Source of the DNA: Malaciobacter pacificus
Lineage (GTDB): Bacteria; Campylobacterota; Campylobacteria; Campylobacterales; Arcobacteraceae
Length of the DNA: 64,000 nt
Reading direction: 5' to 3'
Assembly: GCF_004214795.1 (NCBI RefSeq)
Contig: NZ_CP035928.1
Coordinates: forward strand, 2,356,001 to 2,420,000
Position numbers and translations under genes: made by a program. Shown here piece by piece: positions 1 to 64,000 of this stretch. The notes under the pieces are model-generated. The model made no database searches and was not told where the DNA came from. It saw only the letters and a program-made list of their open reading frames with translations. Positions within the stretch are counted from its first letter, which is position 1. Every line of letters starts with the position of its first letter.

Positions 1-1
1 A

Positions 2-361
2 AAATCTTTAGTGGAAAAATTCTCAAAAGAAGCAAGTTCTATTTTAGATATGCCATATATCAATTCAAATAAATTAATAGTTAATATTTCAAACAATGCA
101 CATAGTCTTAGAAAATCTATCTATTTCTCATATCTATTTGAAACTATTGGAGAGCATGAAATATTAATGTTCTTAGAAAAATATTTTGGAGAAAACTTAG
201 AAGGAGAAAACTCATATAAAGATTTGCTTTATATTTTTGAAGTGCCATTACTAAAAGCATGTATTGAAAAATATAAATCACAAGTTCAAATAGCAAAACA
301 TTTAGGTTTAAACAGAATTACTCTTAGAAAAAAGCTAGATGCACATAAAGACTCTTTATAA
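2..361 (+). CDS. C-terminal part of an NtrC/Fis-type transcription regulator (5' end outside window)
   Basis: The frame is open to the left edge, so this is the 3' end of a longer gene; the GTG at 11 is probably not the real start. The last 40 residues form a Fis-type helix-turn-helix as in NtrC-family activators: a PLLKACIEKY helix followed by QIAKHLGLNRITLRKKL. The segment before it resembles the linker after an AAA+ domain, with NISNNAHSLRKS where family members have a GNxxELRN-like motif. It precedes glnD on the same strand, which fits a role in nitrogen control, but the diagnostic sigma-54 contact and Walker motifs are not in the window. It could also be a degenerate, ATPase-free member of the family. 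Confidence 0.6.
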   Translation, partial: KSLVEKFSKEASSILDMPYINSNKLIVNISNNAHSLRKSIYFSYLFETIGEHEILMFLEKYFGENLEGENSYKDLLYIFEVPLLKACIEKYKSQVQIAKHLGLNRITLRKKLDAHKDSL

Positions 362-371
362 AAGTATTAAT

Positions 372-2927
372 ATGATTACAGAATTAAATATACAAATAGA
401 AGAACTAATTGATAGTGGCGCTAAAGATTTTGAAATTGCTAAGGTTTTCAAAACCTATTATAGAAAATATGTAGACTCAATAGACACTACTCTTGAAACA
501 ACAGGTGGCAAAGATTTTTTTATAAAACATACAAAACATACTGATAAGTTTTTAGTTGCACTTTATAAATTTATCCTAAGAAAATATTTTGGTTCATATC
601 AACCAATGAGTACTTCAATACCAATTAGTTTAATAGCACTTGGTTCGTATGGAAGAGAGCAATTGTGTATATATTCTGACATTGATATTATGCTTTTGTA
701 TGAAGAAATTCCTGGTTATAACTTAAAATCTATTATGGAAGAGTTTATAACTTTAGCATGGGATTGTGGTCTTAAATTAGGATCAAGAGTACATGAAGTA
801 AAAGATATAAAAGATGCTGTAAAAGAGGATATTACTATTAAAAGTTCTATTTTAGAATCAAGAATGATTTATGGTTCTAAAATTTTATGGTTTAGATATG
901 AAAATGCTTTAAAAAGTATAAGATTAACTAAGCAAAAAGAGTTTATATTAGAAAAATTAGAAGAGCATAAACAAAGACTTTTAAAATACCCACTAATAAT
1001 GGAACCAAATATCAAAGATGGTTATGGAGGTGTTAGGGAAGCGAATATGCTTTATTGGGTTTCTAATGTTTTATATGGAATAAAAAATACAAGAGAATTA
1101 ATAGGAATTCACTATACAGAAGATGAATATAGAAAATATAGACAATCTTTAGAATATATCTTTCAAGTTAGAAATGCTTTACATAATGTTGCACGGAAAA
1201 AACAAGACCAAGTGACATTTGATATTTTACCAGAATTGGCATCTAAATTAGGGTTTAAAAATAAACCTAGATATACAAAAGAGAGACAATGTATGTCCAA
1301 ATTAATGACATGCTTACATAATATTCACTCTTTTACAGCAACAATGGTTAAAAAATTTACAAGAGTTGCTATGTTTGAAGCTAAAAATATTCCTGAACTT
1401 AGAAAAGTACGATACAAAAAAAATCAATATATTATTGATAACACTATTTTTAGGTCATTTAATGAAAAACCTACTGCATTGAATAACTTATTAAAAGAAC
1501 TAATAGAACTACCTGATAGTGTTGAGAGATTTGATAGGTCTTATATTTATCATGCAAGTAAAAGTAAACTTCCAACTTCTTATAATAAAGAACTTAAAAA
1601 GAATATGAAAGCTTTACTTTCAAAACCAAATTTACATCCAGTAATTAAGCTTATTTATAATGCAGGATTATTTGACTATTTAATTCCCCAAGCAAAATTA
1701 ATAATGGATCAACCACAATTTGATGGATATCATAAACATCCAGTTGATGTGCATTCAATTAATACACTTAAATTCTCTAAATATATTGATAATGAACATA
1801 TTAAAGAGGTTTTTGATGGCCTAAGTGAAGAGAAAAAAATTATAGTTAGATTAGTTGCTTTATTTCATGATATAGGGAAAGGAAGAAAAGAAGACCATCA
1901 TATAATTGGAGAAAAACTATTCAAAGAGATGCTTAAATCTTTTGACTTTGATGAAGAATTAATCAAAATTGGAGCAAGACTAGTAAGGTACCACAACATG
2001 ATGTCTTATATGGCAACACATGATGATATTTATTCAGAAAAAACTATTCTTTCATTTACAGGACTTGTAAAAACAAAAGAGACTATGCAAATGCTATATG
2101 TAGTTACTTATTGTGATATTTCAGCTGTTGGGAAAAATATTTTCAATAGTTCAACTGCATCACTTTTAAAACAGTTATATATGAACTCACTTCCTGCATT
2201 TGAAAATGAAGAGTTACTAAATGAAGGGAAAAGAAGAGTAGCAAAAATTGATACTATAAAAAAATTGAAAAAATATAAAGAGTCTCCAAATATTCTTAAA
2301 AAGAAAATCAATTATATCTCTTCAAATCAAATATTTTTAAGACTTAAAGCTGATGATATATTAAATATAGCAAAAATTGCTTATGAAACAGATACATACA
2401 AATATAAAATTACAAATGAACAACAATTAACAATTAGAATTATAAGAAAAACACCTCTAAATTTAGGATATTTATTAGGAAAACTAGAATCATTAAACCT
2501 AGCAACAATGGATATTTATAAACTTTTTGATGACAAAAAAGCCTTTTATATTACATTTACTGAAAAAGTTGATGAAGATGAAATATTTTATATAAGAAAA
2601 ATTATTGATGATTCTTTTGATATGAATAAAAAAGTGCCATTAAAAGCCCCAATAATCAAAAAAGAGAATGTAACAGTTGATTGTAATCATACAATGTATT
2701 TAGCATCTATGCAAATTAGAGCAAAAGATCAAAAAGGTCTATTTGCATATATTGCAAAGATTTTCGATGACTTTAATGTAGAGATTGAAAGTGCAAAACT
2801 TCACACTTTAAAAGGTTATGCAAGGGACTTATTTTTAATTGAAAAAAATGGGAACTTTTGTTCAAACCAAGATGAAATTGTAAATTTAATCTGTGCAAAT
2901 GATACAGAAGATAAAAAGGGTAAATAA
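372..2927 (+). CDS. glnD: [Protein-PII] uridylyltransferase / uridylyl-removing enzyme GlnD
   Basis: GlnD senses glutamine and uridylylates or de-uridylylates the PII signal protein in the cytoplasm. Counting from an alternative ATG at 339, the nucleotidyltransferase motif GSYGREQ lies at about residue 102 with the catalytic DID at 114-116. An HD phosphohydrolase domain follows (ALFHDIGKG near 505-513), then two ACT domains near 680-760 and 786-855 that would bind glutamine. The length of about 850 residues is normal for the family. Two starts are possible: ATG 339 overlaps the upstream gene by 23 bases, while ATG 372 lies 10 bases after its stop. I prefer 372, although neither has a strong ribosome site. 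It is probably cotranscribed with the upstream regulator. Confidence 0.93.
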   Translation: MITELNIQIEELIDSGAKDFEIAKVFKTYYRKYVDSIDTTLETTGGKDFFIKHTKHTDKFLVALYKFILRKYFGSYQPMSTSIPISLIALGSYGREQLCIYSDIDIMLLYEEIPGYNLKSIMEEFITLAWDCGLKLGSRVHEVKDIKDAVKEDITIKSSILESRMIYGSKILWFRYENALKSIRLTKQKEFILEKLEEHKQRLLKYPLIMEPNIKDGYGGVREANMLYWVSNVLYGIKNTRELIGIHYTEDEYRKYRQSLEYIFQVRNALHNVARKKQDQVTFDILPELASKLGFKNKPRYTKERQCMSKLMTCLHNIHSFTATMVKKFTRVAMFEAKNIPELRKVRYKKNQYIIDNTIFRSFNEKPTALNNLLKELIELPDSVERFDRSYIYHASKSKLPTSYNKELKKNMKALLSKPNLHPVIKLIYNAGLFDYLIPQAKLIMDQPQFDGYHKHPVDVHSINTLKFSKYIDNEHIKEVFDGLSEEKKIIVRLVALFHDIGKGRKEDHHIIGEKLFKEMLKSFDFDEELIKIGARLVRYHNMMSYMATHDDIYSEKTILSFTGLVKTKETMQMLYVVTYCDISAVGKNIFNSSTASLLKQLYMNSLPAFENEELLNEGKRRVAKIDTIKKLKKYKESPNILKKKINYISSNQIFLRLKADDILNIAKIAYETDTYKYKITNEQQLTIRIIRKTPLNLGYLLGKLESLNLATMDIYKLFDDKKAFYITFTEKVDEDEIFYIRKIIDDSFDMNKKVPLKAPIIKKENVTVDCNHTMYLASMQIRAKDQKGLFAYIAKIFDDFNVEIESAKLHTLKGYARDLFLIEKNGNFCSNQDEIVNLICANDTEDKKGK

Positions 2928-2938
2928 CCTTTTTATCT
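2909..2938. terminator. Bidirectional terminator between glnD and the Aas-type gene
   Basis: An 11-bp perfect inverted repeat (AGATAAAAAGG at 2909-2919, CCTTTTTATCT at 2928-2938) with an 8-base loop spans the end of glnD and the convergent gene's stop. The A/T-rich arms supply a U-run for either direction. Confidence 0.7.
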
Positions 2939-5900
2939 AACTTACAGCTAAAAGTTTAGCACCTTTAAAATCTTTTTTACCACTTCCTAACTTTGGAACC
3001 TCATCAACAATTTTTATAGATGATGGAATCATTAATTTATTATCAAAAGTAGCAATCATATCCTCTTTTAATTTAACAACTTTCTCTTCATTTACATGAG
3101 AAATCAATAATACTATTTTTTCACCTTTTTTTTCATCTTCAATAGAAGTTACAATATAGTCTGTTTCACTTTGTTCATCTAAATCTAAAATCTGAGATAT
3201 TTTTTCTTCAATAGCTCCAAGACTAACCATCTCTCCACCAAGTTTTGCAAACCTTGAGTATCTATCTACAATTGTTACAAAACCGTGTTCATCAACTTTT
3301 CCCTTATCACCAGTTATATAGTATTTTTTATTTCCAATTTTCTTTATAACTTCAGAAGTCTTTTCTTTATCATTTAGATATCCTTTCATCACTTGAATAC
3401 CACTAATAAGTATCATTCCCTCTTCATTTGTATCTAATTCTTTAAAAGTTTGTGGGTCAACTATCTTTATAGTAGTTCCAGGTATTGCCATACCTACACT
3501 TCCTAACTTGCTTCCTACTTGGATTTCTCCTTTTTCACTTACCTCATCAGGTAAATTACAAGCTGCAACAGGTGCAGTTTCAGTTGTACCATATCCTTCT
3601 AAAACACTTTTCCCAAATTTAGCTTCAAAATCAGCTCTTACATCATCTCTTAACTTTTCAGCTCCTGCAACTGTAAGTCTTAAACTTTCAAACATCTCTT
3701 TTTTTACTTTTGGATTTTTTGTATATAGTCTAAAAAATGTCGAAGTTCCACACATAATAGTAGCTTTATATTTTGCAATTAACTTACCTAGTCCAAAACC
3801 ATCCGTTGGGTCTGGATGTGCCACACATCTAATACCTTCAATAAGTGGTAAAAATGTAGTCACAACTATACCAAAGGCATGAAATAATGGAAGAGAACCT
3901 ACAATACTATCTTCATTATTGCAGTTTAATACAGCTGATACTTGTTGAGAGTTTCCTAAGATATTATCCCCACTTAACATAACACCTTTTGGCGTTCCTT
4001 CACTTCCTGAAGAAAATAGTATTAAAGCTGTATCATCTTTTTTTGTTTTTGTTAAATGCATCGCTTTTAAAATAAAGTTTGGTAAGAACTTAACACTAAA
4101 GTAAGTTAAAATACCTATTGGTCTTGAAATTTCTTCTTTTAAATCTTCCACATAAATCACATTTACACTTTCAAAAATCTCACTTACATCTATGCCTTTT
4201 TGCTCTAACTTTTCTACAAATTTGCTTGATGCAATAATAGTTTTAATCTGTGCACTTTGTATTGCTGCTTTTATAGAGTTTATTTCACTAGTATAGTTAA
4301 GATTTACTGCTGTTTTTCCCATCATTAAAACTGCATTATTTATAAAAGCCCCAGCTGCTGTTGAAGGTAAAAGTAAACCTATATTTTGTTCATTTACTCT
4401 TTGCTCAATTAATCTTTTAAAAAGAACTGAAACAGTTAAAAATCTATATCCACTAAGTTCAAGTCCTGTAGAATCAGCAAATATCATATCATCACCAACT
4501 TGATTTAATCTATTAAAAATCACTTCATTTAATGGCTCAATTTCATCTATATGACTCTTCCACGATTTTGTTGATAGTTCTACTACCTCATTTTTCACAC
4601 TAACTACATTTGCTTTATTTTTTTTCATTCTTTTAGCAAAAGATACAGTTACACTTTTTACTTTTTTAGAGTCTTTATATTTTTTATTTGCTCTTGAGAA
4701 TAAACTTTCCCAAAGACCTCTAATATAAAAAGGAACCACAGTTATATTATCACTATTAGTAAGATTTAAAATCATCTCAAAACCTCTTTTAAACTCACCT
4801 AAATGACCATTTCTAGTAATACTTCCCTCAGGGAAAAGTACTACTACACTTCCATTATCAAGCTCTTTTGCAATTGTTTTTATAGTGGTTTTACTTCCAA
4901 TGTTTGAAATAGGAATACATTTAAACATCTTTAAAAGCCAGTTTAAATACCACTTTTCATAAATTGGTTTATGCATTACAAACTTGACTTCTCTTGGAAC
5001 TGACATTAAAATCACTGCCCAATCTATCCAAGATACATGATTTCCAAGTAATAAAACTCCACCATTTGATGGGATATTTTTTATACCATTTACTTCAAGT
5101 TTGTATTTTAATCCTACAACTGTTTTTAAAAATAGTAAAACAAGAGATTGAGGTAGTTTATAAACTGTATAAAGTGTTCCTACAATTGTTATTAATAAAA
5201 TCAAATAAATAGTATTTAATGGGTCTAAATCATAATATGAAACAATCGTAGTAATACAAAGCATTATAAACATAGCAAGTGAATGAAACCAGTTATTACC
5301 TGCTAAGATAGTTCCTAGTGTCTTTTTCTTTGCATTAAATTGTATTAAGGCATTTAAAGGAACGACAAACATACCACCAAAAATACCAAATACTAAAAAT
5401 GAAACTCCAATTAAAAATGGCTCTCCAACAACAGTTGCAGCAAATATTGACCCAGCCATACCAAATGCTGCTAAAGGAATAGTACCAACTTCAATATAGT
5501 GTCTTGAGATTCTAGAATAAATAATAGAACCAATTGCAATACCAATACCAGATGCTCCAATAACACCATTTATCACAAATACATCAACAACCCCTAAATA
5601 CTGCTTTGCAAAAGATGGAAATACAGCCATCATAGCTTGTGATACACCCCAAAAAACTGATAGTCCAATAACTGATAAGAATATAACATTATGTGAAAAA
5701 ATTGTATTTATATTTTTCTTTAAAAGTTTCCCTTGAAATAACTCTTTTTTATCAAGTGTTAAACTTTCATCTTTTTTATAGTAGGTATGAACTCTTTTTA
5801 AAACTAGCACTGAAACTATCATTTCTAGAAATGCAACTGGCAAAATATAGTATGTAAGAGGTAATATGGCAGATAGTAACTCCTCTTTAGTTTGTAGTTC

Positions 5901-6419
5901 AATTAAATTATTTGCATTATAAAATGCTTCAAAGAAAAATGATGCACTTGCAATTGAGAATAAAATAGCAATAATTGAAGTTGCTTGAAGTGCTGAATTT
6001 CCTGATGATAAATTTTTCTTCCCATAAATATCAATAATTAAACCAAATTTAGCAGGTGAGTAAATAGCACTTTGAACAGCAAGTAAAACTAAAGTAATCA
6101 TCGCAAAATAAAAATTCGAACTAAGATATGCAAATATCATTAAAACAGACAGTGAAAAAGAAGAAATAGCACCGTATATCAAGATATTCTTTTTATTATA
6201 TTTATCTGATAAATATCCACTTACAGTAAATAAAAGTAAAAAAGGAATTATTATCATGGCATTGATAATAGATATCCAAATAACTTGTGTACTTCCATCA
6301 AAAATTTTAAATGCAATATTTTGCAACAACACTTTATGAGCAACATCAACTACAACATTACAAAATACTACAAATAAAAAGGCGAACTTTATTGTTTTAA
6401 TATTATTTATTTTTCCCAT
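2937..6419 (-). CDS. aas: MFS transporter - PlsC acyltransferase - acyl-ACP/AMP ligase fusion (Aas type)
   Basis: This is a 1160-residue three-part membrane protein for lysophospholipid uptake and re-acylation. Residues 1-400 are a 12-helix MFS domain like LplT. A PlsC acyltransferase follows, with the HX4D motif in GNHVSWIDWAV near 459 and FPEGS near 530. The C-terminal half is an AMP-forming ligase with the P-loop SSGSEGTPKGV near 803, GYGTTETAP near 941, ITGDKG near 1036 and a C-terminal GSGKKDFKG lysine motif. In E. coli, LplT and Aas are separate proteins; fused forms are known elsewhere. The expected roles are flipping lysophospholipids inward, activating a fatty acid and re-acylating. 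Its ATG shares one base with the stop of the MerR gene upstream (TAATG), so translation is coupled. Confidence 0.88.
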   Translation of the reverse strand: MGKINNIKTIKFAFLFVVFCNVVVDVAHKVLLQNIAFKIFDGSTQVIWISIINAMIIIPFLLLFTVSGYLSDKYNKKNILIYGAISSFSLSVLMIFAYLSSNFYFAMITLVLLAVQSAIYSPAKFGLIIDIYGKKNLSSGNSALQATSIIAILFSIASASFFFEAFYNANNLIELQTKEELLSAILPLTYYILPVAFLEMIVSVLVLKRVHTYYKKDESLTLDKKELFQGKLLKKNINTIFSHNVIFLSVIGLSVFWGVSQAMMAVFPSFAKQYLGVVDVFVINGVIGASGIGIAIGSIIYSRISRHYIEVGTIPLAAFGMAGSIFAATVVGEPFLIGVSFLVFGIFGGMFVVPLNALIQFNAKKKTLGTILAGNNWFHSLAMFIMLCITTIVSYYDLDPLNTIYLILLITIVGTLYTVYKLPQSLVLLFLKTVVGLKYKLEVNGIKNIPSNGGVLLLGNHVSWIDWAVILMSVPREVKFVMHKPIYEKWYLNWLLKMFKCIPISNIGSKTTIKTIAKELDNGSVVVLFPEGSITRNGHLGEFKRGFEMILNLTNSDNITVVPFYIRGLWESLFSRANKKYKDSKKVKSVTVSFAKRMKKNKANVVSVKNEVVELSTKSWKSHIDEIEPLNEVIFNRLNQVGDDMIFADSTGLELSGYRFLTVSVLFKRLIEQRVNEQNIGLLLPSTAAGAFINNAVLMMGKTAVNLNYTSEINSIKAAIQSAQIKTIIASSKFVEKLEQKGIDVSEIFESVNVIYVEDLKEEISRPIGILTYFSVKFLPNFILKAMHLTKTKKDDTALILFSSGSEGTPKGVMLSGDNILGNSQQVSAVLNCNNEDSIVGSLPLFHAFGIVVTTFLPLIEGIRCVAHPDPTDGFGLGKLIAKYKATIMCGTSTFFRLYTKNPKVKKEMFESLRLTVAGAEKLRDDVRADFEAKFGKSVLEGYGTTETAPVAACNLPDEVSEKGEIQVGSKLGSVGMAIPGTTIKIVDPQTFKELDTNEEGMILISGIQVMKGYLNDKEKTSEVIKKIGNKKYYITGDKGKVDEHGFVTIVDRYSRFAKLGGEMVSLGAIEEKISQILDLDEQSETDYIVTSIEDEKKGEKIVLLISHVNEEKVVKLKEDMIATFDNKLMIPSSIKIVDEVPKLGSGKKDFKGAKLLAVS

Positions 6420-7057
6420 TATACTTCCTTCTTAAACTCTTGAATTGTTGATTTATTAAAGATATACGGTTTTAATGAGTTTAAAATATCTAAAACTAAA
6501 ATTTCAGGTAAAACTCCCGTTTTTTCTAATACTTTTGAAGATAATTCTCGCTCTAACTTTGCTAAACTTTTACTTGTTTTTATATATTCACTGATTAATT
6601 GACTTGTGATTTCATATTTTCGTAACTGTTCAAATGTTTTTAAAACCCCTACTTCTGTTTTAAAATAAATATCTTTTGATTCTACTAACTCCAAATCAAT
6701 CGCTTCTTTTAAAGTTTGTTCATCTAAATCTTTTTTTGAAACTGGATTTTTAATCTCACTACTTAACATCTGAATTGATTGAAGTATTAATTCTGATCTT
6801 TCATCAAAATTTATATTGTAGTAATCAAACAACTCTTTTATGTAATCAATTGAAAAGTTTAGATTATCTTTAAAATATTTTATTAGGTTTAAAACAGTGA
6901 TTGTAATCTCTGGGTAATATTTCATATTTTTTGAAGTACTTAGTGTATCTGGTAATAATCCTTTTTTAAAATAAAAAGAGATTGTGTGATTACTAAGCCC
7001 TGTAAGTTCTACTAATTCAGACATCTTATAATATTTTTTATCTTCTATAATTTTCAT
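6419..7057 (-). CDS. MerR-family transcriptional regulator
   Basis: The 212-residue protein has an N-terminal MerR winged helix (YKMSELVELTGLSNHTISFY, then the KKGLLPD wing region) followed by a long helical region without the cysteine cluster of metal-sensing MerR proteins. The C-terminal 100 residues are a possible ligand-binding or dimerisation part that I do not recognise. It is translationally coupled to the downstream lysophospholipid/fatty-acid gene, which suggests that it controls membrane lipid repair genes. The promoter in front carries two copies of a 13-bp palindrome and is probably autoregulated. Confidence 0.8.
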   Translation of the reverse strand: MKIIEDKKYYKMSELVELTGLSNHTISFYFKKGLLPDTLSTSKNMKYYPEITITVLNLIKYFKDNLNFSIDYIKELFDYYNINFDERSELILQSIQMLSSEIKNPVSKKDLDEQTLKEAIDLELVESKDIYFKTEVGVLKTFEQLRKYEITSQLISEYIKTSKSLAKLERELSSKVLEKTGVLPEILVLDILNSLKPYIFNKSTIQEFKKEV

Positions 7058-7076
7058 TTTGTTTCCTCTAAAAGTT

Positions 7077-7148
7077 AAGAGTTAAACTCTTTACTTTTGA
7101 AAGTATATATATTTTTTTATACAAAGTCAAGAGTTAAACTCTTTACTT
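7077..7148 (-). promoter_or_regulatory. Promoter of the MerR-aas operon flanked by two identical palindromic operators
   Basis: On the minus strand a sigma70-like promoter can be read: TTGACT (7125-7130), a 17-base spacer (7108-7124) and TATACT (7102-7107). An identical 20-base sequence occurs at 7077-7096 and 7129-7148. Each copy contains the perfect palindrome AGAGTT-A-AACTCT. The copies are 52 bp apart, close to five helical turns. One abuts the -35 box and the other covers the expected start site. These are likely binding sites for the MerR protein or another dimeric repressor. The divergent SulP gene begins 88 bp away and may share this control. Confidence 0.7.
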
Positions 7149-7236
7149 ATTAAAGAAGTAGTTTATACTATGTTAACTACAACTTGGATACAATCGCGAA
7201 AATACTTACTTTCAAAATCATCAAACAAGGAATCTT

Positions 7237-8727
7237 ATGTATCAAACCATGAAAAGAGAATGGTTTTCAAATATTAGAGCAGATTTTTTATCTGGTTTAG
7301 TTGTTGCCCTAGCTTTAATCCCTGAAGCTATCGCATTTTCTATTATTGCAGGAGTTGATCCAAAAATTGGACTTTATGCATCTTTCTCTATGGCAGTTGT
7401 AATTGCATTTGTAGGTGGAAGACCTGGTATGATTAGTGCTGCAACTGGTGCTATGGCACTTGTTATGGTTACACTAATAAAAGAGCATGGACTACAATAT
7501 TTACTTGCAGCTACCTTACTTACTGGTGTTATTCAAATAGTTTTATCATACATTGGTATTCATAAACTTATGAGTTTTGTAGCACGTGCTGTTGTTGTTG
7601 GATTTGTTAATGCCTTAGCAATTTTAATTTTTATGGCACAATTACCTGAACTAACAAACGTAACATGGCATGTATATGCACTAACTGCAGTTGGTCTTGG
7701 GATTATCTATCTTTTCCCTTATGTTCCTAAAATTGGTAAACTTTTACCATCACCGCTTGTTACAATCGTAGTTTTAACAATCTTTGTTTATTTTGTAGGA
7801 TGGGATGTTAGAAATGTTGGAGATATGGGAGAATTACCTGATACATTACCAGTGTTTTTATTACCTGATATCCCATTTAATTTAGAAACATTACAAATCA
7901 TTTTTCCTTATGCATTTGCTTTAGCCATTGTTGGTTTACTTGAGTCTTTTATGACTGCAACAATTATTGATGATTTAACAGATACAAAAAGTAATAAACA
8001 AACAGAAGCAAGAGGTCAAGGTATTGCAAATGTTGCAACTGGTTTCTTAGGTGGTATGGCTGGATGTGCGATGATTGGGCAATCAATCATCAATATCAAA
8101 TCAGGAGGTAGAGGAAGATTATCTACATTTATAGCTGGTTTCTTACTTCTAATCATGGTTGTATTCTTTGCAGATATTATTTCAATCATTCCTATGGCAG
8201 CACTTGTTGCAGTTATGATTATGGTTTCAATTGGTACATTTGATTGGGGAAGTATTAAAAACTTAAAAACACTTCCTGTTTCAACAAACATCGTAATGCT
8301 TGCAACAGTTGCTGTTACAGTTTATACTCATAACTTAGCACTTGGTGTAGTTACAGGTGTACTTTTAGCTTCACTATTCTTTGCAAATAAAATCTCTCAC
8401 TTTATGTATGTTGAGAAAAGTTTTGATGAGCAAAGTGAAACTAGAACTTATAAATTTGTAGGTCAAGTATTCTTTAATAGTGCAGATAAATTCTACAATG
8501 AATTTGACTTTAAAGAAGTAGTAAATAAAGTAGTAATAGACCTTTCAAGGGCACACTTTTGGGATGTTTCAGCAGTTTATGCACTTGATAAAGCAGTTAT
8601 CAAATTAAGACGAGAAGGAACTGATGTAGAGGTTATTGGGCAAAATGAAGCAAGTTCTACAATTATCGATAGATTTGGAGTTCATGATAAACCTGAAGAG
8701 ATTGAAAAAGTAATGGGAGGACACTAA
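7237..8727 (+). CDS. SulP/SLC26 family anion transporter with C-terminal STAS domain
   Basis: The protein has 496 residues, the usual SulP length. An N-terminal membrane domain of many helices (about residues 20-390) includes ALALIPEAIAFSIIAGVDP, the typical first-helix signature. A cytoplasmic STAS domain covers about residues 405-490 (VVIDLSRAHFWDVSAVYALD). SulP proteins carry sulfate, bicarbonate or dicarboxylates; the substrate cannot be read from the sequence. A UspA gene follows after one base, a common partnership for SulP proteins. An AAGGA ribosome site lies just before the ATG. Confidence 0.88.
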   Translation: MYQTMKREWFSNIRADFLSGLVVALALIPEAIAFSIIAGVDPKIGLYASFSMAVVIAFVGGRPGMISAATGAMALVMVTLIKEHGLQYLLAATLLTGVIQIVLSYIGIHKLMSFVARAVVVGFVNALAILIFMAQLPELTNVTWHVYALTAVGLGIIYLFPYVPKIGKLLPSPLVTIVVLTIFVYFVGWDVRNVGDMGELPDTLPVFLLPDIPFNLETLQIIFPYAFALAIVGLLESFMTATIIDDLTDTKSNKQTEARGQGIANVATGFLGGMAGCAMIGQSIINIKSGGRGRLSTFIAGFLLLIMVVFFADIISIIPMAALVAVMIMVSIGTFDWGSIKNLKTLPVSTNIVMLATVAVTVYTHNLALGVVTGVLLASLFFANKISHFMYVEKSFDEQSETRTYKFVGQVFFNSADKFYNEFDFKEVVNKVVIDLSRAHFWDVSAVYALDKAVIKLRREGTDVEVIGQNEASSTIIDRFGVHDKPEEIEKVMGGH

Positions 8728-8728
8728 G

Positions 8729-9571
8729 ATGAGTTATGTATTATGTTGTGTTGATGGTGGAAAATATACGCAAGCTATTATGGACTATGCAGTTATGATT
8801 TCAAATAATATGAATTTACCTCTTAGACTGTTAAATGTGGTTGAACACAACCACAATGCAAAGCAAGTAGATATGAGTGGAAATATTGGATTTGGGGCAA
8901 AAGAAGATATCTTAGAAAAACTTGTAAATGAAGAAGCAAAAGAGAGTAAATGTGCTATTAGTGCAGGAAAAGAGCTTTTAAAATCTCTAAAAGAGCAAAT
9001 CAAATCACAATGTACAAATGAAGTAGTAACTTCACAAGTTCATGGTGATATTATTGAAAATATTGTTGAATTTGAAGAAGATACTGCAATACTAATTATA
9101 GGACTAAATAGCCATGATAAAGAATTAGTTGGGGATAATGTAAAAGATATCATCAAATCAATTCATAAACCAGTATTACTTGTAAACAATGACTTTGTAG
9201 AACCAAAGAAACTATTAGTAGCTTACAATGGTTCAAATGAATCAAAAAAACTACTACAAGCAACTTCATCTAAACCAATATTTAAAAAAGAAGTTTCAAG
9301 AACTATTATAAATCTTAGCAAACACGAAAGCTCATCAAGAGAACTTTTAAATGAAGCAAAAAATATCTACGCACAAAATGGTATCGAAGTAGATACTTAT
9401 GGTGCAAGAGGTGAAAGCCCAGTTTTAATCACTGATTATTTTGAAAAAGAGAAGTTTGATGTTTTATGTATGGGAGCATTTGGTCACTCATGGATTAAGC
9501 AACTAGTTCTTGGAAGCTTCACAGAAAAGGTTTTATCAAAAATGAAAAAACCAATTTTGCTTTATAGATAA
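8729..9571 (+). CDS. Tandem-domain universal stress protein (UspA)
   Basis: The protein has 280 residues in two Usp folds, about 1-150 and 160-280. The second keeps the ATP-binding signature G-2x-G-9x-G(S/T) in GAFGHSWIKQLVLGSFTE; the first is more degenerate (ILIIGLNSHDKELVGDNV). It is cytoplasmic, and nucleotide binding rather than catalysis is expected. Close coupling to the SulP gene suggests that it modulates the transporter or responds to the same stress. Confidence 0.85.
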   Translation: MSYVLCCVDGGKYTQAIMDYAVMISNNMNLPLRLLNVVEHNHNAKQVDMSGNIGFGAKEDILEKLVNEEAKESKCAISAGKELLKSLKEQIKSQCTNEVVTSQVHGDIIENIVEFEEDTAILIIGLNSHDKELVGDNVKDIIKSIHKPVLLVNNDFVEPKKLLVAYNGSNESKKLLQATSSKPIFKKEVSRTIINLSKHESSSRELLNEAKNIYAQNGIEVDTYGARGESPVLITDYFEKEKFDVLCMGAFGHSWIKQLVLGSFTEKVLSKMKKPILLYR

Positions 9572-9575
9572 AGAA

Positions 9576-9788
9576 ATGTTTTATTTAAAAATATTATTTT
9601 TTATCCTATTAATTAATTCATTTACTGCTTGTACAAGTAAAGAGTTAAAAAAATATGGTGGAGAAATTGCATTTAGTGGAAAAGGTGATCCAATTGCAGC
9701 TGGTGTGGGCTTAGTTATTGGAGGCACAATGTATGGAATAGGTGCTTTAACACAAACTACAGAAGATGAAGAAGAAAACAAAAAGTAA
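9576..9788 (+). CDS. Small lipoprotein of unknown function
   Basis: The product has 70 residues: a hydrophobic signal peptide, then the lipobox-like SFTAC with Cys19, then a Gly/Ala-rich stretch (GVGLVIGGTMYGIGALTQ) that could insert in a membrane, and an acidic tail. It sits four bases after the UspA gene and ends inside the operon's terminator hairpin, so it is probably the last gene of the SulP-Usp operon. I do not recognise a family. Confidence 0.65.
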   Translation: MFYLKILFFILLINSFTACTSKELKKYGGEIAFSGKGDPIAAGVGLVIGGTMYGIGALTQTTEDEEENKK

Positions 9789-9808
9789 GAAAATTATTCT
9801 TACTTTTT
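9780..9808 (+). terminator. Rho-independent terminator of the SulP-Usp-lipoprotein operon
   Basis: A 12-bp perfect stem (9780-9791 with 9797-9808) with a 5-base loop. The 3' arm ends in five Ts. The lipoprotein stop codon lies inside the 5' arm. Confidence 0.8.
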
Positions 9809-9887
9809 AATCATCTATATTTCCTAAAACTTTAAAACCACCAAAGAAACACCAAAAAAAATTAAACTTCTTTAAAAGGAGTTTATT

Positions 9888-11231
9888 ATGAGCTATTCAA
9901 AAAAAAGATACTTAACTTATGGTCTTATAACAATCTTTGTTATGGTTTTACCATTTATAAAAATAAATGGAAATCATATGCTTTTACTTTCATTTGAAAA
10001 ATTGGAGTTTCATTTTTTAGGTTTTTCATACAATGTGAATGAACTATTTATAATGCCATTTTTACTTATGCTTTTATTTATTGGAATCTTTGCAATAACA
10101 ACTATGTTTGGTAGAGTTTGGTGTGGATGGGCATGTCCTCAAACTATCTTTAGAGTTATTTACAGAGACTTAATAGAAGGTACACTTTTAGATTTAAGAA
10201 GAATCAAGAATAAACAAAAAGATATTGATTATAGTAAAAGAAAAAATCAAATTAAAAAATATATTGGTTTACTTTTATGGTTTGGTATTACACTTATTAT
10301 TGCTTCAAATTTTATGTGGTATTTTGTTCCACCTGAAGACTTTTTTGCATATTTACAAGACCCTTTAAATCACTCATTTATGATTATGTTTGTTCTTAGT
10401 ATTGCACTATTTTTAGTATATGATATTGTATTTATGAAAGAGAACTTTTGTATGTATGTTTGTCCTTATTCTAGAATCCAGTCAGTACTTTATGATGATA
10501 ATACAAAGCAAGTTGTTTATGACACTAACAGAGGTGGAAATATTTATCAAAATGGAGAAAAATCTATTTTAAATATGAAACAATGGAGTGCAAATGAAGA
10601 GTGTACTACTTGTGAAGCATGTGTAAAAGTCTGTCCAACTCATATTGATATTAGAAAAGGTTTACAAGTTGAGTGTATCAACTGTTTAGAGTGTTCTGAT
10701 GCATGTGAAACGGTTATGGGGAAATTAGGGAAAGAGAATCTTATTCAATGGGGAAGTACAAATAAAGTTATAAATAAAAAGTTTGTCTCAATATTCTCAA
10801 AAAGAAATATCGCTTATTTTGCCAGCTTAATTTTATGTATTGTTTTTGCAATAAGTATGGCAACACAAAAAGAATATTTCATAGTAAATATAAATAAAAC
10901 AACACAACTATATAATATAAAATCAAGTGAACATATTGCAAATAACTACGTATTTACTATTCAAAATAGATTAGATAAAGAGTATACTTTTGATATAGAT
11001 GTGCAAGATAAAGAAAACTTTGAAGTAGTTAGAGTAAAACCATTTAAACTAAAACCAAACCAAAGAGTAAAAAAAGTTGTGATAGTTCAAACCAAAAAAA
11101 GAATGTTTATCTCTGATAAAAAAGATACTCCATTAAAACTAAAAATTGATATTAAAACCCTAGAAAATAACGAATATACTATGACTAGAGAAGTATCATT
11201 TATCTATCCAAGAAATGATTTAATTAAATAG
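9888..11231 (+). CDS. ccoG: Cytochrome c oxidase accessory protein CcoG (RdxA/FixG)
   Basis: CcoG is a membrane ferredoxin-like protein needed for copper delivery to cbb3-type oxidase. Several N-terminal helices surround the CGWACPQTIF motif near residue 79 and a second Cys motif MYVCPYSR. Two 4Fe-4S clusters follow: CTTCEACVKVCP near 239 and CINCLECSDAC near 264. Another helix and a periplasmic Ig-like C-terminal domain complete it. The length of 447 residues is normal. An AAGGAG ribosome site precedes the ATG. No ccoNOPQ genes lie in the window. The last 8 bases overlap the convergent histidine kinase gene. Confidence 0.92.
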   Translation: MSYSKKRYLTYGLITIFVMVLPFIKINGNHMLLLSFEKLEFHFLGFSYNVNELFIMPFLLMLLFIGIFAITTMFGRVWCGWACPQTIFRVIYRDLIEGTLLDLRRIKNKQKDIDYSKRKNQIKKYIGLLLWFGITLIIASNFMWYFVPPEDFFAYLQDPLNHSFMIMFVLSIALFLVYDIVFMKENFCMYVCPYSRIQSVLYDDNTKQVVYDTNRGGNIYQNGEKSILNMKQWSANEECTTCEACVKVCPTHIDIRKGLQVECINCLECSDACETVMGKLGKENLIQWGSTNKVINKKFVSIFSKRNIAYFASLILCIVFAISMATQKEYFIVNINKTTQLYNIKSSEHIANNYVFTIQNRLDKEYTFDIDVQDKENFEVVRVKPFKLKPNQRVKKVVIVQTKKRMFISDKKDTPLKLKIDIKTLENNEYTMTREVSFIYPRNDLIK

Positions 11232-12537
11232 CTTTTTCAATAAAGAGGGAAAAAATACACCCCTCTTTTAAATTTTTAACTTCAATCTTTCCATGAAATG
11301 ACTCTTCAATAATCTGTTTTACTAAAAAAAGTCCTAAGCCAGTACCTTCAACTTTAGTTGTAAAATATGGTTCAAAAATCTTTTCAAGTGAACCACTTAT
11401 TCCCTTGCCATTATCTTTTATTTTTATAATCACATCAGAACTATTTGTATCTATTTGAATATCAATAATTGGATTTTCTATATCTTTTAGAGTGTCAATA
11501 CTATTTGAAATAAGTGATAATAAAACTTGAGAGAACTCATTTTTACATCCAAATATTTGGATATTTTCAAAACTTCTAAAATCTTGAGAAACTTCAATAT
11601 TATGCTTTTTTAAATCTGCACTTATTATTGATAAAACCATATCAATACAAGCTTTAACTTCAAAGCACTCTTTTTCTTTTTTTGGAGTATAAAACTCTTT
11701 AAAATCATCAATTGTTTTTGATAAAAACTCTATTTGAGTATTTGCTTGAGATAGTTTTTTATCAAAATAAACTTCATCAAGATTATTTGATTTATACTTC
11801 TTATTTAAATTAATTAGTATATATGATAAGTTGTTTAAAGGTTGCCTAAATTGGTGGGTAATATTTGCAATCATCTCTCCAGTTTTCACTAGCTTTGATT
11901 GTTGGAAAACAATATCTTCATACTCTTTATTCTCTTTTTTTAAACTACTATATTTTGAAGATAAAAAAACCGTAAATAAAACTGCTTCAATAGAAAAGGC
12001 AACTAAAACAATATCAGTAAATCCCCTACTTTCATAATAATTTTTAAAATCAATTACAAATAGGAATATACATAAAATCGACCAACCAACGACATATATA
12101 AGTGCTGGTTTATTTGTATTTTTCAAGTTAAAAATCAATGAGATAAATAAAATTCCATATACAATAGTATAGGGTAAATACTCAAATAAATAGTAGTGAT
12201 AAAAAGAGGTTAAAATAACTATATTTAATAAAAAAGTATTTAAAATCAACTCTTTATAATTTGTAATTTTAGGTAAAAACCTTCCTTCAAAAAAGTTTGC
12301 CGCAAATATAATAGCACTAATACTTGATAGAGTTAAAGCTAATTCATCATAAAAACTATTATTATAAAAAAGCTTACTATATCCTATAATAAAAAAAAGA
12401 GAAAAGGATTGCATAAAACAATATATAATATAAAATAACTCTTTTGAATAAATATATCTAATCAAAGTGTAAAGAATAGTCATAAAAACTATCCCAAAAA
12501 TAACCCCAAAATATAAAATACTATAATCTAATATCAA
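11224..12537 (-). CDS. Membrane sensor histidine kinase with 7-helix sensor region
   Basis: About 200 N-terminal residues form roughly seven membrane helices without a large periplasmic domain, like the 7TMR-DISM class. A short coiled coil leads to the H-box ITHQFRQPLNN (His near 224), then the N-box (LISNSIDTL), G1 (IKDNGKGI), FEPYFTT and the G2 box GTGLGLFLV. The start appears to be TTG, and the gene overlaps the preceding response regulator by 17 bases, so the two are a pair. The stimulus is unknown. It lies downstream of the ars operon but beyond a gap, so arsenic sensing is not implied. Confidence 0.87.
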   Translation of the reverse strand: MILDYSILYFGVIFGIVFMTILYTLIRYIYSKELFYIIYCFMQSFSLFFIIGYSKLFYNNSFYDELALTLSSISAIIFAANFFEGRFLPKITNYKELILNTFLLNIVILTSFYHYYLFEYLPYTIVYGILFISLIFNLKNTNKPALIYVVGWSILCIFLFVIDFKNYYESRGFTDIVLVAFSIEAVLFTVFLSSKYSSLKKENKEYEDIVFQQSKLVKTGEMIANITHQFRQPLNNLSYILINLNKKYKSNNLDEVYFDKKLSQANTQIEFLSKTIDDFKEFYTPKKEKECFEVKACIDMVLSIISADLKKHNIEVSQDFRSFENIQIFGCKNEFSQVLLSLISNSIDTLKDIENPIIDIQIDTNSSDVIIKIKDNGKGISGSLEKIFEPYFTTKVEGTGLGLFLVKQIIEESFHGKIEVKNLKEGCIFSLFIEKAI

Positions 12538-13213
12538 CTTTATATCCTGTTCCTGTTAGATTAGAAATAAGCTCTTTTGGGATTTTTTTCTTTATATTTT
12601 TTACTAGAGTTTTTAAAGCATCTTTACTCATAACCTCTCCATCCCAAACAAAACTTTCAATTTCACTATAAGTTACATATCTATTTTTGTTTTTTAAAAG
12701 TAAATAAATAAAGTCAATCTCTTTTGATCTTAGCTTAATTAATTCATCATTACATACTAAAGTTAGATTATACATATCAAATTTTGTATTTTTATCTAAA
12801 AGTATAATATTAGACTCTTTTTTTATTATATTATCACAGGCTGTTTTTAAAGCTTTTTCTAGTTCTTTTTCATTTACAGGTTTTACTAAATATTTTACTA
12901 GCTTTAACTCTACAGCTCGAAGCAAATAATCTTTATCACAAAATGCTGTTAGAATTATAATCTGAACCTCATCATCTTTTTCTCTAATTTTAGATACAAA
13001 CTCTAAGCCATTTAATTTTGGCATTTGAATATCTGTAATTATAATATGTGGATTTTTTTCTTTGTAGATTTTAAAAGCATCTATAGCATTATTAGATTCA
13101 TAAATATTCTCAAAATAGTCTTGAAGTAATTCAACTGCATTTTCTCTTGCTATGTCATCATCTTCAACAACTAAAACTTTTATATTATTATAATTTACCA
13201 CATTGATATCCAT
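12521..13213 (-). CDS. OmpR-type response regulator
   Basis: The receiver domain has the acidic pocket VVEDDD (residues 15-20), phospho-acceptor Asp61 in ITDIQMP, Thr/Ser switch region ILTAF and Lys111 in VKPVN. A C-terminal winged helix for DNA binding (about 140-230) ends in LTGTGYKVDIRL, typical of the OmpR/PhoB class. It overlaps the kinase gene after it. It resembles the response regulator at 54251 closely enough to be a paralogue. Confidence 0.87.
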   Translation of the reverse strand: MDINVVNYNNIKVLVVEDDDIARENAVELLQDYFENIYESNNAIDAFKIYKEKNPHIIITDIQMPKLNGLEFVSKIREKDDEVQIIILTAFCDKDYLLRAVELKLVKYLVKPVNEKELEKALKTACDNIIKKESNIILLDKNTKFDMYNLTLVCNDELIKLRSKEIDFIYLLLKNKNRYVTYSEIESFVWDGEVMSKDALKTLVKNIKKKIPKELISNLTGTGYKVDIRL

Positions 13214-13288
13214 TGATTTTTTTTAGTATATATTATTTTTCAAAGGATATCAATAAATGGTGTTTATTTAGTGTTAAAATAATAGAGA

Positions 13289-13516
13289 TTAAAAAAAGTT
13301 TTTAATCTCTTCTGCACTTAAAAGTTTTCCAGTAGATTTAACCTCTCCATCAATAACTAAACCAGGTGTATTCATAACACCATACTCCATAATTTTTACT
13401 AAATCTTCAACTTTTTCAATTTGAGCAAAAATACCTGCTTGAGCAACTGCAGTTTTTGTATTTTGAACTAAAGCCTCACATTTAGAACATCCTGTTCCTA
13501 AAATCTCAATTTTCAT
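13289..13516 (-). CDS. Mini-thioredoxin, redox-active disulfide protein 2 family
   Basis: The 75-residue protein has a thioredoxin fold with the CSKC active site at residues 10-13 and the cis-proline segment NTPGLVIDG. Small proteins of this type accompany DUF318 permeases in arsenic and metal islands, where they are thought to supply or sense thiols. It is the last gene of the ars operon, 20 bases after the permease. Confidence 0.8.
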   Translation of the reverse strand: MKIEILGTGCSKCEALVQNTKTAVAQAGIFAQIEKVEDLVKIMEYGVMNTPGLVIDGEVKSTGKLLSAEEIKNFF

Positions 13517-13536
13517 AATTATTCTCCTTTAAATTT

Positions 13537-14499
13537 TTATAATATAGCATTAAATATAAAACCAACCAATAAAATAGCAAATCCAACTGTTCCAAAAAAT
13601 ATAGAAATTAATTTCATAGATAATACTCTTTTTAAAATCATAGCTTCTGGTAAACTAAGTGCAACAACAGCCATCATAAATGATAATGCTGTTCCTAAAA
13701 GCATACCTTTTGATGTTAATACTTCAATAAGTGGTAACATACCCGCTGCACTTGAATACATAGGTATTCCCATAATAACAGCTAAAATTGGTGCATACCA
13801 TACATCTCCACCTGCATATTTTGAAATTAATTCAGAAGGTATATATCCATGAATAAAAGCACCTATTCCAATACCAATAATTACATAGATATAAATTTTC
13901 TTTAGAATATCAAAACTATCCCTCCAAGCCTCTTTAGTCCTTTGATTTATTGATATAGTAGTTTCATCACTATTTGAGCTACAACAATTAGCTGGTTTTA
14001 CATCTAATAAAACCTCTTTTTCTAAATTCATACTGTCAATTACAAGTCCTGCGATAATAGCTATTAATAAAGCACAAGCCATATATAAAAGTGTAATTTT
14101 AACTCCAAATAATGAGAATAATAAAGCAATTACAACAGCATCACTTAAAGGAGCAGAAATTAGATATGAAAAAGTTACTCCAAGAGGAATTCTAGCTTGT
14201 AAGAAACCTAAAAACAAAGGTATTGCACTACATGAACAAAAGGGAGTTAATATCCCAAAAAATGCTGCAAAAACATGACCTAATAATTTATGTTTTCCAC
14301 TTAAATAGTCTCTTATTTTTTCAACAGGAAAATAACTTCTTAAAAAAGTCACAATATAAATAATAACAACTAATAAAAACAAGATTTTCACTGTATCATA
14401 AATAAAAAAGTGCAAAGCTGAAGTTAAATGACTATCTTTAGTCATACCAAAAATATCATATATTAAATAATCTAAAAGTTTTTCCCAATAATAAAACAT
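13537..14499 (-). CDS. DUF318-family permease (ArsP-like)
   Basis: A 320-residue polytopic protein of about eight helices, with the conserved CSCSAIPLFLGFLQ segment and a central loop rich in Cys (NCCSSNSDE). The DUF318 group includes ArsP, the organoarsenical efflux permease known in Campylobacter; Cys residues in helix or loop positions bind trivalent arsenicals there. I chose ATG 14499, which overlaps the chrA stop by one base (TGATG); a TTG one codon upstream is possible. Its position between chrA and the mini-thioredoxin supports an oxyanion or organoarsenical role. Confidence 0.75.
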   Translation of the reverse strand: MFYYWEKLLDYLIYDIFGMTKDSHLTSALHFFIYDTVKILFLLVVIIYIVTFLRSYFPVEKIRDYLSGKHKLLGHVFAAFFGILTPFCSCSAIPLFLGFLQARIPLGVTFSYLISAPLSDAVVIALLFSLFGVKITLLYMACALLIAIIAGLVIDSMNLEKEVLLDVKPANCCSSNSDETTISINQRTKEAWRDSFDILKKIYIYVIIGIGIGAFIHGYIPSELISKYAGGDVWYAPILAVIMGIPMYSSAAGMLPLIEVLTSKGMLLGTALSFMMAVVALSLPEAMILKRVLSMKLISIFFGTVGFAILLVGFIFNAIL

Positions 14500-15641
14500 C
14501 AATTAAATCCTATTCCATATAAACAATAAACAACAATTAAAAGTAAAATTGGTAGTTTATATTTTCTCATTAAAAATACCCCCATTAGTGCAAAAGATAA
14601 ATCATATATATCAAAAACTGCACTAGGAATAACAATTAAACAAAGTGTAACAAAAAGTATTGCAACAACACTTGCATTTACTCCAACAATAATTCTTGAA
14701 ACAACTAAATTACTTGAATAACTTTCAAAACTTTTGTAAAAACCAAGTATTAATAAAAAGCCTGGTAAAAATATAGCAATTGTTGCTACAAGACTTCCAA
14801 CAAAAGGAGAGTTCTCATAAAATATAGCTCCAATGTAACTAGCTATTGTAAACATTGGACCAGGAACTGCTTGGGCTAAAGAATATGCAGTTAAAAAACT
14901 ATTTTGTTCAATATCTACATTACTACTAATAAGAGGTAATACAACATGCCCTCCACCAAAGACTAAACTTCCTACTTGATAAAAAGAGTTAAATAATTCT
15001 AACAAACTATTTTGATTTTCAATAATTGGAAAAACAATTAAAAAAATAAAAAACAAGAAAAGAGGTAAAAAATAAGGTTTTATATATCTTTTCTCATCTT
15101 TTTTATTCTCTATCTTTTTTGAAAAAACAAGAGAAAGTAACGCAGATAAAATAATCACAAGTAATTGAATATAAAAACTTTGAAATAGTATTAATATTAA
15201 TACACTAAATACAAATATTATTCTACTTATTGAGGTTTTACACAAACTATTAAACATCCCTATTGTTGCATCAGCAACCACAATTACTGCAAAAAGTTTA
15301 AGCCCATAAATTAATGCAATTACTAAGTTATTTTCAGAATATTGACTTTGAAAAATTGCTGCAAAATATAAAAGTAAAAAAGATGGTATTGTAAAAGCAA
15401 TAAAAGCAATTATAGCTCCAATTACTCCACCTTTTTTAAGTCCTATTGTAAAACCAACCTGAGAAGAACTAGGTCCTGGTAAAAACTGACTAAGTGCTAC
15501 TATTTTTGAAAAATCCTCATCACTTAACCAGTTTAATTTTTCAACAAATCTTTTTCTAAAAAAACTAATATGAGCCATTGGCCCACCAAAGCTAAAAAGT
15601 CCTAGAACAAAGAATTGCCAAAAAATATTTAACTGTTTCAT
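14499..15641 (-). CDS. chrA: ChrA-type chromate ion transporter
   Basis: This 380-residue protein is a two-domain CHR transporter. Each half starts with the family signature: FGGPMAHISFFRKRFVEKLNWL with LSQFLPGPSSSQVGFTIG in the first half and FGGGHVVLPLI with AQAVPGPMFTIASYIGA in the second. Known members export chromate by proton antiport; others may carry related oxyanions. It lies between arsC and the permease in a single transcription unit, an uncommon but reported arrangement of ars islands. The start is ATG at 15641, one base before the end of arsC. Confidence 0.85.
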   Translation of the reverse strand: MKQLNIFWQFFVLGLFSFGGPMAHISFFRKRFVEKLNWLSDEDFSKIVALSQFLPGPSSSQVGFTIGLKKGGVIGAIIAFIAFTIPSFLLLYFAAIFQSQYSENNLVIALIYGLKLFAVIVVADATIGMFNSLCKTSISRIIFVFSVLILILFQSFYIQLLVIILSALLSLVFSKKIENKKDEKRYIKPYFLPLFLFFIFLIVFPIIENQNSLLELFNSFYQVGSLVFGGGHVVLPLISSNVDIEQNSFLTAYSLAQAVPGPMFTIASYIGAIFYENSPFVGSLVATIAIFLPGFLLILGFYKSFESYSSNLVVSRIIVGVNASVVAILFVTLCLIVIPSAVFDIYDLSFALMGVFLMRKYKLPILLLIVVYCLYGIGFN

Positions 15642-15642
15642 A

Positions 15643-16044
15643 CTATTTTAATGCTTCAACAACTTTTGGAAGTAAAATCTCTTCAATCTCTTTATATGTC
15701 TCTTCAAATGCTTCAAAACCTTTTCCATCTGGGTCTTCAAAACCTACATGAATAACTTTTACAGCTTTTGGAAACATTGGACAAGTCTCATTAGCATGAT
15801 CACAAACAGTTACTACTAAATCATACTCATTATCAATTACTTTATCTATAGTCTTTGAGTGATACTCTTCCTTCCAAATACCTTTTTCAGTCAATAGTTT
15901 TTGAGCATTTGGATTTACTCTACCACTTGCCTTAACTCCACTAGAATCAGAACTTATACCATCAAGTTTTGCATTGATTAATGCTTCTGCGATTATACTT
16001 CTACAAGAGTTACCCGTACATAAAATTAAAACTTTTTTATCCAT
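15643..16044 (-). CDS. arsC: Thioredoxin-coupled arsenate reductase ArsC
   Basis: The protein has a low-molecular-weight phosphatase fold of 133 residues. The active-site loop CTGNSCRS has Cys9 and Arg15, and a Cys pair at 81 and 88 (VTVCDHANETCP) matches the Cys10/82/89 relay of S. aureus ArsC. It reduces arsenate to arsenite using thioredoxin. The 13-base gap to the previous reductase gene and its position inside the ars operon support the role. Confidence 0.87.
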   Translation of the reverse strand: MDKKVLILCTGNSCRSIIAEALINAKLDGISSDSSGVKASGRVNPNAQKLLTEKGIWKEEYHSKTIDKVIDNEYDLVVTVCDHANETCPMFPKAVKVIHVGFEDPDGKGFEAFEETYKEIEEILLPKVVEALK

Positions 16045-16057
16045 AATATTTTTCCTT

Positions 16058-16531
16058 TTATTGATTTAAACGCCATTTTAGGGGAAAACCAGATTTTATA
16101 TGTTGATTTTTTACTAAAGATATAAACTCTAAAACATTTTCTTTTAATTCATTTTTTGAATTTATAACTTTTTCTTTTTTTTCTTCATAAGTTCCATCGC
16201 ATGCAGGACTTGTAATATTCCAATGAAGTACTCCATCAAGTCCAGGGAAAATTGGACAAGGCTCTTTTTTAGCTTCATCACAAACAGTAATAACATAGTG
16301 AAAATGTTTTCCATCTTTGTATAAATCTAATACTTTATTTGTAGTATAAGTTGAGATATCCATATCTTCTGTCTGCTTTAAAACCTCAACTGCCATTGGG
16401 TTTAAACTTCCTGGTTCAATTCCAGCACTTTCAACTATAAAATCTTCACCACCAAATTTTCTTAATAAAGCTTCACCAATTTGACTTCTTGTAGTATTAT
16501 GACTACAAATAAATAAAACATTTGTTTTCAA
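16058..16531 (-). CDS. arsC: Second LMW-phosphatase-type arsenate reductase
   Basis: The 157-residue protein shares the fold of the neighbouring ArsC but is clearly divergent: loop CSHNTTRS (Cys9, Arg15), second Cys pair 84/92 in VTVCDEAKKEPCP, and a longer C-terminus ending in a basic segment. It may be an arsenate reductase with a different electron donor or a phosphatase acting on a related substrate. The start is TTG with a good AGGGGAAA ribosome site. Two different ArsC-type genes in tandem are retained, which suggests different coupling partners. Confidence 0.8.
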   Translation of the reverse strand: MKTNVLFICSHNTTRSQIGEALLRKFGGEDFIVESAGIEPGSLNPMAVEVLKQTEDMDISTYTTNKVLDLYKDGKHFHYVITVCDEAKKEPCPIFPGLDGVLHWNITSPACDGTYEEKKEKVINSKNELKENVLEFISLVKNQHIKSGFPLKWRLNQ

Positions 16532-16540
16532 CTATTTCCC

Positions 16541-17092
16541 CTATATTAAATTTAATCCATCTAATAAAATTTTAAATCCAAGAATTATTAAGATAATTCC
16601 ACCTAAAAACTCAGCTTTAGATTCTAAAAATCCTCCAAGCTTCTTTCCAATATAAACAGCTATTAAACATAAAACAAAAGTAATTAGTGTTATTAAAATA
16701 ACTGCATACCAAATGTTAACTTCTCCAAAAGAAAAAGTAATCCCTACTGCTAAAGCATCAATACTAGTTGCTATTGCTAAGAAAAAAAGTGTTTTAGTTT
16801 TTAAATCACTTAACTCATCTTCAAAATCATCTTCTTGTGCTTCTTTTATCATTCTATATCCTAAATAAACAAGAATTATAAAAGCAATAAAGTGATCAAA
16901 ACTATCAACAAAATCTGCAAATAAACTTCCAGCAAAATATCCAATTAAAGGCATAAGCCCTTGAAATATTCCCATAAAAGCAGCTATTTTTAAAGTTGTA
17001 CCAAAGCTAATATTTTTATATTTACTTCCACTTGCTATACTAACTGCTACACTATCCATAGCTAATGCAATTGCTATTAAAATTAATTCCAT
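16541..17092 (-). CDS. mntP: Manganese efflux pump MntP family
   Basis: A six-helix membrane protein of 183 residues. The two inverted halves carry the family motif with acidic residues in the membrane: AMDSVAVSIASG and SIDALAVGITFSFG. MntP exports Mn2+; in an ars operon it may protect from metal stress or carry another ion. It lies between arsB and the arsC pair with gaps of about 10 bases. Confidence 0.82.
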   Translation of the reverse strand: MELILIAIALAMDSVAVSIASGSKYKNISFGTTLKIAAFMGIFQGLMPLIGYFAGSLFADFVDSFDHFIAFIILVYLGYRMIKEAQEDDFEDELSDLKTKTLFFLAIATSIDALAVGITFSFGEVNIWYAVILITLITFVLCLIAVYIGKKLGGFLESKAEFLGGIILIILGFKILLDGLNLI

Positions 17093-17104
17093 AACTACTA
17101 CTTC

Positions 17105-18367
17105 TTACACCAATGATAATAAAACTATAAATAATACAGGTGGTGTTATTATAAGTCCAAATTTACTATATTGAGCAAATGATATATTAACACCTTTTTT
17201 AGCCAATACATGAAGCCATAATAGCGTAGCTAAGCTACCAAACGGTGTCATTTTTGGTCCTAAGTTACAACCTATAATATTTGCATAAGCTAAGGCTTGA
17301 TTCATTGACTCGCCCATATTTTGTAAAGCTATATCCATAATCATAACTGTTGGCATATTGTTCATAATTGCAGATAAGAATGCTGATAAAAACCCTGTTC
17401 CAATAATTGCAATTGTATCTCCTCTTTGAGCTAAATCATGTAATACTAAAGTTAAATAATCCGTAAGACCTTCGTTTTTTAATCCATAAACAACAATATA
17501 TAAACCTATACTAAACCAAACTACTTGCCATGGTGCTTCTTTTATAATATGTACAGGTTTTACAGCATTAAATAATTTTGCAATAATTAAAAAGATAATT
17601 CCTCCACCTAAAGCAAAAACAGAAACTGGTAAATCATAAGCATCTCCTACAAAATACCCCACTAATAAAACAGCTAAAAATATCCAAGCTAAATAAAACA
17701 GTTTTACATTTTTTAAAACACTACTTGGTTCTTTTAATAAAGAAGTGTCAATAGTTTTTGGTATATCTTTTCTTAAAATTAAATATAAAAATATTATTGA
17801 AACAAACACACTTACAATATAAGGAATAATCATATTTTGTAAATACTCCATAAATCCAATATCAAAATAGTTTGCTGTTACAATATTTGTAAGGTTTGAA
17901 AATACAAAAGGTAAAGATGCACTATCACTTATAAAACCACCTGCAAGTAAAAATGCAATGATTGATTTCATATTTAAATTTAATATTCTCATTTTTGCAA
18001 GTAAAATTGGAGTTAAAATAAGTGCCGCCCCATCATTTGCAAATAATGCAGAAACAAAAGCTCCAAGTAAAATAGAATAAATAAACATCAAAGTTCCATT
18101 TCCATTTGAAAACTTTGCCATTTTTAAAGCACACCATTCAAAGAAACCAATCTCATCTAAAACCATAGATAAAATAATAATTCCAATAAAAGCTAAAGTG
18201 GCATCCCACACAATATCAGTTACAATAAAAACATCATCTAAACTTACAACACCAACAACTAAAGCAACAATTGCTCCAATAACTGCTGTTGTACCAATTT
18301 GTAAATTTTTTGGTTGCCAAATAACAAACACTAAAGTTACAATAAAAATTAAACTAGCAATAAACAT
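17105..18367 (-). CDS. arsB: ArsB-type arsenite efflux permease
   Basis: A 420-residue, roughly 12-helix transporter of the ArsB/ion-transporter superfamily. Recognisable segments are FANDGAALILTPILLA, the NLTNIV segment after GGFISDSASLPFVFSN, and NNMPTVMIMDIAL near the C-terminal half. ArsB exports arsenite and antimonite using the proton gradient or an ATPase (ArsA). No arsA is present here, so it should act as a secondary carrier. Confidence 0.88.
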   Translation of the reverse strand: MFIASLIFIVTLVFVIWQPKNLQIGTTAVIGAIVALVVGVVSLDDVFIVTDIVWDATLAFIGIIILSMVLDEIGFFEWCALKMAKFSNGNGTLMFIYSILLGAFVSALFANDGAALILTPILLAKMRILNLNMKSIIAFLLAGGFISDSASLPFVFSNLTNIVTANYFDIGFMEYLQNMIIPYIVSVFVSIIFLYLILRKDIPKTIDTSLLKEPSSVLKNVKLFYLAWIFLAVLLVGYFVGDAYDLPVSVFALGGGIIFLIIAKLFNAVKPVHIIKEAPWQVVWFSIGLYIVVYGLKNEGLTDYLTLVLHDLAQRGDTIAIIGTGFLSAFLSAIMNNMPTVMIMDIALQNMGESMNQALAYANIIGCNLGPKMTPFGSLATLLWLHVLAKKGVNISFAQYSKFGLIITPPVLFIVLLSLV

Positions 18368-18368
18368 T

Positions 18369-18722
18369 TTATTCCTCTGCCATATCCATAATTTCAGGCT
18401 TTAAAGTATAAATAAAAGTATCAACTTCAAGCTCATCATATCTCTCAACAGTTACAGGTGTTCGCTCAAACTCATCACCTTCAAACTCATCTAAATAATC
18501 CCATTTATCAATTAAATTATCACTATAAAACAAATACCCATGTATTGTGTCATTTCCTGCATCAAGTCTAATTCCAGGATATCCCATACTAGCACTCCAA
18601 CCTGCATCTATCAATTTTCCTTTGACAGTTGCGGGTACAAATTTTCCAACAATCTCTTCTAATACGTGTCCATTTGGGCAATTTGGCATTAGTGTTCCAT
18701 ATACAAATAGTGTCTCTTTCAA
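18369..18722 (-). CDS. Gamma-glutamylcyclotransferase (AIG2/GGCT-like) protein
   Basis: A 117-residue barrel-fold protein with the N-terminal signature VYGTLM and the acidic motif LDEFEGDEFERTPV expected to hold the catalytic Glu. These enzymes cleave gamma-glutamyl peptides to 5-oxoproline, as in glutathione or gamma-Glu-Cys turnover. Its place directly after arsR (stop TAA immediately followed by a TTG start) is unusual; it could affect low-molecular-weight thiol pools needed for arsenite conjugation. That role is an inference. Confidence 0.75.
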   Translation of the reverse strand: MKETLFVYGTLMPNCPNGHVLEEIVGKFVPATVKGKLIDAGWSASMGYPGIRLDAGNDTIHGYLFYSDNLIDKWDYLDEFEGDEFERTPVTVERYDELEVDTFIYTLKPEIMDMAEE

Positions 18723-19040
18723 TTAATCTTCCTTATTTTCACAAACTTTTTTTAATGATGGTAACTCCATTTGTAGTGTTTCAATCTCTTTTATGCAAGA
18801 TGTTCTAAACTCATCAAGTGGAAATCTGACACTATAATAAGCCCATCGACCTTGCCTATCAACTCTTAAAAACCCAGCTTCTTTTAGGATTTTTAAATGT
18901 CTAGAAAGACGTGATTGAATCATATCAAATGAATTTTCTAAATCACAAACACAACACTTACCATGAATGTTTATAAATTTTAGAAGTTTTACTCTTGTTT
19001 CATCATTTAAGGCACTAACTGATTTTAAAAATATATCCAT
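18723..19040 (-). CDS. arsR: ArsR/SmtB-family arsenic-responsive repressor
   Basis: A 105-residue winged-helix repressor. The recognition helix region reads SRLSRHLKILKEAG. The metalloid-sensing Cys cluster is Cys29, Cys30 and Cys32 in KCCVCDLENS, matching the ELCVCDL box of classical ArsR proteins. Arsenite binding should release DNA. It is the first gene of the nine-gene operon that follows and lies just downstream of a promoter with a perfect inverted repeat. Confidence 0.9.
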   Translation of the reverse strand: MDIFLKSVSALNDETRVKLLKFINIHGKCCVCDLENSFDMIQSRLSRHLKILKEAGFLRVDRQGRWAYYSVRFPLDEFRTSCIKEIETLQMELPSLKKVCENKED

Positions 19041-19064
19041 AGTTGTCCTTTGATTTTTTTTGTG

Positions 19065-19110
19065 ATTGTATCAAAAATAAGTTTAATATATCAAGATATG
19101 TTGATATATT
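19065..19110 (-). promoter_or_regulatory. ars operon promoter with ArsR operator
   Basis: The minus strand carries TTGATA (19089-19094), an 18-base spacer and TACAAT (19065-19070). A perfect 10-bp inverted repeat, AATATATCAA at 19085-19094 and TTGATATATT at 19101-19110 with a 6-base centre, covers the -35 box. TATCAA/TTGATA half-sites are typical of ArsR operators, so binding would block polymerase. Confidence 0.75.
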
Positions 19111-19138
19111 AATATAAATAAGTTACTAATAGGTTACA

Positions 19139-19160
19139 AGATAGTGAAAATTCACTATCT
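19139..19160 (-). terminator. Hairpin after the tautomerase gene
   Basis: A 10-bp perfect stem (19139-19148 with 19151-19160, AGATAGTGAA arm) starts five bases after the tautomerase stop. The tail is not a strong T-run, so termination may be partial. It separates this gene from the ars promoter. Confidence 0.55.
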
Positions 19161-19164
19161 TTAT

Positions 19165-19557
19165 TTATACAAGTGGGTCTTCCCCACTCTCCCATGAAGC
19201 TAAATATTTCTCAACTAAATGAAAATCTTCACCTTTATGTTCAGTGAAAGTAAGGTATTGATTTTTTTGGATTATCCCAAAATTGTTTTTTACAATATCC
19301 ATAAATCTAAGAGCTAATTCTCTTCTTTTTTCAATTGTTCGCCCTTCTCTAATATCAAGGTTCATTAAACAAATATCATCTTTAAAATCAGCTCTTCCAA
19401 TACTAAGACTATACTTATCATATTCTCTAATAGATACTGCTATGTGGTCAGTTCCTGTATCCATAACTTCACTAAAACACTCTCTAATCTCAATTACAAA
19501 ATTTTCTTTTGTTTCTTTTGCAACTTTTTTATTTATTTCAAACTGTAGATGTGGCAT
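19165..19557 (-). CDS. Tautomerase-superfamily protein
   Basis: The 130-residue protein keeps Pro2 after the initiator Met (MPHLQFEINK), the N-terminal proline used as catalytic base in 4-oxalocrotonate tautomerase/MIF-like enzymes. The remainder fits the longer CHMI/MIF-like subgroup with beta-alpha-beta repeats (HIAVSIREYD, CLMNLDIREGR). The substrate is unknown. It follows the dehydrogenase gene after three bases and is probably cotranscribed. Confidence 0.65.
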   Translation of the reverse strand: MPHLQFEINKKVAKETKENFVIEIRECFSEVMDTGTDHIAVSIREYDKYSLSIGRADFKDDICLMNLDIREGRTIEKRRELALRFMDIVKNNFGIIQKNQYLTFTEHKGEDFHLVEKYLASWESGEDPLV

Positions 19558-19560
19558 AAC

Positions 19561-20412
19561 TTATCCTTTAAATAATTGATAAATTGAACAGAAATCTTCT
19601 TCTCCTTTACCCATATCTTTCATTTTAGAAAACAACTCCTTAGGAACTGCTGCACTATATAGTGGCTTTTGCATTTTAAAAGCTAAATCCTGTAATAGAT
19701 GTAAGTCTTTATTTATTGCATTATTTGAAAAATGTGCTGAGAAATCTTCATCAATTAACTTTTGAGTTTTAGCTTTAAGTACTAGTGATTGACCACCACC
19801 AACTCCAAGAATTTCTAAAGCTTTATCTTTTGGTATTTCACAATTCTCAGCCATTGCAGTACACTCTGCAAGTGTTGCCATAAATGAACCTAAACAAAGA
19901 TTATTAATAAGTTTCATTTTTGTAGCACTTGATGGCGTTTCTAAGTGGAAAATCTCTTTTGCAATTTTTTCTAAAATTGGTTTAACACTTTGGAATACCT
20001 CTTTTTTACCAGAACTAACTACTGTTAAAGCACCTTGTAATGCAGGAGCCACGCTACCAAATACTGGATTTTCTAAATAGTTTCCACCCATAGAATTTAC
20101 TATGTCATGAAATTTTAAAACATCATCATAGTGATTTGTTGTCAAGTCAATGATAGTTTTACCTTTAATTTCATCACATAATAATCCATTTTCCATAGAG
20201 AAAATTTGACTAACTGCATTTGAGTCAAACAGACACATAAAAATCACGTCACATTTTGAATATAGTTCTCTTGGAGTTTGAGCTTTTTCGTAAGGTAAAT
20301 CTTTAATTTTATCTTGATTTCTATTATATACTACAAGCTGCTCACCAACATCATTAAGTCTTGTTGTAATAGCTCTACCTAAATTTCCTAATCCAATAAA
20401 TCCTATTGCCAT
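19561..20412 (-). CDS. NAD(P)-dependent beta-hydroxyacid dehydrogenase family protein
   Basis: The 283-residue protein has an N-terminal Rossmann fold with IGFIGLGNLGRAI and a C-terminal helical domain with the conserved Lys in KMKLINNLCLG. NPVFGSVAPALQGALTVVSSG matches the substrate-loop region of 3-hydroxyisobutyrate dehydrogenase and glyoxylate/succinic semialdehyde reductases. The exact substrate cannot be decided. It forms a two-gene unit with the tautomerase. Confidence 0.8.
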   Translation of the reverse strand: MAIGFIGLGNLGRAITTRLNDVGEQLVVYNRNQDKIKDLPYEKAQTPRELYSKCDVIFMCLFDSNAVSQIFSMENGLLCDEIKGKTIIDLTTNHYDDVLKFHDIVNSMGGNYLENPVFGSVAPALQGALTVVSSGKKEVFQSVKPILEKIAKEIFHLETPSSATKMKLINNLCLGSFMATLAECTAMAENCEIPKDKALEILGVGGGQSLVLKAKTQKLIDEDFSAHFSNNAINKDLHLLQDLAFKMQKPLYSAAVPKELFSKMKDMGKGEEDFCSIYQLFKG

Positions 20413-20492
20413 AAAATCTCCTTAAAAGTTTATAGCATATTATAAGCAGAAAAAATAAAAAATAGATGATAGTAATATATGAATTATAAACA

Positions 20493-20511
20493 GATGAGAA
20501 AAACTCTCATC
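20493..20511 (-). terminator. Hairpin downstream of transketolase
   Basis: A 7-bp stem (GATGAGA / TCTCATC) with a 5-base loop lies 13 bases after the tkt stop. It is short and followed by a weak T-run, so it is a probable rather than certain terminator. Confidence 0.5.
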
Positions 20512-20523
20512 CGTAAAGTGTTG

Positions 20524-22440
20524 TTAGTTTTTAAAGTCAGCTATGATTTTAGCTTTTAATTTATCAATAGTAAATCCGAACTCTTCAAATAAATCACCAG
20601 CTGGTCCTGAAGCTCCAAATGTTTCCATACCATATACAAAGTCTGCATATTTGTAGTATTCTAAACCTCTTGCAGCTTCTACAGCAAATACTTTAGTTGA
20701 AGGGTCAATAATTTTTGAAACATACTCTTTATCTTGTTCCATTAATAAATCAAAACAAGGTACTGAAACGATATTTGCAAAAATACCTTCATCTTCTAAT
20801 TTACAAGCTGTTTGTAATGCTAACATTAACTCTGAACCACTTGCCATAATAGTAATATTTGCATTGTCTCTTTTCTTAACTAAGTATGCACCATTTGCTA
20901 CTTCACCGTAAGCTCTCTCATCTTTTAATACTCGTAAACCTTGTCTTGAACATACAAATGCAGTAGGTGCATTCATTTTAAGTGCTACTTTCCAAGACTC
21001 AACATTTTCAGTTGCATCAGCAGGTCTAAATGTATAGAAGTTTGGTAAAGCTCTAAATTGAGATAAATGTTCAATTGGTTGGTGAGTTGGTCCATCTTCA
21101 CCTACACCAATAGAATCATGTGTCCATACAAAGTGTTGAGGAATACCTGCAAGAGCTGCTATTCTAGCAGATGGTTTTAAGTAATCACTAAATACAAAGA
21201 AAGTTGCTGAGTATACTCTAAATAATCCATATAAATTCATTGCATTTGCAATTGCTGCCATTGCGTGTTCTTTGATACCAAAGTGAATATTTCTACCATT
21301 TGGGAAATCACCCTCACCTTTTAACTCAGTTTTATTAGATGGTCCTAAGTCTGCACTTCCACCTAAGAATCCAGGAACTGCTGCAGCGATTGCATTTAAG
21401 ATTTTATGGTTTGAGTCTCTTGTAGCTACACTTGAATCAGCTTCAAAAGTTGGGTACTCAACAGAGTCAAAGTTAGGGTTTTGTAACTCTTCAATTTTTG
21501 CTTTAGTTTCTGCACTTAAAGATTCATTCCACTCATTTTCTGCAATAGAACCTTTGATTAATTTATCAAATGCACCTTTTACATCAGCAGGAACAAAGAA
21601 TTTTTCTTCTGGGTCAAATCCTGCATTTTTCTTAGATGCAGCAATATCATCTTCACCTAATGGAGCACCATGTGAGTGATGGCTTCCTTCCATAGTTGCA
21701 CTACCTTTTGCAATAGCAGTTTTAGCGATGATTAATACTGGTTTATCACAAGTTTTAGCAGATACTAAAGCTTTATCAATTTGGTCAAAATTATGTCCAT
21801 CGATTTCAATTACTTCAAAATCAATAGCTTGGAATCTTTTCTTAACATTCTCAGACCATGCAATAGAAGTATCACCTTCAATTGTAATAGAGTTTGAATC
21901 ATAAATAATTACTAAGTTATCTAAGTTTAAATGACCTGCAGTTGCAGTTGCTTCGTATGAAATACCCTCTTGTAAATCTCCATCTCCACATAAACAGTAA
22001 ACTTTGTGATTGATTACATCTTTTCCTAAAGTGTTTTGAGCATATTTAGCAGCTGCAGCAAAACCAACAGCATTTGCAATACCTTGACCTAAAGGACCAG
22101 TAGTTATTTCAATACCATGAGTATGTCCATACTCTGGATGACCTGGAGTTTTAGAGTGAGTTTGTCTGAAGTTTTTCATATCATTAATTGACACATCAAA
22201 TCCCCAAAGGTGTAATAAAGAATACACTAATCCCGTAGCATGACCACCTGAGAATACTAGTCTATCTCTATTTAACCATTTTTCATTTGCTGGGTTTAAA
22301 TTTAAGTGATTACTTAATACTGTTGCAATATCAGCAAGTCCCATAGGCGCACCTGGGTGTCCTGAGTTTGCTTTTTGAACCATATCTGCTGCTAAGAATC
22401 TGATTGTATCAGCTTGTTTTTGTAGTAATTGTTTTGGCAT
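20524..22440 (-). CDS. tkt: Transketolase
   Basis: The 638-residue enzyme of the non-oxidative pentose phosphate pathway uses thiamine diphosphate. Visible landmarks are the N-terminal ANSGHPGAPMG, the ThDP/Mg motif GDGDLQEGISYEA, GSADLGPSNKT and the mid-domain THDSIGVGEDGPTHQPIEH with catalytic His. Length and domain order (PP, Pyr, C-terminal) are complete. It is monocistronic by appearance, with a hairpin after it. Confidence 0.95.
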   Translation of the reverse strand: MPKQLLQKQADTIRFLAADMVQKANSGHPGAPMGLADIATVLSNHLNLNPANEKWLNRDRLVFSGGHATGLVYSLLHLWGFDVSINDMKNFRQTHSKTPGHPEYGHTHGIEITTGPLGQGIANAVGFAAAAKYAQNTLGKDVINHKVYCLCGDGDLQEGISYEATATAGHLNLDNLVIIYDSNSITIEGDTSIAWSENVKKRFQAIDFEVIEIDGHNFDQIDKALVSAKTCDKPVLIIAKTAIAKGSATMEGSHHSHGAPLGEDDIAASKKNAGFDPEEKFFVPADVKGAFDKLIKGSIAENEWNESLSAETKAKIEELQNPNFDSVEYPTFEADSSVATRDSNHKILNAIAAAVPGFLGGSADLGPSNKTELKGEGDFPNGRNIHFGIKEHAMAAIANAMNLYGLFRVYSATFFVFSDYLKPSARIAALAGIPQHFVWTHDSIGVGEDGPTHQPIEHLSQFRALPNFYTFRPADATENVESWKVALKMNAPTAFVCSRQGLRVLKDERAYGEVANGAYLVKKRDNANITIMASGSELMLALQTACKLEDEGIFANIVSVPCFDLLMEQDKEYVSKIIDPSTKVFAVEAARGLEYYKYADFVYGMETFGASGPAGDLFEEFGFTIDKLKAKIIADFKN

Positions 22441-22525
22441 AATAATCCTATTTTCTAATGAAGTTTTTGTGATTTTTTGGATTATATCTAAAATTGATTA
22501 AATACAATATGAAGTGTTTTTAATA

Positions 22526-23326
22526 TTATATTTTAGGGATTGAAATAGTAAATAATGCACCTTTTGCTGTATTTTCTACTTGCAACTTTCCATTCATGTT
22601 ATTTTCAATTATTAATTTAGACATAAAAAGTCCAATTCCTGAACCATTTATTTTTTCATAAGTAAAAAAAGGGTCAAATACTTTTTCAATGGGAGTAGTT
22701 TTTATACCTCCACCATTATCCTCAATTGTAGTAATAATATTCTTCTCTTTTTCATAAATTGAAATCTTTATATAAGGATTTTCTACATTTCGTTGAACTA
22801 ATATATCTTTTGCATTATTAATTATATTAATCAAAACTTGTGAATACTCATTTTTAAATCCAACTAAAGTAGGGTTTTTTTGAATTATAATATCAAGTTT
22901 TATATCATGTGCTTTTAATCCACCACTAATAATATTAATGGTTGAATTTATTTGATCAAGTAATTTAAACTCTATTTTTTCTTTATCTTTTACAAAAAAA
23001 TCTCTAAAATCATCAATAGTATTAGACATATATTTAGTAATATCATTTAGTTTTTTAATAGATTCTAATAACTCTTCATTATCAAGGGGAATTTCAAGAT
23101 TTAATTTTGCTTCAATTGGTAAGAATAAAGAATTGATTTCCATTAATGGTTGTCTCCATTGATGTGAAATATTTCCTAACATTTCACCAAGAGCTGCCAT
23201 TTTACTTTGTTGAAAAAGAAGTTTATCTTTTTCTCTATTTTTTTGTAATTCTTGCTCTATTCTTTTTTCAAGCTCTTTATTATGCTCTTCTAATTGTAAG
23301 AAATCTTCTAATTGTGTTTGTCTCAT
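22526..23326 (-). CDS. Cytoplasmic sensor histidine kinase next to the adhesin
   Basis: The 266-residue kinase has no membrane segment. An N-terminal coiled coil (about 10-45) leads to the H-box ISHQWRQPLME (His55), then the N-box (IINNAKDIL), the G1 motif IEDNGGGI and the G2 box GSGIGLFMS. The input must come from another protein or from the coiled coil. It lies 50 bases after the giant adhesin, with a terminator between, and no response regulator is adjacent. The regulator at 54251, on the other side of the secretion genes, is a candidate partner. Confidence 0.85.
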   Translation of the reverse strand: MRQTQLEDFLQLEEHNKELEKRIEQELQKNREKDKLLFQQSKMAALGEMLGNISHQWRQPLMEINSLFLPIEAKLNLEIPLDNEELLESIKKLNDITKYMSNTIDDFRDFFVKDKEKIEFKLLDQINSTINIISGGLKAHDIKLDIIIQKNPTLVGFKNEYSQVLINIINNAKDILVQRNVENPYIKISIYEKEKNIITTIEDNGGGIKTTPIEKVFDPFFTYEKINGSGIGLFMSKLIIENNMNGKLQVENTAKGALFTISIPKI

Positions 23327-23350
23327 ATTGTAAGTTTATCACAAAAGATA

Positions 23351-23376
23351 TAAATAGGAGAAGGTTCTCCTATTTA
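23351..23376 (-). terminator. Terminator of the giant adhesin gene
   Basis: A 12-bp perfect inverted repeat (23351-23362 and 23365-23376) sits immediately after the adhesin stop codon at 23377-23379. The next bases on the minus strand are T-rich. Read-through would reach the histidine kinase gene. Confidence 0.75.
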
Positions 23377-26300
23377 TTAAATATTTGTATCAATGTCATC
23401 TTCAATTAGTAATTTAATTGTTGAATTAGCACCTGTTCCATTAAATACATTATAGTTAACACCATCAACCTCTTGATTTCCTGCATTTGTCCACTCACTT
23501 GAATCAAGATCAATAGTATCTTCTAAATCACCTCTAATAATTAGCTGACTATCCCCATCAACTAAATCAACAACATCTGATAAATCAATATTTAATGTTT
23601 GTCCTTGATTATCAGTTATATCAACTTCTTCAAATCCATCTTTGTTTGTAAGAGCTGTACTTAAATCAATTAATTCATTATCATTTAAATCAATTTGTAA
23701 TTTATCTACCCCAGTTCCTGCATCAACTATATCATTTGCGTCATAAACAATAACATCATCTCCATCTCCTGCATTGATGTAATCACTTCCCTCTTTTCCA
23801 TCTATATACTCATTTGCAGATGTACCATTAATGTTATCATCTAATGAAGTACCTTCAATTCCAAGATTTGCATTTATATCCACAGTAGAGATAATATTAT
23901 TACTTGAATCTAAAACATTCATAGTAGCATTTATATTATTTATTTCTGTAGATGTTAATTCATGATCACTAACTAATGTAACAGATAGAGTCTCACCATC
24001 ACTATCAATACTTATAGTATATGTTTCATTTGTATTTTTTACTATTGAAGAACTCTCTTCAATTGAGACTCCAGTTGGTAAATTTGATAATGTAATACTA
24101 GACAGTGTTTCCAAGCCTGTGACTTTAAATAAACTAGCTTGCAGTGTCAATGGATACTCATAATTTACTGATGAAGATGCAATTACAATACTTGCTAAAG
24201 AAATTGTTTGAGTTGAATCAGTTCCTTCAAATGCAATTGTTTCAGCATCAGTAACTTTTGTTGTGTATCCTGTTGCTATGTGAGTAACAAATACATCACC
24301 ACTATTATTTTGAGTAACAGTATATTCTGATTGAGAACCTTTAAAAGTAACTGTATCATTACCACTTCCGGCATTTATCTCATCCCAACCATATCCAGCT
24401 GTAATATTATCATCTCCATCACCAGCATTGATTGTAGCATAACTATCAATAAGGTCAGCATTACCAATATTTAATGTATCGTTTCCACTTCCTAAATCAA
24501 CATAGTCAAAATTATCACCAGCTGTTACATTATCATTTCCATAACTTGCATTGATTGTAGCATAAGAAGATGAATTAGCATCACCTGCAACTAAAATATC
24601 ATCTCCACTTCCTAAGTCAATTACACCAACATTGTTTCCAACTTGAACTTGGTCATTATCATCACCAGTGTTTACAGTATCCCAGTTATCACCAGCTACA
24701 ATAGTATCATCACCATCATCTCCATAAATAGATGTAGAAGCAGAAGCATTTGCATCACCAATTTTTAAGGTATCATCACCACTTCCAAGATTAACTGTAC
24801 TTGTACCATCACCAGCTTCAACTCTGTCGTTGTTTCTTCCTGTATCAATAGAATCCCAATCATTTCCAACTACTACTGTATCATTTCCATCATCAGTTTG
24901 AATTGTTGTGTATGAATTTGCATCTGCATTTCCTGCAAGTAAAGTATCATCTCCACTTCCTGTACTAATTTCTTTTGAACCTTCTCCAAGCTCAATAGTA
25001 TCATTACCATTACCTGTTTGTACTTTATCCCAACCATCACCAGCTACAATATTATCTACACCAGTTCCTGATAAAATTGAACTATATGATGAAGCATCTG
25101 CTGTTCCTATATTTAAAGTGTTGTCTCCATTTCCTAAATCTACACTATCAAAACTATTACCAGCATAAACTGTATCATTTCCAGTTCCTGTGTTAATTGA
25201 TGCAGTTGCATTTGTATTCGCATCAGAAACTACAAGTAAGTCATTTCCTCCACCTGTAGAAATTTCACTTGCACCACTTCCTAATTGAATTTGGTCATCT
25301 CCATTACCTGTAGAAACTTTATCCCAATCATTTCCTGCAACTATAGTGTTATCACCACTTGCAGAAGAGATAGATGTACTTACAGTTGAATCAGCATTTC
25401 CAATAGTTGCATTATCATTTCCACTACCTAAGTCAATGGTTGAAGAGTTGTTCCCCACAAGAATATTATCATTACCAGCTCCAGTATCGATTTTATCCCA
25501 ATCATCACCAGCTATTACATTATCATCATTATTACCTGAATAAATTTCAGTATATCCAGAAGAAGCATTACCATAATTAGTAACATTTGTTAAATCAGAA
25601 GTACCTGCAGTAATTGAAGGTATACTTATAGTTGTACCTGTTTGTGTTACTTCACCTACAGTTAATAATAATGAAGCTTCTGCTACTAAGCTTTCAGAAT
25701 CATCAGTGTCATTAGAATTTTTAATCTCTTCTGAAGTATTACTACTCCAATCATCTCCTGCAGTTATTACAATATTATCAATACCCCATGATTCATCAGA
25801 TAATTCTTGACTTAAACCTGAACCAAATCCTAATCTAATATATCCATCTTCATCAACTGTGCCAGTAATAGTATAGTGATGTGATTCATCATTTTCTGAC
25901 CAATAAACTCCTGTTGTACCAATATTATCTAAATCGGTATCATTTGTAGTATCTGAATTATCTTCTCCTTCTACATATGAATATGAATCAACTTGAACTT
26001 CATATCCATTTACAAATACATAGAAATTATCACCATGATAAGAACCATCCCAGCTATCAATTTCATACATATCAAACTCTATAGTTACACTCTCTCCTGC
26101 ATGCATTGAACCAAAATAATATTTTTTATACACTCCTTCAGAACCTCCTGTTCCTCCAAAGTTACCTAAGAAGTCCGTTGCATTTGTATTAGTCTCAGTA
26201 ACAGTATTATCAGACCAACCTGTTGAACCATTTTCAAAATCTTCTGTAATTAAAACAGTCCCTGCAGCTTGAGCATATTGATCTGTTTCATTACTAGTAT

Positions 26301-29300
26301 CAAGTGTTGTATCACTACAATACTGACTATTAGAAGTATAAGTTGTAATTTCATCTTGACTTAATGCTTTATCAAAAATTGCAATTTCATCTATAAGACC
26401 AGAATAAAAATTTGATAAACCTGTCTCACAATAATCATCAGTAGTAGTATCCCACTCTCCTGCATCTGCAGTATTCCATGCATTTGCAGCTATTACTATA
26501 TCAGAAGTATTATCCTCAATTCCACCTGTATATGAATTTGTATCAGCTAAAACACCATTTATATAAAGTTTCATACCTTCTTCGCCAAAACTAAATGTTA
26601 CTTGTGCCCATTCATCAAGTGAAATACTTCCAGCTGCAGATCTAACTTCATATGAAGCAGAATCACTTTGAAGTCTAACTAAAATACTTCCATCACTCAT
26701 AGTCATTATAGTTAAATGTCCACCATCATCATAATTTTGAGAATCTTTACTAAATAGACCTGCATTATCAGCGATATGACCTGTATCTTTCATCCAAAAA
26801 GATATTGTTCCATTTTCTATTTCATAAGAACTATCATGTTCAATAGTCCCCCATCCATAACCATTTGTATAAAATTTAACAGCAGTATCATCACCATTAA
26901 TACTATTAGTTTGACCTAGTTCATAATTTGCATGTAATGTCATATCATTATCTAATGAAGTTTTGTCATCGGCAATTGTACCTCCATCATTATCTTCACC
27001 CAATGACCAATAACCTATAACATTTTGTTTATATGATGCACAAGAATCAACTACTTCAACTGTTGCTGTATCAGTAACTTCTTCATAATCATTCCCATTT
27101 GTCTCTGTTGCTCTAGTTGTAATTGTTAAATCAAAATCTGTAGAACTTTCTGGTACATTTAATGTTAATGAATCACTAATTGAAGTTAGATTATCAGGCA
27201 CTGTAACTATCCAATTATCATTTACACTATCATAATTAACTGTATAAGTATCACTTGTTAGAACACCCTCACTTGGAACTCCACTAATTACAACACTTAA
27301 CGTTTCACTTCCATCTAAATCTGCTAATGCAGCAGTTATATTAACTTGATACTCTACAGTGTTACTAATTAATGTTCCGTCATCAACACTAATAGAAGTA
27401 GTTGGAATATCTGCATCTGCAATTACTTCCACACCCATAGTGTATATTTTACTAGTATTTGTATTAGTATATTTACTAAAATTGAATGAACTATCTGTAT
27501 CAGTATTATTTGAAGGTACAAATTTTAAATTACCATTTACTATTGAACCAACTGTTAATATTGTTCCTGAAGAAATAACATTACCATTTATTATTAAACT
27601 TCCATTTGTTGGCAATGTCTCAATTTTAACAGATACAATTCCATCACTAGTTGAGATACCAAAGTCACTTAATGTCAATATTTTTTGGGTATCTTCATTT
27701 GTAACTATTCCACTTAAGTCGTTGTCTAAAATAGTAGCTGTTCCTGTATCACTTACAGTTATTGTTCCTTCAGTTAAAGTACCAGTTAATGTGAATTTTT
27801 CTCCATTATCAACTTCTGTATCATTTACAGTATCAGTTTTAACAAAAATTACATCACCATTTGTTACATTATTTATTTGACCATTTAATGGAACATCAAT
27901 CCATGTTACACCAAAATCAGTACTATATTTATAAGTAGATTCATTGTAATCAGCATCAAGTGCTGTACCATCAGCTAATGCCAATTGTAATGTACCAGAT
28001 GTAACTCCACCAATTTTAATTGCAAATATAACATCTTCACCTTCATCAACAACAACATCATGACCATGGATATCTGCATCACAAGTTGTACCTACAAATA
28101 TAGATGGTTCTGCTGCATCTTTTACTACTAAATGTACAGTTGCATCATCTGTTGCTCCTTTTGAATCAACAATTGAATAATCAAATGTTGCAGCCCCTAC
28201 ATAATCTTTATCTGGTGTAAATGTTACAGTTTGAGCTGTATAATCAACTACAATAGTTCCATTTGTAGCATTTGTAATTGAACCATCAACAATTGAGAAA
28301 GTATCATTTTCAGGGTCATAATCATTTGCTAAGATTTCTGCAAAAGTAATAGTAATAGAAGTATCTTCCATCATATCAAAATTATTTTGGTGATATTCTG
28401 TACCATCTGAATTAAATCTTTCAAATACCACTTCACCGCTATCATTAGTCCAAGTAATAACATAAGTTCCATCTTCAAGAATAGCAATTGCAGGTTCACT
28501 ATTATTTCCTTGAGCCTCACCTACATTAATTTCAGATGAAAATGTATTATTTGATACATCAAATGTTCGAACATAAATATCACCATTTTTATTATAAGCA
28601 AAAATAATTGTTGTATCTGAAGAATCTATTGCAGGATAATTTCCATTTGTTGTAATTTCATATTCAGTATTATCAACACTTCCATTGGCTAAAACTAATT
28701 TTGCTTTAATTGATGAACCTGATTCATAGGTAATAATTGCCATACCATTACTTAATGCAGTTATTTGGGCATTTGTTTCATTTGCACTTGTTGTACTAAC
28801 TGCAACATCACTATTTGAAACAACTTCTAATCCATTTGAAGTTAATTCAAGTTTTTGCATATAAATATCATATTTACCATCTGATGTTTGACTTTGCCAT
28901 GTCATAATAGCAGTATCATTGTCAAGCATAACAATATCGGAATTTATTTGATTATCTGTTGTAATTGAATTAACTACAACTCTATCACCAATTTCATTTC
29001 CATAAGCATCAAATCTTTGTGCAATAATTCCATACTCATCACCATCATGGGCATCTGTGTAGATAGGGTTAGTTAAACCATTATAATCAAATTCAGTATT
29101 ATTAACAACATCTCCATTTGCTGCTAAGTTTGTAGCAGACCAAGTTACAATAAAGCCACCATCAGATGTTCCAACTATTGGATCATATAATGCTCTAGAT
29201 ATAACAAATTCTTTACAAGTTGGATTGTTGTTTGAATCATAAACTCTACCAACAATATAAATACTTCCACCATCATTTGGATCTACATCTTCATAATAGT

Positions 29301-32300
29301 TTTCAGCTTGCCAAGTTACTAAGTATCCTCCATTTGCAAGAGCTGTTACATTTGGAGTATCCTGATCTCTATCTTCAACAGTATTTACTAAAATAGTTTC
29401 ACCTACTTTATCTCCATCAGAATCATATCTTTGGGCATAGATTCCCGTACCACTTGAATCACCATCTGTCCATACAATAACAAATCCACCATCACTTAGG
29501 TATGTAATATCAGATTGTGTTCCACCATTTGTAGTAACTTCAACTTCACCTTGTGAATCAGTTTCATATCCATAGTCATCAACAGCCACAACACTATTCG
29601 TATTCTCAGGAGTATAAGGAGTAATAGAACAACCACCAATATCAACAGTAACTTCAGTTGTATCTGTTTTATCTCCATCATTTACAACGATTTCGAAATC
29701 TCTTGGTGTTCTATCATCACTTGAACTTTCAAATGTTAATGACTCAATTGCAATTTCATAATCCGCAACTGTTGCACTACCTGTTAATGTTACTACTAAC
29801 TCTCCATTTACTTCAGTAATTGTTGCAGTAATTCCACTTGGTAAATTACTTGCATCAATAACATCACCAGCTTTATAATTAGTTAATGTAACTGTTGCGC
29901 TCTCTAAGTTTGCATCATCTATATCTGATATATTGATATTATCAATAATATTCATATCAGATGAATCTAAACAAGGTTTGATTTTAATAACAACATCATC
30001 ATAATCTTGATCACCTAAAGATAAATCTTCAAATGCAATAACTAATCCTGTTCCATCTACATCTTGTGCAATAATAGCATGGTCTTTACCATCAGTACTT
30101 AAGTTATTATCTGTGTAATAAACATTTGGTAAATCAGTTCCATTTGCTTGTAATGTATTACCATCAAATGTCAATGTTGTATTAATATTAACTGTAGTTG
30201 CACCATTTGGAATAATAAAGAAGCCAACTTTTCCTTCTAAATTATCTAATGTACCTAAGAATTCACTAACTTCTCCTACAAAACTTTGATCTTCTACATA
30301 AATAATAACTGGATTTGTTGGGTTACCATTATCATCATATTCATAGAATCCAATTACATTATTGTATGACACTTGACCACCTAAGTACTCAACAGCCATA
30401 TCAGTTCCACCAGAACCTAAATCAATTGTGATATTTCCATTATCAGCTGAGAAATATTCATCACTATCTCTTGCTAATAAATGAGATGGATCTAAAGTAT
30501 CTGCAATTCCATCTTGATTAATATCTAATAATCCATCAATTACTTTTGTAGCTTGATTGTTAACATCTATTGAATTAATTACAGGAGCGTCATTTGTTCC
30601 CTCAATATTTATAGTTAAAGTTGCACTTTCACTTGAATCTCCATTTACAATATATGTAAATGCATCACTCATTGAATCACCTTCATTCATTGATTCAGTG
30701 TAAGTTTCATTTACATCATATGTAAACTCTCCACTATTATCAATTGTTAACGTACCTTTATCAGTTGTAATAACTGTATTTGTTCCATCTTGTGCTACTG
30801 CATATTCTACACCACCTACTACAATAGCAGTAATTGTTGCACTTGATACTGTATTATCATTAGTAAATACATTTCCAGTTGCGTCATATCCTTCAGTTGG
30901 AGAATTTGTAACTAATGTATTATTTACCCACTCACTTCCTTCTTCTTTTGCAACAAATGTATCATTAGACGAGCTAATTAAGTCAATAATTGCACTATCT
31001 TCACCTTTTGGAGAAGTGTTCCCTGCTTTATCAGTAATTGTTGCACTTACAGTGATTGTTTCACCCTCTGCTGGTGCTGGATATTCTAATGGTAATCCAT
31101 TATCTAACATATCTTGTGTTACTGGGTATTCAGTTGTACTTCCATCTGGGTTTGTTACTGTTAATGTATCACCAATTTCTGTCTCTGCTGGTACTGTAAC
31201 TGTTACATCTACGATTCCATCATCACTTAATTCATCTGCACTAATGATTCCATCATTATTTGTATCTTCACCAATTACTACTGTTGGTGCTGGTGTTGCT
31301 ACTGTATCGATTGTTGCACTATCTTCACCTTTTGGAGAAGTGTTCCCTGCTTTATCAGTAATTGTTGCACTTACAGTGATTGTTTCACCCTCTGCTGGTG
31401 CTGGATATTCTAATGGTAATCCATTATCTATAATATCTTGTGTTACTGGGTAATCTGTTGTACTTCCATCTGGGTTTGTTACTGTTAATGTATCACCTAC
31501 TTCAGTCCCAGTTGGTAATGTAATTAATACATCTACTTTTCCATCTAATTCATCTGCAGAAATTAATTCATCATCATTTACATCTTCTGTAATTTCTACT
31601 GTTGGAGCTGGTGTTGCTTCTGTATCAACATCATATTCCTCAGTATCTGTTGCAGTTGCACTATTTCCTGCTGCATCTGTTGTTGTAACTTTTGCATCAA
31701 TTGTTAAGTCTGGATCTACTGCTAAATCTGCTCCTGGTACATTAATTGAGAATGTTTTATCTGCTGCTACAGTTCCTGTAAACTCTTTTCCATTTACTGT
31801 TAATGTTACTGTATCACCTTCTTGTACATCTCCACCTACTTTTCCTGTTACTGGAATATTTTGTGTTGATTCTGCTGCATTGATAATATCATCTGGTGTA
31901 ATGTTTTCATCTAATGTGATTGTTGCAGTAATCTCTGTATCTACTGAGTATGTTTCTGTATCTGTTGCAGTTGCACTATTTCCTGCTGCATCTGTTGTTG
32001 TAACTTTTGCATCAATTGTTAAGTCTGGATCTACTGCTAAATCTGCTCCTGGTACATTAATTGAGAATGTTTTATCTGCTGCTACAGTTCCTGTAAACTC
32101 TTTTCCATTTACTGTTAATGTTACTGTATCACCTTCTTGTACATCTCCACCTACTTTTCCTGTTACTGGAATATTTTGTGTTGATTCTGCTGCATTGATA
32201 ATATCATCTGGTGTAATGTTTTCATCTAATGTGATTGTTGCAGTAATCTCTGTATCTACTGAGTATGTTTCTGTATCTGTTGCAGTTGCACTATTTCCTG

Positions 32301-35300
32301 CTGCATCTGTTGTTGTAACTTTTGCATCAATTGTTAAGTCTGGATCTACTGCTAAATCTGCTCCTGGTACATTAATTGAGAATGTTTTATCTGCTGCTAC
32401 AGTTCCTGTAAACTCTTTTCCATTTACTGTTAATGTTACTGTATCACCTTCTTGTACATCTCCACCTACTTTTCCTGTTACTGGAATATTTTGTGTTGAT
32501 TCTGCTGCATTGATAATATCATCTGGTGTAATGTTTTCATCTAATGTGATTGTTGCAGTAATCTCTGTATCTACTGAGTATGTTTCTGTATCTGTTGCAG
32601 TTGCACTATTTCCTGCTGCATCTGTTGTTGTAACTTTTGCATCAATTGTTAAGTCTGGATCTACTGCTAAATCTGCTCCTGGTACATTAATTGAGAATGT
32701 TTTATCTGCTGCTACAGTTCCTGTAAACTCTTTTCCATTTACTGTTAATGTTACTGTATCACCTTCTTGTACATCTCCACCTACTTTTCCTGTTACTGGA
32801 ATATTTTGTGTTGATTCTGCTGCATTGATAATATCATCTGGTGTAATGTTTTCATCTAATGTGATTGTTGCAGTAATCTCTGTATCTACTGAGTATGTTT
32901 CTGTATCTGTTGCAGTTGCACTATTTCCTGCTGCATCTGTTGTTGTAACTTTTGCATCAATTGTTAAGTCTGGATCTACTGCTAAATCTGCTCCTGGTAC
33001 ATTAATTGAGAATGTTTTATCTGCTGCTACAGTTCCTGTAAACTCTTTTCCATTTACTGTTAATGTTACTGTATCACCTTCTTGTACATCTCCACCTACT
33101 TTTCCTGTTACTGGAATATTTTGTGTTGATTCTGCTGCATTGATAATATCATCTGGTGTAATGTTTTCATCTAATGTGATTGTTGCAGTAATCTCTGTAT
33201 CTACTGAGTATGTTTCTGTATCTGTTGCAGTTGCACTATTTCCTGCTGCATCTGTTGTTGTAACTTTTGCATCAATTGTTAAGTCTGGATCTACTGCTAA
33301 ATCTGCTCCTGGTACATTAATTGAGAATGTTTTATCTGCTGCTACAGTTCCTGTAAACTCTTTTCCATTTACTGTTAATGTTACTGTATCACCTTCTTGT
33401 ACATCTCCACCTACTTTTCCTGTTACTGGAATATTTTGTGTTGATTCTGCTGCATTGATAATATCATCTGGTGTAATGTTTTCATCTAATGTGATTGTTG
33501 CAGTAATCTCTGTATCTACTGAGTATGTTTCTGTATCTGTTGCAGTTGCACTATTTCCTGCTGCATCTGTTGTTGTAACTTTTGCATCAATTGTTAAGTC
33601 TGGATCTACTGCTAAATCTGCTCCTGGTACATTAATTGAGAATGTTTTATCTGCTGCTACAGTTCCTGTAAACTCTTTTCCATTTACTGTTAATGTTACT
33701 GTATCACCTTCTTGTACATCTCCACCTACTTTTCCTGTTACTGGAATATTTTGTGTTGATTCTGCTGCATTGATAATATCATCTGGTGTAATGTTTTCAT
33801 CTAATGTGATTGTTGCAGTAATCTCTGTATCTACTGAGTATGTTTCTGTATCTGTTGCAGTTGCACTATTTCCTGCTGCATCTGTTGTTGTAACTTTTGC
33901 ATCAATTGTTAAGTCTGGATCTACTGCTAAATCTGCTCCTGGTACATTAATTGAGAATGTTTTATCTGCTGCTACAGTTCCTGTAAACTCTTTTCCATTT
34001 ACTGTTAATGTTACTGTATCACCTTCTTGTACATCTCCACCTACTTTTCCTGTTACTGGAATATTTTGTGTTGATTCTGCTGCATTGATAATATCATCTG
34101 GTGTAATGTTTTCATCTAATGTGATTGTTGCAGTAATCTCTGTATCTACTGAGTATGTTTCTGTATCTGTTGCAGTTGCACTATTTCCTGCTGCATCTGT
34201 TGTTGTAACTTTTGCATCAATTGTTAAGTCTGGATCTACTGCTAAATCTGCTCCTGGTACATTAATTGAGAATGTTTTATCTGCTGCTACAGTTCCTGTA
34301 AACTCTTTTCCATTTACTGTTAATGTTACTGTATCACCTTCTTGTACATCTCCACCTACTTTTCCTGTTACTGGAATATTTTGTGTTGATTCTGCTGCAT
34401 TGATAATATCATCTGGTGTAATGTTTTCATCTAATGTGATTGTTGCAGTAATCTCTGTATCTACTGAGTATGTTTCTGTATCTGTTGCAGTTGCACTATT
34501 TCCTGCTGCATCTGTTGTTGTAACTTTTGCATCAATTGTTAAGTCTGGATCTACTGCTAAATCTGCTCCTGGTACATTAATTGAGAATGTTTTATCTGCT
34601 GCTACAGTTCCTGTAAACTCTTTTCCATTTACTGTTAATGTTACTGTATCACCTTCTTGTACATCTCCACCTACTTTTCCTGTTACTGGAATATTTTGTG
34701 TTGATTCTGCTGCATTGATAATATCATCTAGTGTAATGTTTTCATCTAATGTGATTGTTGCAGTAATCTCTGTATCTACTGAGTATGTTTCTGTATCTGT
34801 TGCAGTTGCACTATTTCCTGCTGCATCTGTTGTTGTAACTTTTGCATCAATTGTTAAGTCTGGATCTACTGCTAAATCTGCTCCTGGTACATTAATTGAG
34901 AATGTTTTATCTGCTGCTACAGTTCCTGTAAACTCTTTTCCATTTACTGTTAATGTTACTGTATCACCTTCTTGTACATCTCCACCTACTTTTCCTGTTA
35001 CTGGAATATTTTGTGTTGATTCTGCTGCATTGATAATATCATCTGGTGTAATGTTTTCATCTAATGTGATTGTTGCAGTAATCTCTGTATCTACTGAGTA
35101 TGTTTCTGTATCTGTTGCAGTTGCACTATTTCCTGCTGCATCTGTTGTTGTAACTTTTGCATCAATTGTTAAGTCTGGATCTACTGCTAAATCTGCTCCT
35201 GGTACATTAATTGAGAATGTTTTATCTGCTGCTACAGTTCCTGTAAACTCTTTTCCATTTACTGTTAATGTTACTGTATCACCTTCTTGTACATCTCCAC

Positions 35301-38300
35301 CTACTTTTCCTGTTACTGGAATATTTTGTGTTGATTCTGCTGCATTGATAATATCATCTGGTGTAATGTTTTCATCTAATGTGATTGTTGCAGTAATCTC
35401 TGTATCTACTGAGTATGTTTCTGTATCTGTTGCAGTTGCACTATTTCCTGCTGCATCTGTTGTTGTAACTTTTGCATCAATTGTTAAGTCTGGATCTACT
35501 GCTAAATCTGCTCCTGGTACATTAATTGAGAATGTTTTATCTGCTGCTACAGTTCCTGTAAACTCTTTTCCATTTACTGTTAATGTTACTGTATCACCTT
35601 CTTGTACATCTCCACCTACTTTTCCTGTTACTGGAATATTTTGTGTTGATTCTGCTGCATTGATAATATCATCTGGTGTAATGTTTTCATCTAATGTGAT
35701 TGTTGCAGTAATCTCTGTATCTACTGAGTATGTTTCTGTATCTGTTGCAGTTGCACTATTTCCTGCTGCATCTGTTGTTGTAACTTTTGCATCAATTGTT
35801 AAGTCTGGATCTACTGCTAAATCTGCTCCTGGTACATTAATTGAGAATGTTTTATCTGCTGCTACAGTTCCTGTAAACTCTTTTCCATTTACTGTTAATG
35901 TTACTGTATCACCTTCTTGTACATCTCCACCTACTTTTCCTGTTACTGGAATATTTTGTGTTGATTCTGCTGCATTGATAATATCATCTGGTGTAATGTT
36001 TTCATCTAATGTGATTGTTGCAGTAATCTCTGTATCTACTGAGTATGTTTCTGTATCTGTTGCAGTTGCACTATTTCCTGCTGCATCTGTTGTTGTAACT
36101 TTTGCATCAATTGTTAAGTCTGGATCTACTGCTAAATCTGCTCCTGGTACATTAATTGAGAATGTTTTATCTGCTGCTACAGTTCCTGTAAACTCTTTTC
36201 CATTTACTGTTAATGTTACTGTATCACCTTCTTGTACATCTCCACCTACTTTTCCTGTTACTGGAATATTTTGTGTTGATTCTGCTGCATTGATAATATC
36301 ATCTGGTGTAATGTTTTCATCTAATGTGATTGTTGCAGTAATCTCTGTATCTACTGAGTATGTTTCTGTATCTGTTGCAGTTGCACTATTTCCTGCTGCA
36401 TCTGTTGTTGTAACTTTTGCATCAATTGTTAAGTCTGGATCTACTGCTAAATCTGCTCCTGGTACATTAATTGAGAATGTTTTATCTGCTGCTACAGTTC
36501 CTGTAAACTCTTTTCCATTTACTGTTAATGTTACTGTATCACCTTCTTGTACATCTCCACCTACTTTTCCTGTTACTGGAATATTTTGTGTTGATTCTGC
36601 TGCATTGATAATATCATCTGGTGTAATGTTTTCATCTAATGTGATTGTTGCAGTAATCTCTGTATCTACTGAGTATGTTTCTGTATCTGTTGCAGTTGCA
36701 CTATTTCCTGCTGCATCTGTTGTTGTAACTTTTGCATCAATTGTTAAGTCTGGATCTACTGCTAAATCTGCTCCTGGTACATTAATTGAGAATGTTTTAT
36801 CTGCTGCTACAGTTCCTGTAAACTCTTTTCCATTTACTGTTAATGTTACTGTATCACCTTCTTGTACATCTCCACCTACTTTTCCTGTTACTGGAATATT
36901 TTGTGTTGATTCTGCTGCATTGATAATATCATCTGGTGTAATGTTTTCATCTAATGTGATTGTTGCAGTAATCTCTGTATCTACTGAGTATGTTTCTGTA
37001 TCTGTTGCAGTTGCACTATTTCCTGCTGCATCTGTTGTTGTAACTTTTGCATCAATTGTTAAGTCTGGATCTACTGCTAAATCTGCTCCTGGTACATTAA
37101 TTGAGAATGTTTTATCTGCTGCTACAGTTCCTGTAAACTCTTTTCCATTTACTGTTAATGTTACTGTATCACCTTCTTGTACATCTCCACCTACTTTTCC
37201 TGTTACTGGAATATTTTGTGTTGATTCTGCTGCATTGATAATATCATCTGGTGTAATGTTTTCATCTAATGTGATTGTTGCAGTAATCTCTGTATCTACT
37301 GAGTATGTTTCTGTATCTGTTGCAGTTGCACTATTTCCTGCTGCATCTGTTGTTGTAACTTTTGCATCAATTGTTAAGTCTGGATCTACTGCTAAATCTG
37401 CTCCTGGTACATTAATTGAGAATGTTTTATCTGCTGCTACAGTTCCTGTAAACTCTTTTCCATTTACTGTTAATGTTACTGTATCACCTTCTTGTACATC
37501 TCCACCTACTTTTCCTGTTACTGGAATATTTTGTGTTGATTCTGCTGCATTGATAATATCATCTGGTGTAATGTTTTCATCTAATGTGATTGTTGCAGTA
37601 ATCTCTGTATCTACTGAGTATGTTTCTGTATCTGTTGCAGTTGCACTATTTCCTGCTGCATCTGTTGTTGTAACTTTTGCATCAATTGTTAAGTCTGGAT
37701 CTACTGCTAAATCTGCTCCTGGTACATTAATTGAGAATGTTTTATCTGCTGCTACAGTTCCTGTAAACTCTTTTCCATTTACTGTTAATGTTACTGTATC
37801 ACCTTCTTGTACATCTCCACCTACTTTTCCTGTTACTGGAATATTTTGTGTTGATTCTGCTGCATTGATAATATCATCTGGTGTAATGTTTTCATCTAAT
37901 GTGATTGTTGCAGTAATCTCTGTATCTACTGAGTATGTTTCTGTATCTGTTGCAGTTGCACTATTTCCTGCTGCATCTGTTGTTGTAACTTTTGCATCAA
38001 TTGTTAAGTCTGGATCTACTGCTAAATCTGCTCCTGGTACATTAATTGAGAATGTTTTATCTGCTGCTACAGTTCCTGTAAACTCTTTTCCATTTACTGT
38101 TAATGTTACTGTATCACCTTCTTGTACATCTCCACCTACTTTTCCTGTTACTGGAATATTTTGTGTTGATTCTGCTGCATTGATAATATCATCTGGTGTA
38201 ATGTTTTCATCTAATGTGATTGTTGCAGTAATCTCTGTATCTACTGAGTATGTTTCTGTATCTGTTGCAGTTGCACTATTTCCTGCTGCATCTGTTGTTG

Positions 38301-41300
38301 TAACTTTTGCATCAATTGTTAAGTCTGGATCTACTGCTAAATCTGCTCCTGGTACATTAATTGAGAATGTTTTATCTGCTGCTACAGTTCCTGTAAACTC
38401 TTTTCCATTTACTGTTAATGTTACTGTATCACCTTCTTGTACATCTCCACCTACTTTTCCTGTTACTGGAATATTTTGTGTTGATTCTGCTGCATTGATA
38501 ATATCATCTGGTGTAATGTTTTCATCTAATGTGATTGTTGCAGTAATCTCTGTATCTACTGAGTATGTTTCTGTATCTGTTGCAGTTGCACTATTTCCTG
38601 CTGCATCTGTTGTTGTAACTTTTGCATCAATTGTTAAGTCTGGATCTACTGCTAAATCTGCTCCTGGTACATTAATTGAGAATGTTTTATCTGCTGCTAC
38701 AGTTCCTGTAAACTCTTTTCCATTTACTGTTAATGTTACTGTATCACCTTCTTGTACATCTCCACCTACTTTTCCTGTTACTGGAATATTTTGTGTTGAT
38801 TCTGCTGCATTGATAATATCATCTGGTGTAATGTTTTCATCTAATGTGATTGTTGCAGTAATCTCTGTATCTACTGAGTATGTTTCTGTATCTGTTGCAG
38901 TTGCACTATTTCCTGCTGCATCTGTTGTTGTAACTTTTGCATCAATTGTTAAGTCTGGATCTACTGCTAAATCTGCTCCTGGTACATTAATTGAGAATGT
39001 TTTATCTGCTGCTACAGTTCCTGTAAACTCTTTTCCATTTACTGTTAATGTTACTGTATCACCTTCTTGTACATCTCCACCTACTTTTCCTGTTACTGGA
39101 ATATTTTGTGTTGATTCTGCTGCATTGATAATATCATCTGGTGTAATGTTTTCATCTAATGTGATTGTTGCAGTAATCTCTGTATCTACTGAGTATGTTT
39201 CTGTATCTGTTGCAGTTGCACTATTTCCTGCTGCATCTGTTGTTGTAACTTTTGCATCAATTGTTAAGTCTGGATCTACTGCTAAATCTGCTCCTGGTAC
39301 ATTAATTGAGAATGTTTTATCTGCTGCTACAGTTCCTGTAAACTCTTTTCCATTTACTGTTAATGTTACTGTATCACCTTCTTGTACATCTCCACCTACT
39401 TTTCCTGTTACTGGAATATTTTGTGTTGATTCTGCTGCATTGATAATATCATCTGGTGTAATGTTTTCATCTAATGTGATTGTTGCAGTAATCTCTGTAT
39501 CTACTGAGTATGTTTCTGTATCTGTTGCAGTTGCACTATTTCCTGCTGCATCTGTTGTTGTAACTTTTGCATCAATTGTTAAGTCTGGATCTACTGCTAA
39601 ATCTGCTCCTGGTACATTAATTGAGAATGTTTTATCTGCTGCTACAGTTCCTGTAAACTCTTTTCCATTTACTGTTAATGTTACTGTATCACCTTCTTGT
39701 ACATCTCCACCTACTTTTCCTGTTACTGGAATATTTTGTGTTGATTCTGCTGCATTGATAATATCATCTGGTGTAATGTTTTCATCTAATGTGATTGTTG
39801 CAGTAATCTCTGTATCTACTGAGTATGTTTCTGTATCTGTTGCAGTTGCACTATTTCCTGCTGCATCTGTTGTTGTAACTTTTGCATCAATTGTTAAGTC
39901 TGGATCTACTGCTAAATCTGCTCCTGGTACATTAATTGAGAATGTTTTATCTGCTGCTACAGTTCCTGTAAACTCTTTTCCATTTACTGTTAATGTTACT
40001 GTATCACCTTCTTGTACATCTCCACCTACTTTTCCTGTTACTGGAATATTTTGTGTTGATTCTGCTGCATTGATAATATCATCTGGTGTAATGTTTTCAT
40101 CTAATGTGATTGTTGCAGTAATCTCTGTATCTACTGAGTATGTTTCTGTATCTGTTGCAGTTGCACTATTTCCTGCTGCATCTGTTGTTGTAACTTTTGC
40201 ATCAATTGTTAAGTCTGGATCTACTGCTAAATCTGCTCCTGGTACATTAATTGAGAATGTTTTATCTGCTGCTACAGTTCCTGTAAACTCTTTTCCATTT
40301 ACTGTTAATGTTACTGTATCACCTTCTTGTACATCTCCACCTACTTTTCCTGTTACTGGAATATTTTGTGTTGATTCTGCTGCATTGATAATATCATCTG
40401 GTGTAATGTTTTCATCTAATGTGATTGTTGCAGTAATCTCTGTATCTACTGAGTATGTTTCTGTATCTGTTGCAGTTGCACTATTTCCTGCTGCATCTGT
40501 TGTTGTAACTTTTGCATCAATTGTTAAGTCTGGATCTACTGCTAAATCTGCTCCTGGTACATTAATTGAGAATGTTTTATCTGCTGCTACAGTTCCTGTA
40601 AACTCTTTTCCATTTACTGTTAATGTTACTGTATCACCTTCTTGTACATCTCCACCTACTTTTCCTGTTACTGGAATATTTTGTGTTGATTCTGCTGCAT
40701 TGATAATATCATCTGGTGTAATGTTTTCATCTAATGTGATTGTTGCAGTAATCTCTGTATCTACTGAGTATGTTTCTGTATCTGTTGCAGTTGCACTATT
40801 TCCTGCTGCATCTGTTGTTGTAACTTTTGCATCAATTGTTAAGTCTGGATCTACTGCTAAATCTGCTCCTGGTACATTAATTGAGAATGTTTTATCTGCT
40901 GCTACAGTTCCTGTAAACTCTTTTCCATTTACTGTTAATGTTACTGTATCACCTTCTTGTACATCTCCACCTACTTTTCCTGTTACTGGAATATTTTGTG
41001 TTGATTCTGCTGCATTGATAATATCATCTGGTGTAATGTTTTCATCTAATGTGATTGTTGCAGTAATCTCTGTATCTACTGAGTATGTTTCTGTATCTGT
41101 TGCAGTTGCACTATTTCCTGCTGCATCTGTTGTTGTAACTTTTGCATCAATTGTTAAGTCTGGATCTACTGCTAAATCTGCTCCTGGTACATTAATTGAG
41201 AATGTTTTATCTGCTGCTACAGTTCCTGTAAACTCTTTTCCATTTACTGTTAATGTTACTGTATCACCTTCTTGTACATCTCCACCTACTTTTCCTGTTA

Positions 41301-44300
41301 CTGGAATATTTTGTGTTGATTCTGCTGCATTGATAATATCATCTGGTGTAATGTTTTCATCTAATGTGATTGTTGCAGTAATCTCTGTATCTACTGAGTA
41401 TGTTTCTGTATCTGTTGCAGTTGCACTATTTCCTGCTGCATCTGTTGTTGTAACTTTTGCATCAATTGTTAAGTCTGGATCTACTGCTAAATCTGCTCCT
41501 GGTACATTAATTGAGAATGTTTTATCTGCTGCTACAGTTCCTGTAAACTCTTTTCCATTTACTGTTAATGTTACTGTATCACCTTCTTGTACATCTCCAC
41601 CTACTTTTCCTGTTACTGGAATATTTTGTGTTGATTCTGCTGCATTGATAATATCATCTGGTGTAATGTTTTCATCTAATGTGATTGTTGCACTTAAATC
41701 ATCATCTAATAATGCAACTTTTGCTGTATCAACTTCAATTGTAGAATCAGCTCCAACTGTATCTAATAAATTTACAACTAAATCTTCTGTATTTTCAAAT
41801 ACAGTATCATTAATTGTTTCAATGTTTAATAGCACTTCAGTTTGATATGCTGGAATAACTACTGTATATGATACAGGAGCTACATAATCATCTCCATCTA
41901 CATCTCCAGTTATCGTAAATGTTACAGTAATATCTTCATCTGATGGTGTATCAATTTTTACTACAAACTCTGCAGTTGTTCCTTCTGGAATTTCACTTTG
42001 ATTTGTGATAATAGAAACTTTTGGTGCATCTAAAGAATCATTTACTTCAACCGTTGCATCATCTTTAGTTGTATCAATTACAGCATTAGCCCCTGTTGCA
42101 TCTTTTAACTCAACAGTTAAATCTTCTGTTCCTTCATATTTATCATCAACTAAAGTTGCAATATCTAAAGGTACTTCTGTTTGACCTGCTGGAATTACAA
42201 CACTGTATGTTAAGGGAGCAACATAATCATCTCCTGCTACTTCACCACCAATTGTAAATGTTACTGTAATATCTTTATCAGCAGGTGTATCAATTTTGAT
42301 AATAAATTCTGCTTCTTCACCTTCAGTAATTGAAGGATTAACTGCTTCAATTGAAACTTCTGGAGCTGTTTCATCATCTTTGATTGTTCCTACACCTAAT
42401 TCATCTGCAATTTGAGCGTTTACAGGATTAGATAAAATAATATTGAAGTTTTCATCAAACTCATAAATATCATCATTAACTAAATCAATAGTTATAGTCT
42501 TAGATGTCTCACCTGCTAAGAATGTAATCGTACCATTTTGTGCAATATAATCTTTTAAAGCAAACGCTGTATCATCTTGTGTTGTGTAATCAACTGTAAT
42601 ATCAGAAGAAGAAGGATTAGATAAACTTACTTCAAAAGAAATCGTACCTTCATTTTCATATTTAACTGCATCACCTATTATTATTGATGGTATTCCATCA
42701 TCATCTAATATCTCTGCTGTTCCTGTTACTTCTGTATTTGATGTTGTACCTTCTATTACTGTTGCTGTTAATGTAAACTCTTCTGTACTCTCTGATACTG
42801 CATCTTCTTCTGTCTTAATTCTTGCTACTACTTGTGTCTCACCTGCTGGTATTATTGCTTCACTTGCTGCTGTCCATACTCCATTTACTAGTACTTCTAC
42901 TGTTGGATTATAGTCATCACCTTCTGTTGCAGTTCCTGCTGTTGGTGTTAAGCTTACTTTGATATCTTCTTCACTTGCGTTACTTAAGCTTACTACAAAC
43001 TCTGCGTAATCTCCCTCTGTTGTTTGTGTATCTGTTATCTCTATACTTGGTAGGTCATTATCTTTTATTGTACCTACTCCCTCTTCATCTGCTATCTCTG
43101 CATTTACTGCATTACTTAGCAATACGCTAAAGCTCTCATCATCTTCATAGATACTATCATCTAATACTGGTACTGTTATATATTGTACTGTTGTATCTGC
43201 TGGGAATGTTAATTTCCCACTTGTTGTTGTATAGTCACTCCCTGATAATGCTGTTCCATCTACTGTTTCATAATCTACTGTTATCTCACTATCACTTGGG
43301 TTTGTTAAACTTACTTTAAATGTGATTGTTCCATCTTCTTCATTTACTACTGCATCACCTATTATTATTGATGGTATCTCATCATCATCTAATATCTCTG
43401 CTGTTCCTGTTACTTCTGTATTTGATGTTGTACCTTCTATTACTGTTGCTGTTAATGTAAACTCTTCTGTACTCTCTGATACTGCATCTTCTTCTGTCTT
43501 AATTCTTGCTACTACTTGTGTCTCACCTGCTGGTATTATTGCTTCACTTGCTGCTGTCCATACTCCATTTACTAGTACTTCTACTGTTGGATTATAGTCA
43601 TCACCTTCTGTTGCAGTTCCTGCTGTTGGTGTTAAGCTTACTTTGATATCTTCTTCACTTGCGTTACTTAAGCTTACTACAAACTCTGCGTAATCTCCCT
43701 CTGTTGTTTGTGTATCTGTTATCTCTATACTTGGTAGGTCATTATCTTTTATTGTACCTACTCCCTCTTCATCTGCTATCTCTGCATTTACTGCATTACT
43801 TAGCAATACGCTAAAGCTCTCATCATCTTCATAGATACTATCATCTAATACTGGTACTGTTATATATTGTACTGTTGTATCTGCTGGGAATGTTAATTTC
43901 CCACTTGTTGTTGTATAGTCACTCCCTGATAATGCTGTTCCATCTACTGTTTCATAATCTACTGTTATCTCACTATCACTTGGGTTTGTTAAACTTACTT
44001 TAAATGTGATTGTTCCATCTTCTTCATTTACTACTGCATCACCTATTATTATTGATGGTATCTCATCATCATCTAATATCTCTGCTGTTCCTGTTACTTC
44101 TGTATTTGATGTTGTACCTTCTATTACTGTTGCTGTTAATGTAAACTCTTCTGTACTCTCTGATACTGCATCTTCTTCTGTCTTAATTCTTGCTACTACT
44201 TGTGTCTCACCTGCTGGTATTATTGCTTCACTTGCTGCTGTCCATACTCCATTTACTAGTACTTCTACTGTTGGATTATAGTCATCACCTTCTGTTGCAG

Positions 44301-47300
44301 TTCCTGCTGTTGGTGTTAAGCTTACTTTGATATCTTCTTCACTTGCGTTACTTAAGCTTACTACAAACTCTGCGTAATCTCCCTCTGTTGTTTGTGTATC
44401 TGTTATCTCTATACTTGGTAGGTCATTATCTTTTATTGTACCTACTCCCTCTTCATCTGCTATCTCTGCATTTACTGCATTACTTAGCAATACGCTAAAG
44501 CTCTCATCATCTTCATAGATACTATCATCTAATACTGGTACTGTTATATATTGTACTGTTGTATCTGCTGGGAATGTTAATTTCCCACTTGTTGTTGTAT
44601 AGTCACTCCCTGATAATGCTGTTCCATCTACTGTTTCATAATCTACTGTTATCTCACTATCACTTGGGTTTGTTAAACTTACTTTAAATGTGATTGTTCC
44701 ATCTTCTTCATTTACTACTGCATCACCTATTATTATTGATGGTATTCCATCATCATCTATAATCGTAGCTTTACCAGTGGCATTTAGTCCAGTTGGATAT
44801 GTATTATTAGTAGTTGTACCTTCAGTAACTGTAGCTGTAAAAGTATAGTTTTCTGTACTTTCTGATATATTATCTTCTACTGTTGGAATTCTTACTAAAA
44901 TTGCAGTATCACCCGCTTTTATAATACCACTTGTTGCCGGTGACCAAGTAATACCTCCATCAGATGAAACTTCATATGACTCCATTAAATCAGGTCTATA
45001 ATCTTCATTAGCTGTAGCTGTTCCATCTGTTGTTGAAAAATCAAATTTAATATCCTCAGTTGAAGGATTTGAAATCTGAACAGTAAAGATGTTATAGTCT
45101 CCTTCTGTTACAACAGAGTCTGAAATAGATAAGGTAGGAATATCATCATTATTTCCAGAATCATAAATTCTTCCTTCACCTTGAGAATCTGCTATCTCTG
45201 CATTTACTACATTTGAAAGATTTACATACATACTCTCTGGATTTTCATAAATACTATCATCTAATACAGAAATAGAAATTGTTTTAGAAGTTTCACCAGC
45301 TAAAAAAGTAACTGTATTACTATCAGATACATAATCACTTCCTGCTAATGCTGTCCCATCTGCTGTTACATAATCTACTGTTATTGTCTCACTACTTGGG
45401 TTACTTAATGATATTGTGAATGTTAATACTCCATCCTCTTCATTTACTGAAGAATCACTGATTACTATTTGTGGTATCCCATCATTATCTATAATACTTG
45501 CTGTTCCTGTTGAACTTACATTTGTTGTATTATCTGATGTTACATCTACTGTTAATGTAAACTCTTCTACTGGTTCATCTGTATCATCTTGTGTTGTTTT
45601 TACTCTTGCTAGAATCTCTGTCTCACCTGCTGGAACTCTTCCTTCAGTCGCTTCTACCCATGTTACTCCACCATCATATGATACTTCTGTCTCTGGTGCA
45701 TAATCATCTTGTGTTGCACTTCCTTCTGTTGTACTTAATTCAAAAATTACATCTTCTGTTGATGGATTACTTAATTGAATATGGAATACTTCATATTCCC
45801 CTTCTACTGTTTCTGGATTGCTTACACTTATTGATGGTTTATCACTCTCATCATTTATTCTTCCTTCACCTTGAGAATCTGCTATCTCTGCGTTTACTGC
45901 ATTTGAAAGATTTACATACATACTCTCTGGATTTTCATACACATCATCATTTACAACTGGTACTGTAATTATTTTACTTGTCTCTCCTGCTGCGAATGTT
46001 ATTGTCCCATTTACTCCTAAGTAATCCCCATTCTCTAATGCTGTCCCATCTGCTGTTACATAATCTACTGTTATTGTCTCACTACTTGGGTTACTTAATG
46101 ATATTGTGAATGTTAATACTCCATCCTCTTCATTTACTGAAGAATCACTGATTACTATTTGTGGAATTCCATCATTATCTAAAATTGATGCTGTACCTTC
46201 AGTTACTTCATTTGTTGTATTCCCTGATGTTACTGTTGCTTCTAATTTAAACTCTTCTACTGGCTCATCGATATCATCTTGTGTTGTTTTTACTCTTGCA
46301 AGAATCTCTGTCTCACCTGCTGGAATTGTCCCTTCTGTTGCTTCTTCCCAAGTTTGTCCACCATCGTATGATACTTCTACTACTGGAGTATAATCATCTT
46401 CTGTTGCGCTATCTTCTTTTGGTAATAAGTCAAACGTTACATCTTCTTCACTTGGGTTACTTAATTGAATATTGAATACTGCGTATTCTCCTTCAACTAC
46501 TTCTGTATTTGAAACTGTTAATTCTGGTTTATCTGCTTCATCTTGAATTCTTCCTTCACCTTGTTCATCTGCTATTTCTGCATTAACTGGGTTTGAAAGA
46601 TTTACATACATACTCTCTGGATTTTCATACACATCATCATTTACAACTGGTACTGTAATTATTTTACTTGTCTCTCCTGCTGCGAATGTTATTGTCCCAT
46701 TTACTCCTAAGTAATCCCCATTCTCTAATGCTGTCCCATCTGCTGTTACATAATCTACTGTTATTGTCTCACTACTTGGGTTACTTAATGATATTGTGAA
46801 TGTTAATACTCCATCCTCTTCATTTACTGAAGAATCACTGATTACTATTTGTGGAATTCCATCATTATCTAAAATTGATGCTGTACCTTCAGTTACTTCA
46901 TTTGTTGTATTCCCTGATGTTACTGTTGCTTCTAATTTAAACTCTTCTACTGGCTCATCGATATCATCTTGTGTTGTTTTTACTCTTGCAAGAATCTCTG
47001 TCTCACCTGCTGGTATTTTACCTTCAGTTGTCTCTTCCCATGTTACTCCACCATCATATGATACTTCTACTACTGGTACATAATCTTCATCTTCTTTTGC
47101 TGTACCCTCTTTTGGTGTTAAATCAAATATTACATCTTGCGTTGATGGGTTTGACAATTGTATATTAAATACTGCATATCCACCCTCTACTACTTCTGTC
47201 CCACTTACACTTATACTTGGTTTATCACTCTCATCACTGATTCTTCCTTCACCTTGTTCATCTGATATCTCTGCGTTTACTGCATTTGACAAGTTTACAT

Positions 47301-48162
47301 ACATACTCTCTGAGTCTTCATATACATCATCATTTACTACTGGTACACTTATTGTTTTACTTGTCTCTCCTGGTGCAAATGTTATTGTTCCTACTGTCCC
47401 TAAATAATCACTTCCTTCTACTGCTGTCCCATCTGCTGTTGTATAATCTACACTTACTATCTGGCTACTTGGATTTGACAATGATATTGTAAATGTTAAT
47501 ACTCCATCTTCTTCATTTACAGCTGAATCTGAAACTACAATTCCAGGAATTGTAACAGGATCAGTATCACCTGGATCTACTGGAATAGAAGAAATACTTT
47601 CTGTTAAATTAACCCACTGATCTGATGGAGCAATTTCATTTAAATTATCAGAAGTTGAACCAAAAATTGAGTTAAATGTTGAACCATTACCTGTTGCTTC
47701 TCCAGCCTCTGGACCAGCTGCAGCTGCATCTAATGATTCAATTAATGTTTGAAAATTCGTAATTAAAGCTAAATTATCACCTGTACCTGTTTCTACTGGT
47801 CTTGATGCTATAATCTCTAATCTATCAATAATCTCACTTCCACTAAATTGACTATTCTCAATAAGTTCATCAAGATCTTTATCATTAACATTCTTATTTA
47901 TAATTACTGCTGTAGGATTTTCCATATTTGGAGTATTTTCATTTAATAATGGAACAATACCTTTTAATTGAACCTTTACAGTTTTTCCATCAACATTAAA
48001 TACTAATAATATAGTTTGTTGATTATCTTCAAAGTTTAAAATGTAATTTGAAAATCCACTAGAGAAAATATATTGCTCTCCTTTTGATACATCAAACTCT
48101 AAGTCTTTACTTAGTTCTACAACTTTTTTTAGGTTACTTCCAGTTTTAATAGTTAATTTCAT
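23377..48162 (-). CDS. Giant RTX adhesin exported by type I secretion, 8261 residues
   Basis: A surface adhesin of the LapA/ice-adhesin type. Order by residue: 1-120 retention-like module; AAAAG at 146-150, a LapG-type di-alanine site; 207 to about 2150 Calx-beta units; 2157-5516 32 Ig-like repeats of 105 residues; two more Ig-like domains; VCBS-like domain near 5730-5860; DUF4114-like domain ending near 6060 ([10 protein letters not shown]); a repetitive region near 6210-6590 with DGGFVIVW-type motifs; cadherin-like and Calx-beta domains; LamG-like jelly roll near 7050-7280; a carbohydrate-binding-like domain near 7300-7470; RTX nonapeptides near 7530-7940; C-terminal secretion signal after about 8100. 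The folded RTX end should leave the cell first and the retention module stay in the TolC pore. The ATG has a GGAG ribosome site 6 bases upstream. Confidence 0.92.
24333..25560 (-). repeat. RTX block built from a 58-residue super-repeat
   Basis: The calcium-binding region is not a simple run of nonapeptides. Full units are 58 residues and contain AGxxWD near position 6-11, then TGxGxD, LGSGxD and a GxAN spacer with a variable SxATI end. By hand the unit lengths run 58, 58, 40, 58, 58, 58, 41 and a partial last one. The long units have Trp at position 10; the two short units have Phe there and lack about one 18-residue turn. This suggests a beta-solenoid whose super-turns carry an aromatic position. 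Calcium binding is established for the RTX family, while the solenoid periodicity is inferred. Confidence 0.75.
25750..31614 (-). other. Non-repetitive putative ligand-binding block of the adhesin
   Basis: Between the Ig-like array and the RTX block, about residues 5517-7470, the adhesin changes from repeats to distinct domains: two Ig-like domains starting APTVEI and APTVVI, a VCBS-like domain, a DUF4114-like domain ([15 protein letters not shown]), a region of repeated SDGGFVIVW-like motifs that could form a propeller, cadherin-like and Calx-beta domains, a LamG-type domain ([10 protein letters not shown], then FWMKD and LYINGVL) and a jelly-roll domain ending WGIDNIVIT. In related adhesins the domains next to the RTX end contact the ligand (sugars, ice, other cells). 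The target here is unknown. Confidence 0.6.
31615..41694 (-). repeat. 32 tandem 315-bp repeats encoding identical Ig-like domains
   Basis: The same 315-bp unit (105 codons) recurs 32 times in frame over 10,080 bp. The spacing was checked by the position of one landmark sequence: 31881 in the last copy and 41646 in the first, a difference of 31 x 315. The copies read as identical except for the outer edges of the first and last and one base at 34730, which changes CCA to CTA (Pro to Leu) in copy 23 from the N-terminus. Each unit has the SIxVPGADLA and [14 protein letters not shown] motifs of bacterial Ig-like repeats seen in BapA-like proteins and in the Marinomonas ice adhesin, where calcium stiffens the chain. 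Confidence 0.95.
42694..44745 (-). repeat. Three tandem 684-bp repeats (228-residue Calx-beta pairs)
   Basis: Three consecutive copies of a 684-bp unit encode pairs of Calx-beta-like domains, beginning [16 protein letters not shown] and [17 protein letters not shown]. The copies read as identical, and a fourth divergent unit begins at 42693. Codon use here is T/C-rich on the plus strand and differs from the flanking divergent Calx-beta units, which points to a recent local amplification. Confidence 0.85.
44746..47544 (-). repeat. About four degenerate 690-bp Calx-beta repeat units
   Basis: The N-terminal stalk has units of about 230 residues beginning (I/V)[16 protein letters not shown]. Matching landmarks recur at exact 690-bp spacing (45416, 46106, 46796 on the plus strand). 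Unlike the two arrays downstream, these copies have diverged by substitutions, with long identical patches left (for example the [18 protein letters not shown] region in two copies). This suggests older duplication plus partial gene conversion. Confidence 0.75.
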
Positions 48163-48176
48163 TTTTATCTCCAGAT

Positions 48177-48353
48177 TTATAGTTCAAATAATATTTCATC
48201 TATGATGTGTAATTTTACCAATGAGTTATTTCCAACACCTTGGTATACGTTATACTTAACATTGTCTAATATTTCTGTAGACTCTCTAATCCACTCCATA
48301 TCGTTTATATCAAGTATTTCATCTTCAATAAGTAAGTCATCTTTTTGGTACAT
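48177..48353 (-). CDS. 58-residue protein homologous to the adhesin's C-terminal secretion signal
   Basis: A short ORF directly before the adhesin on the same strand; its stop is followed by 14 bases containing GGAG and then the adhesin ATG. The product begins [12 protein letters not shown] and contains EW at 20-21 and [11 protein letters not shown] at 34-44. It aligns without gaps to the end of the adhesin: from the single Trp (21 here, 8224 there) both proteins have exactly 37 residues left, and 14 of these are identical, including the YNV, G.G.NS, KL and I.D.I positions. It has no RTX repeats, no signal peptide and no membrane segment. It may be a free-standing type I secretion signal domain, a leader coupling adhesin translation, or the relic of a lost adhesin gene. 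Confidence 0.7.
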
Positions 48354-48466
48354 ATTTCTTGCCTTAATTAGAATACATATTTATATTCTAATATATTACA
48401 AAAATAAAGTCTCTAAAAAGTTTTTTTTTAATTTTGTAGTGTTTTTTTAATTTGTGAGAGATGAAA
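48354..48466 (-). promoter_or_regulatory. Leader region of the small ORF and giant adhesin
   Basis: This 113-bp AT-rich gap after the adaptor gene contains A-tracts on the minus strand (runs of 7 and about 10 A) and a perfect 9-bp inverted repeat, ATTAGAATA at 48367-48375 and TATTCTAAT at 48384-48392 with an 8-base centre, ending 14 bases before the small ORF's ATG. A hairpin (48455-48462 with 48469-48476) covers the adaptor's stop codon but lacks a T-run on the minus strand. The inverted repeat could be an operator or part of a promoter; TATAAA-like -10 sequences overlap it. Confidence 0.5.
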
Positions 48467-50032
48467 TTATCTCTCATGAAGTGAGTCTTGTTTTACTTTA
48501 AGTATAGGTTTTAAAATAAAATCTAAAATTGTTTTCTTTCCTGTTACAATATCAACTGATGCCACCATTCCAGGAATAATAGGAAGCTTTCTACCATCTT
48601 TTTCTAAATAGTTTTTATTTGTTTTTACTAAAACTCTATAATAACTTCTTCCTTCTTTAGACTCTTTATCTATAATACTATCTGCAGAAATATCAATAAT
48701 CTTACCCTCAAGTCCCCCATAAATAGAGAAATCATAAGCTGTAATTTTTATAATTGCTTTTTGACTTGGATTAATAAAAGCAATATCTCGAGGATCAATT
48801 TTTGCTTCTACAACTAAAGCATCACTTAATGGAACTATTTCAATTAAATCAACACCTGATTGAACAACTCCACCAATTGTATTAAAGTTCAATTGCTTAA
48901 TAATACCATCAACTGGTGAAACTATAGTTGTTTTTGCAACTTTATCTTGATCACCTACTAATTTAGCTTCAAATCTATTAATTTGACTAACTGTTTTTTG
49001 TAGTTCATTTGAAGCTTCAGATCTAAATGTATTTATCTTTTCATTAATCCTACTTTCAGATTCATTAATTGCATATCTTGATCTTGATATAGATAATCTA
49101 GCAGTATCTAAATCACCTTTGGTTTGAGTATACTCTTTTTCAATATCCAATAAATCATATTTTGACTTAACACCTCTAGCAACAAGTTTTTTTATAGTTT
49201 TTCTTTGCTCTTCTATATATCCTAAACTATCACTTAATTTTGAAATTGTACTTTGAATTTCTCTTAATTCTTGTCTTTTTTGATTTCTTTGACTTGTTAA
49301 AACTCTTATTGAAGATTGAAGCTCTCTAAACCTGTTTTCAAAAAGTGTTTTTTCAGTAATATCATATCTTGAGCTGTCATCTAAAACTTTTTTATCAAAC
49401 TCAAGTTTAGGTAAAGGATCATCTATATTGATATTTGCTTCAACTTCTAATCTTGCTTTTACTGCTAAAAGAGCTAAGTATTCTTGTTTACTCTCTTCCA
49501 AACTTGCTTGAAATCTTGTAGTGTCAATTTTCATTAAAGGATTATCTCTTTTTACAGTATCTCCTTCTTTTACAAAAATCTCTGAAATTATACCTCCATC
49601 TAAAGATTGTACAGTTTGAATTTTATCAGTAGGAACTACTTTACCATCACCCCTAGCTAACTCATCAATTTCGGCAATTGCAGCCCATGCTAGTAAAGAG
49701 ATAAAAACAAAAATAATAATAAGAAAAATAGTATTAGATACTCTTCCTGGCTCCTCATTTGAAGTTGCATAGCTTGAGTAAATAAAATTTAAATCTTCTT
49801 TTTCATCCTCTTCTAAGCCATAAAGTCTTTTAACCCAATTAATAAAACCTGTTTTTTCTTTTTTTTCTAATTTGGGTTCTTCAAAACTTGTTTCTATTGA
49901 TTTATTTAATTTCTCTTGTTGTGATTTTTCTTCATTGTTTAAATTACTTTTTATTGTTGGTTCTACTATTGTAAGATGTTCATTATTTTCTAAACTAAGA
50001 ATATCATCTAAATTATCATATTTTTTGTCCAT
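48467..50032 (-). CDS. HlyD/LapC-type periplasmic adaptor of the type I secretion system
   Basis: A 521-residue membrane fusion protein that links the inner-membrane ABC exporter to the TolC-like channel. One membrane helix lies at about 101-120 (IFLIIIFVFISLLAWAAIA). A lipoyl/barrel-sandwich half precedes and another follows a long coiled-coil hairpin (about 195-370). The barrel part near the C-terminus contains the HlyD signature region VSPVDGIIKQL. The cytoplasmic N-terminus of about 100 residues is long and highly acidic/basic compared with most HlyD proteins. It lies 3 bases after the exporter gene. Confidence 0.88.
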   Translation of the reverse strand: MDKKYDNLDDILSLENNEHLTIVEPTIKSNLNNEEKSQQEKLNKSIETSFEEPKLEKKEKTGFINWVKRLYGLEEDEKEDLNFIYSSYATSNEEPGRVSNTIFLIIIFVFISLLAWAAIAEIDELARGDGKVVPTDKIQTVQSLDGGIISEIFVKEGDTVKRDNPLMKIDTTRFQASLEESKQEYLALLAVKARLEVEANINIDDPLPKLEFDKKVLDDSSRYDITEKTLFENRFRELQSSIRVLTSQRNQKRQELREIQSTISKLSDSLGYIEEQRKTIKKLVARGVKSKYDLLDIEKEYTQTKGDLDTARLSISRSRYAINESESRINEKINTFRSEASNELQKTVSQINRFEAKLVGDQDKVAKTTIVSPVDGIIKQLNFNTIGGVVQSGVDLIEIVPLSDALVVEAKIDPRDIAFINPSQKAIIKITAYDFSIYGGLEGKIIDISADSIIDKESKEGRSYYRVLVKTNKNYLEKDGRKLPIIPGMVASVDIVTGKKTILDFILKPILKVKQDSLHER

Positions 50033-50035
50033 TCT

Positions 50036-52195
50036 TTAACCTACTTTTGCGGTGAAAACTTCTTCTTTTGGTCCATCAACAACAATTTTACCATTTTCTA
50101 CAATAATAATTCTATCAACTAATTGAAGTAATGATGTTTTATGTGTCACTACAATTAATGTTTTATCAGCAACTATATTTTGCAATCTATTAATAAATGC
50201 TTTCTCTGTTTGTCTATCCATTGAATTTGTTGGTTCATCAAGCATAATTATATTTGGATCTGAAATCAAAGCTCTTGCTAAAGTAACAGATTGTCTCTCA
50301 CCTCCACTTAATCCTTCACCTCTTTCACCTACTAGTAAATCATATCCTGCTTCATGCTTACCTAAAAATTCATCAAGTCCTGCAATTTTAGAAACTCTTA
50401 AAATCTCTTCATCTGAAACATATTGTTCTCCAATAGTTAAATTATCTTTAATTGTACCCATAAATAAAAATGGTTCTTGAGGAACAGATCCAATAGCATG
50501 CCTTAAATCTGTTGGATCAATTTGTCTAGTATCTAAATTATCAATTAAAACAGAACCTTTTGTAGGTTCATATAAATTATTAATCAATTTTAATAAAGTT
50601 GATTTACCAGAACCTATCTTTCCTAAAATAGCTACTTTCTCACCTTTTTTAATCTTTAAATTTATATTCTTAAGTGTTTGATGGTTTTGGTCTTTGTAAG
50701 AAAACTCAACATCTTTTAACTCTATATCTCCTGATAGATTTGGTCTACTAATGTATGTTTTATTCTCTTTTTCTACTGGCATTTTCATAATTTCATCTAA
50801 ATTATTTAAAGACAACATTGTCCTATCAAATCGAATAATCATTCCTACTATTTGAGAAATTGGAGCAATAACCCTACCGTTCAAAATCATAGCAGCAATT
50901 ATAGCACCCATTGTAATGTCTCCATCTTGCGCTAAATAAACTCCACCAACAACAATCGCTATATTAGAAAATTGAGATATAAAAGCAGTTGTATAAGTAA
51001 TTGATTGCGATAAAAAATGTCCTTTATCAGCATAATGTACAGTTTTATTTACAGATTGATCCCAATGAGTTTTCATTCTATTTTGTGCTTTCACACTTTT
51101 TATAATTTCTAACCCTGCAACTGCTTCAATTAAAGTAGTTTGTTTAATCTGCTCTTCTTTTACTGATTTTTCAATAATAGTTTTTAAAGGTCTTTGTAAA
51201 TACCAAGATAAAATAATTGATATAAGAACAGTTGCAATAGTAATTAAAGCAAGAGGTCCAGCAATATAATATATAACTAATATAAATATTATAACAAAAG
51301 GGAAATCCACTAAAGCTGCAATTGTTGCACTAGTAAAAAATTCTCTAACATTCTCAAAAGATTGTAATCTACTAACAAATTGACCTGTTGAAGCAGGCTT
51401 AGCATCAAGTTTTATATTTAATAAATGATTAAATATCTTATTTGAAATAATAGTATCAGCTCTTTTACTAGCTATTCCTAAAAAGTGAGCTCGAATAACC
51501 TTTAATAATAAGTCAAAAAACATTACTAAAGCAATCCCTATAAATAGTGCCCAAAGTGTTTCAATAGCATTATTAGGTAAAACCCTATCATAAACATTCA
51601 TAGTAAATAAAGGTGTTGCTAAAATAAATAAATTAATAAATAAAGATACTATAATTACTTGTTTATAAATTCCTTTATTTCTAAAAAGTGTTCCCCAAAA
51701 CCATTCTTTAGGATTTTCTACTTTTACTTCTTTTTCAATTCTATTATTGAAATTATATTCAGGCTTTATAATTATAACTTCACCTGTATACTCTGATTCT
51801 AATTTTTCAATGGGCATCTGAGTTTCGCCAGCAATTAATCCAGGTAAAATAACACTTGCTATTCCAGTTTCTAAATCATAATCAAGAAGAACACAAGCTC
51901 TATTCTTATTTAAAATCAATACTGAAGGTAAGGCTAGTTTTGTTATATCCTTTATGTTTGTACGTTTAACTGTTTTTGTTTTTAAACCTATTCTTGAAGC
52001 AGCTTGATGAAACATTGAAATATTCATAGAAGATTTATGAATAGGTAATCCAAAAGTTAAGGATTCTGCTGAAGTTTCTCTATTGTGGTACTTAGATAAA
52101 AAAAGTAGACAACCTAAAAGGTCATCTACTTTTCTTCTGTCTTTAAGGTTTGTTAGTGTTTCATTTTCAATTGTATTTGAATGACTCTTTTCCAA
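50036..52195 (-). CDS. Type I secretion ABC exporter with degenerate C39-like domain (LapB type)
   Basis: The 719-residue protein is a fused permease-ATPase. The N-terminal 130 residues resemble a C39 peptidase domain, but the catalytic Cys position falls on an Asp four residues before the Cys in DDLLGCLLFL. It is therefore a substrate-docking C39-like domain, usual for giant RTX substrates. Six helices follow, then an ATPase with Walker A GKIGSGKST (near 522), signature LSGGERQS and Walker B IIMLDEPTNS. The start is TTG. It sits between the TolC and adaptor genes of the same operon. Confidence 0.9.
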   Translation of the reverse strand: MEKSHSNTIENETLTNLKDRRKVDDLLGCLLFLSKYHNRETSAESLTFGLPIHKSSMNISMFHQAASRIGLKTKTVKRTNIKDITKLALPSVLILNKNRACVLLDYDLETGIASVILPGLIAGETQMPIEKLESEYTGEVIIIKPEYNFNNRIEKEVKVENPKEWFWGTLFRNKGIYKQVIIVSLFINLFILATPLFTMNVYDRVLPNNAIETLWALFIGIALVMFFDLLLKVIRAHFLGIASKRADTIISNKIFNHLLNIKLDAKPASTGQFVSRLQSFENVREFFTSATIAALVDFPFVIIFILVIYYIAGPLALITIATVLISIILSWYLQRPLKTIIEKSVKEEQIKQTTLIEAVAGLEIIKSVKAQNRMKTHWDQSVNKTVHYADKGHFLSQSITYTTAFISQFSNIAIVVGGVYLAQDGDITMGAIIAAMILNGRVIAPISQIVGMIIRFDRTMLSLNNLDEIMKMPVEKENKTYISRPNLSGDIELKDVEFSYKDQNHQTLKNINLKIKKGEKVAILGKIGSGKSTLLKLINNLYEPTKGSVLIDNLDTRQIDPTDLRHAIGSVPQEPFLFMGTIKDNLTIGEQYVSDEEILRVSKIAGLDEFLGKHEAGYDLLVGERGEGLSGGERQSVTLARALISDPNIIMLDEPTNSMDRQTEKAFINRLQNIVADKTLIVVTHKTSLLQLVDRIIIVENGKIVVDGPKEEVFTAKVG

Positions 52196-52222
52196 GAAAT
52201 CCCTTTTTTATATTAGTAAATC

Positions 52223-54055
52223 CTAGTGATATTTTGCATATAATTTTTTATGTTTACTAACATTATCAATATATGGTTTATGAGCTAATACTGAAGCTGG
52301 TAAAGACTTCATAGCTTCTTTTGCTTCTTTAACAGAAGAGAATATACCATAAATAACCTTTGCACTTTTCATTCCAGGTCCAAATTCATATCTAAATGAG
52401 TTATTATCATCTAATCCATTATTTATTACAAATTGATTAGCTGCTGATAAACCTTTAGTAGTTGTAATATTTAATGTATAACTCTTTTCTGGTGCATCTA
52501 AAAATGATGTGTAAGAAACTACACTTGATGAATCTACAAAGCTTTCAGAAGCTTGAATATCTTGTGTTTCAACAACTTGAGATTCAACTGTATCTTCTAC
52601 TTTTTCTTCAACTGTTTCATCCCCTAGTAATGCACTTAACTCATCTGATACAGCAGCTGTTTTTACAGGTTTTGATTCTACCACTTCTTCATTAGTTATA
52701 TTACTTGCAACAGTAGTTGTTGTATTAATCTCATTTGAACAAGATTGAGTTTCTGATGTTAAAATTGTATCACTTAACATAGAGAAACTATTTAAAATCT
52801 CATAGTAATTAGAGTATAGTTCGTATTCTCTATTTAATAAACTTTTTTTCGCTTCATATAAAACTGTTTGAGCATCTAAAATATCTACAAATGTTCTAGT
52901 TCCAGCTTCGAATTCACTCTTATAAACTTGTACAATATTTTCATTTGCTACAACATAATCTTTTAAAACATTAATTCTATCTTTGTTCTTGTTATATCTT
53001 TGGTAATTAACTTTTACCGATTCAACAATTTTATTTGTAATAGCATCTAGTCTTTCTTTTTGTTCAGCTAAGAATAATTCTTCTTGCTGTGAAACTGCAT
53101 GGTCTCCACCACCATTATATAAATTCCATGCTAAGTTAATTCTACCAAAAGCTTGATCTTCCTTACCATTTTCATCTAATGATAAATCATTATCAGTTAA
53201 AGCTTTTAATTCTAAACTAAGGTTTGGTAAAAATTTAGCATCTGCTTGAGCTATTTTTTCTCTTTGTGCTTTCACTCTTTCAATTTGTTCTAAAATTTCA
53301 CTATTTCTAAGAACTGCTAACTCTACTGCTTCTTGTAAAGAAGAAGGAATTTTACTTTCATCTATAAAAGGTCTACACTCTTTTCCATCTGGTTCTACAC
53401 CAACATATCTTTTAAAAGTACTAATTCTAGAGCTTTGTAAATCTTTTTCTTCTAAGTATTTCTCTTTTACAAAACTTAATTTTGATTCAACTTGATAAGT
53501 TTCTAAAACCTCTCCACTAATAGCCTCTTTTTCTCTTGCTATTAGAAGATTATCTTGGTTAGTTTCAATCATGTCTCTTGTTAGTTGTAGCATTTCTTTA
53601 TATTGGATAAGTCCTGTGTAAGCACTAACTGTATCAGATACTACATTCTCGATATTTAGTGTTGTTCTGTATTTATTAGCTAAATCATTATGTTTTGCTT
53701 CTCTAACTTGACTTGGTGTTAAGTCTCCATCATAAAGCATTTGATTTAAAGCAATTCCAAAATTATATCCATCTTCTTGAACAGAACCATCAGTTAATGT
53801 TCCATTTCTATTATCATCATAATCTCTTTCAATACTACTTTGTTCTATTCTTCCATCAATATCAATTCTAGGAAGGTAGTTTGCTTCCCGTTCATCAATA
53901 TATTTCCTAAACGCTTGCTGATTATTTTTTTCAGCAATTATTTCAGGATTTGTAGCCATAACTTTTTCAACACTATCTTTTAGGCTCAATGCATGTAAAG
54001 ATGAACTAAGAAGTAAAGAAACACAGGCATATTTAAGTATTCTTTTAACTAACAT
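52223..54055 (-). CDS. TolC-family outer-membrane channel fused to a C-terminal SPOR domain
   Basis: The 610-residue protein has a signal peptide of about 23 residues, then two TolC repeats (about 25-430) with typical helices such as AVELAVLRNSEILEQIERVKAQ. An acidic, disordered linker of about 90 residues follows (rich in Val, Glu and Thr). Residues 525-610 match the SPOR fold of DamX: YTLNITTT at the first strand, then AKVIYGIFSSVKEAKEAM and LPASVLAHKPYI. SPOR domains bind peptidoglycan lacking stem peptides, often at the division site. TolC C-termini face the periplasm, so the SPOR domain could touch the wall there. It is the first gene of the exporter operon. Confidence 0.85.
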   Translation of the reverse strand: MLVKRILKYACVSLLLSSSLHALSLKDSVEKVMATNPEIIAEKNNQQAFRKYIDEREANYLPRIDIDGRIEQSSIERDYDDNRNGTLTDGSVQEDGYNFGIALNQMLYDGDLTPSQVREAKHNDLANKYRTTLNIENVVSDTVSAYTGLIQYKEMLQLTRDMIETNQDNLLIAREKEAISGEVLETYQVESKLSFVKEKYLEEKDLQSSRISTFKRYVGVEPDGKECRPFIDESKIPSSLQEAVELAVLRNSEILEQIERVKAQREKIAQADAKFLPNLSLELKALTDNDLSLDENGKEDQAFGRINLAWNLYNGGGDHAVSQQEELFLAEQKERLDAITNKIVESVKVNYQRYNKNKDRINVLKDYVVANENIVQVYKSEFEAGTRTFVDILDAQTVLYEAKKSLLNREYELYSNYYEILNSFSMLSDTILTSETQSCSNEINTTTTVASNITNEEVVESKPVKTAAVSDELSALLGDETVEEKVEDTVESQVVETQDIQASESFVDSSSVVSYTSFLDAPEKSYTLNITTTKGLSAANQFVINNGLDDNNSFRYEFGPGMKSAKVIYGIFSSVKEAKEAMKSLPASVLAHKPYIDNVSKHKKLYAKYH

Positions 54056-54250
54056 ATTTTTCTCCTAATTTTTTGAAACATAATTTGGAATAATTTTTTG
54101 AGTTACTTTACTTAGATTTTACTTAATATTTGCTTTTCATAAATATTTATTAGATTTTTATGTGTAAAAACATATTTACTGTTATAACATTGCTTAGTTT
54201 AATCTATATTTTATTATTATATCCTTTATTATTATTTTTTAAGAGTCTAA
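54056..54250. promoter_or_regulatory. Divergent promoter region between secretion operon and response regulator
   Basis: The 195-bp gap is extremely AT-rich. It must hold promoters for the minus-strand exporter operon and the plus-strand response regulator. Candidate -10 boxes are many and none stands out. A weak TATGT/ACATA inverted repeat near 54161-54175 is the only symmetric element I saw. Confidence 0.4.
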
Positions 54251-54955
54251 ATGAATGAAAATACTAAATTAAGCAATATTTTAAAAAATTTATCAATACT
54301 ATATGTGGAAGATGAAGAAAATATTAGAGTAAATGTAAAAAAAGTTTTGGAATTATTTTGTAATGTCATTTATGATGTGGATAATGTAGAAGAAGCTAAG
54401 CAAATACTAGAAAAAGAAAAAATAGATATAATTATCTCTGATATTAATCTTCCTACTTTAAGTGGTATAGATTTCATTAAAGAGTTAAGAAAAATAGATA
54501 AAACAATACCTGTTATATTACTAAGTGCGTATACTGATAAAAAATATTTATTAGAAGCAACAAAATTAAAACTAGTAGATTATTTAACAAAACCAATTGA
54601 TTTTAACACTTTAAAAAATTCTTTATTAAAATGTGTTCAAGATATAATTGACAATTCAAGATATATGATAGATTTCAATAATGGTATTGAGTATAATGTT
54701 TCAAAAAAAATATTATCAAGTAAAGAAACAAAAGAGATCATTACTCTAACTTCAAAAGAACTAATGCTTTTAGATTTTTTAATAAAAAATAGTTATAGAG
54801 TTGTTTCACATGAAGAGTTAAAACTAAATCTTTGGGATGATGAATTTGAAGCTACAGACTCAGCACTAAAAAATCTAATGAATAAACTAAGAAAAAAAAT
54901 AGGTAAAGAAACCATAATCAATATTTCAGGGGTAGGTTTTAGACTAGAATATTAA
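54251..54955 (+). CDS. OmpR-type response regulator upstream of the secretion operon
   Basis: The 234-residue protein has a receiver domain with the acidic pair YVEDEEN, phospho-acceptor Asp in IISDINLPTLSG, LLSAY and the conserved Lys in TKPID. A winged-helix effector ends in NISGVGFRLEY. It is divergent from the TolC-exporter-adaptor operon, a classic position for a local regulator. The nearest unpaired kinase is the soluble one at 22526, on the far side of the adhesin. It resembles the regulator at 12521. Confidence 0.85.
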   Translation: MNENTKLSNILKNLSILYVEDEENIRVNVKKVLELFCNVIYDVDNVEEAKQILEKEKIDIIISDINLPTLSGIDFIKELRKIDKTIPVILLSAYTDKKYLLEATKLKLVDYLTKPIDFNTLKNSLLKCVQDIIDNSRYMIDFNNGIEYNVSKKILSSKETKEIITLTSKELMLLDFLIKNSYRVVSHEELKLNLWDDEFEATDSALKNLMNKLRKKIGKETIINISGVGFRLEY

Positions 54956-55462
54956 TTAATAATTGAGCCGCTTGCAAATTCCACCATCATAAACTAGTGA
55001 ATTTGTAAACCTACTAAGCTTATCAAGCAGATCTTTTAAACTTTTAATCATTTTACCGCTTTATGGGTCAATTTTAGATAAAAAACTATTATTGGGTGCG
55101 TGCTTGATGGTTGAGTTTTAAAAATGGCTAATTTTTAGTGTTTTTAGCTAAAAGTTATGTTACCAGTTTCAAACTCTGATGAATACAAACTGATAAAATA
55201 CCAAATGCTAAAACAGAAGCTACTTTTGTAGCTCCTTTATAATAAATATTACTGCATCCAAAGTCTTCTTTGAGGTATTTATTGACTCTCTCAACCATAC
55301 TTCTTTGATTATAGTGATGGGTATCTAAACTTTGAGTAAGGTTTAGAATTTTAAATTTCTTTTTTTCATCTTTTATAAGTTGAATTTTTTCTTTTAACTC
55401 TTTGGAGTTCTTCGGATTGATATTGGAGTGGTAACTTAAAATAAGACACTTTTTTTATAATT

Positions 55463-56293
55463 CTATGCAGCTATTTCATTTTGTAACATCAAATTGATTT
55501 CTTCAAATCTAACAGGTGATAAATTTCCAAGATAACTATGTGATCTTGTTCTATTATAATAAAACTCAATATACTCAAAAATCTCTTGTTTTGCTTGTTT
55601 TTTAGTATAGAAATATTTCTGATAAATTAACTCATTTTTTAATGATTTAAAAAAACTCTCTGCTACTGCATTATCCCAACAATTTCCTTTCCTACTCATA
55701 CTTTGAATTATTCCATATTTTTGCAATAAATCTTTATGACTATAAGAAGCATATTGACTTCCTCGATCTGTATGCCAAATAAGTCCTTTAGGTGGATTTC
55801 TATGTTTAATTGCCATATCTAAAGCATCATTTACAAGTGATACTTTCATACTATCATCAATAGACCATCCAACAACTTTTCTTGAATATAAATCAATTAC
55901 AGTTGCAAGATACAACCATCCCTCTCCAGTAGGAATATAAGTAATATCACCAACATATTTCTCATTAGGATTTGAAGCATAAAAATCTCTATTTAAAATA
56001 TTTGGTGCTATTGGTAGATTATGATTTGAATCTGTAGTATTTTTATATCTTCTTTTAATATTCACTTTTAGATTCAAATCTTTCATAATAGTAGAAATAC
56101 GTCTTCTTGATACAATAAGCCCATAGAGTTCTTTTAGTTTATCTTGAATTCTTCTACTGCCATAATTATTTCTACCAAAAACAAATATAGATTTTACAAG
56201 TTCATTAAGTTGAATATCTACTTTTTTTACAATACAACCAGCTTTTACCCAATGATAATATGAAGCTCTATTTACTTTTAGAATTTTACACAT
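55463..56293 (-). CDS. IS3-family transposase OrfB (DDE integrase)
   Basis: The catalytic half of the transposase, with an rve integrase core: Asp in YVGDITYIPT, Asp in IWHTDRGSQYAS and Glu in NAVAESFFKSLKNE. The ATG at 56293 is only the first in frame. The frame is open upstream to an A7 run at 56374-56380 inside orfA, and the upstream codons read SNSILRKRNSIKYAW, a normal OrfB N-terminus. The product is therefore most likely an OrfAB fusion made by -1 frameshifting. Confidence 0.9.
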   Translation of the reverse strand: MCKILKVNRASYYHWVKAGCIVKKVDIQLNELVKSIFVFGRNNYGSRRIQDKLKELYGLIVSRRRISTIMKDLNLKVNIKRRYKNTTDSNHNLPIAPNILNRDFYASNPNEKYVGDITYIPTGEGWLYLATVIDLYSRKVVGWSIDDSMKVSLVNDALDMAIKHRNPPKGLIWHTDRGSQYASYSHKDLLQKYGIIQSMSRKGNCWDNAVAESFFKSLKNELIYQKYFYTKKQAKQEIFEYIEFYYNRTRSHSYLGNLSPVRFEEINLMLQNEIAA

Positions 56294-56340
56294 TTTATTG
56301 ATATTGAAACTCTTTGTATGTTTTTGTATCCAGGCATACT

Positions 56341-56637
56341 TTATAGAGTTTCTTTTGCGAAGTATGCTGTTGCTTTTTTTAATATATCCCTTTCTTGCTT
56401 TAAAATCTTATTCTCTTTACGTAAGCGTTTAAGCTCTTCAGCTTCACTCTCTTTGAGTGTACTTTTTATTTCAATATTCCTCATTGGAATATTATGTTCT
56501 TTTTTATATGCAGTAACCCATGCATATAATGTTTTTGGATTTAAATCTAAATCTTTTGCTATATCTTTTACATTTTCATTATTGTTAATAATTAATTGTA
56601 CTGTTGAGTCTTTAAACTCTTGACTATATTTTCTCAT
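56341..56637 (-). CDS. IS3-family OrfA (helix-turn-helix and leucine zipper)
   Basis: The 98-residue protein has an N-terminal HTH (VKDIAKDLDLNPKTLYAWV) and a C-terminal coiled coil (EELKRLRKENKILKQERDIL) for multimerisation. The codons TTA AAA AAA GCA near the end contain the slippery A7 run (56374-56380) for the shift into OrfB. Confidence 0.9.
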   Translation of the reverse strand: MRKYSQEFKDSTVQLIINNNENVKDIAKDLDLNPKTLYAWVTAYKKEHNIPMRNIEIKSTLKESEAEELKRLRKENKILKQERDILKKATAYFAKETL

Positions 56638-57754
56638 GGTAACCCTTATTCATTTTTTATTTTAACGCAGAATCTCTAAAATTCTTTGTCTGAATTTATG
56701 TTACCACTCCATATCAATAAGCGGTCTATGATTTAGTTTTTTGGAAAAATCTCTGATAATATTGCTGTCGTATCCTGCATCTTGTAAGTCATAAAGATAT
56801 GATACTTTTTTGCTTGTCTCGTTTATAAGAGGAAGTGCTACTGAGCTATCATGAACATTTGCCCCTGAATAAATAGCAGTAATAGGGATATCTCCATCTA
56901 CTACACTGATATGGAGTTTCCCTCCTATCCATGTTTCAAAGTTGCCTTTGGAATTCTGTTTTCTTCCAACTCCACACTGCGTTGATACCAAAGATAGCAT
57001 CTGCTTTGTGGTTTTCATATCTTCTTGTTGCTGCAAGATACTGGGTGTTTTAGGCTCTCTTGTTTCACCTTTTTTAGGTCGTCCTCTTCTTTTTGGTTTA
57101 AACTTTTCTTTTTCTACTTTTACAGGTTTTTCTCTCAGTGGTATTTTTGTTGCATCACTTGCATTATAAAAAAAGAGTGTATCCCTTAGATACTCCTTCA
57201 CAAACTGCTCATGCGTCTTTTGTGCAATTTTAAGCTCACTGAGCTCCTTAAAGACTCTACTAAATTTAGACTCACTTGGAATATCGTTTTTATATCTCCA
57301 CCCACACAAGATCCTCAGCGTTCTATCACTATGAAGTCTATCGATAAGGTCTCTGGTTGTTTGGATATTGTAAACACTCTTTGCAATAAATGCTCGTGCA
57401 ATCTCTTCTCTATGCTTTGGAGTGTTTGTAATAGATACGACAGTGATATTTTTTTCAATCGCAGCAAAGTCTAATATCTTAATAAGCTTTTGCTCTTTAT
57501 TTGACAACTCTTCTAATTGAAGCTCTCTTTTCAAAGAAGGAAAAAGTGAATTTTCAAGATTTAAAACCTTAGTCCACATTTTAGATAGACTTGAAGATAT
57601 TTTTGGTAGAATAATTTCCATAAGTTGAATCGCTCTTCTGTTAAATTTTTGTAGTAAAAAATTATAACTTATCTGAAGTTTGATTCAACTTTTTAAAATT
57701 TAAATCAGCTTAAATTACGGGTTGTTTTTTATAATCTGCAAGTGGCTCGATTAT

Positions 57755-57955
57755 ATGGATTATTTTTATATAACGGATGAATATGAACAGCAGTATAATA
57801 TAAACAGAGATGAAACCTTGACGGGAGGATCAATTAAGTTTAACCTTTACAGAGATGACTCTATTTATTCTTTAAATTTTGAGCATATGAATATACATTT
57901 ACAAAAAAGAGATCATGATAGATGGTTTGGGATCTCTTATACTTATATTTTTTGA
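57755..57955 (+). pseudogene. 3' stub of an outer-membrane beta-barrel protein gene
   Basis: Sixty-six codons run from the right end of the IS. They show alternating amphipathic strands (SIKFNLYRDDSIYSLNFEHM, then WFGISYTYIF) and a terminal Phe, the signature recognised by the BAM complex. There is no signal peptide, and the frame runs leftward into the IS terminal repeat, so the 5' part was lost when the IS arrived or by later deletion. The protein type is not identifiable from the stub. It precedes a broken patatin gene, perhaps part of the same former operon. Confidence 0.6.
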
Positions 57956-57973
57956 TTAAAAAAGGAAACTACT

Positions 57974-58923
57974 TTGGATCTACAAAATAATAAAACAGTA
58001 TCATTAGCTTTAGGCAGTGGTGGACAAGGGGATACGCTCATATAGGGGTAATTGAAACTATAGAAAAAAAAGGCTATGAGATAAAGTCAATAGCTGGATC
58101 ATCCATGGGAGCTTTGATAGGGGGCTTGTATGCAGTTGGAAAACTAGAAGAGTATAAACAATGGGTATTAAATCTTGACTATTACGATATATACAAATTG
58201 TTGGGGATTTCACTCGTTGATGGGGGACTTGTAGATGCTGAAAAAGTATTTGATAAAATCAAAACATTTATAGGGGATGTTAATATTGAAGATTTACCCA
58301 TAAAGTACAAAGCAGTAGCAACAGATCTAAACACACAAACAACCATAGTATTTGAAAAAGGAAGATTAATAGATGCAATAAGAGCCTCTATCGCTATTCC
58401 CACTATTTTTATTCCCGTATACAAAAATGATAAAATTTTAGTAGATGGGGGAGTTTTAAACCCATTACCTATAAATCTCATCTCACAAGATGCAACAGAT
58501 TTAAAAATAGCCGTTAACTTAGATGCAAATATTAAAAACACTTACATAATAGAAATTCCTAAAGAGCAGTTTACAAGGGAAGAGATTTTATATAATGAAT
58601 TTAATACTTTATTAAATAAAGCAGAAAGTCTGTTGCCAAAAAAACTGCCAAAAGAGTTACGTAGTGTTGCGGATAAATATCGACTCAATTGGATACGTAA
58701 AAAAAATAAACAAAAACCAAAAGATATAAAACATGATATCTCTTCAATATTACGTATGACCTTAGATTCTGCTCAAAGTGTATTGTCAAAATATTATATA
58801 CAAAATCATAAAGCTGATATTATCATTGATATATCAAGAGAAAGTTGTTCTTTTTATGAGTTTACAAAAGCATATCAAATGATAGAGATTGGTAAACTAG
58901 CAGCTAAAGAGGTTTTAAAATGA
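57974..58923 (+). pseudogene. Patatin-like phospholipase gene with an N-terminal frameshift
   Basis: An AAAGGAAA ribosome site precedes TTG 57974. The first codons encode VSLALGSGG and then the frame hits TAG at 58043. In the other frame, from 58024, the expected continuation is read: TRGYAHIGVIE and then the nucleophile motif AGSSMGAL, running on to 58923. One base is thus missing around 58022-58024, inside the oxyanion-hole motif. A translation starting at ATG 58105 would begin within GSSMG and lose the nucleophile Ser. The catalytic Asp (VDGGVLNPLP) and the rest are intact. It is either a recent pseudogene or a sequencing error. Patatins hydrolyse phospholipids, fitting the lipid-transport operon downstream. 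Confidence 0.8.
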
Positions 58924-59522
58924 GACATTACCCCCATATTTTGGCAGTAATATTTTTAATATTTTTTATTCTTTTGGGTTTAAACCCTATTGATAGAAGT
59001 GTATGGATAGTAGAAGTTATCCCTGTAGTTGCTGTCTATTTATTATTGATAAGTACTTATAAAAGCTTTCGATTTTCTAATCTTTCGTATACTTTAATGT
59101 CACTATGGCTGTTTTGGCATACTATTGGAGGACATTATACTTTTGCAAATGTCCCTTTTGATTTTATAACGGAGCTATTTCATTTTGAAAGAAACCATTT
59201 TGACAGAATAGGTCATATTGTGGTAGGCTTTTATGCGTATCCTATGGTGGAGTTTTTAGTACGAAAACACTATACAAATAAAATTATCGCTTCTTTCTTT
59301 GGCTTGTTTTTTATTATGAGTATTGCAGCAAGTTATGAGATAATAGAATGGGCATATGCTGTAATAGAGGGCGGAAATACAGGAATAGAGTTTTTAGGTT
59401 CTCAAGGGGATATTTGGGATGCTCAAAAGGATATGTTAGCTGATACGGTTGGAGCGATAATTGCTTTAGGGTTATTTTGGTTTATAGATTTAAAAAAAGA
59501 GAAAAACAATGATACTCACTGA
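58920..59522 (+). CDS. DUF2238 (YjdF-like) membrane protein
   Basis: A 200-residue polytopic membrane protein with about six helices. The conserved acidic/His segments FWHTIGGHYTFANVPFD, FERNHFDRIGHIVVGF and YEIIEWAYAVIEGG with GDIWDAQKDMLADT define the family. The function is not established. It overlaps the patatin gene by four bases (ATGA) and the next gene by 14, so it belongs to this operon. Confidence 0.8.
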   Translation: MRHYPHILAVIFLIFFILLGLNPIDRSVWIVEVIPVVAVYLLLISTYKSFRFSNLSYTLMSLWLFWHTIGGHYTFANVPFDFITELFHFERNHFDRIGHIVVGFYAYPMVEFLVRKHYTNKIIASFFGLFFIMSIAASYEIIEWAYAVIEGGNTGIEFLGSQGDIWDAQKDMLADTVGAIIALGLFWFIDLKKEKNNDTH

Positions 59523-60540
59523 ACAAAAAAATATTTTTGCTACCTTGGCATATCTTATTATCATAATAGTTGGATTAAAACTAGGAAGTAGTATAATTTT
59601 GCCTTTTTTAACAGCATTTTTTCTTTTTATTATATTTTTACCACTAATCAAGTTTTTTAATAGATATTCTATACCTAATCTATTCAGTACTTTAGTGGTA
59701 CTTTCTATTATTGTTTTTATGCTATTTTTATTTAGCTCCTATTTTATCTCTACAAATCAAGATATTATTCAAAACCTTGGTTTTTATCAAAATAAATATG
59801 AAGAGATGATCCCAAAAGTTATCCTGTTTTTTGAACAGTTTAATATATCTTTTGAATGGGGAAGTGTCATAAAAGCGATTGAACCAGGCAAACTGATCCG
59901 ATATATCACAGGTTTTTTTAGTAATATGGGGAATATCCTTTTGGATATATCTTTAACTATTCTTTTACTAATGTTTTTATTACTAGAATCAAATACTATT
60001 TTAGAAAAGCTAAGTCATCTTATACATGTAAAAGAGAATCAAAATATAATAGATACTTTTTTTAAAAGCATCAATAGATATTTTTTAATTAAAACACTCA
60101 CCTCTTTATTGACGGGGTTTCTTATCTGGATATTATTATCTTATTTTCAACTTCCCCATGCTTTTTTCTTCGCTTTAATAGCTTTTATATTAAACTATAT
60201 CCCTAGTATAGGATCACTTATAGCAGCATTTTTTGCTATTTTTATCTCTTTATTACAACTCACTATGATTGATACAGTATTGATCTCATTGGGATATTTA
60301 GTGGTCAATATAGTAGTTGGAAATTTTTTAGAACCAAAGATCATGGGAGATAGATTAAACTTATCTACTTTTGTTGTTTTTAGTTCAATGGTGATTTGGG
60401 GATGGATATTTGGTTTTTTAGGGATGTTTCTTGCTGTCCCTTTAACTTTGATTATTGATTTAGCTTGTGAAAATTCTAAAAAATACCATTGGGTTTCAAT
60501 GCTTTTAAAAGATAATTTATCAAACAAAGGGAACTCTTGA
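59509..60540 (+). CDS. AI-2E family (PerM/TqsA-like) permease
   Basis: The 343-residue membrane protein has two N-terminal helix pairs, a middle soluble region and a C-terminal helix bundle with the family hallmark LNYIPSIGSLIAA and GNFLEPKIMGDRLNLSTFVV. Despite the name, the family exports diverse small molecules or ions, so the substrate here is unknown. It overlaps both neighbours, indicating coupled translation. Confidence 0.83.
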   Translation: MILTEQKNIFATLAYLIIIIVGLKLGSSIILPFLTAFFLFIIFLPLIKFFNRYSIPNLFSTLVVLSIIVFMLFLFSSYFISTNQDIIQNLGFYQNKYEEMIPKVILFFEQFNISFEWGSVIKAIEPGKLIRYITGFFSNMGNILLDISLTILLLMFLLLESNTILEKLSHLIHVKENQNIIDTFFKSINRYFLIKTLTSLLTGFLIWILLSYFQLPHAFFFALIAFILNYIPSIGSLIAAFFAIFISLLQLTMIDTVLISLGYLVVNIVVGNFLEPKIMGDRLNLSTFVVFSSMVIWGWIFGFLGMFLAVPLTLIIDLACENSKKYHWVSMLLKDNLSNKGNS

Positions 60541-61658
60541 AAACTTCATTTTTAAAACTTGATATACAAGATGATAGCTTGACGCTTTTATTTAATGGAG
60601 AGTTTACCTTATATCAGATTCATAAATATCAGCTTTTGATTGATGATATAAATTTTTCTCAAGTTACTACTATAACAATTGATCTCACAAATTTAGATTT
60701 TATAGATACTGCTTCTGCAATCTTTATTCATGATCTCAATAATCAATTATTACAACAAAACAAAAATATACAAATAAAAACTGAGAGTGAAGAGGTAGAA
60801 AAAACCTTAAAACTTATTCAAGATACAATGCAAAGCAGTTCAACAACACCTTTGAAAAAGAAAGATAATATGATCAAATCACTTGGAAAAACAGTGTATA
60901 GTTATTATCTGACTCTTTTATCTTTTTTATCATTTTTGGGAGAGTTATTTATCCATATACTTTATATACTAAAAAAACCAAAAACCATACGATATAAAGA
61001 GATATTATTTGAGATAAATGAAAGTGCTATAAAAGCTTTTTTTATAGTTGCACTGAGCAGTTTTCTTGTTGGGATAGTGATAGCATATCAATCCGCCAAT
61101 CAATTAAGTCTGTATGGAGCCAATATCTTTATAGTAGATATGATAGGTCTTTCTATGTTAAGAGAGTTGTCTCCCGTGATCACTGCAGTGATCATTGCTG
61201 GGCGAAGTGGTTCAGCATTTACTGCACAAATAGGAGCGATGAAGATCACACAAGAGTTGGATGCTATGCGTACAATGGGATTTGATCCCCATATGTTTTT
61301 GGTTTTACCAAGAGTGTTTGCCTTGATCATTATGATGCCTGTTTTGATTTTTATCTCTGATATTTCTGCTATATTAGGTGGGATGTTGATCGCAAATGTA
61401 AATTTGGGGATCAGTTTTGAGCTATTTTTAGATAGGTTTAGCAATGTTATAGAGATAAGACATTTTTTAGTGGGTATTTTTAAAGGTCCATTTTTTGCTA
61501 TCTTAATCGCATCTATCGCTATTTATAGAGGCTTGATGGTAAAAGATGATACACAAAGTATAGGATACAACACGACCAAAAGTGTAGTGGAATCTATTTT
61601 TGCCGTTATTATTTGTGATGCGGTATTTTCTATTATCTTTACAAATTTGGGTATCTAA
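60537..61658 (+). CDS. mlaE: STAS-MlaE fusion, ABC permease of the lipid transport system
   Basis: The 373-residue protein starts with a STAS-like domain (residues 1-95; ITIDLTNLDFIDTASAIF) that in E. coli is the separate MlaB. It continues as the MlaE permease with the signature SAFTAQIGAMKITQELDAMRTMGFDP. The start is TTG overlapping the AI-2E stop (TTGA). The protein lies in the inner membrane and works with MlaF and MlaD in phospholipid trafficking between inner and outer membranes. Confidence 0.88.
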   Translation: MKTSFLKLDIQDDSLTLLFNGEFTLYQIHKYQLLIDDINFSQVTTITIDLTNLDFIDTASAIFIHDLNNQLLQQNKNIQIKTESEEVEKTLKLIQDTMQSSSTTPLKKKDNMIKSLGKTVYSYYLTLLSFLSFLGELFIHILYILKKPKTIRYKEILFEINESAIKAFFIVALSSFLVGIVIAYQSANQLSLYGANIFIVDMIGLSMLRELSPVITAVIIAGRSGSAFTAQIGAMKITQELDAMRTMGFDPHMFLVLPRVFALIIMMPVLIFISDISAILGGMLIANVNLGISFELFLDRFSNVIEIRHFLVGIFKGPFFAILIASIAIYRGLMVKDDTQSIGYNTTKSVVESIFAVIICDAVFSIIFTNLGI

Positions 61659-62395
61659 TGGAAGAGATCATAAAAGTACAAGGGGTAAGAACTGTTTTTG
61701 GAGATAAAGTGGTTCATGATGGTTTAAACCTTAGTATAAACAAAGGTGAAATCTATGGACTCTTAGGTCCAAGTGGCTGTGGGAAAACTACTTTATTACG
61801 ACAAATAGTTATGTTAGAAGAGTTCCAAGGGGGAACTATAGAGATATTAGGAAATGATCTCAATCATATTAGTGTAGATGACGCACAGTTTTTAAGACAA
61901 AAATGGGGTGTGCTTTTCCAGTTTGGTGCTTTGTTTTCCTCTTTAACAATAGGAGAAAATATTGCTTTAGCTTTAAAAGAATATACTGATCTAGAAGATA
62001 CTATGATACAAGAGATCATTAAATTTAAGATTAGTATCGTAGGGTTACAACTCTCCGATATTGATCTTTATCCTTCACAGATAAGTGGAGGTATGAAAAA
62101 AAAAGCAGCTCTTGCAAGAGCTTTAGCTCTCGATCCAAAGCTTTTGTTTTTAGATGAGCCTACAAGTGGACTTGATCCTATCTCAGCAAGGGATTTTGAT
62201 AGCTTGATCTTAAACTTAAGAGAACTGTTGGGATTAACCATAGTGATGGTATCACATGATCTAAAATCTATCTATGATACTTTGGATAGATTTGCGGTTA
62301 TTGATAATAAAAAGATTATTTATGAGGGCTCATTTGATCATATAGACTCAGTGCAGAGTCCATTTATTGATAGATTTTTTAAAAAAGGTATTTAA
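61658..62395 (+). CDS. mlaF: MlaF-type ATPase
   Basis: A 245-residue ABC ATPase with Walker A GPSGCGKTT (residues 37-45), signature QISGGMKKKAALARALAL with the lysine-rich form typical of MlaF, and Walker B LLFLDEPTSGLDP. The ATG shares one base with the MlaE stop (TAATG). Confidence 0.92.
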   Translation: MEEIIKVQGVRTVFGDKVVHDGLNLSINKGEIYGLLGPSGCGKTTLLRQIVMLEEFQGGTIEILGNDLNHISVDDAQFLRQKWGVLFQFGALFSSLTIGENIALALKEYTDLEDTMIQEIIKFKISIVGLQLSDIDLYPSQISGGMKKKAALARALALDPKLLFLDEPTSGLDPISARDFDSLILNLRELLGLTIVMVSHDLKSIYDTLDRFAVIDNKKIIYEGSFDHIDSVQSPFIDRFFKKGI

Positions 62396-62396
62396 G

Positions 62397-63356
62397 ATGA
62401 ACAATAAGGTTAATTATACATTTGTAGGATTTTTAGTAATTATCGGATTTACGTTGATTTTTTCATTTTCTTATTGGTTACTTAAACCAGCCAAAGAAGA
62501 TACAACACAACAATACCTTATCCGTTTTAATGAATCGGTCTTGGGGCTTAATATTGATTCAGTGGTAAAATATAGAGGTATTGATGTAGGAAAAGTTTCT
62601 GATATTAGAATAAATCCAAAAAATACTGAACAAGTAGAAGTCCTGATCACTATTTTAAAAACCACCCCTGTAAAAGAGCAAACTGTGGCAAAACTTACCT
62701 CCCAAGGGATCACAGGACTCAGTTATATCAATCTTGATCTAGGAGATAATAATGCTCCATTTTTAAAAACCAAAGAAGGGGAGGAGTATCCTATTATAAA
62801 AACAACCCCTTCATTATTTAAAAATATTGAAAATTCTATGGGAAGTGTTTCTGAAAAGGTTGTCAATGTCTTAAATAAAGGGGAAGATCTTTTAAATGAT
62901 GAAAATCAAAAACAAATAGCAATCCTTTTAAGCAAATCAGCATCATTTATGGCAAAACTTGAACAACTCCTTGATGAAAAGAGTATAAACCATTTTCATA
63001 GTATTTTAGAAAATGCAGACAATATCACTCAAAAAACTGATAATCTTATCCCAAGAATAGATCAACTAGTAAGTGACACAGGTGCTTTTGAAACAAGCTT
63101 TCTTCAAGATCTAGATTCGATCACACAAAGTTTTTTAGCCTTAAGAGCTACGATGAACGAACTGCAAAAAGCTATTGTAAATGGGGATTTTAATTTTAAA
63201 GAGATCACAAAAGACACCATACCAAATCTTAATAATACCTTGATACAGCTAGAGAGTCTTATGATAAAGCTTGAAGAGTCATTGAAGAATTATAATAGAA
63301 GCCCAGCTGATATTATTTTTAAAACAGAAGAGATTAAAAAAGGTCCAGGAGAGTAA
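62397..63356 (+). CDS. mlaD: MlaD/MCE-family lipid-binding protein
   Basis: A 319-residue protein: one N-terminal membrane helix, an MCE domain (YRGIDVGKVSDIRINP, then LTSQGITGLSYINLDLG), then a coiled-coil tail of about 180 residues. I chose ATG 62397, preceded by AAAAAAGG and lying one base after the mlaF stop; the TTG 30 bases upstream lies inside mlaF. MCE hexamers carry lipids across the periplasm. The long helical tail resembles needle-like MCE proteins more than the short E. coli MlaD. Confidence 0.88.
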   Translation: MNNKVNYTFVGFLVIIGFTLIFSFSYWLLKPAKEDTTQQYLIRFNESVLGLNIDSVVKYRGIDVGKVSDIRINPKNTEQVEVLITILKTTPVKEQTVAKLTSQGITGLSYINLDLGDNNAPFLKTKEGEEYPIIKTTPSLFKNIENSMGSVSEKVVNVLNKGEDLLNDENQKQIAILLSKSASFMAKLEQLLDEKSINHFHSILENADNITQKTDNLIPRIDQLVSDTGAFETSFLQDLDSITQSFLALRATMNELQKAIVNGDFNFKEITKDTIPNLNNTLIQLESLMIKLEESLKNYNRSPADIIFKTEEIKKGPGE

Positions 63357-63359
63357 CCC

Positions 63360-63974
63360 ATGTTAAAAACTATTACAGTATTTGTATTTATCATTTTATT
63401 GACAGGATGTGCTGTAAAACAGCCATATATCACAGAGTATAAAATTGAGATAGAAAAGTTTCAAAAAGCCCAAGGTTCACAGCAGTGTAAAGAGAAAACA
63501 CTCAAAGTGAATCAATCCTTTAGTGATAATACTCTTATGAGTACACAAATGAACTATATTGAGGGAAAACATAAACAATACCCTTTTTCAAAAGCTAGAT
63601 GGAGCACACCCGTTAATCAAATGGTTTCATTTCATTTAACTAATATGATAAATCAATTAGATATTTTTAAAAGTGTACAAAGTTATAAATCTATAACTAA
63701 AGATGATTATATTTTACAAAGTAATATAATCGATTTTAAACAATATTTCAGTGAAGATTTAAAATCATCTTATGTAAAAGCTGTTATTCAAGTATCTTTA
63801 ATAGATAATCATACAAATAAAATTGTAGATTCAAAAACTTTTACATCCAAAATAGATACTAAAACTTTAGATTCATATGGTGGAGTCAAATCTCTAAATA
63901 ATGCATTATTTAATATATTAAATAATGTTTCACTTTGGCTTAATAATATTTGTAATAATAAAGAGCTTAAATGA
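63360..63974 (+). CDS. ABC transport auxiliary lipoprotein (PqiC-like)
   Basis: The 204-residue protein has a lipoprotein signal with lipobox LLTGC, Cys17. The rest resembles the ABC-type auxiliary component family (PqiC), which binds the MCE complex at the outer membrane: VSFHLTNMINQLDIFKSV, then YILQSNIIDFKQYF. It follows mlaD by three bases. Confidence 0.75.
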   Translation: MLKTITVFVFIILLTGCAVKQPYITEYKIEIEKFQKAQGSQQCKEKTLKVNQSFSDNTLMSTQMNYIEGKHKQYPFSKARWSTPVNQMVSFHLTNMINQLDIFKSVQSYKSITKDDYILQSNIIDFKQYFSEDLKSSYVKAVIQVSLIDNHTNKIVDSKTFTSKIDTKTLDSYGGVKSLNNALFNILNNVSLWLNNICNNKELK

Positions 63975-64000
63975 ATATAAATGAAAAATATATTATGCCA
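63971..64000 (+). CDS. Start of a further gene of the Mla operon (cut by window end)
   Basis: An ATG at 63971 overlaps the lipoprotein stop by four bases (ATGA) and stays open for the ten codons left, encoding MNINEKYIMP. The spacing pattern is that of the rest of the operon. The function cannot be told. Confidence 0.5.
   Translation, partial: MNINEKYIMP

Follow-up and report, generated by a model that had tools for sequence, protein, structure and literature searches.

Genomic organization of the TolC-SPOR locus

The window, which is the whole 64,000-nucleotide stretch of Malaciobacter pacificus DNA analyzed here, carries genes for a TolC-SPOR protein, an ABC transporter, a HlyD-family adaptor, and a giant adhesin in this order on the same strand, with successive gaps of 27, 3, and 304 bp. 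The features of the locus are as follows.

52223..54055 (-): ORF of the 610-aa TolC-SPOR fusion (OEP, PF02321; SPOR identified from profile and fold)
53990..54055 (-): probable signal peptide, residues 1–22 (hydrophobic N-terminus ending in SLHA, followed by L; read by eye)
52751..53992 (-): OEP/TolC channel body, residues ~22–435 (PF02321 match and full-length model)
52499..52750 (-): acidic disordered linker, residues ~436–519 (full-length model, composition, dN/dS)
52226..52498 (-): DamX-type SPOR domain, residues ~520–610 (profile, alignment, AlphaFold2 model, Foldseek)
52469..52471 (-): Asn529, where SPOR domains canonically have the glycan-contact Gln (DamX Q351, RlpA Q270; alignments)
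50036..52195 (-): type I secretion system (T1SS) ABC transporter, LssB type (TIGR03375, 5.5e-267, above cut-off)
48467..50032 (-): HlyD-family periplasmic adaptor (TIGR01843, 1.1e-117, above cut-off)
23377..48162 (-): 8261-aa LapA-type adhesin (Calx-beta, LapA-domain, LamG-like, and RTX Ca-binding C-terminus)
47713..47724 (-): AAAG, adhesin residues 147–150, predicted LapG cleavage site in the N-terminal retention module (sequence and relatives)
54251..54955 (+): divergent OmpR-type response regulator, conserved beside TolC in relatives

The description of a type I secretion operon with an adhesin, given in the earlier note, could be upheld by the TIGR03375 and TIGR01843 matches and the 8261-aa adhesin. 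The LssB/LapB-type ABC transporter and HlyD adaptor that mark a LapA-type T1SS were both present. The retention-module motif [TAP]AAG was found as AAAG at residue 147, and AAAG, TAAG, or SAAG occurred at residues 142–154 in 14 of 15 adjacent adhesins, the neighboring TolC tail being SPOR, LysM, OmpA_C, or none. Three LapG matches, and LapD at two loci, were detected above cut-off in the same genome outside the window operon. These sequences place the operon among LapA-type type I systems, and cleavage of its adhesin by LapG is predicted. An Rfam scan of 48000–58200 returned no match.

A kinase follows the response regulator at loci L058–L060, and that of L060 contains SBP_bac_3 and HisKA/HATPase parts and is EvgS-like. 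IS3 and IS5/IS1182-like transposases occupy the place of this usual kinase neighbor in the window (54251–58105), and the best same-genome matches to that kinase shared only 37–39% identity over the sensor and kinase parts.

Domain architecture and identity of the C-terminal tail

Pfam analysis of the 610-aa protein revealed OEP (PF02321) at E=3.5e-35, with 122 bits against a cut-off of 22, and both OEP repeats of the channel body scored above cut-off, as in TolC/OEP outer membrane factors; TIGR01844 scored 191 bits, under its cut-off of 225. The channel body is followed by a linker with 17 acidic and 3 basic residues among the 80 of 436–515, and residues 440–512 were disordered in the full-length model. 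The ordinary TolC body, the acidic linker, and the C-terminal SPOR that had been read from the sequence were thus all recovered, the domain being placed here at residues ~520–610 compared to 525–610 previously.

The full-length single sequence gave no Pfam match to SPOR at E≤0.1, and the SPOR part alone scored 15.6 bits against PF05036 (cut-off 21). The NCBIfam DamX model matched residues 447–597 under its cut-off (E=1.7e-4). Six of eight homologous C-terminal tails reached E≤1 against the SPOR model, the best of them 1.2e-5, some homologues passed the Pfam SPOR cut-off, and so did a same-genome paralogue (L035 9422–11665) consisting of TolC and two SPORs (1.1e-11). When the profile of the eight homologous C-termini was searched against the PDB, the best match was the SPOR domain of E. 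coli DamX (2LFV) at E=2.1e-10, followed by a runner-up at E=0.19. The profile search of the last ~90 residues, which had been suggested as a check, was therefore borderline and negative with the single sequence and positive with the family profile. The single-sequence Pfam score was dropped as the deciding test, since it is borderline where family profile and fold are clear.

The AlphaFold2 model of the last 106 residues had a pLDDT of 91.5, and Foldseek placed 2LFV first (E=5.7e-5, probability 1.0), the DedD SPOR second, and the CwlC SPOR further down, so that 2LFV was recovered both by profile and by fold. Chance similarity of a low-complexity tail could be ruled out by the model and the Foldseek result. 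The C-terminal tail is confirmed as a DamX-type SPOR domain.

Glycan-contact residues and selection

A conserved Gln (RlpA Q270, DamX Q351) is a canonical glycan-contact residue of SPOR domains (PMC6895207). This Gln was replaced by Asn in every tail of the SPOR-tail alignment A4, including Asn529 of the window, and the position of DamX W416 was occupied by Tyr595. Proteins with several SPOR copies usually kept Asn at the glycan-contact position in at least one copy, the other copies being variable, and two non-TolC SPOR proteins of the same genome (L001, L002) retained Gln. The two replacements may alter the affinity of the domain for the wall.

Pairwise dN/dS values, which are rough because dS was high in several pairs, were 0.06–0.17 for the channel, 0.09–0.49 for SPOR, and 0.13–1.5 for the linker, with the exception of the L007/L009 SPOR pair (0.69 at low dS). 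In most pairs the SPOR value was below that of its own linker. In most pairs, these ratios point to purifying selection that is stronger on SPOR than on the linker, which is much less conserved.

TolC-linked SPOR subfamily in Campylobacterota

A search with the SPOR alignment over 397 Campylobacterota genomes returned 54 ORFs at E≤1e-10, the threshold taken as strong, and 49 of them were TolC ORFs with one to five SPORs. Among the five remaining strong matches were four-SPOR proteins and one SPOR protein whose gene neighbors a LapD-like gene. Three proteins of ~614–638 aa (L210 9102–10943, L211 9533–11446, and L212 9004–10905) carried four TolC-type SPORs each, and no T1SS gene was found within the ~20 kb read around them. 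One TolC in a T1SS operon (L228 5526–7223) had a SPOR-like domain N-terminal to the channel (residues 24–122), which was found by the alignment A4 profile and not reported by Pfam.

At five loci (L215, L216, L218, L226, and L238), a TolC with 3–5 SPORs was directly followed by a LapD-like gene of the GGDEF-EAL type, and the operons also contained ABC and HlyD genes. Three other TolC-SPOR operons encoded a separate OmpA_C protein after HlyD (L222 1963–3300, L223 1988–3319, and L227 10882–12207), which carries ankyrin repeats in L227. A published account of TolC-SPOR, TolC-OmpA, or Arcobacter SPOR proteins was not found in the open-access literature searched, which misses most subscription journals; such architectures are very probably listed in domain databases.

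Survey of TolC tails and phylogeny of the channel body

A total of 142 distinct TolC-body ORFs were gathered from two sources, the first by whole-protein match and the second irrespective of tail. Aliarcobacter and Arcobacter were the closest relatives with a name, which puts the host near Arcobacteraceae. Their tails were classified as SPOR (23), OmpA_C (24), LysM (1), and NTF2-like Cds6_C (26), the rest being short or unclassified, and 32 T1SS/Lap-linked TolCs were short and without a tail. All 23 SPOR-TolCs of the survey adjoined a T1SS ABC gene. The DAP-binding Asp was often missing from the OmpA-type modules, which counts against the tether proposed below.

A tree of 84 rows was built from the channel bodies only, with the tails trimmed. 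The SPOR label required 10 changes on this tree, at least eight of which were forced by starred branches. Two members of the window's TolC clade, both nested with starred support, bore other tails, namely LysM in L011 (Pfam 2.6e-14) and OmpA_C in L065 (Pfam OmpA 1.5e-7), and each lay beside the same set of genes, for ABC, HlyD, the response regulator, and an adhesin with the retention site. In Arcobacter caeni and a relative (L059, L060), TolC stops before SPOR, and beyond the stop in L060 the remains of a decayed SPOR could be read (48% over 31 aa, E=7e-7). The ABC gene was intact at both loci, and HlyD and a 1681-aa adhesin were intact in L060. Read from the tree and these sequences, SPOR was replaced in the window's clade once by LysM and once by OmpA_C, and was lost once with a decayed remnant. 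The tether proposed below is not essential, since the tail-less A. caeni lineage keeps its ABC, HlyD, and adhesin and many T1SS/Lap-linked TolCs have no tail.

The anticipated co-occurrence of TolC-SPOR with giant adhesins was confirmed within the window's clade. Adhesins measured 2811–8290 aa in SPOR-bearing operons, 6269 aa in the LysM operon, and 1681 aa in the SPOR-less A. caeni lineage. Adhesin length as a predictor of the tail was suggestive only, as there was one independent loss, and was set aside; L074, a more distant locus with SPOR-TolC, is adjoined by a 1299-aa adhesin-like ORF.

Betaproteobacterial Lap-linked TolCs (L072–L133) often had a C-terminal NTF2-like Cds6_C (the 26 cases above, those inspected being betaproteobacterial) and sometimes OmpA_C. 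The Cds6_C tail is possibly comparable to YbjP, a partner of E. coli TolC. At L069 (9932–11575), the SPOR core was deleted and the final YIDNIDKYQKLYFKNN tail retained, which may reflect a C-terminal helix with a role of its own or an assembly error.

Proposed function of the SPOR tail

LapA-type adhesins hold cells to surfaces via a plug within an outer-membrane pore. The SPOR tail is proposed to tether this adhesin-holding pore to peptidoglycan, where it would bind the wall and bear load; this reading as a whole is given a probability of roughly 0.6. The adhesin would be exported through the TolC-SPOR pore and remain in it, its N-terminal retention module plugging the pore until LapG cuts the adhesin. 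The pore is presumed to be trimeric, so that three SPORs per pore, and up to fifteen in relatives, could act together on flexible linkers to hold it to the wall. A pulling force on the adhesin would then be passed via the pore to the sacculus, and the pore would be kept near the wall-spanning exporter.

The tail might instead place the pore at septa, SPOR recruiting it to glycan that amidases have denuded during division and the adhesin thereby being displayed at the septum and later at the poles. The window SPOR is of the DamX septal type, the same genome has an Amidase_3 that could make denuded glycan, and all SPOR proteins known by 2019 serve division or morphogenesis (PMC6895207). However, the highly conserved Gln is Asn in the TolC tails of alignment A4, whereas L001 and L002, which carry SPOR without being TolCs, retain it. 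Within one orthologous operon, SPOR is moreover exchanged for LysM or OmpA_C, which are general wall binders; among the three folds, only SPOR is known for septal glycan. Anchoring is preferred over septal targeting because these three folds interchange in one orthologous system and their common property is wall binding; the N-terminal SPOR of L228 also counts toward anchoring. Septal placement is accordingly regarded as unlikely. The earlier note had offered pore anchoring or septal/polar placement; the former gained support from the LysM/OmpA_C exchange and the N-terminal SPOR, and nothing specific was found in favor of the latter.

Still less likely is an aid to assembly, by which the tail would help the trimer to find, or to keep, a wall gap during assembly of the tripartite exporter, or would recruit a wall-remodeling partner, with no part in holding the adhesin. 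TolC channels have to work across the wall, and the betaproteobacterial relatives bear Cds6_C, which is not a known wall binder. Apart from the SPOR paralogues, however, the OEPs of the same genome are mostly 404–464 aa with no SPOR seen, and therefore channel assembly in general needs no SPOR. For efflux pumps, YbjP, a lipoprotein partner of E. coli TolC, was termed a missing link (PMC13082787, PMC13016604), which suits the assembly reading. That tails were repeatedly gained and lost on the body-only tree, with a decayed SPOR in the A. caeni relatives, would suit a little-used decoration of small benefit, but this is very improbable given the purifying selection on SPOR relative to the linker in most pairs, the increase in SPOR copy number, and the repeated re-invention of wall-binding folds as the tail.

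Extended beyond the window, the tether reading would make Campylobacterota adhesin pores a load-bearing link that connects the adhesin outside the cell, across the outer membrane, with the wall, made by repeated fusion of an available wall-binding module (SPOR, LysM, or OmpA_C) and including a TolC-dedicated SPOR subfamily with up to five copies per subunit; the chances of this wider proposal are about even. It would add a SPOR subfamily outside cell division and bears on how a pore holding a LapA-type adhesin withstands pulling. Close relatives offer natural comparisons, as the presumed wall tether was exchanged or multiplied in some of them and was lost once.

Comparison with known systems

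The window operon shares with Pseudomonas LapA/LapBCE an LssB/LapB-type ABC transporter, a HlyD protein, a TolC-like pore, and a giant RTX adhesin with an N-terminal retention module and a LapG-type site, and LapG and LapD are present in the window genome too. The Pseudomonas adhesin stays anchored in a TolC-like pore until the LapG cut (PMC6890996). The TolC-like subunit of the window differs in its C-terminal SPOR, and no mention of a wall-binding part of LapE was found in the Lap literature consulted. TolC/OEP outer membrane factors have the same channel body with two OEP repeats, and the window protein differs from them by about 175 additional residues with a folded SPOR module at their end. 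In E. coli, TolC-YbjP likewise has an accessory periplasmic part on TolC, but YbjP is a lipoprotein in its own right whose binding to peptidoglycan is reportedly not avid (PMC13082787), whereas the window SPOR is fused to TolC. The DamX SPOR (2LFV) resembles the window tail in fold and sequence profile, and the window domain differs from it in having Asn for Gln and, opposite Trp416 in the alignment, Tyr. DamX is an inner-membrane division protein, whereas the SPOR domain of the window is attached to an outer-membrane channel.
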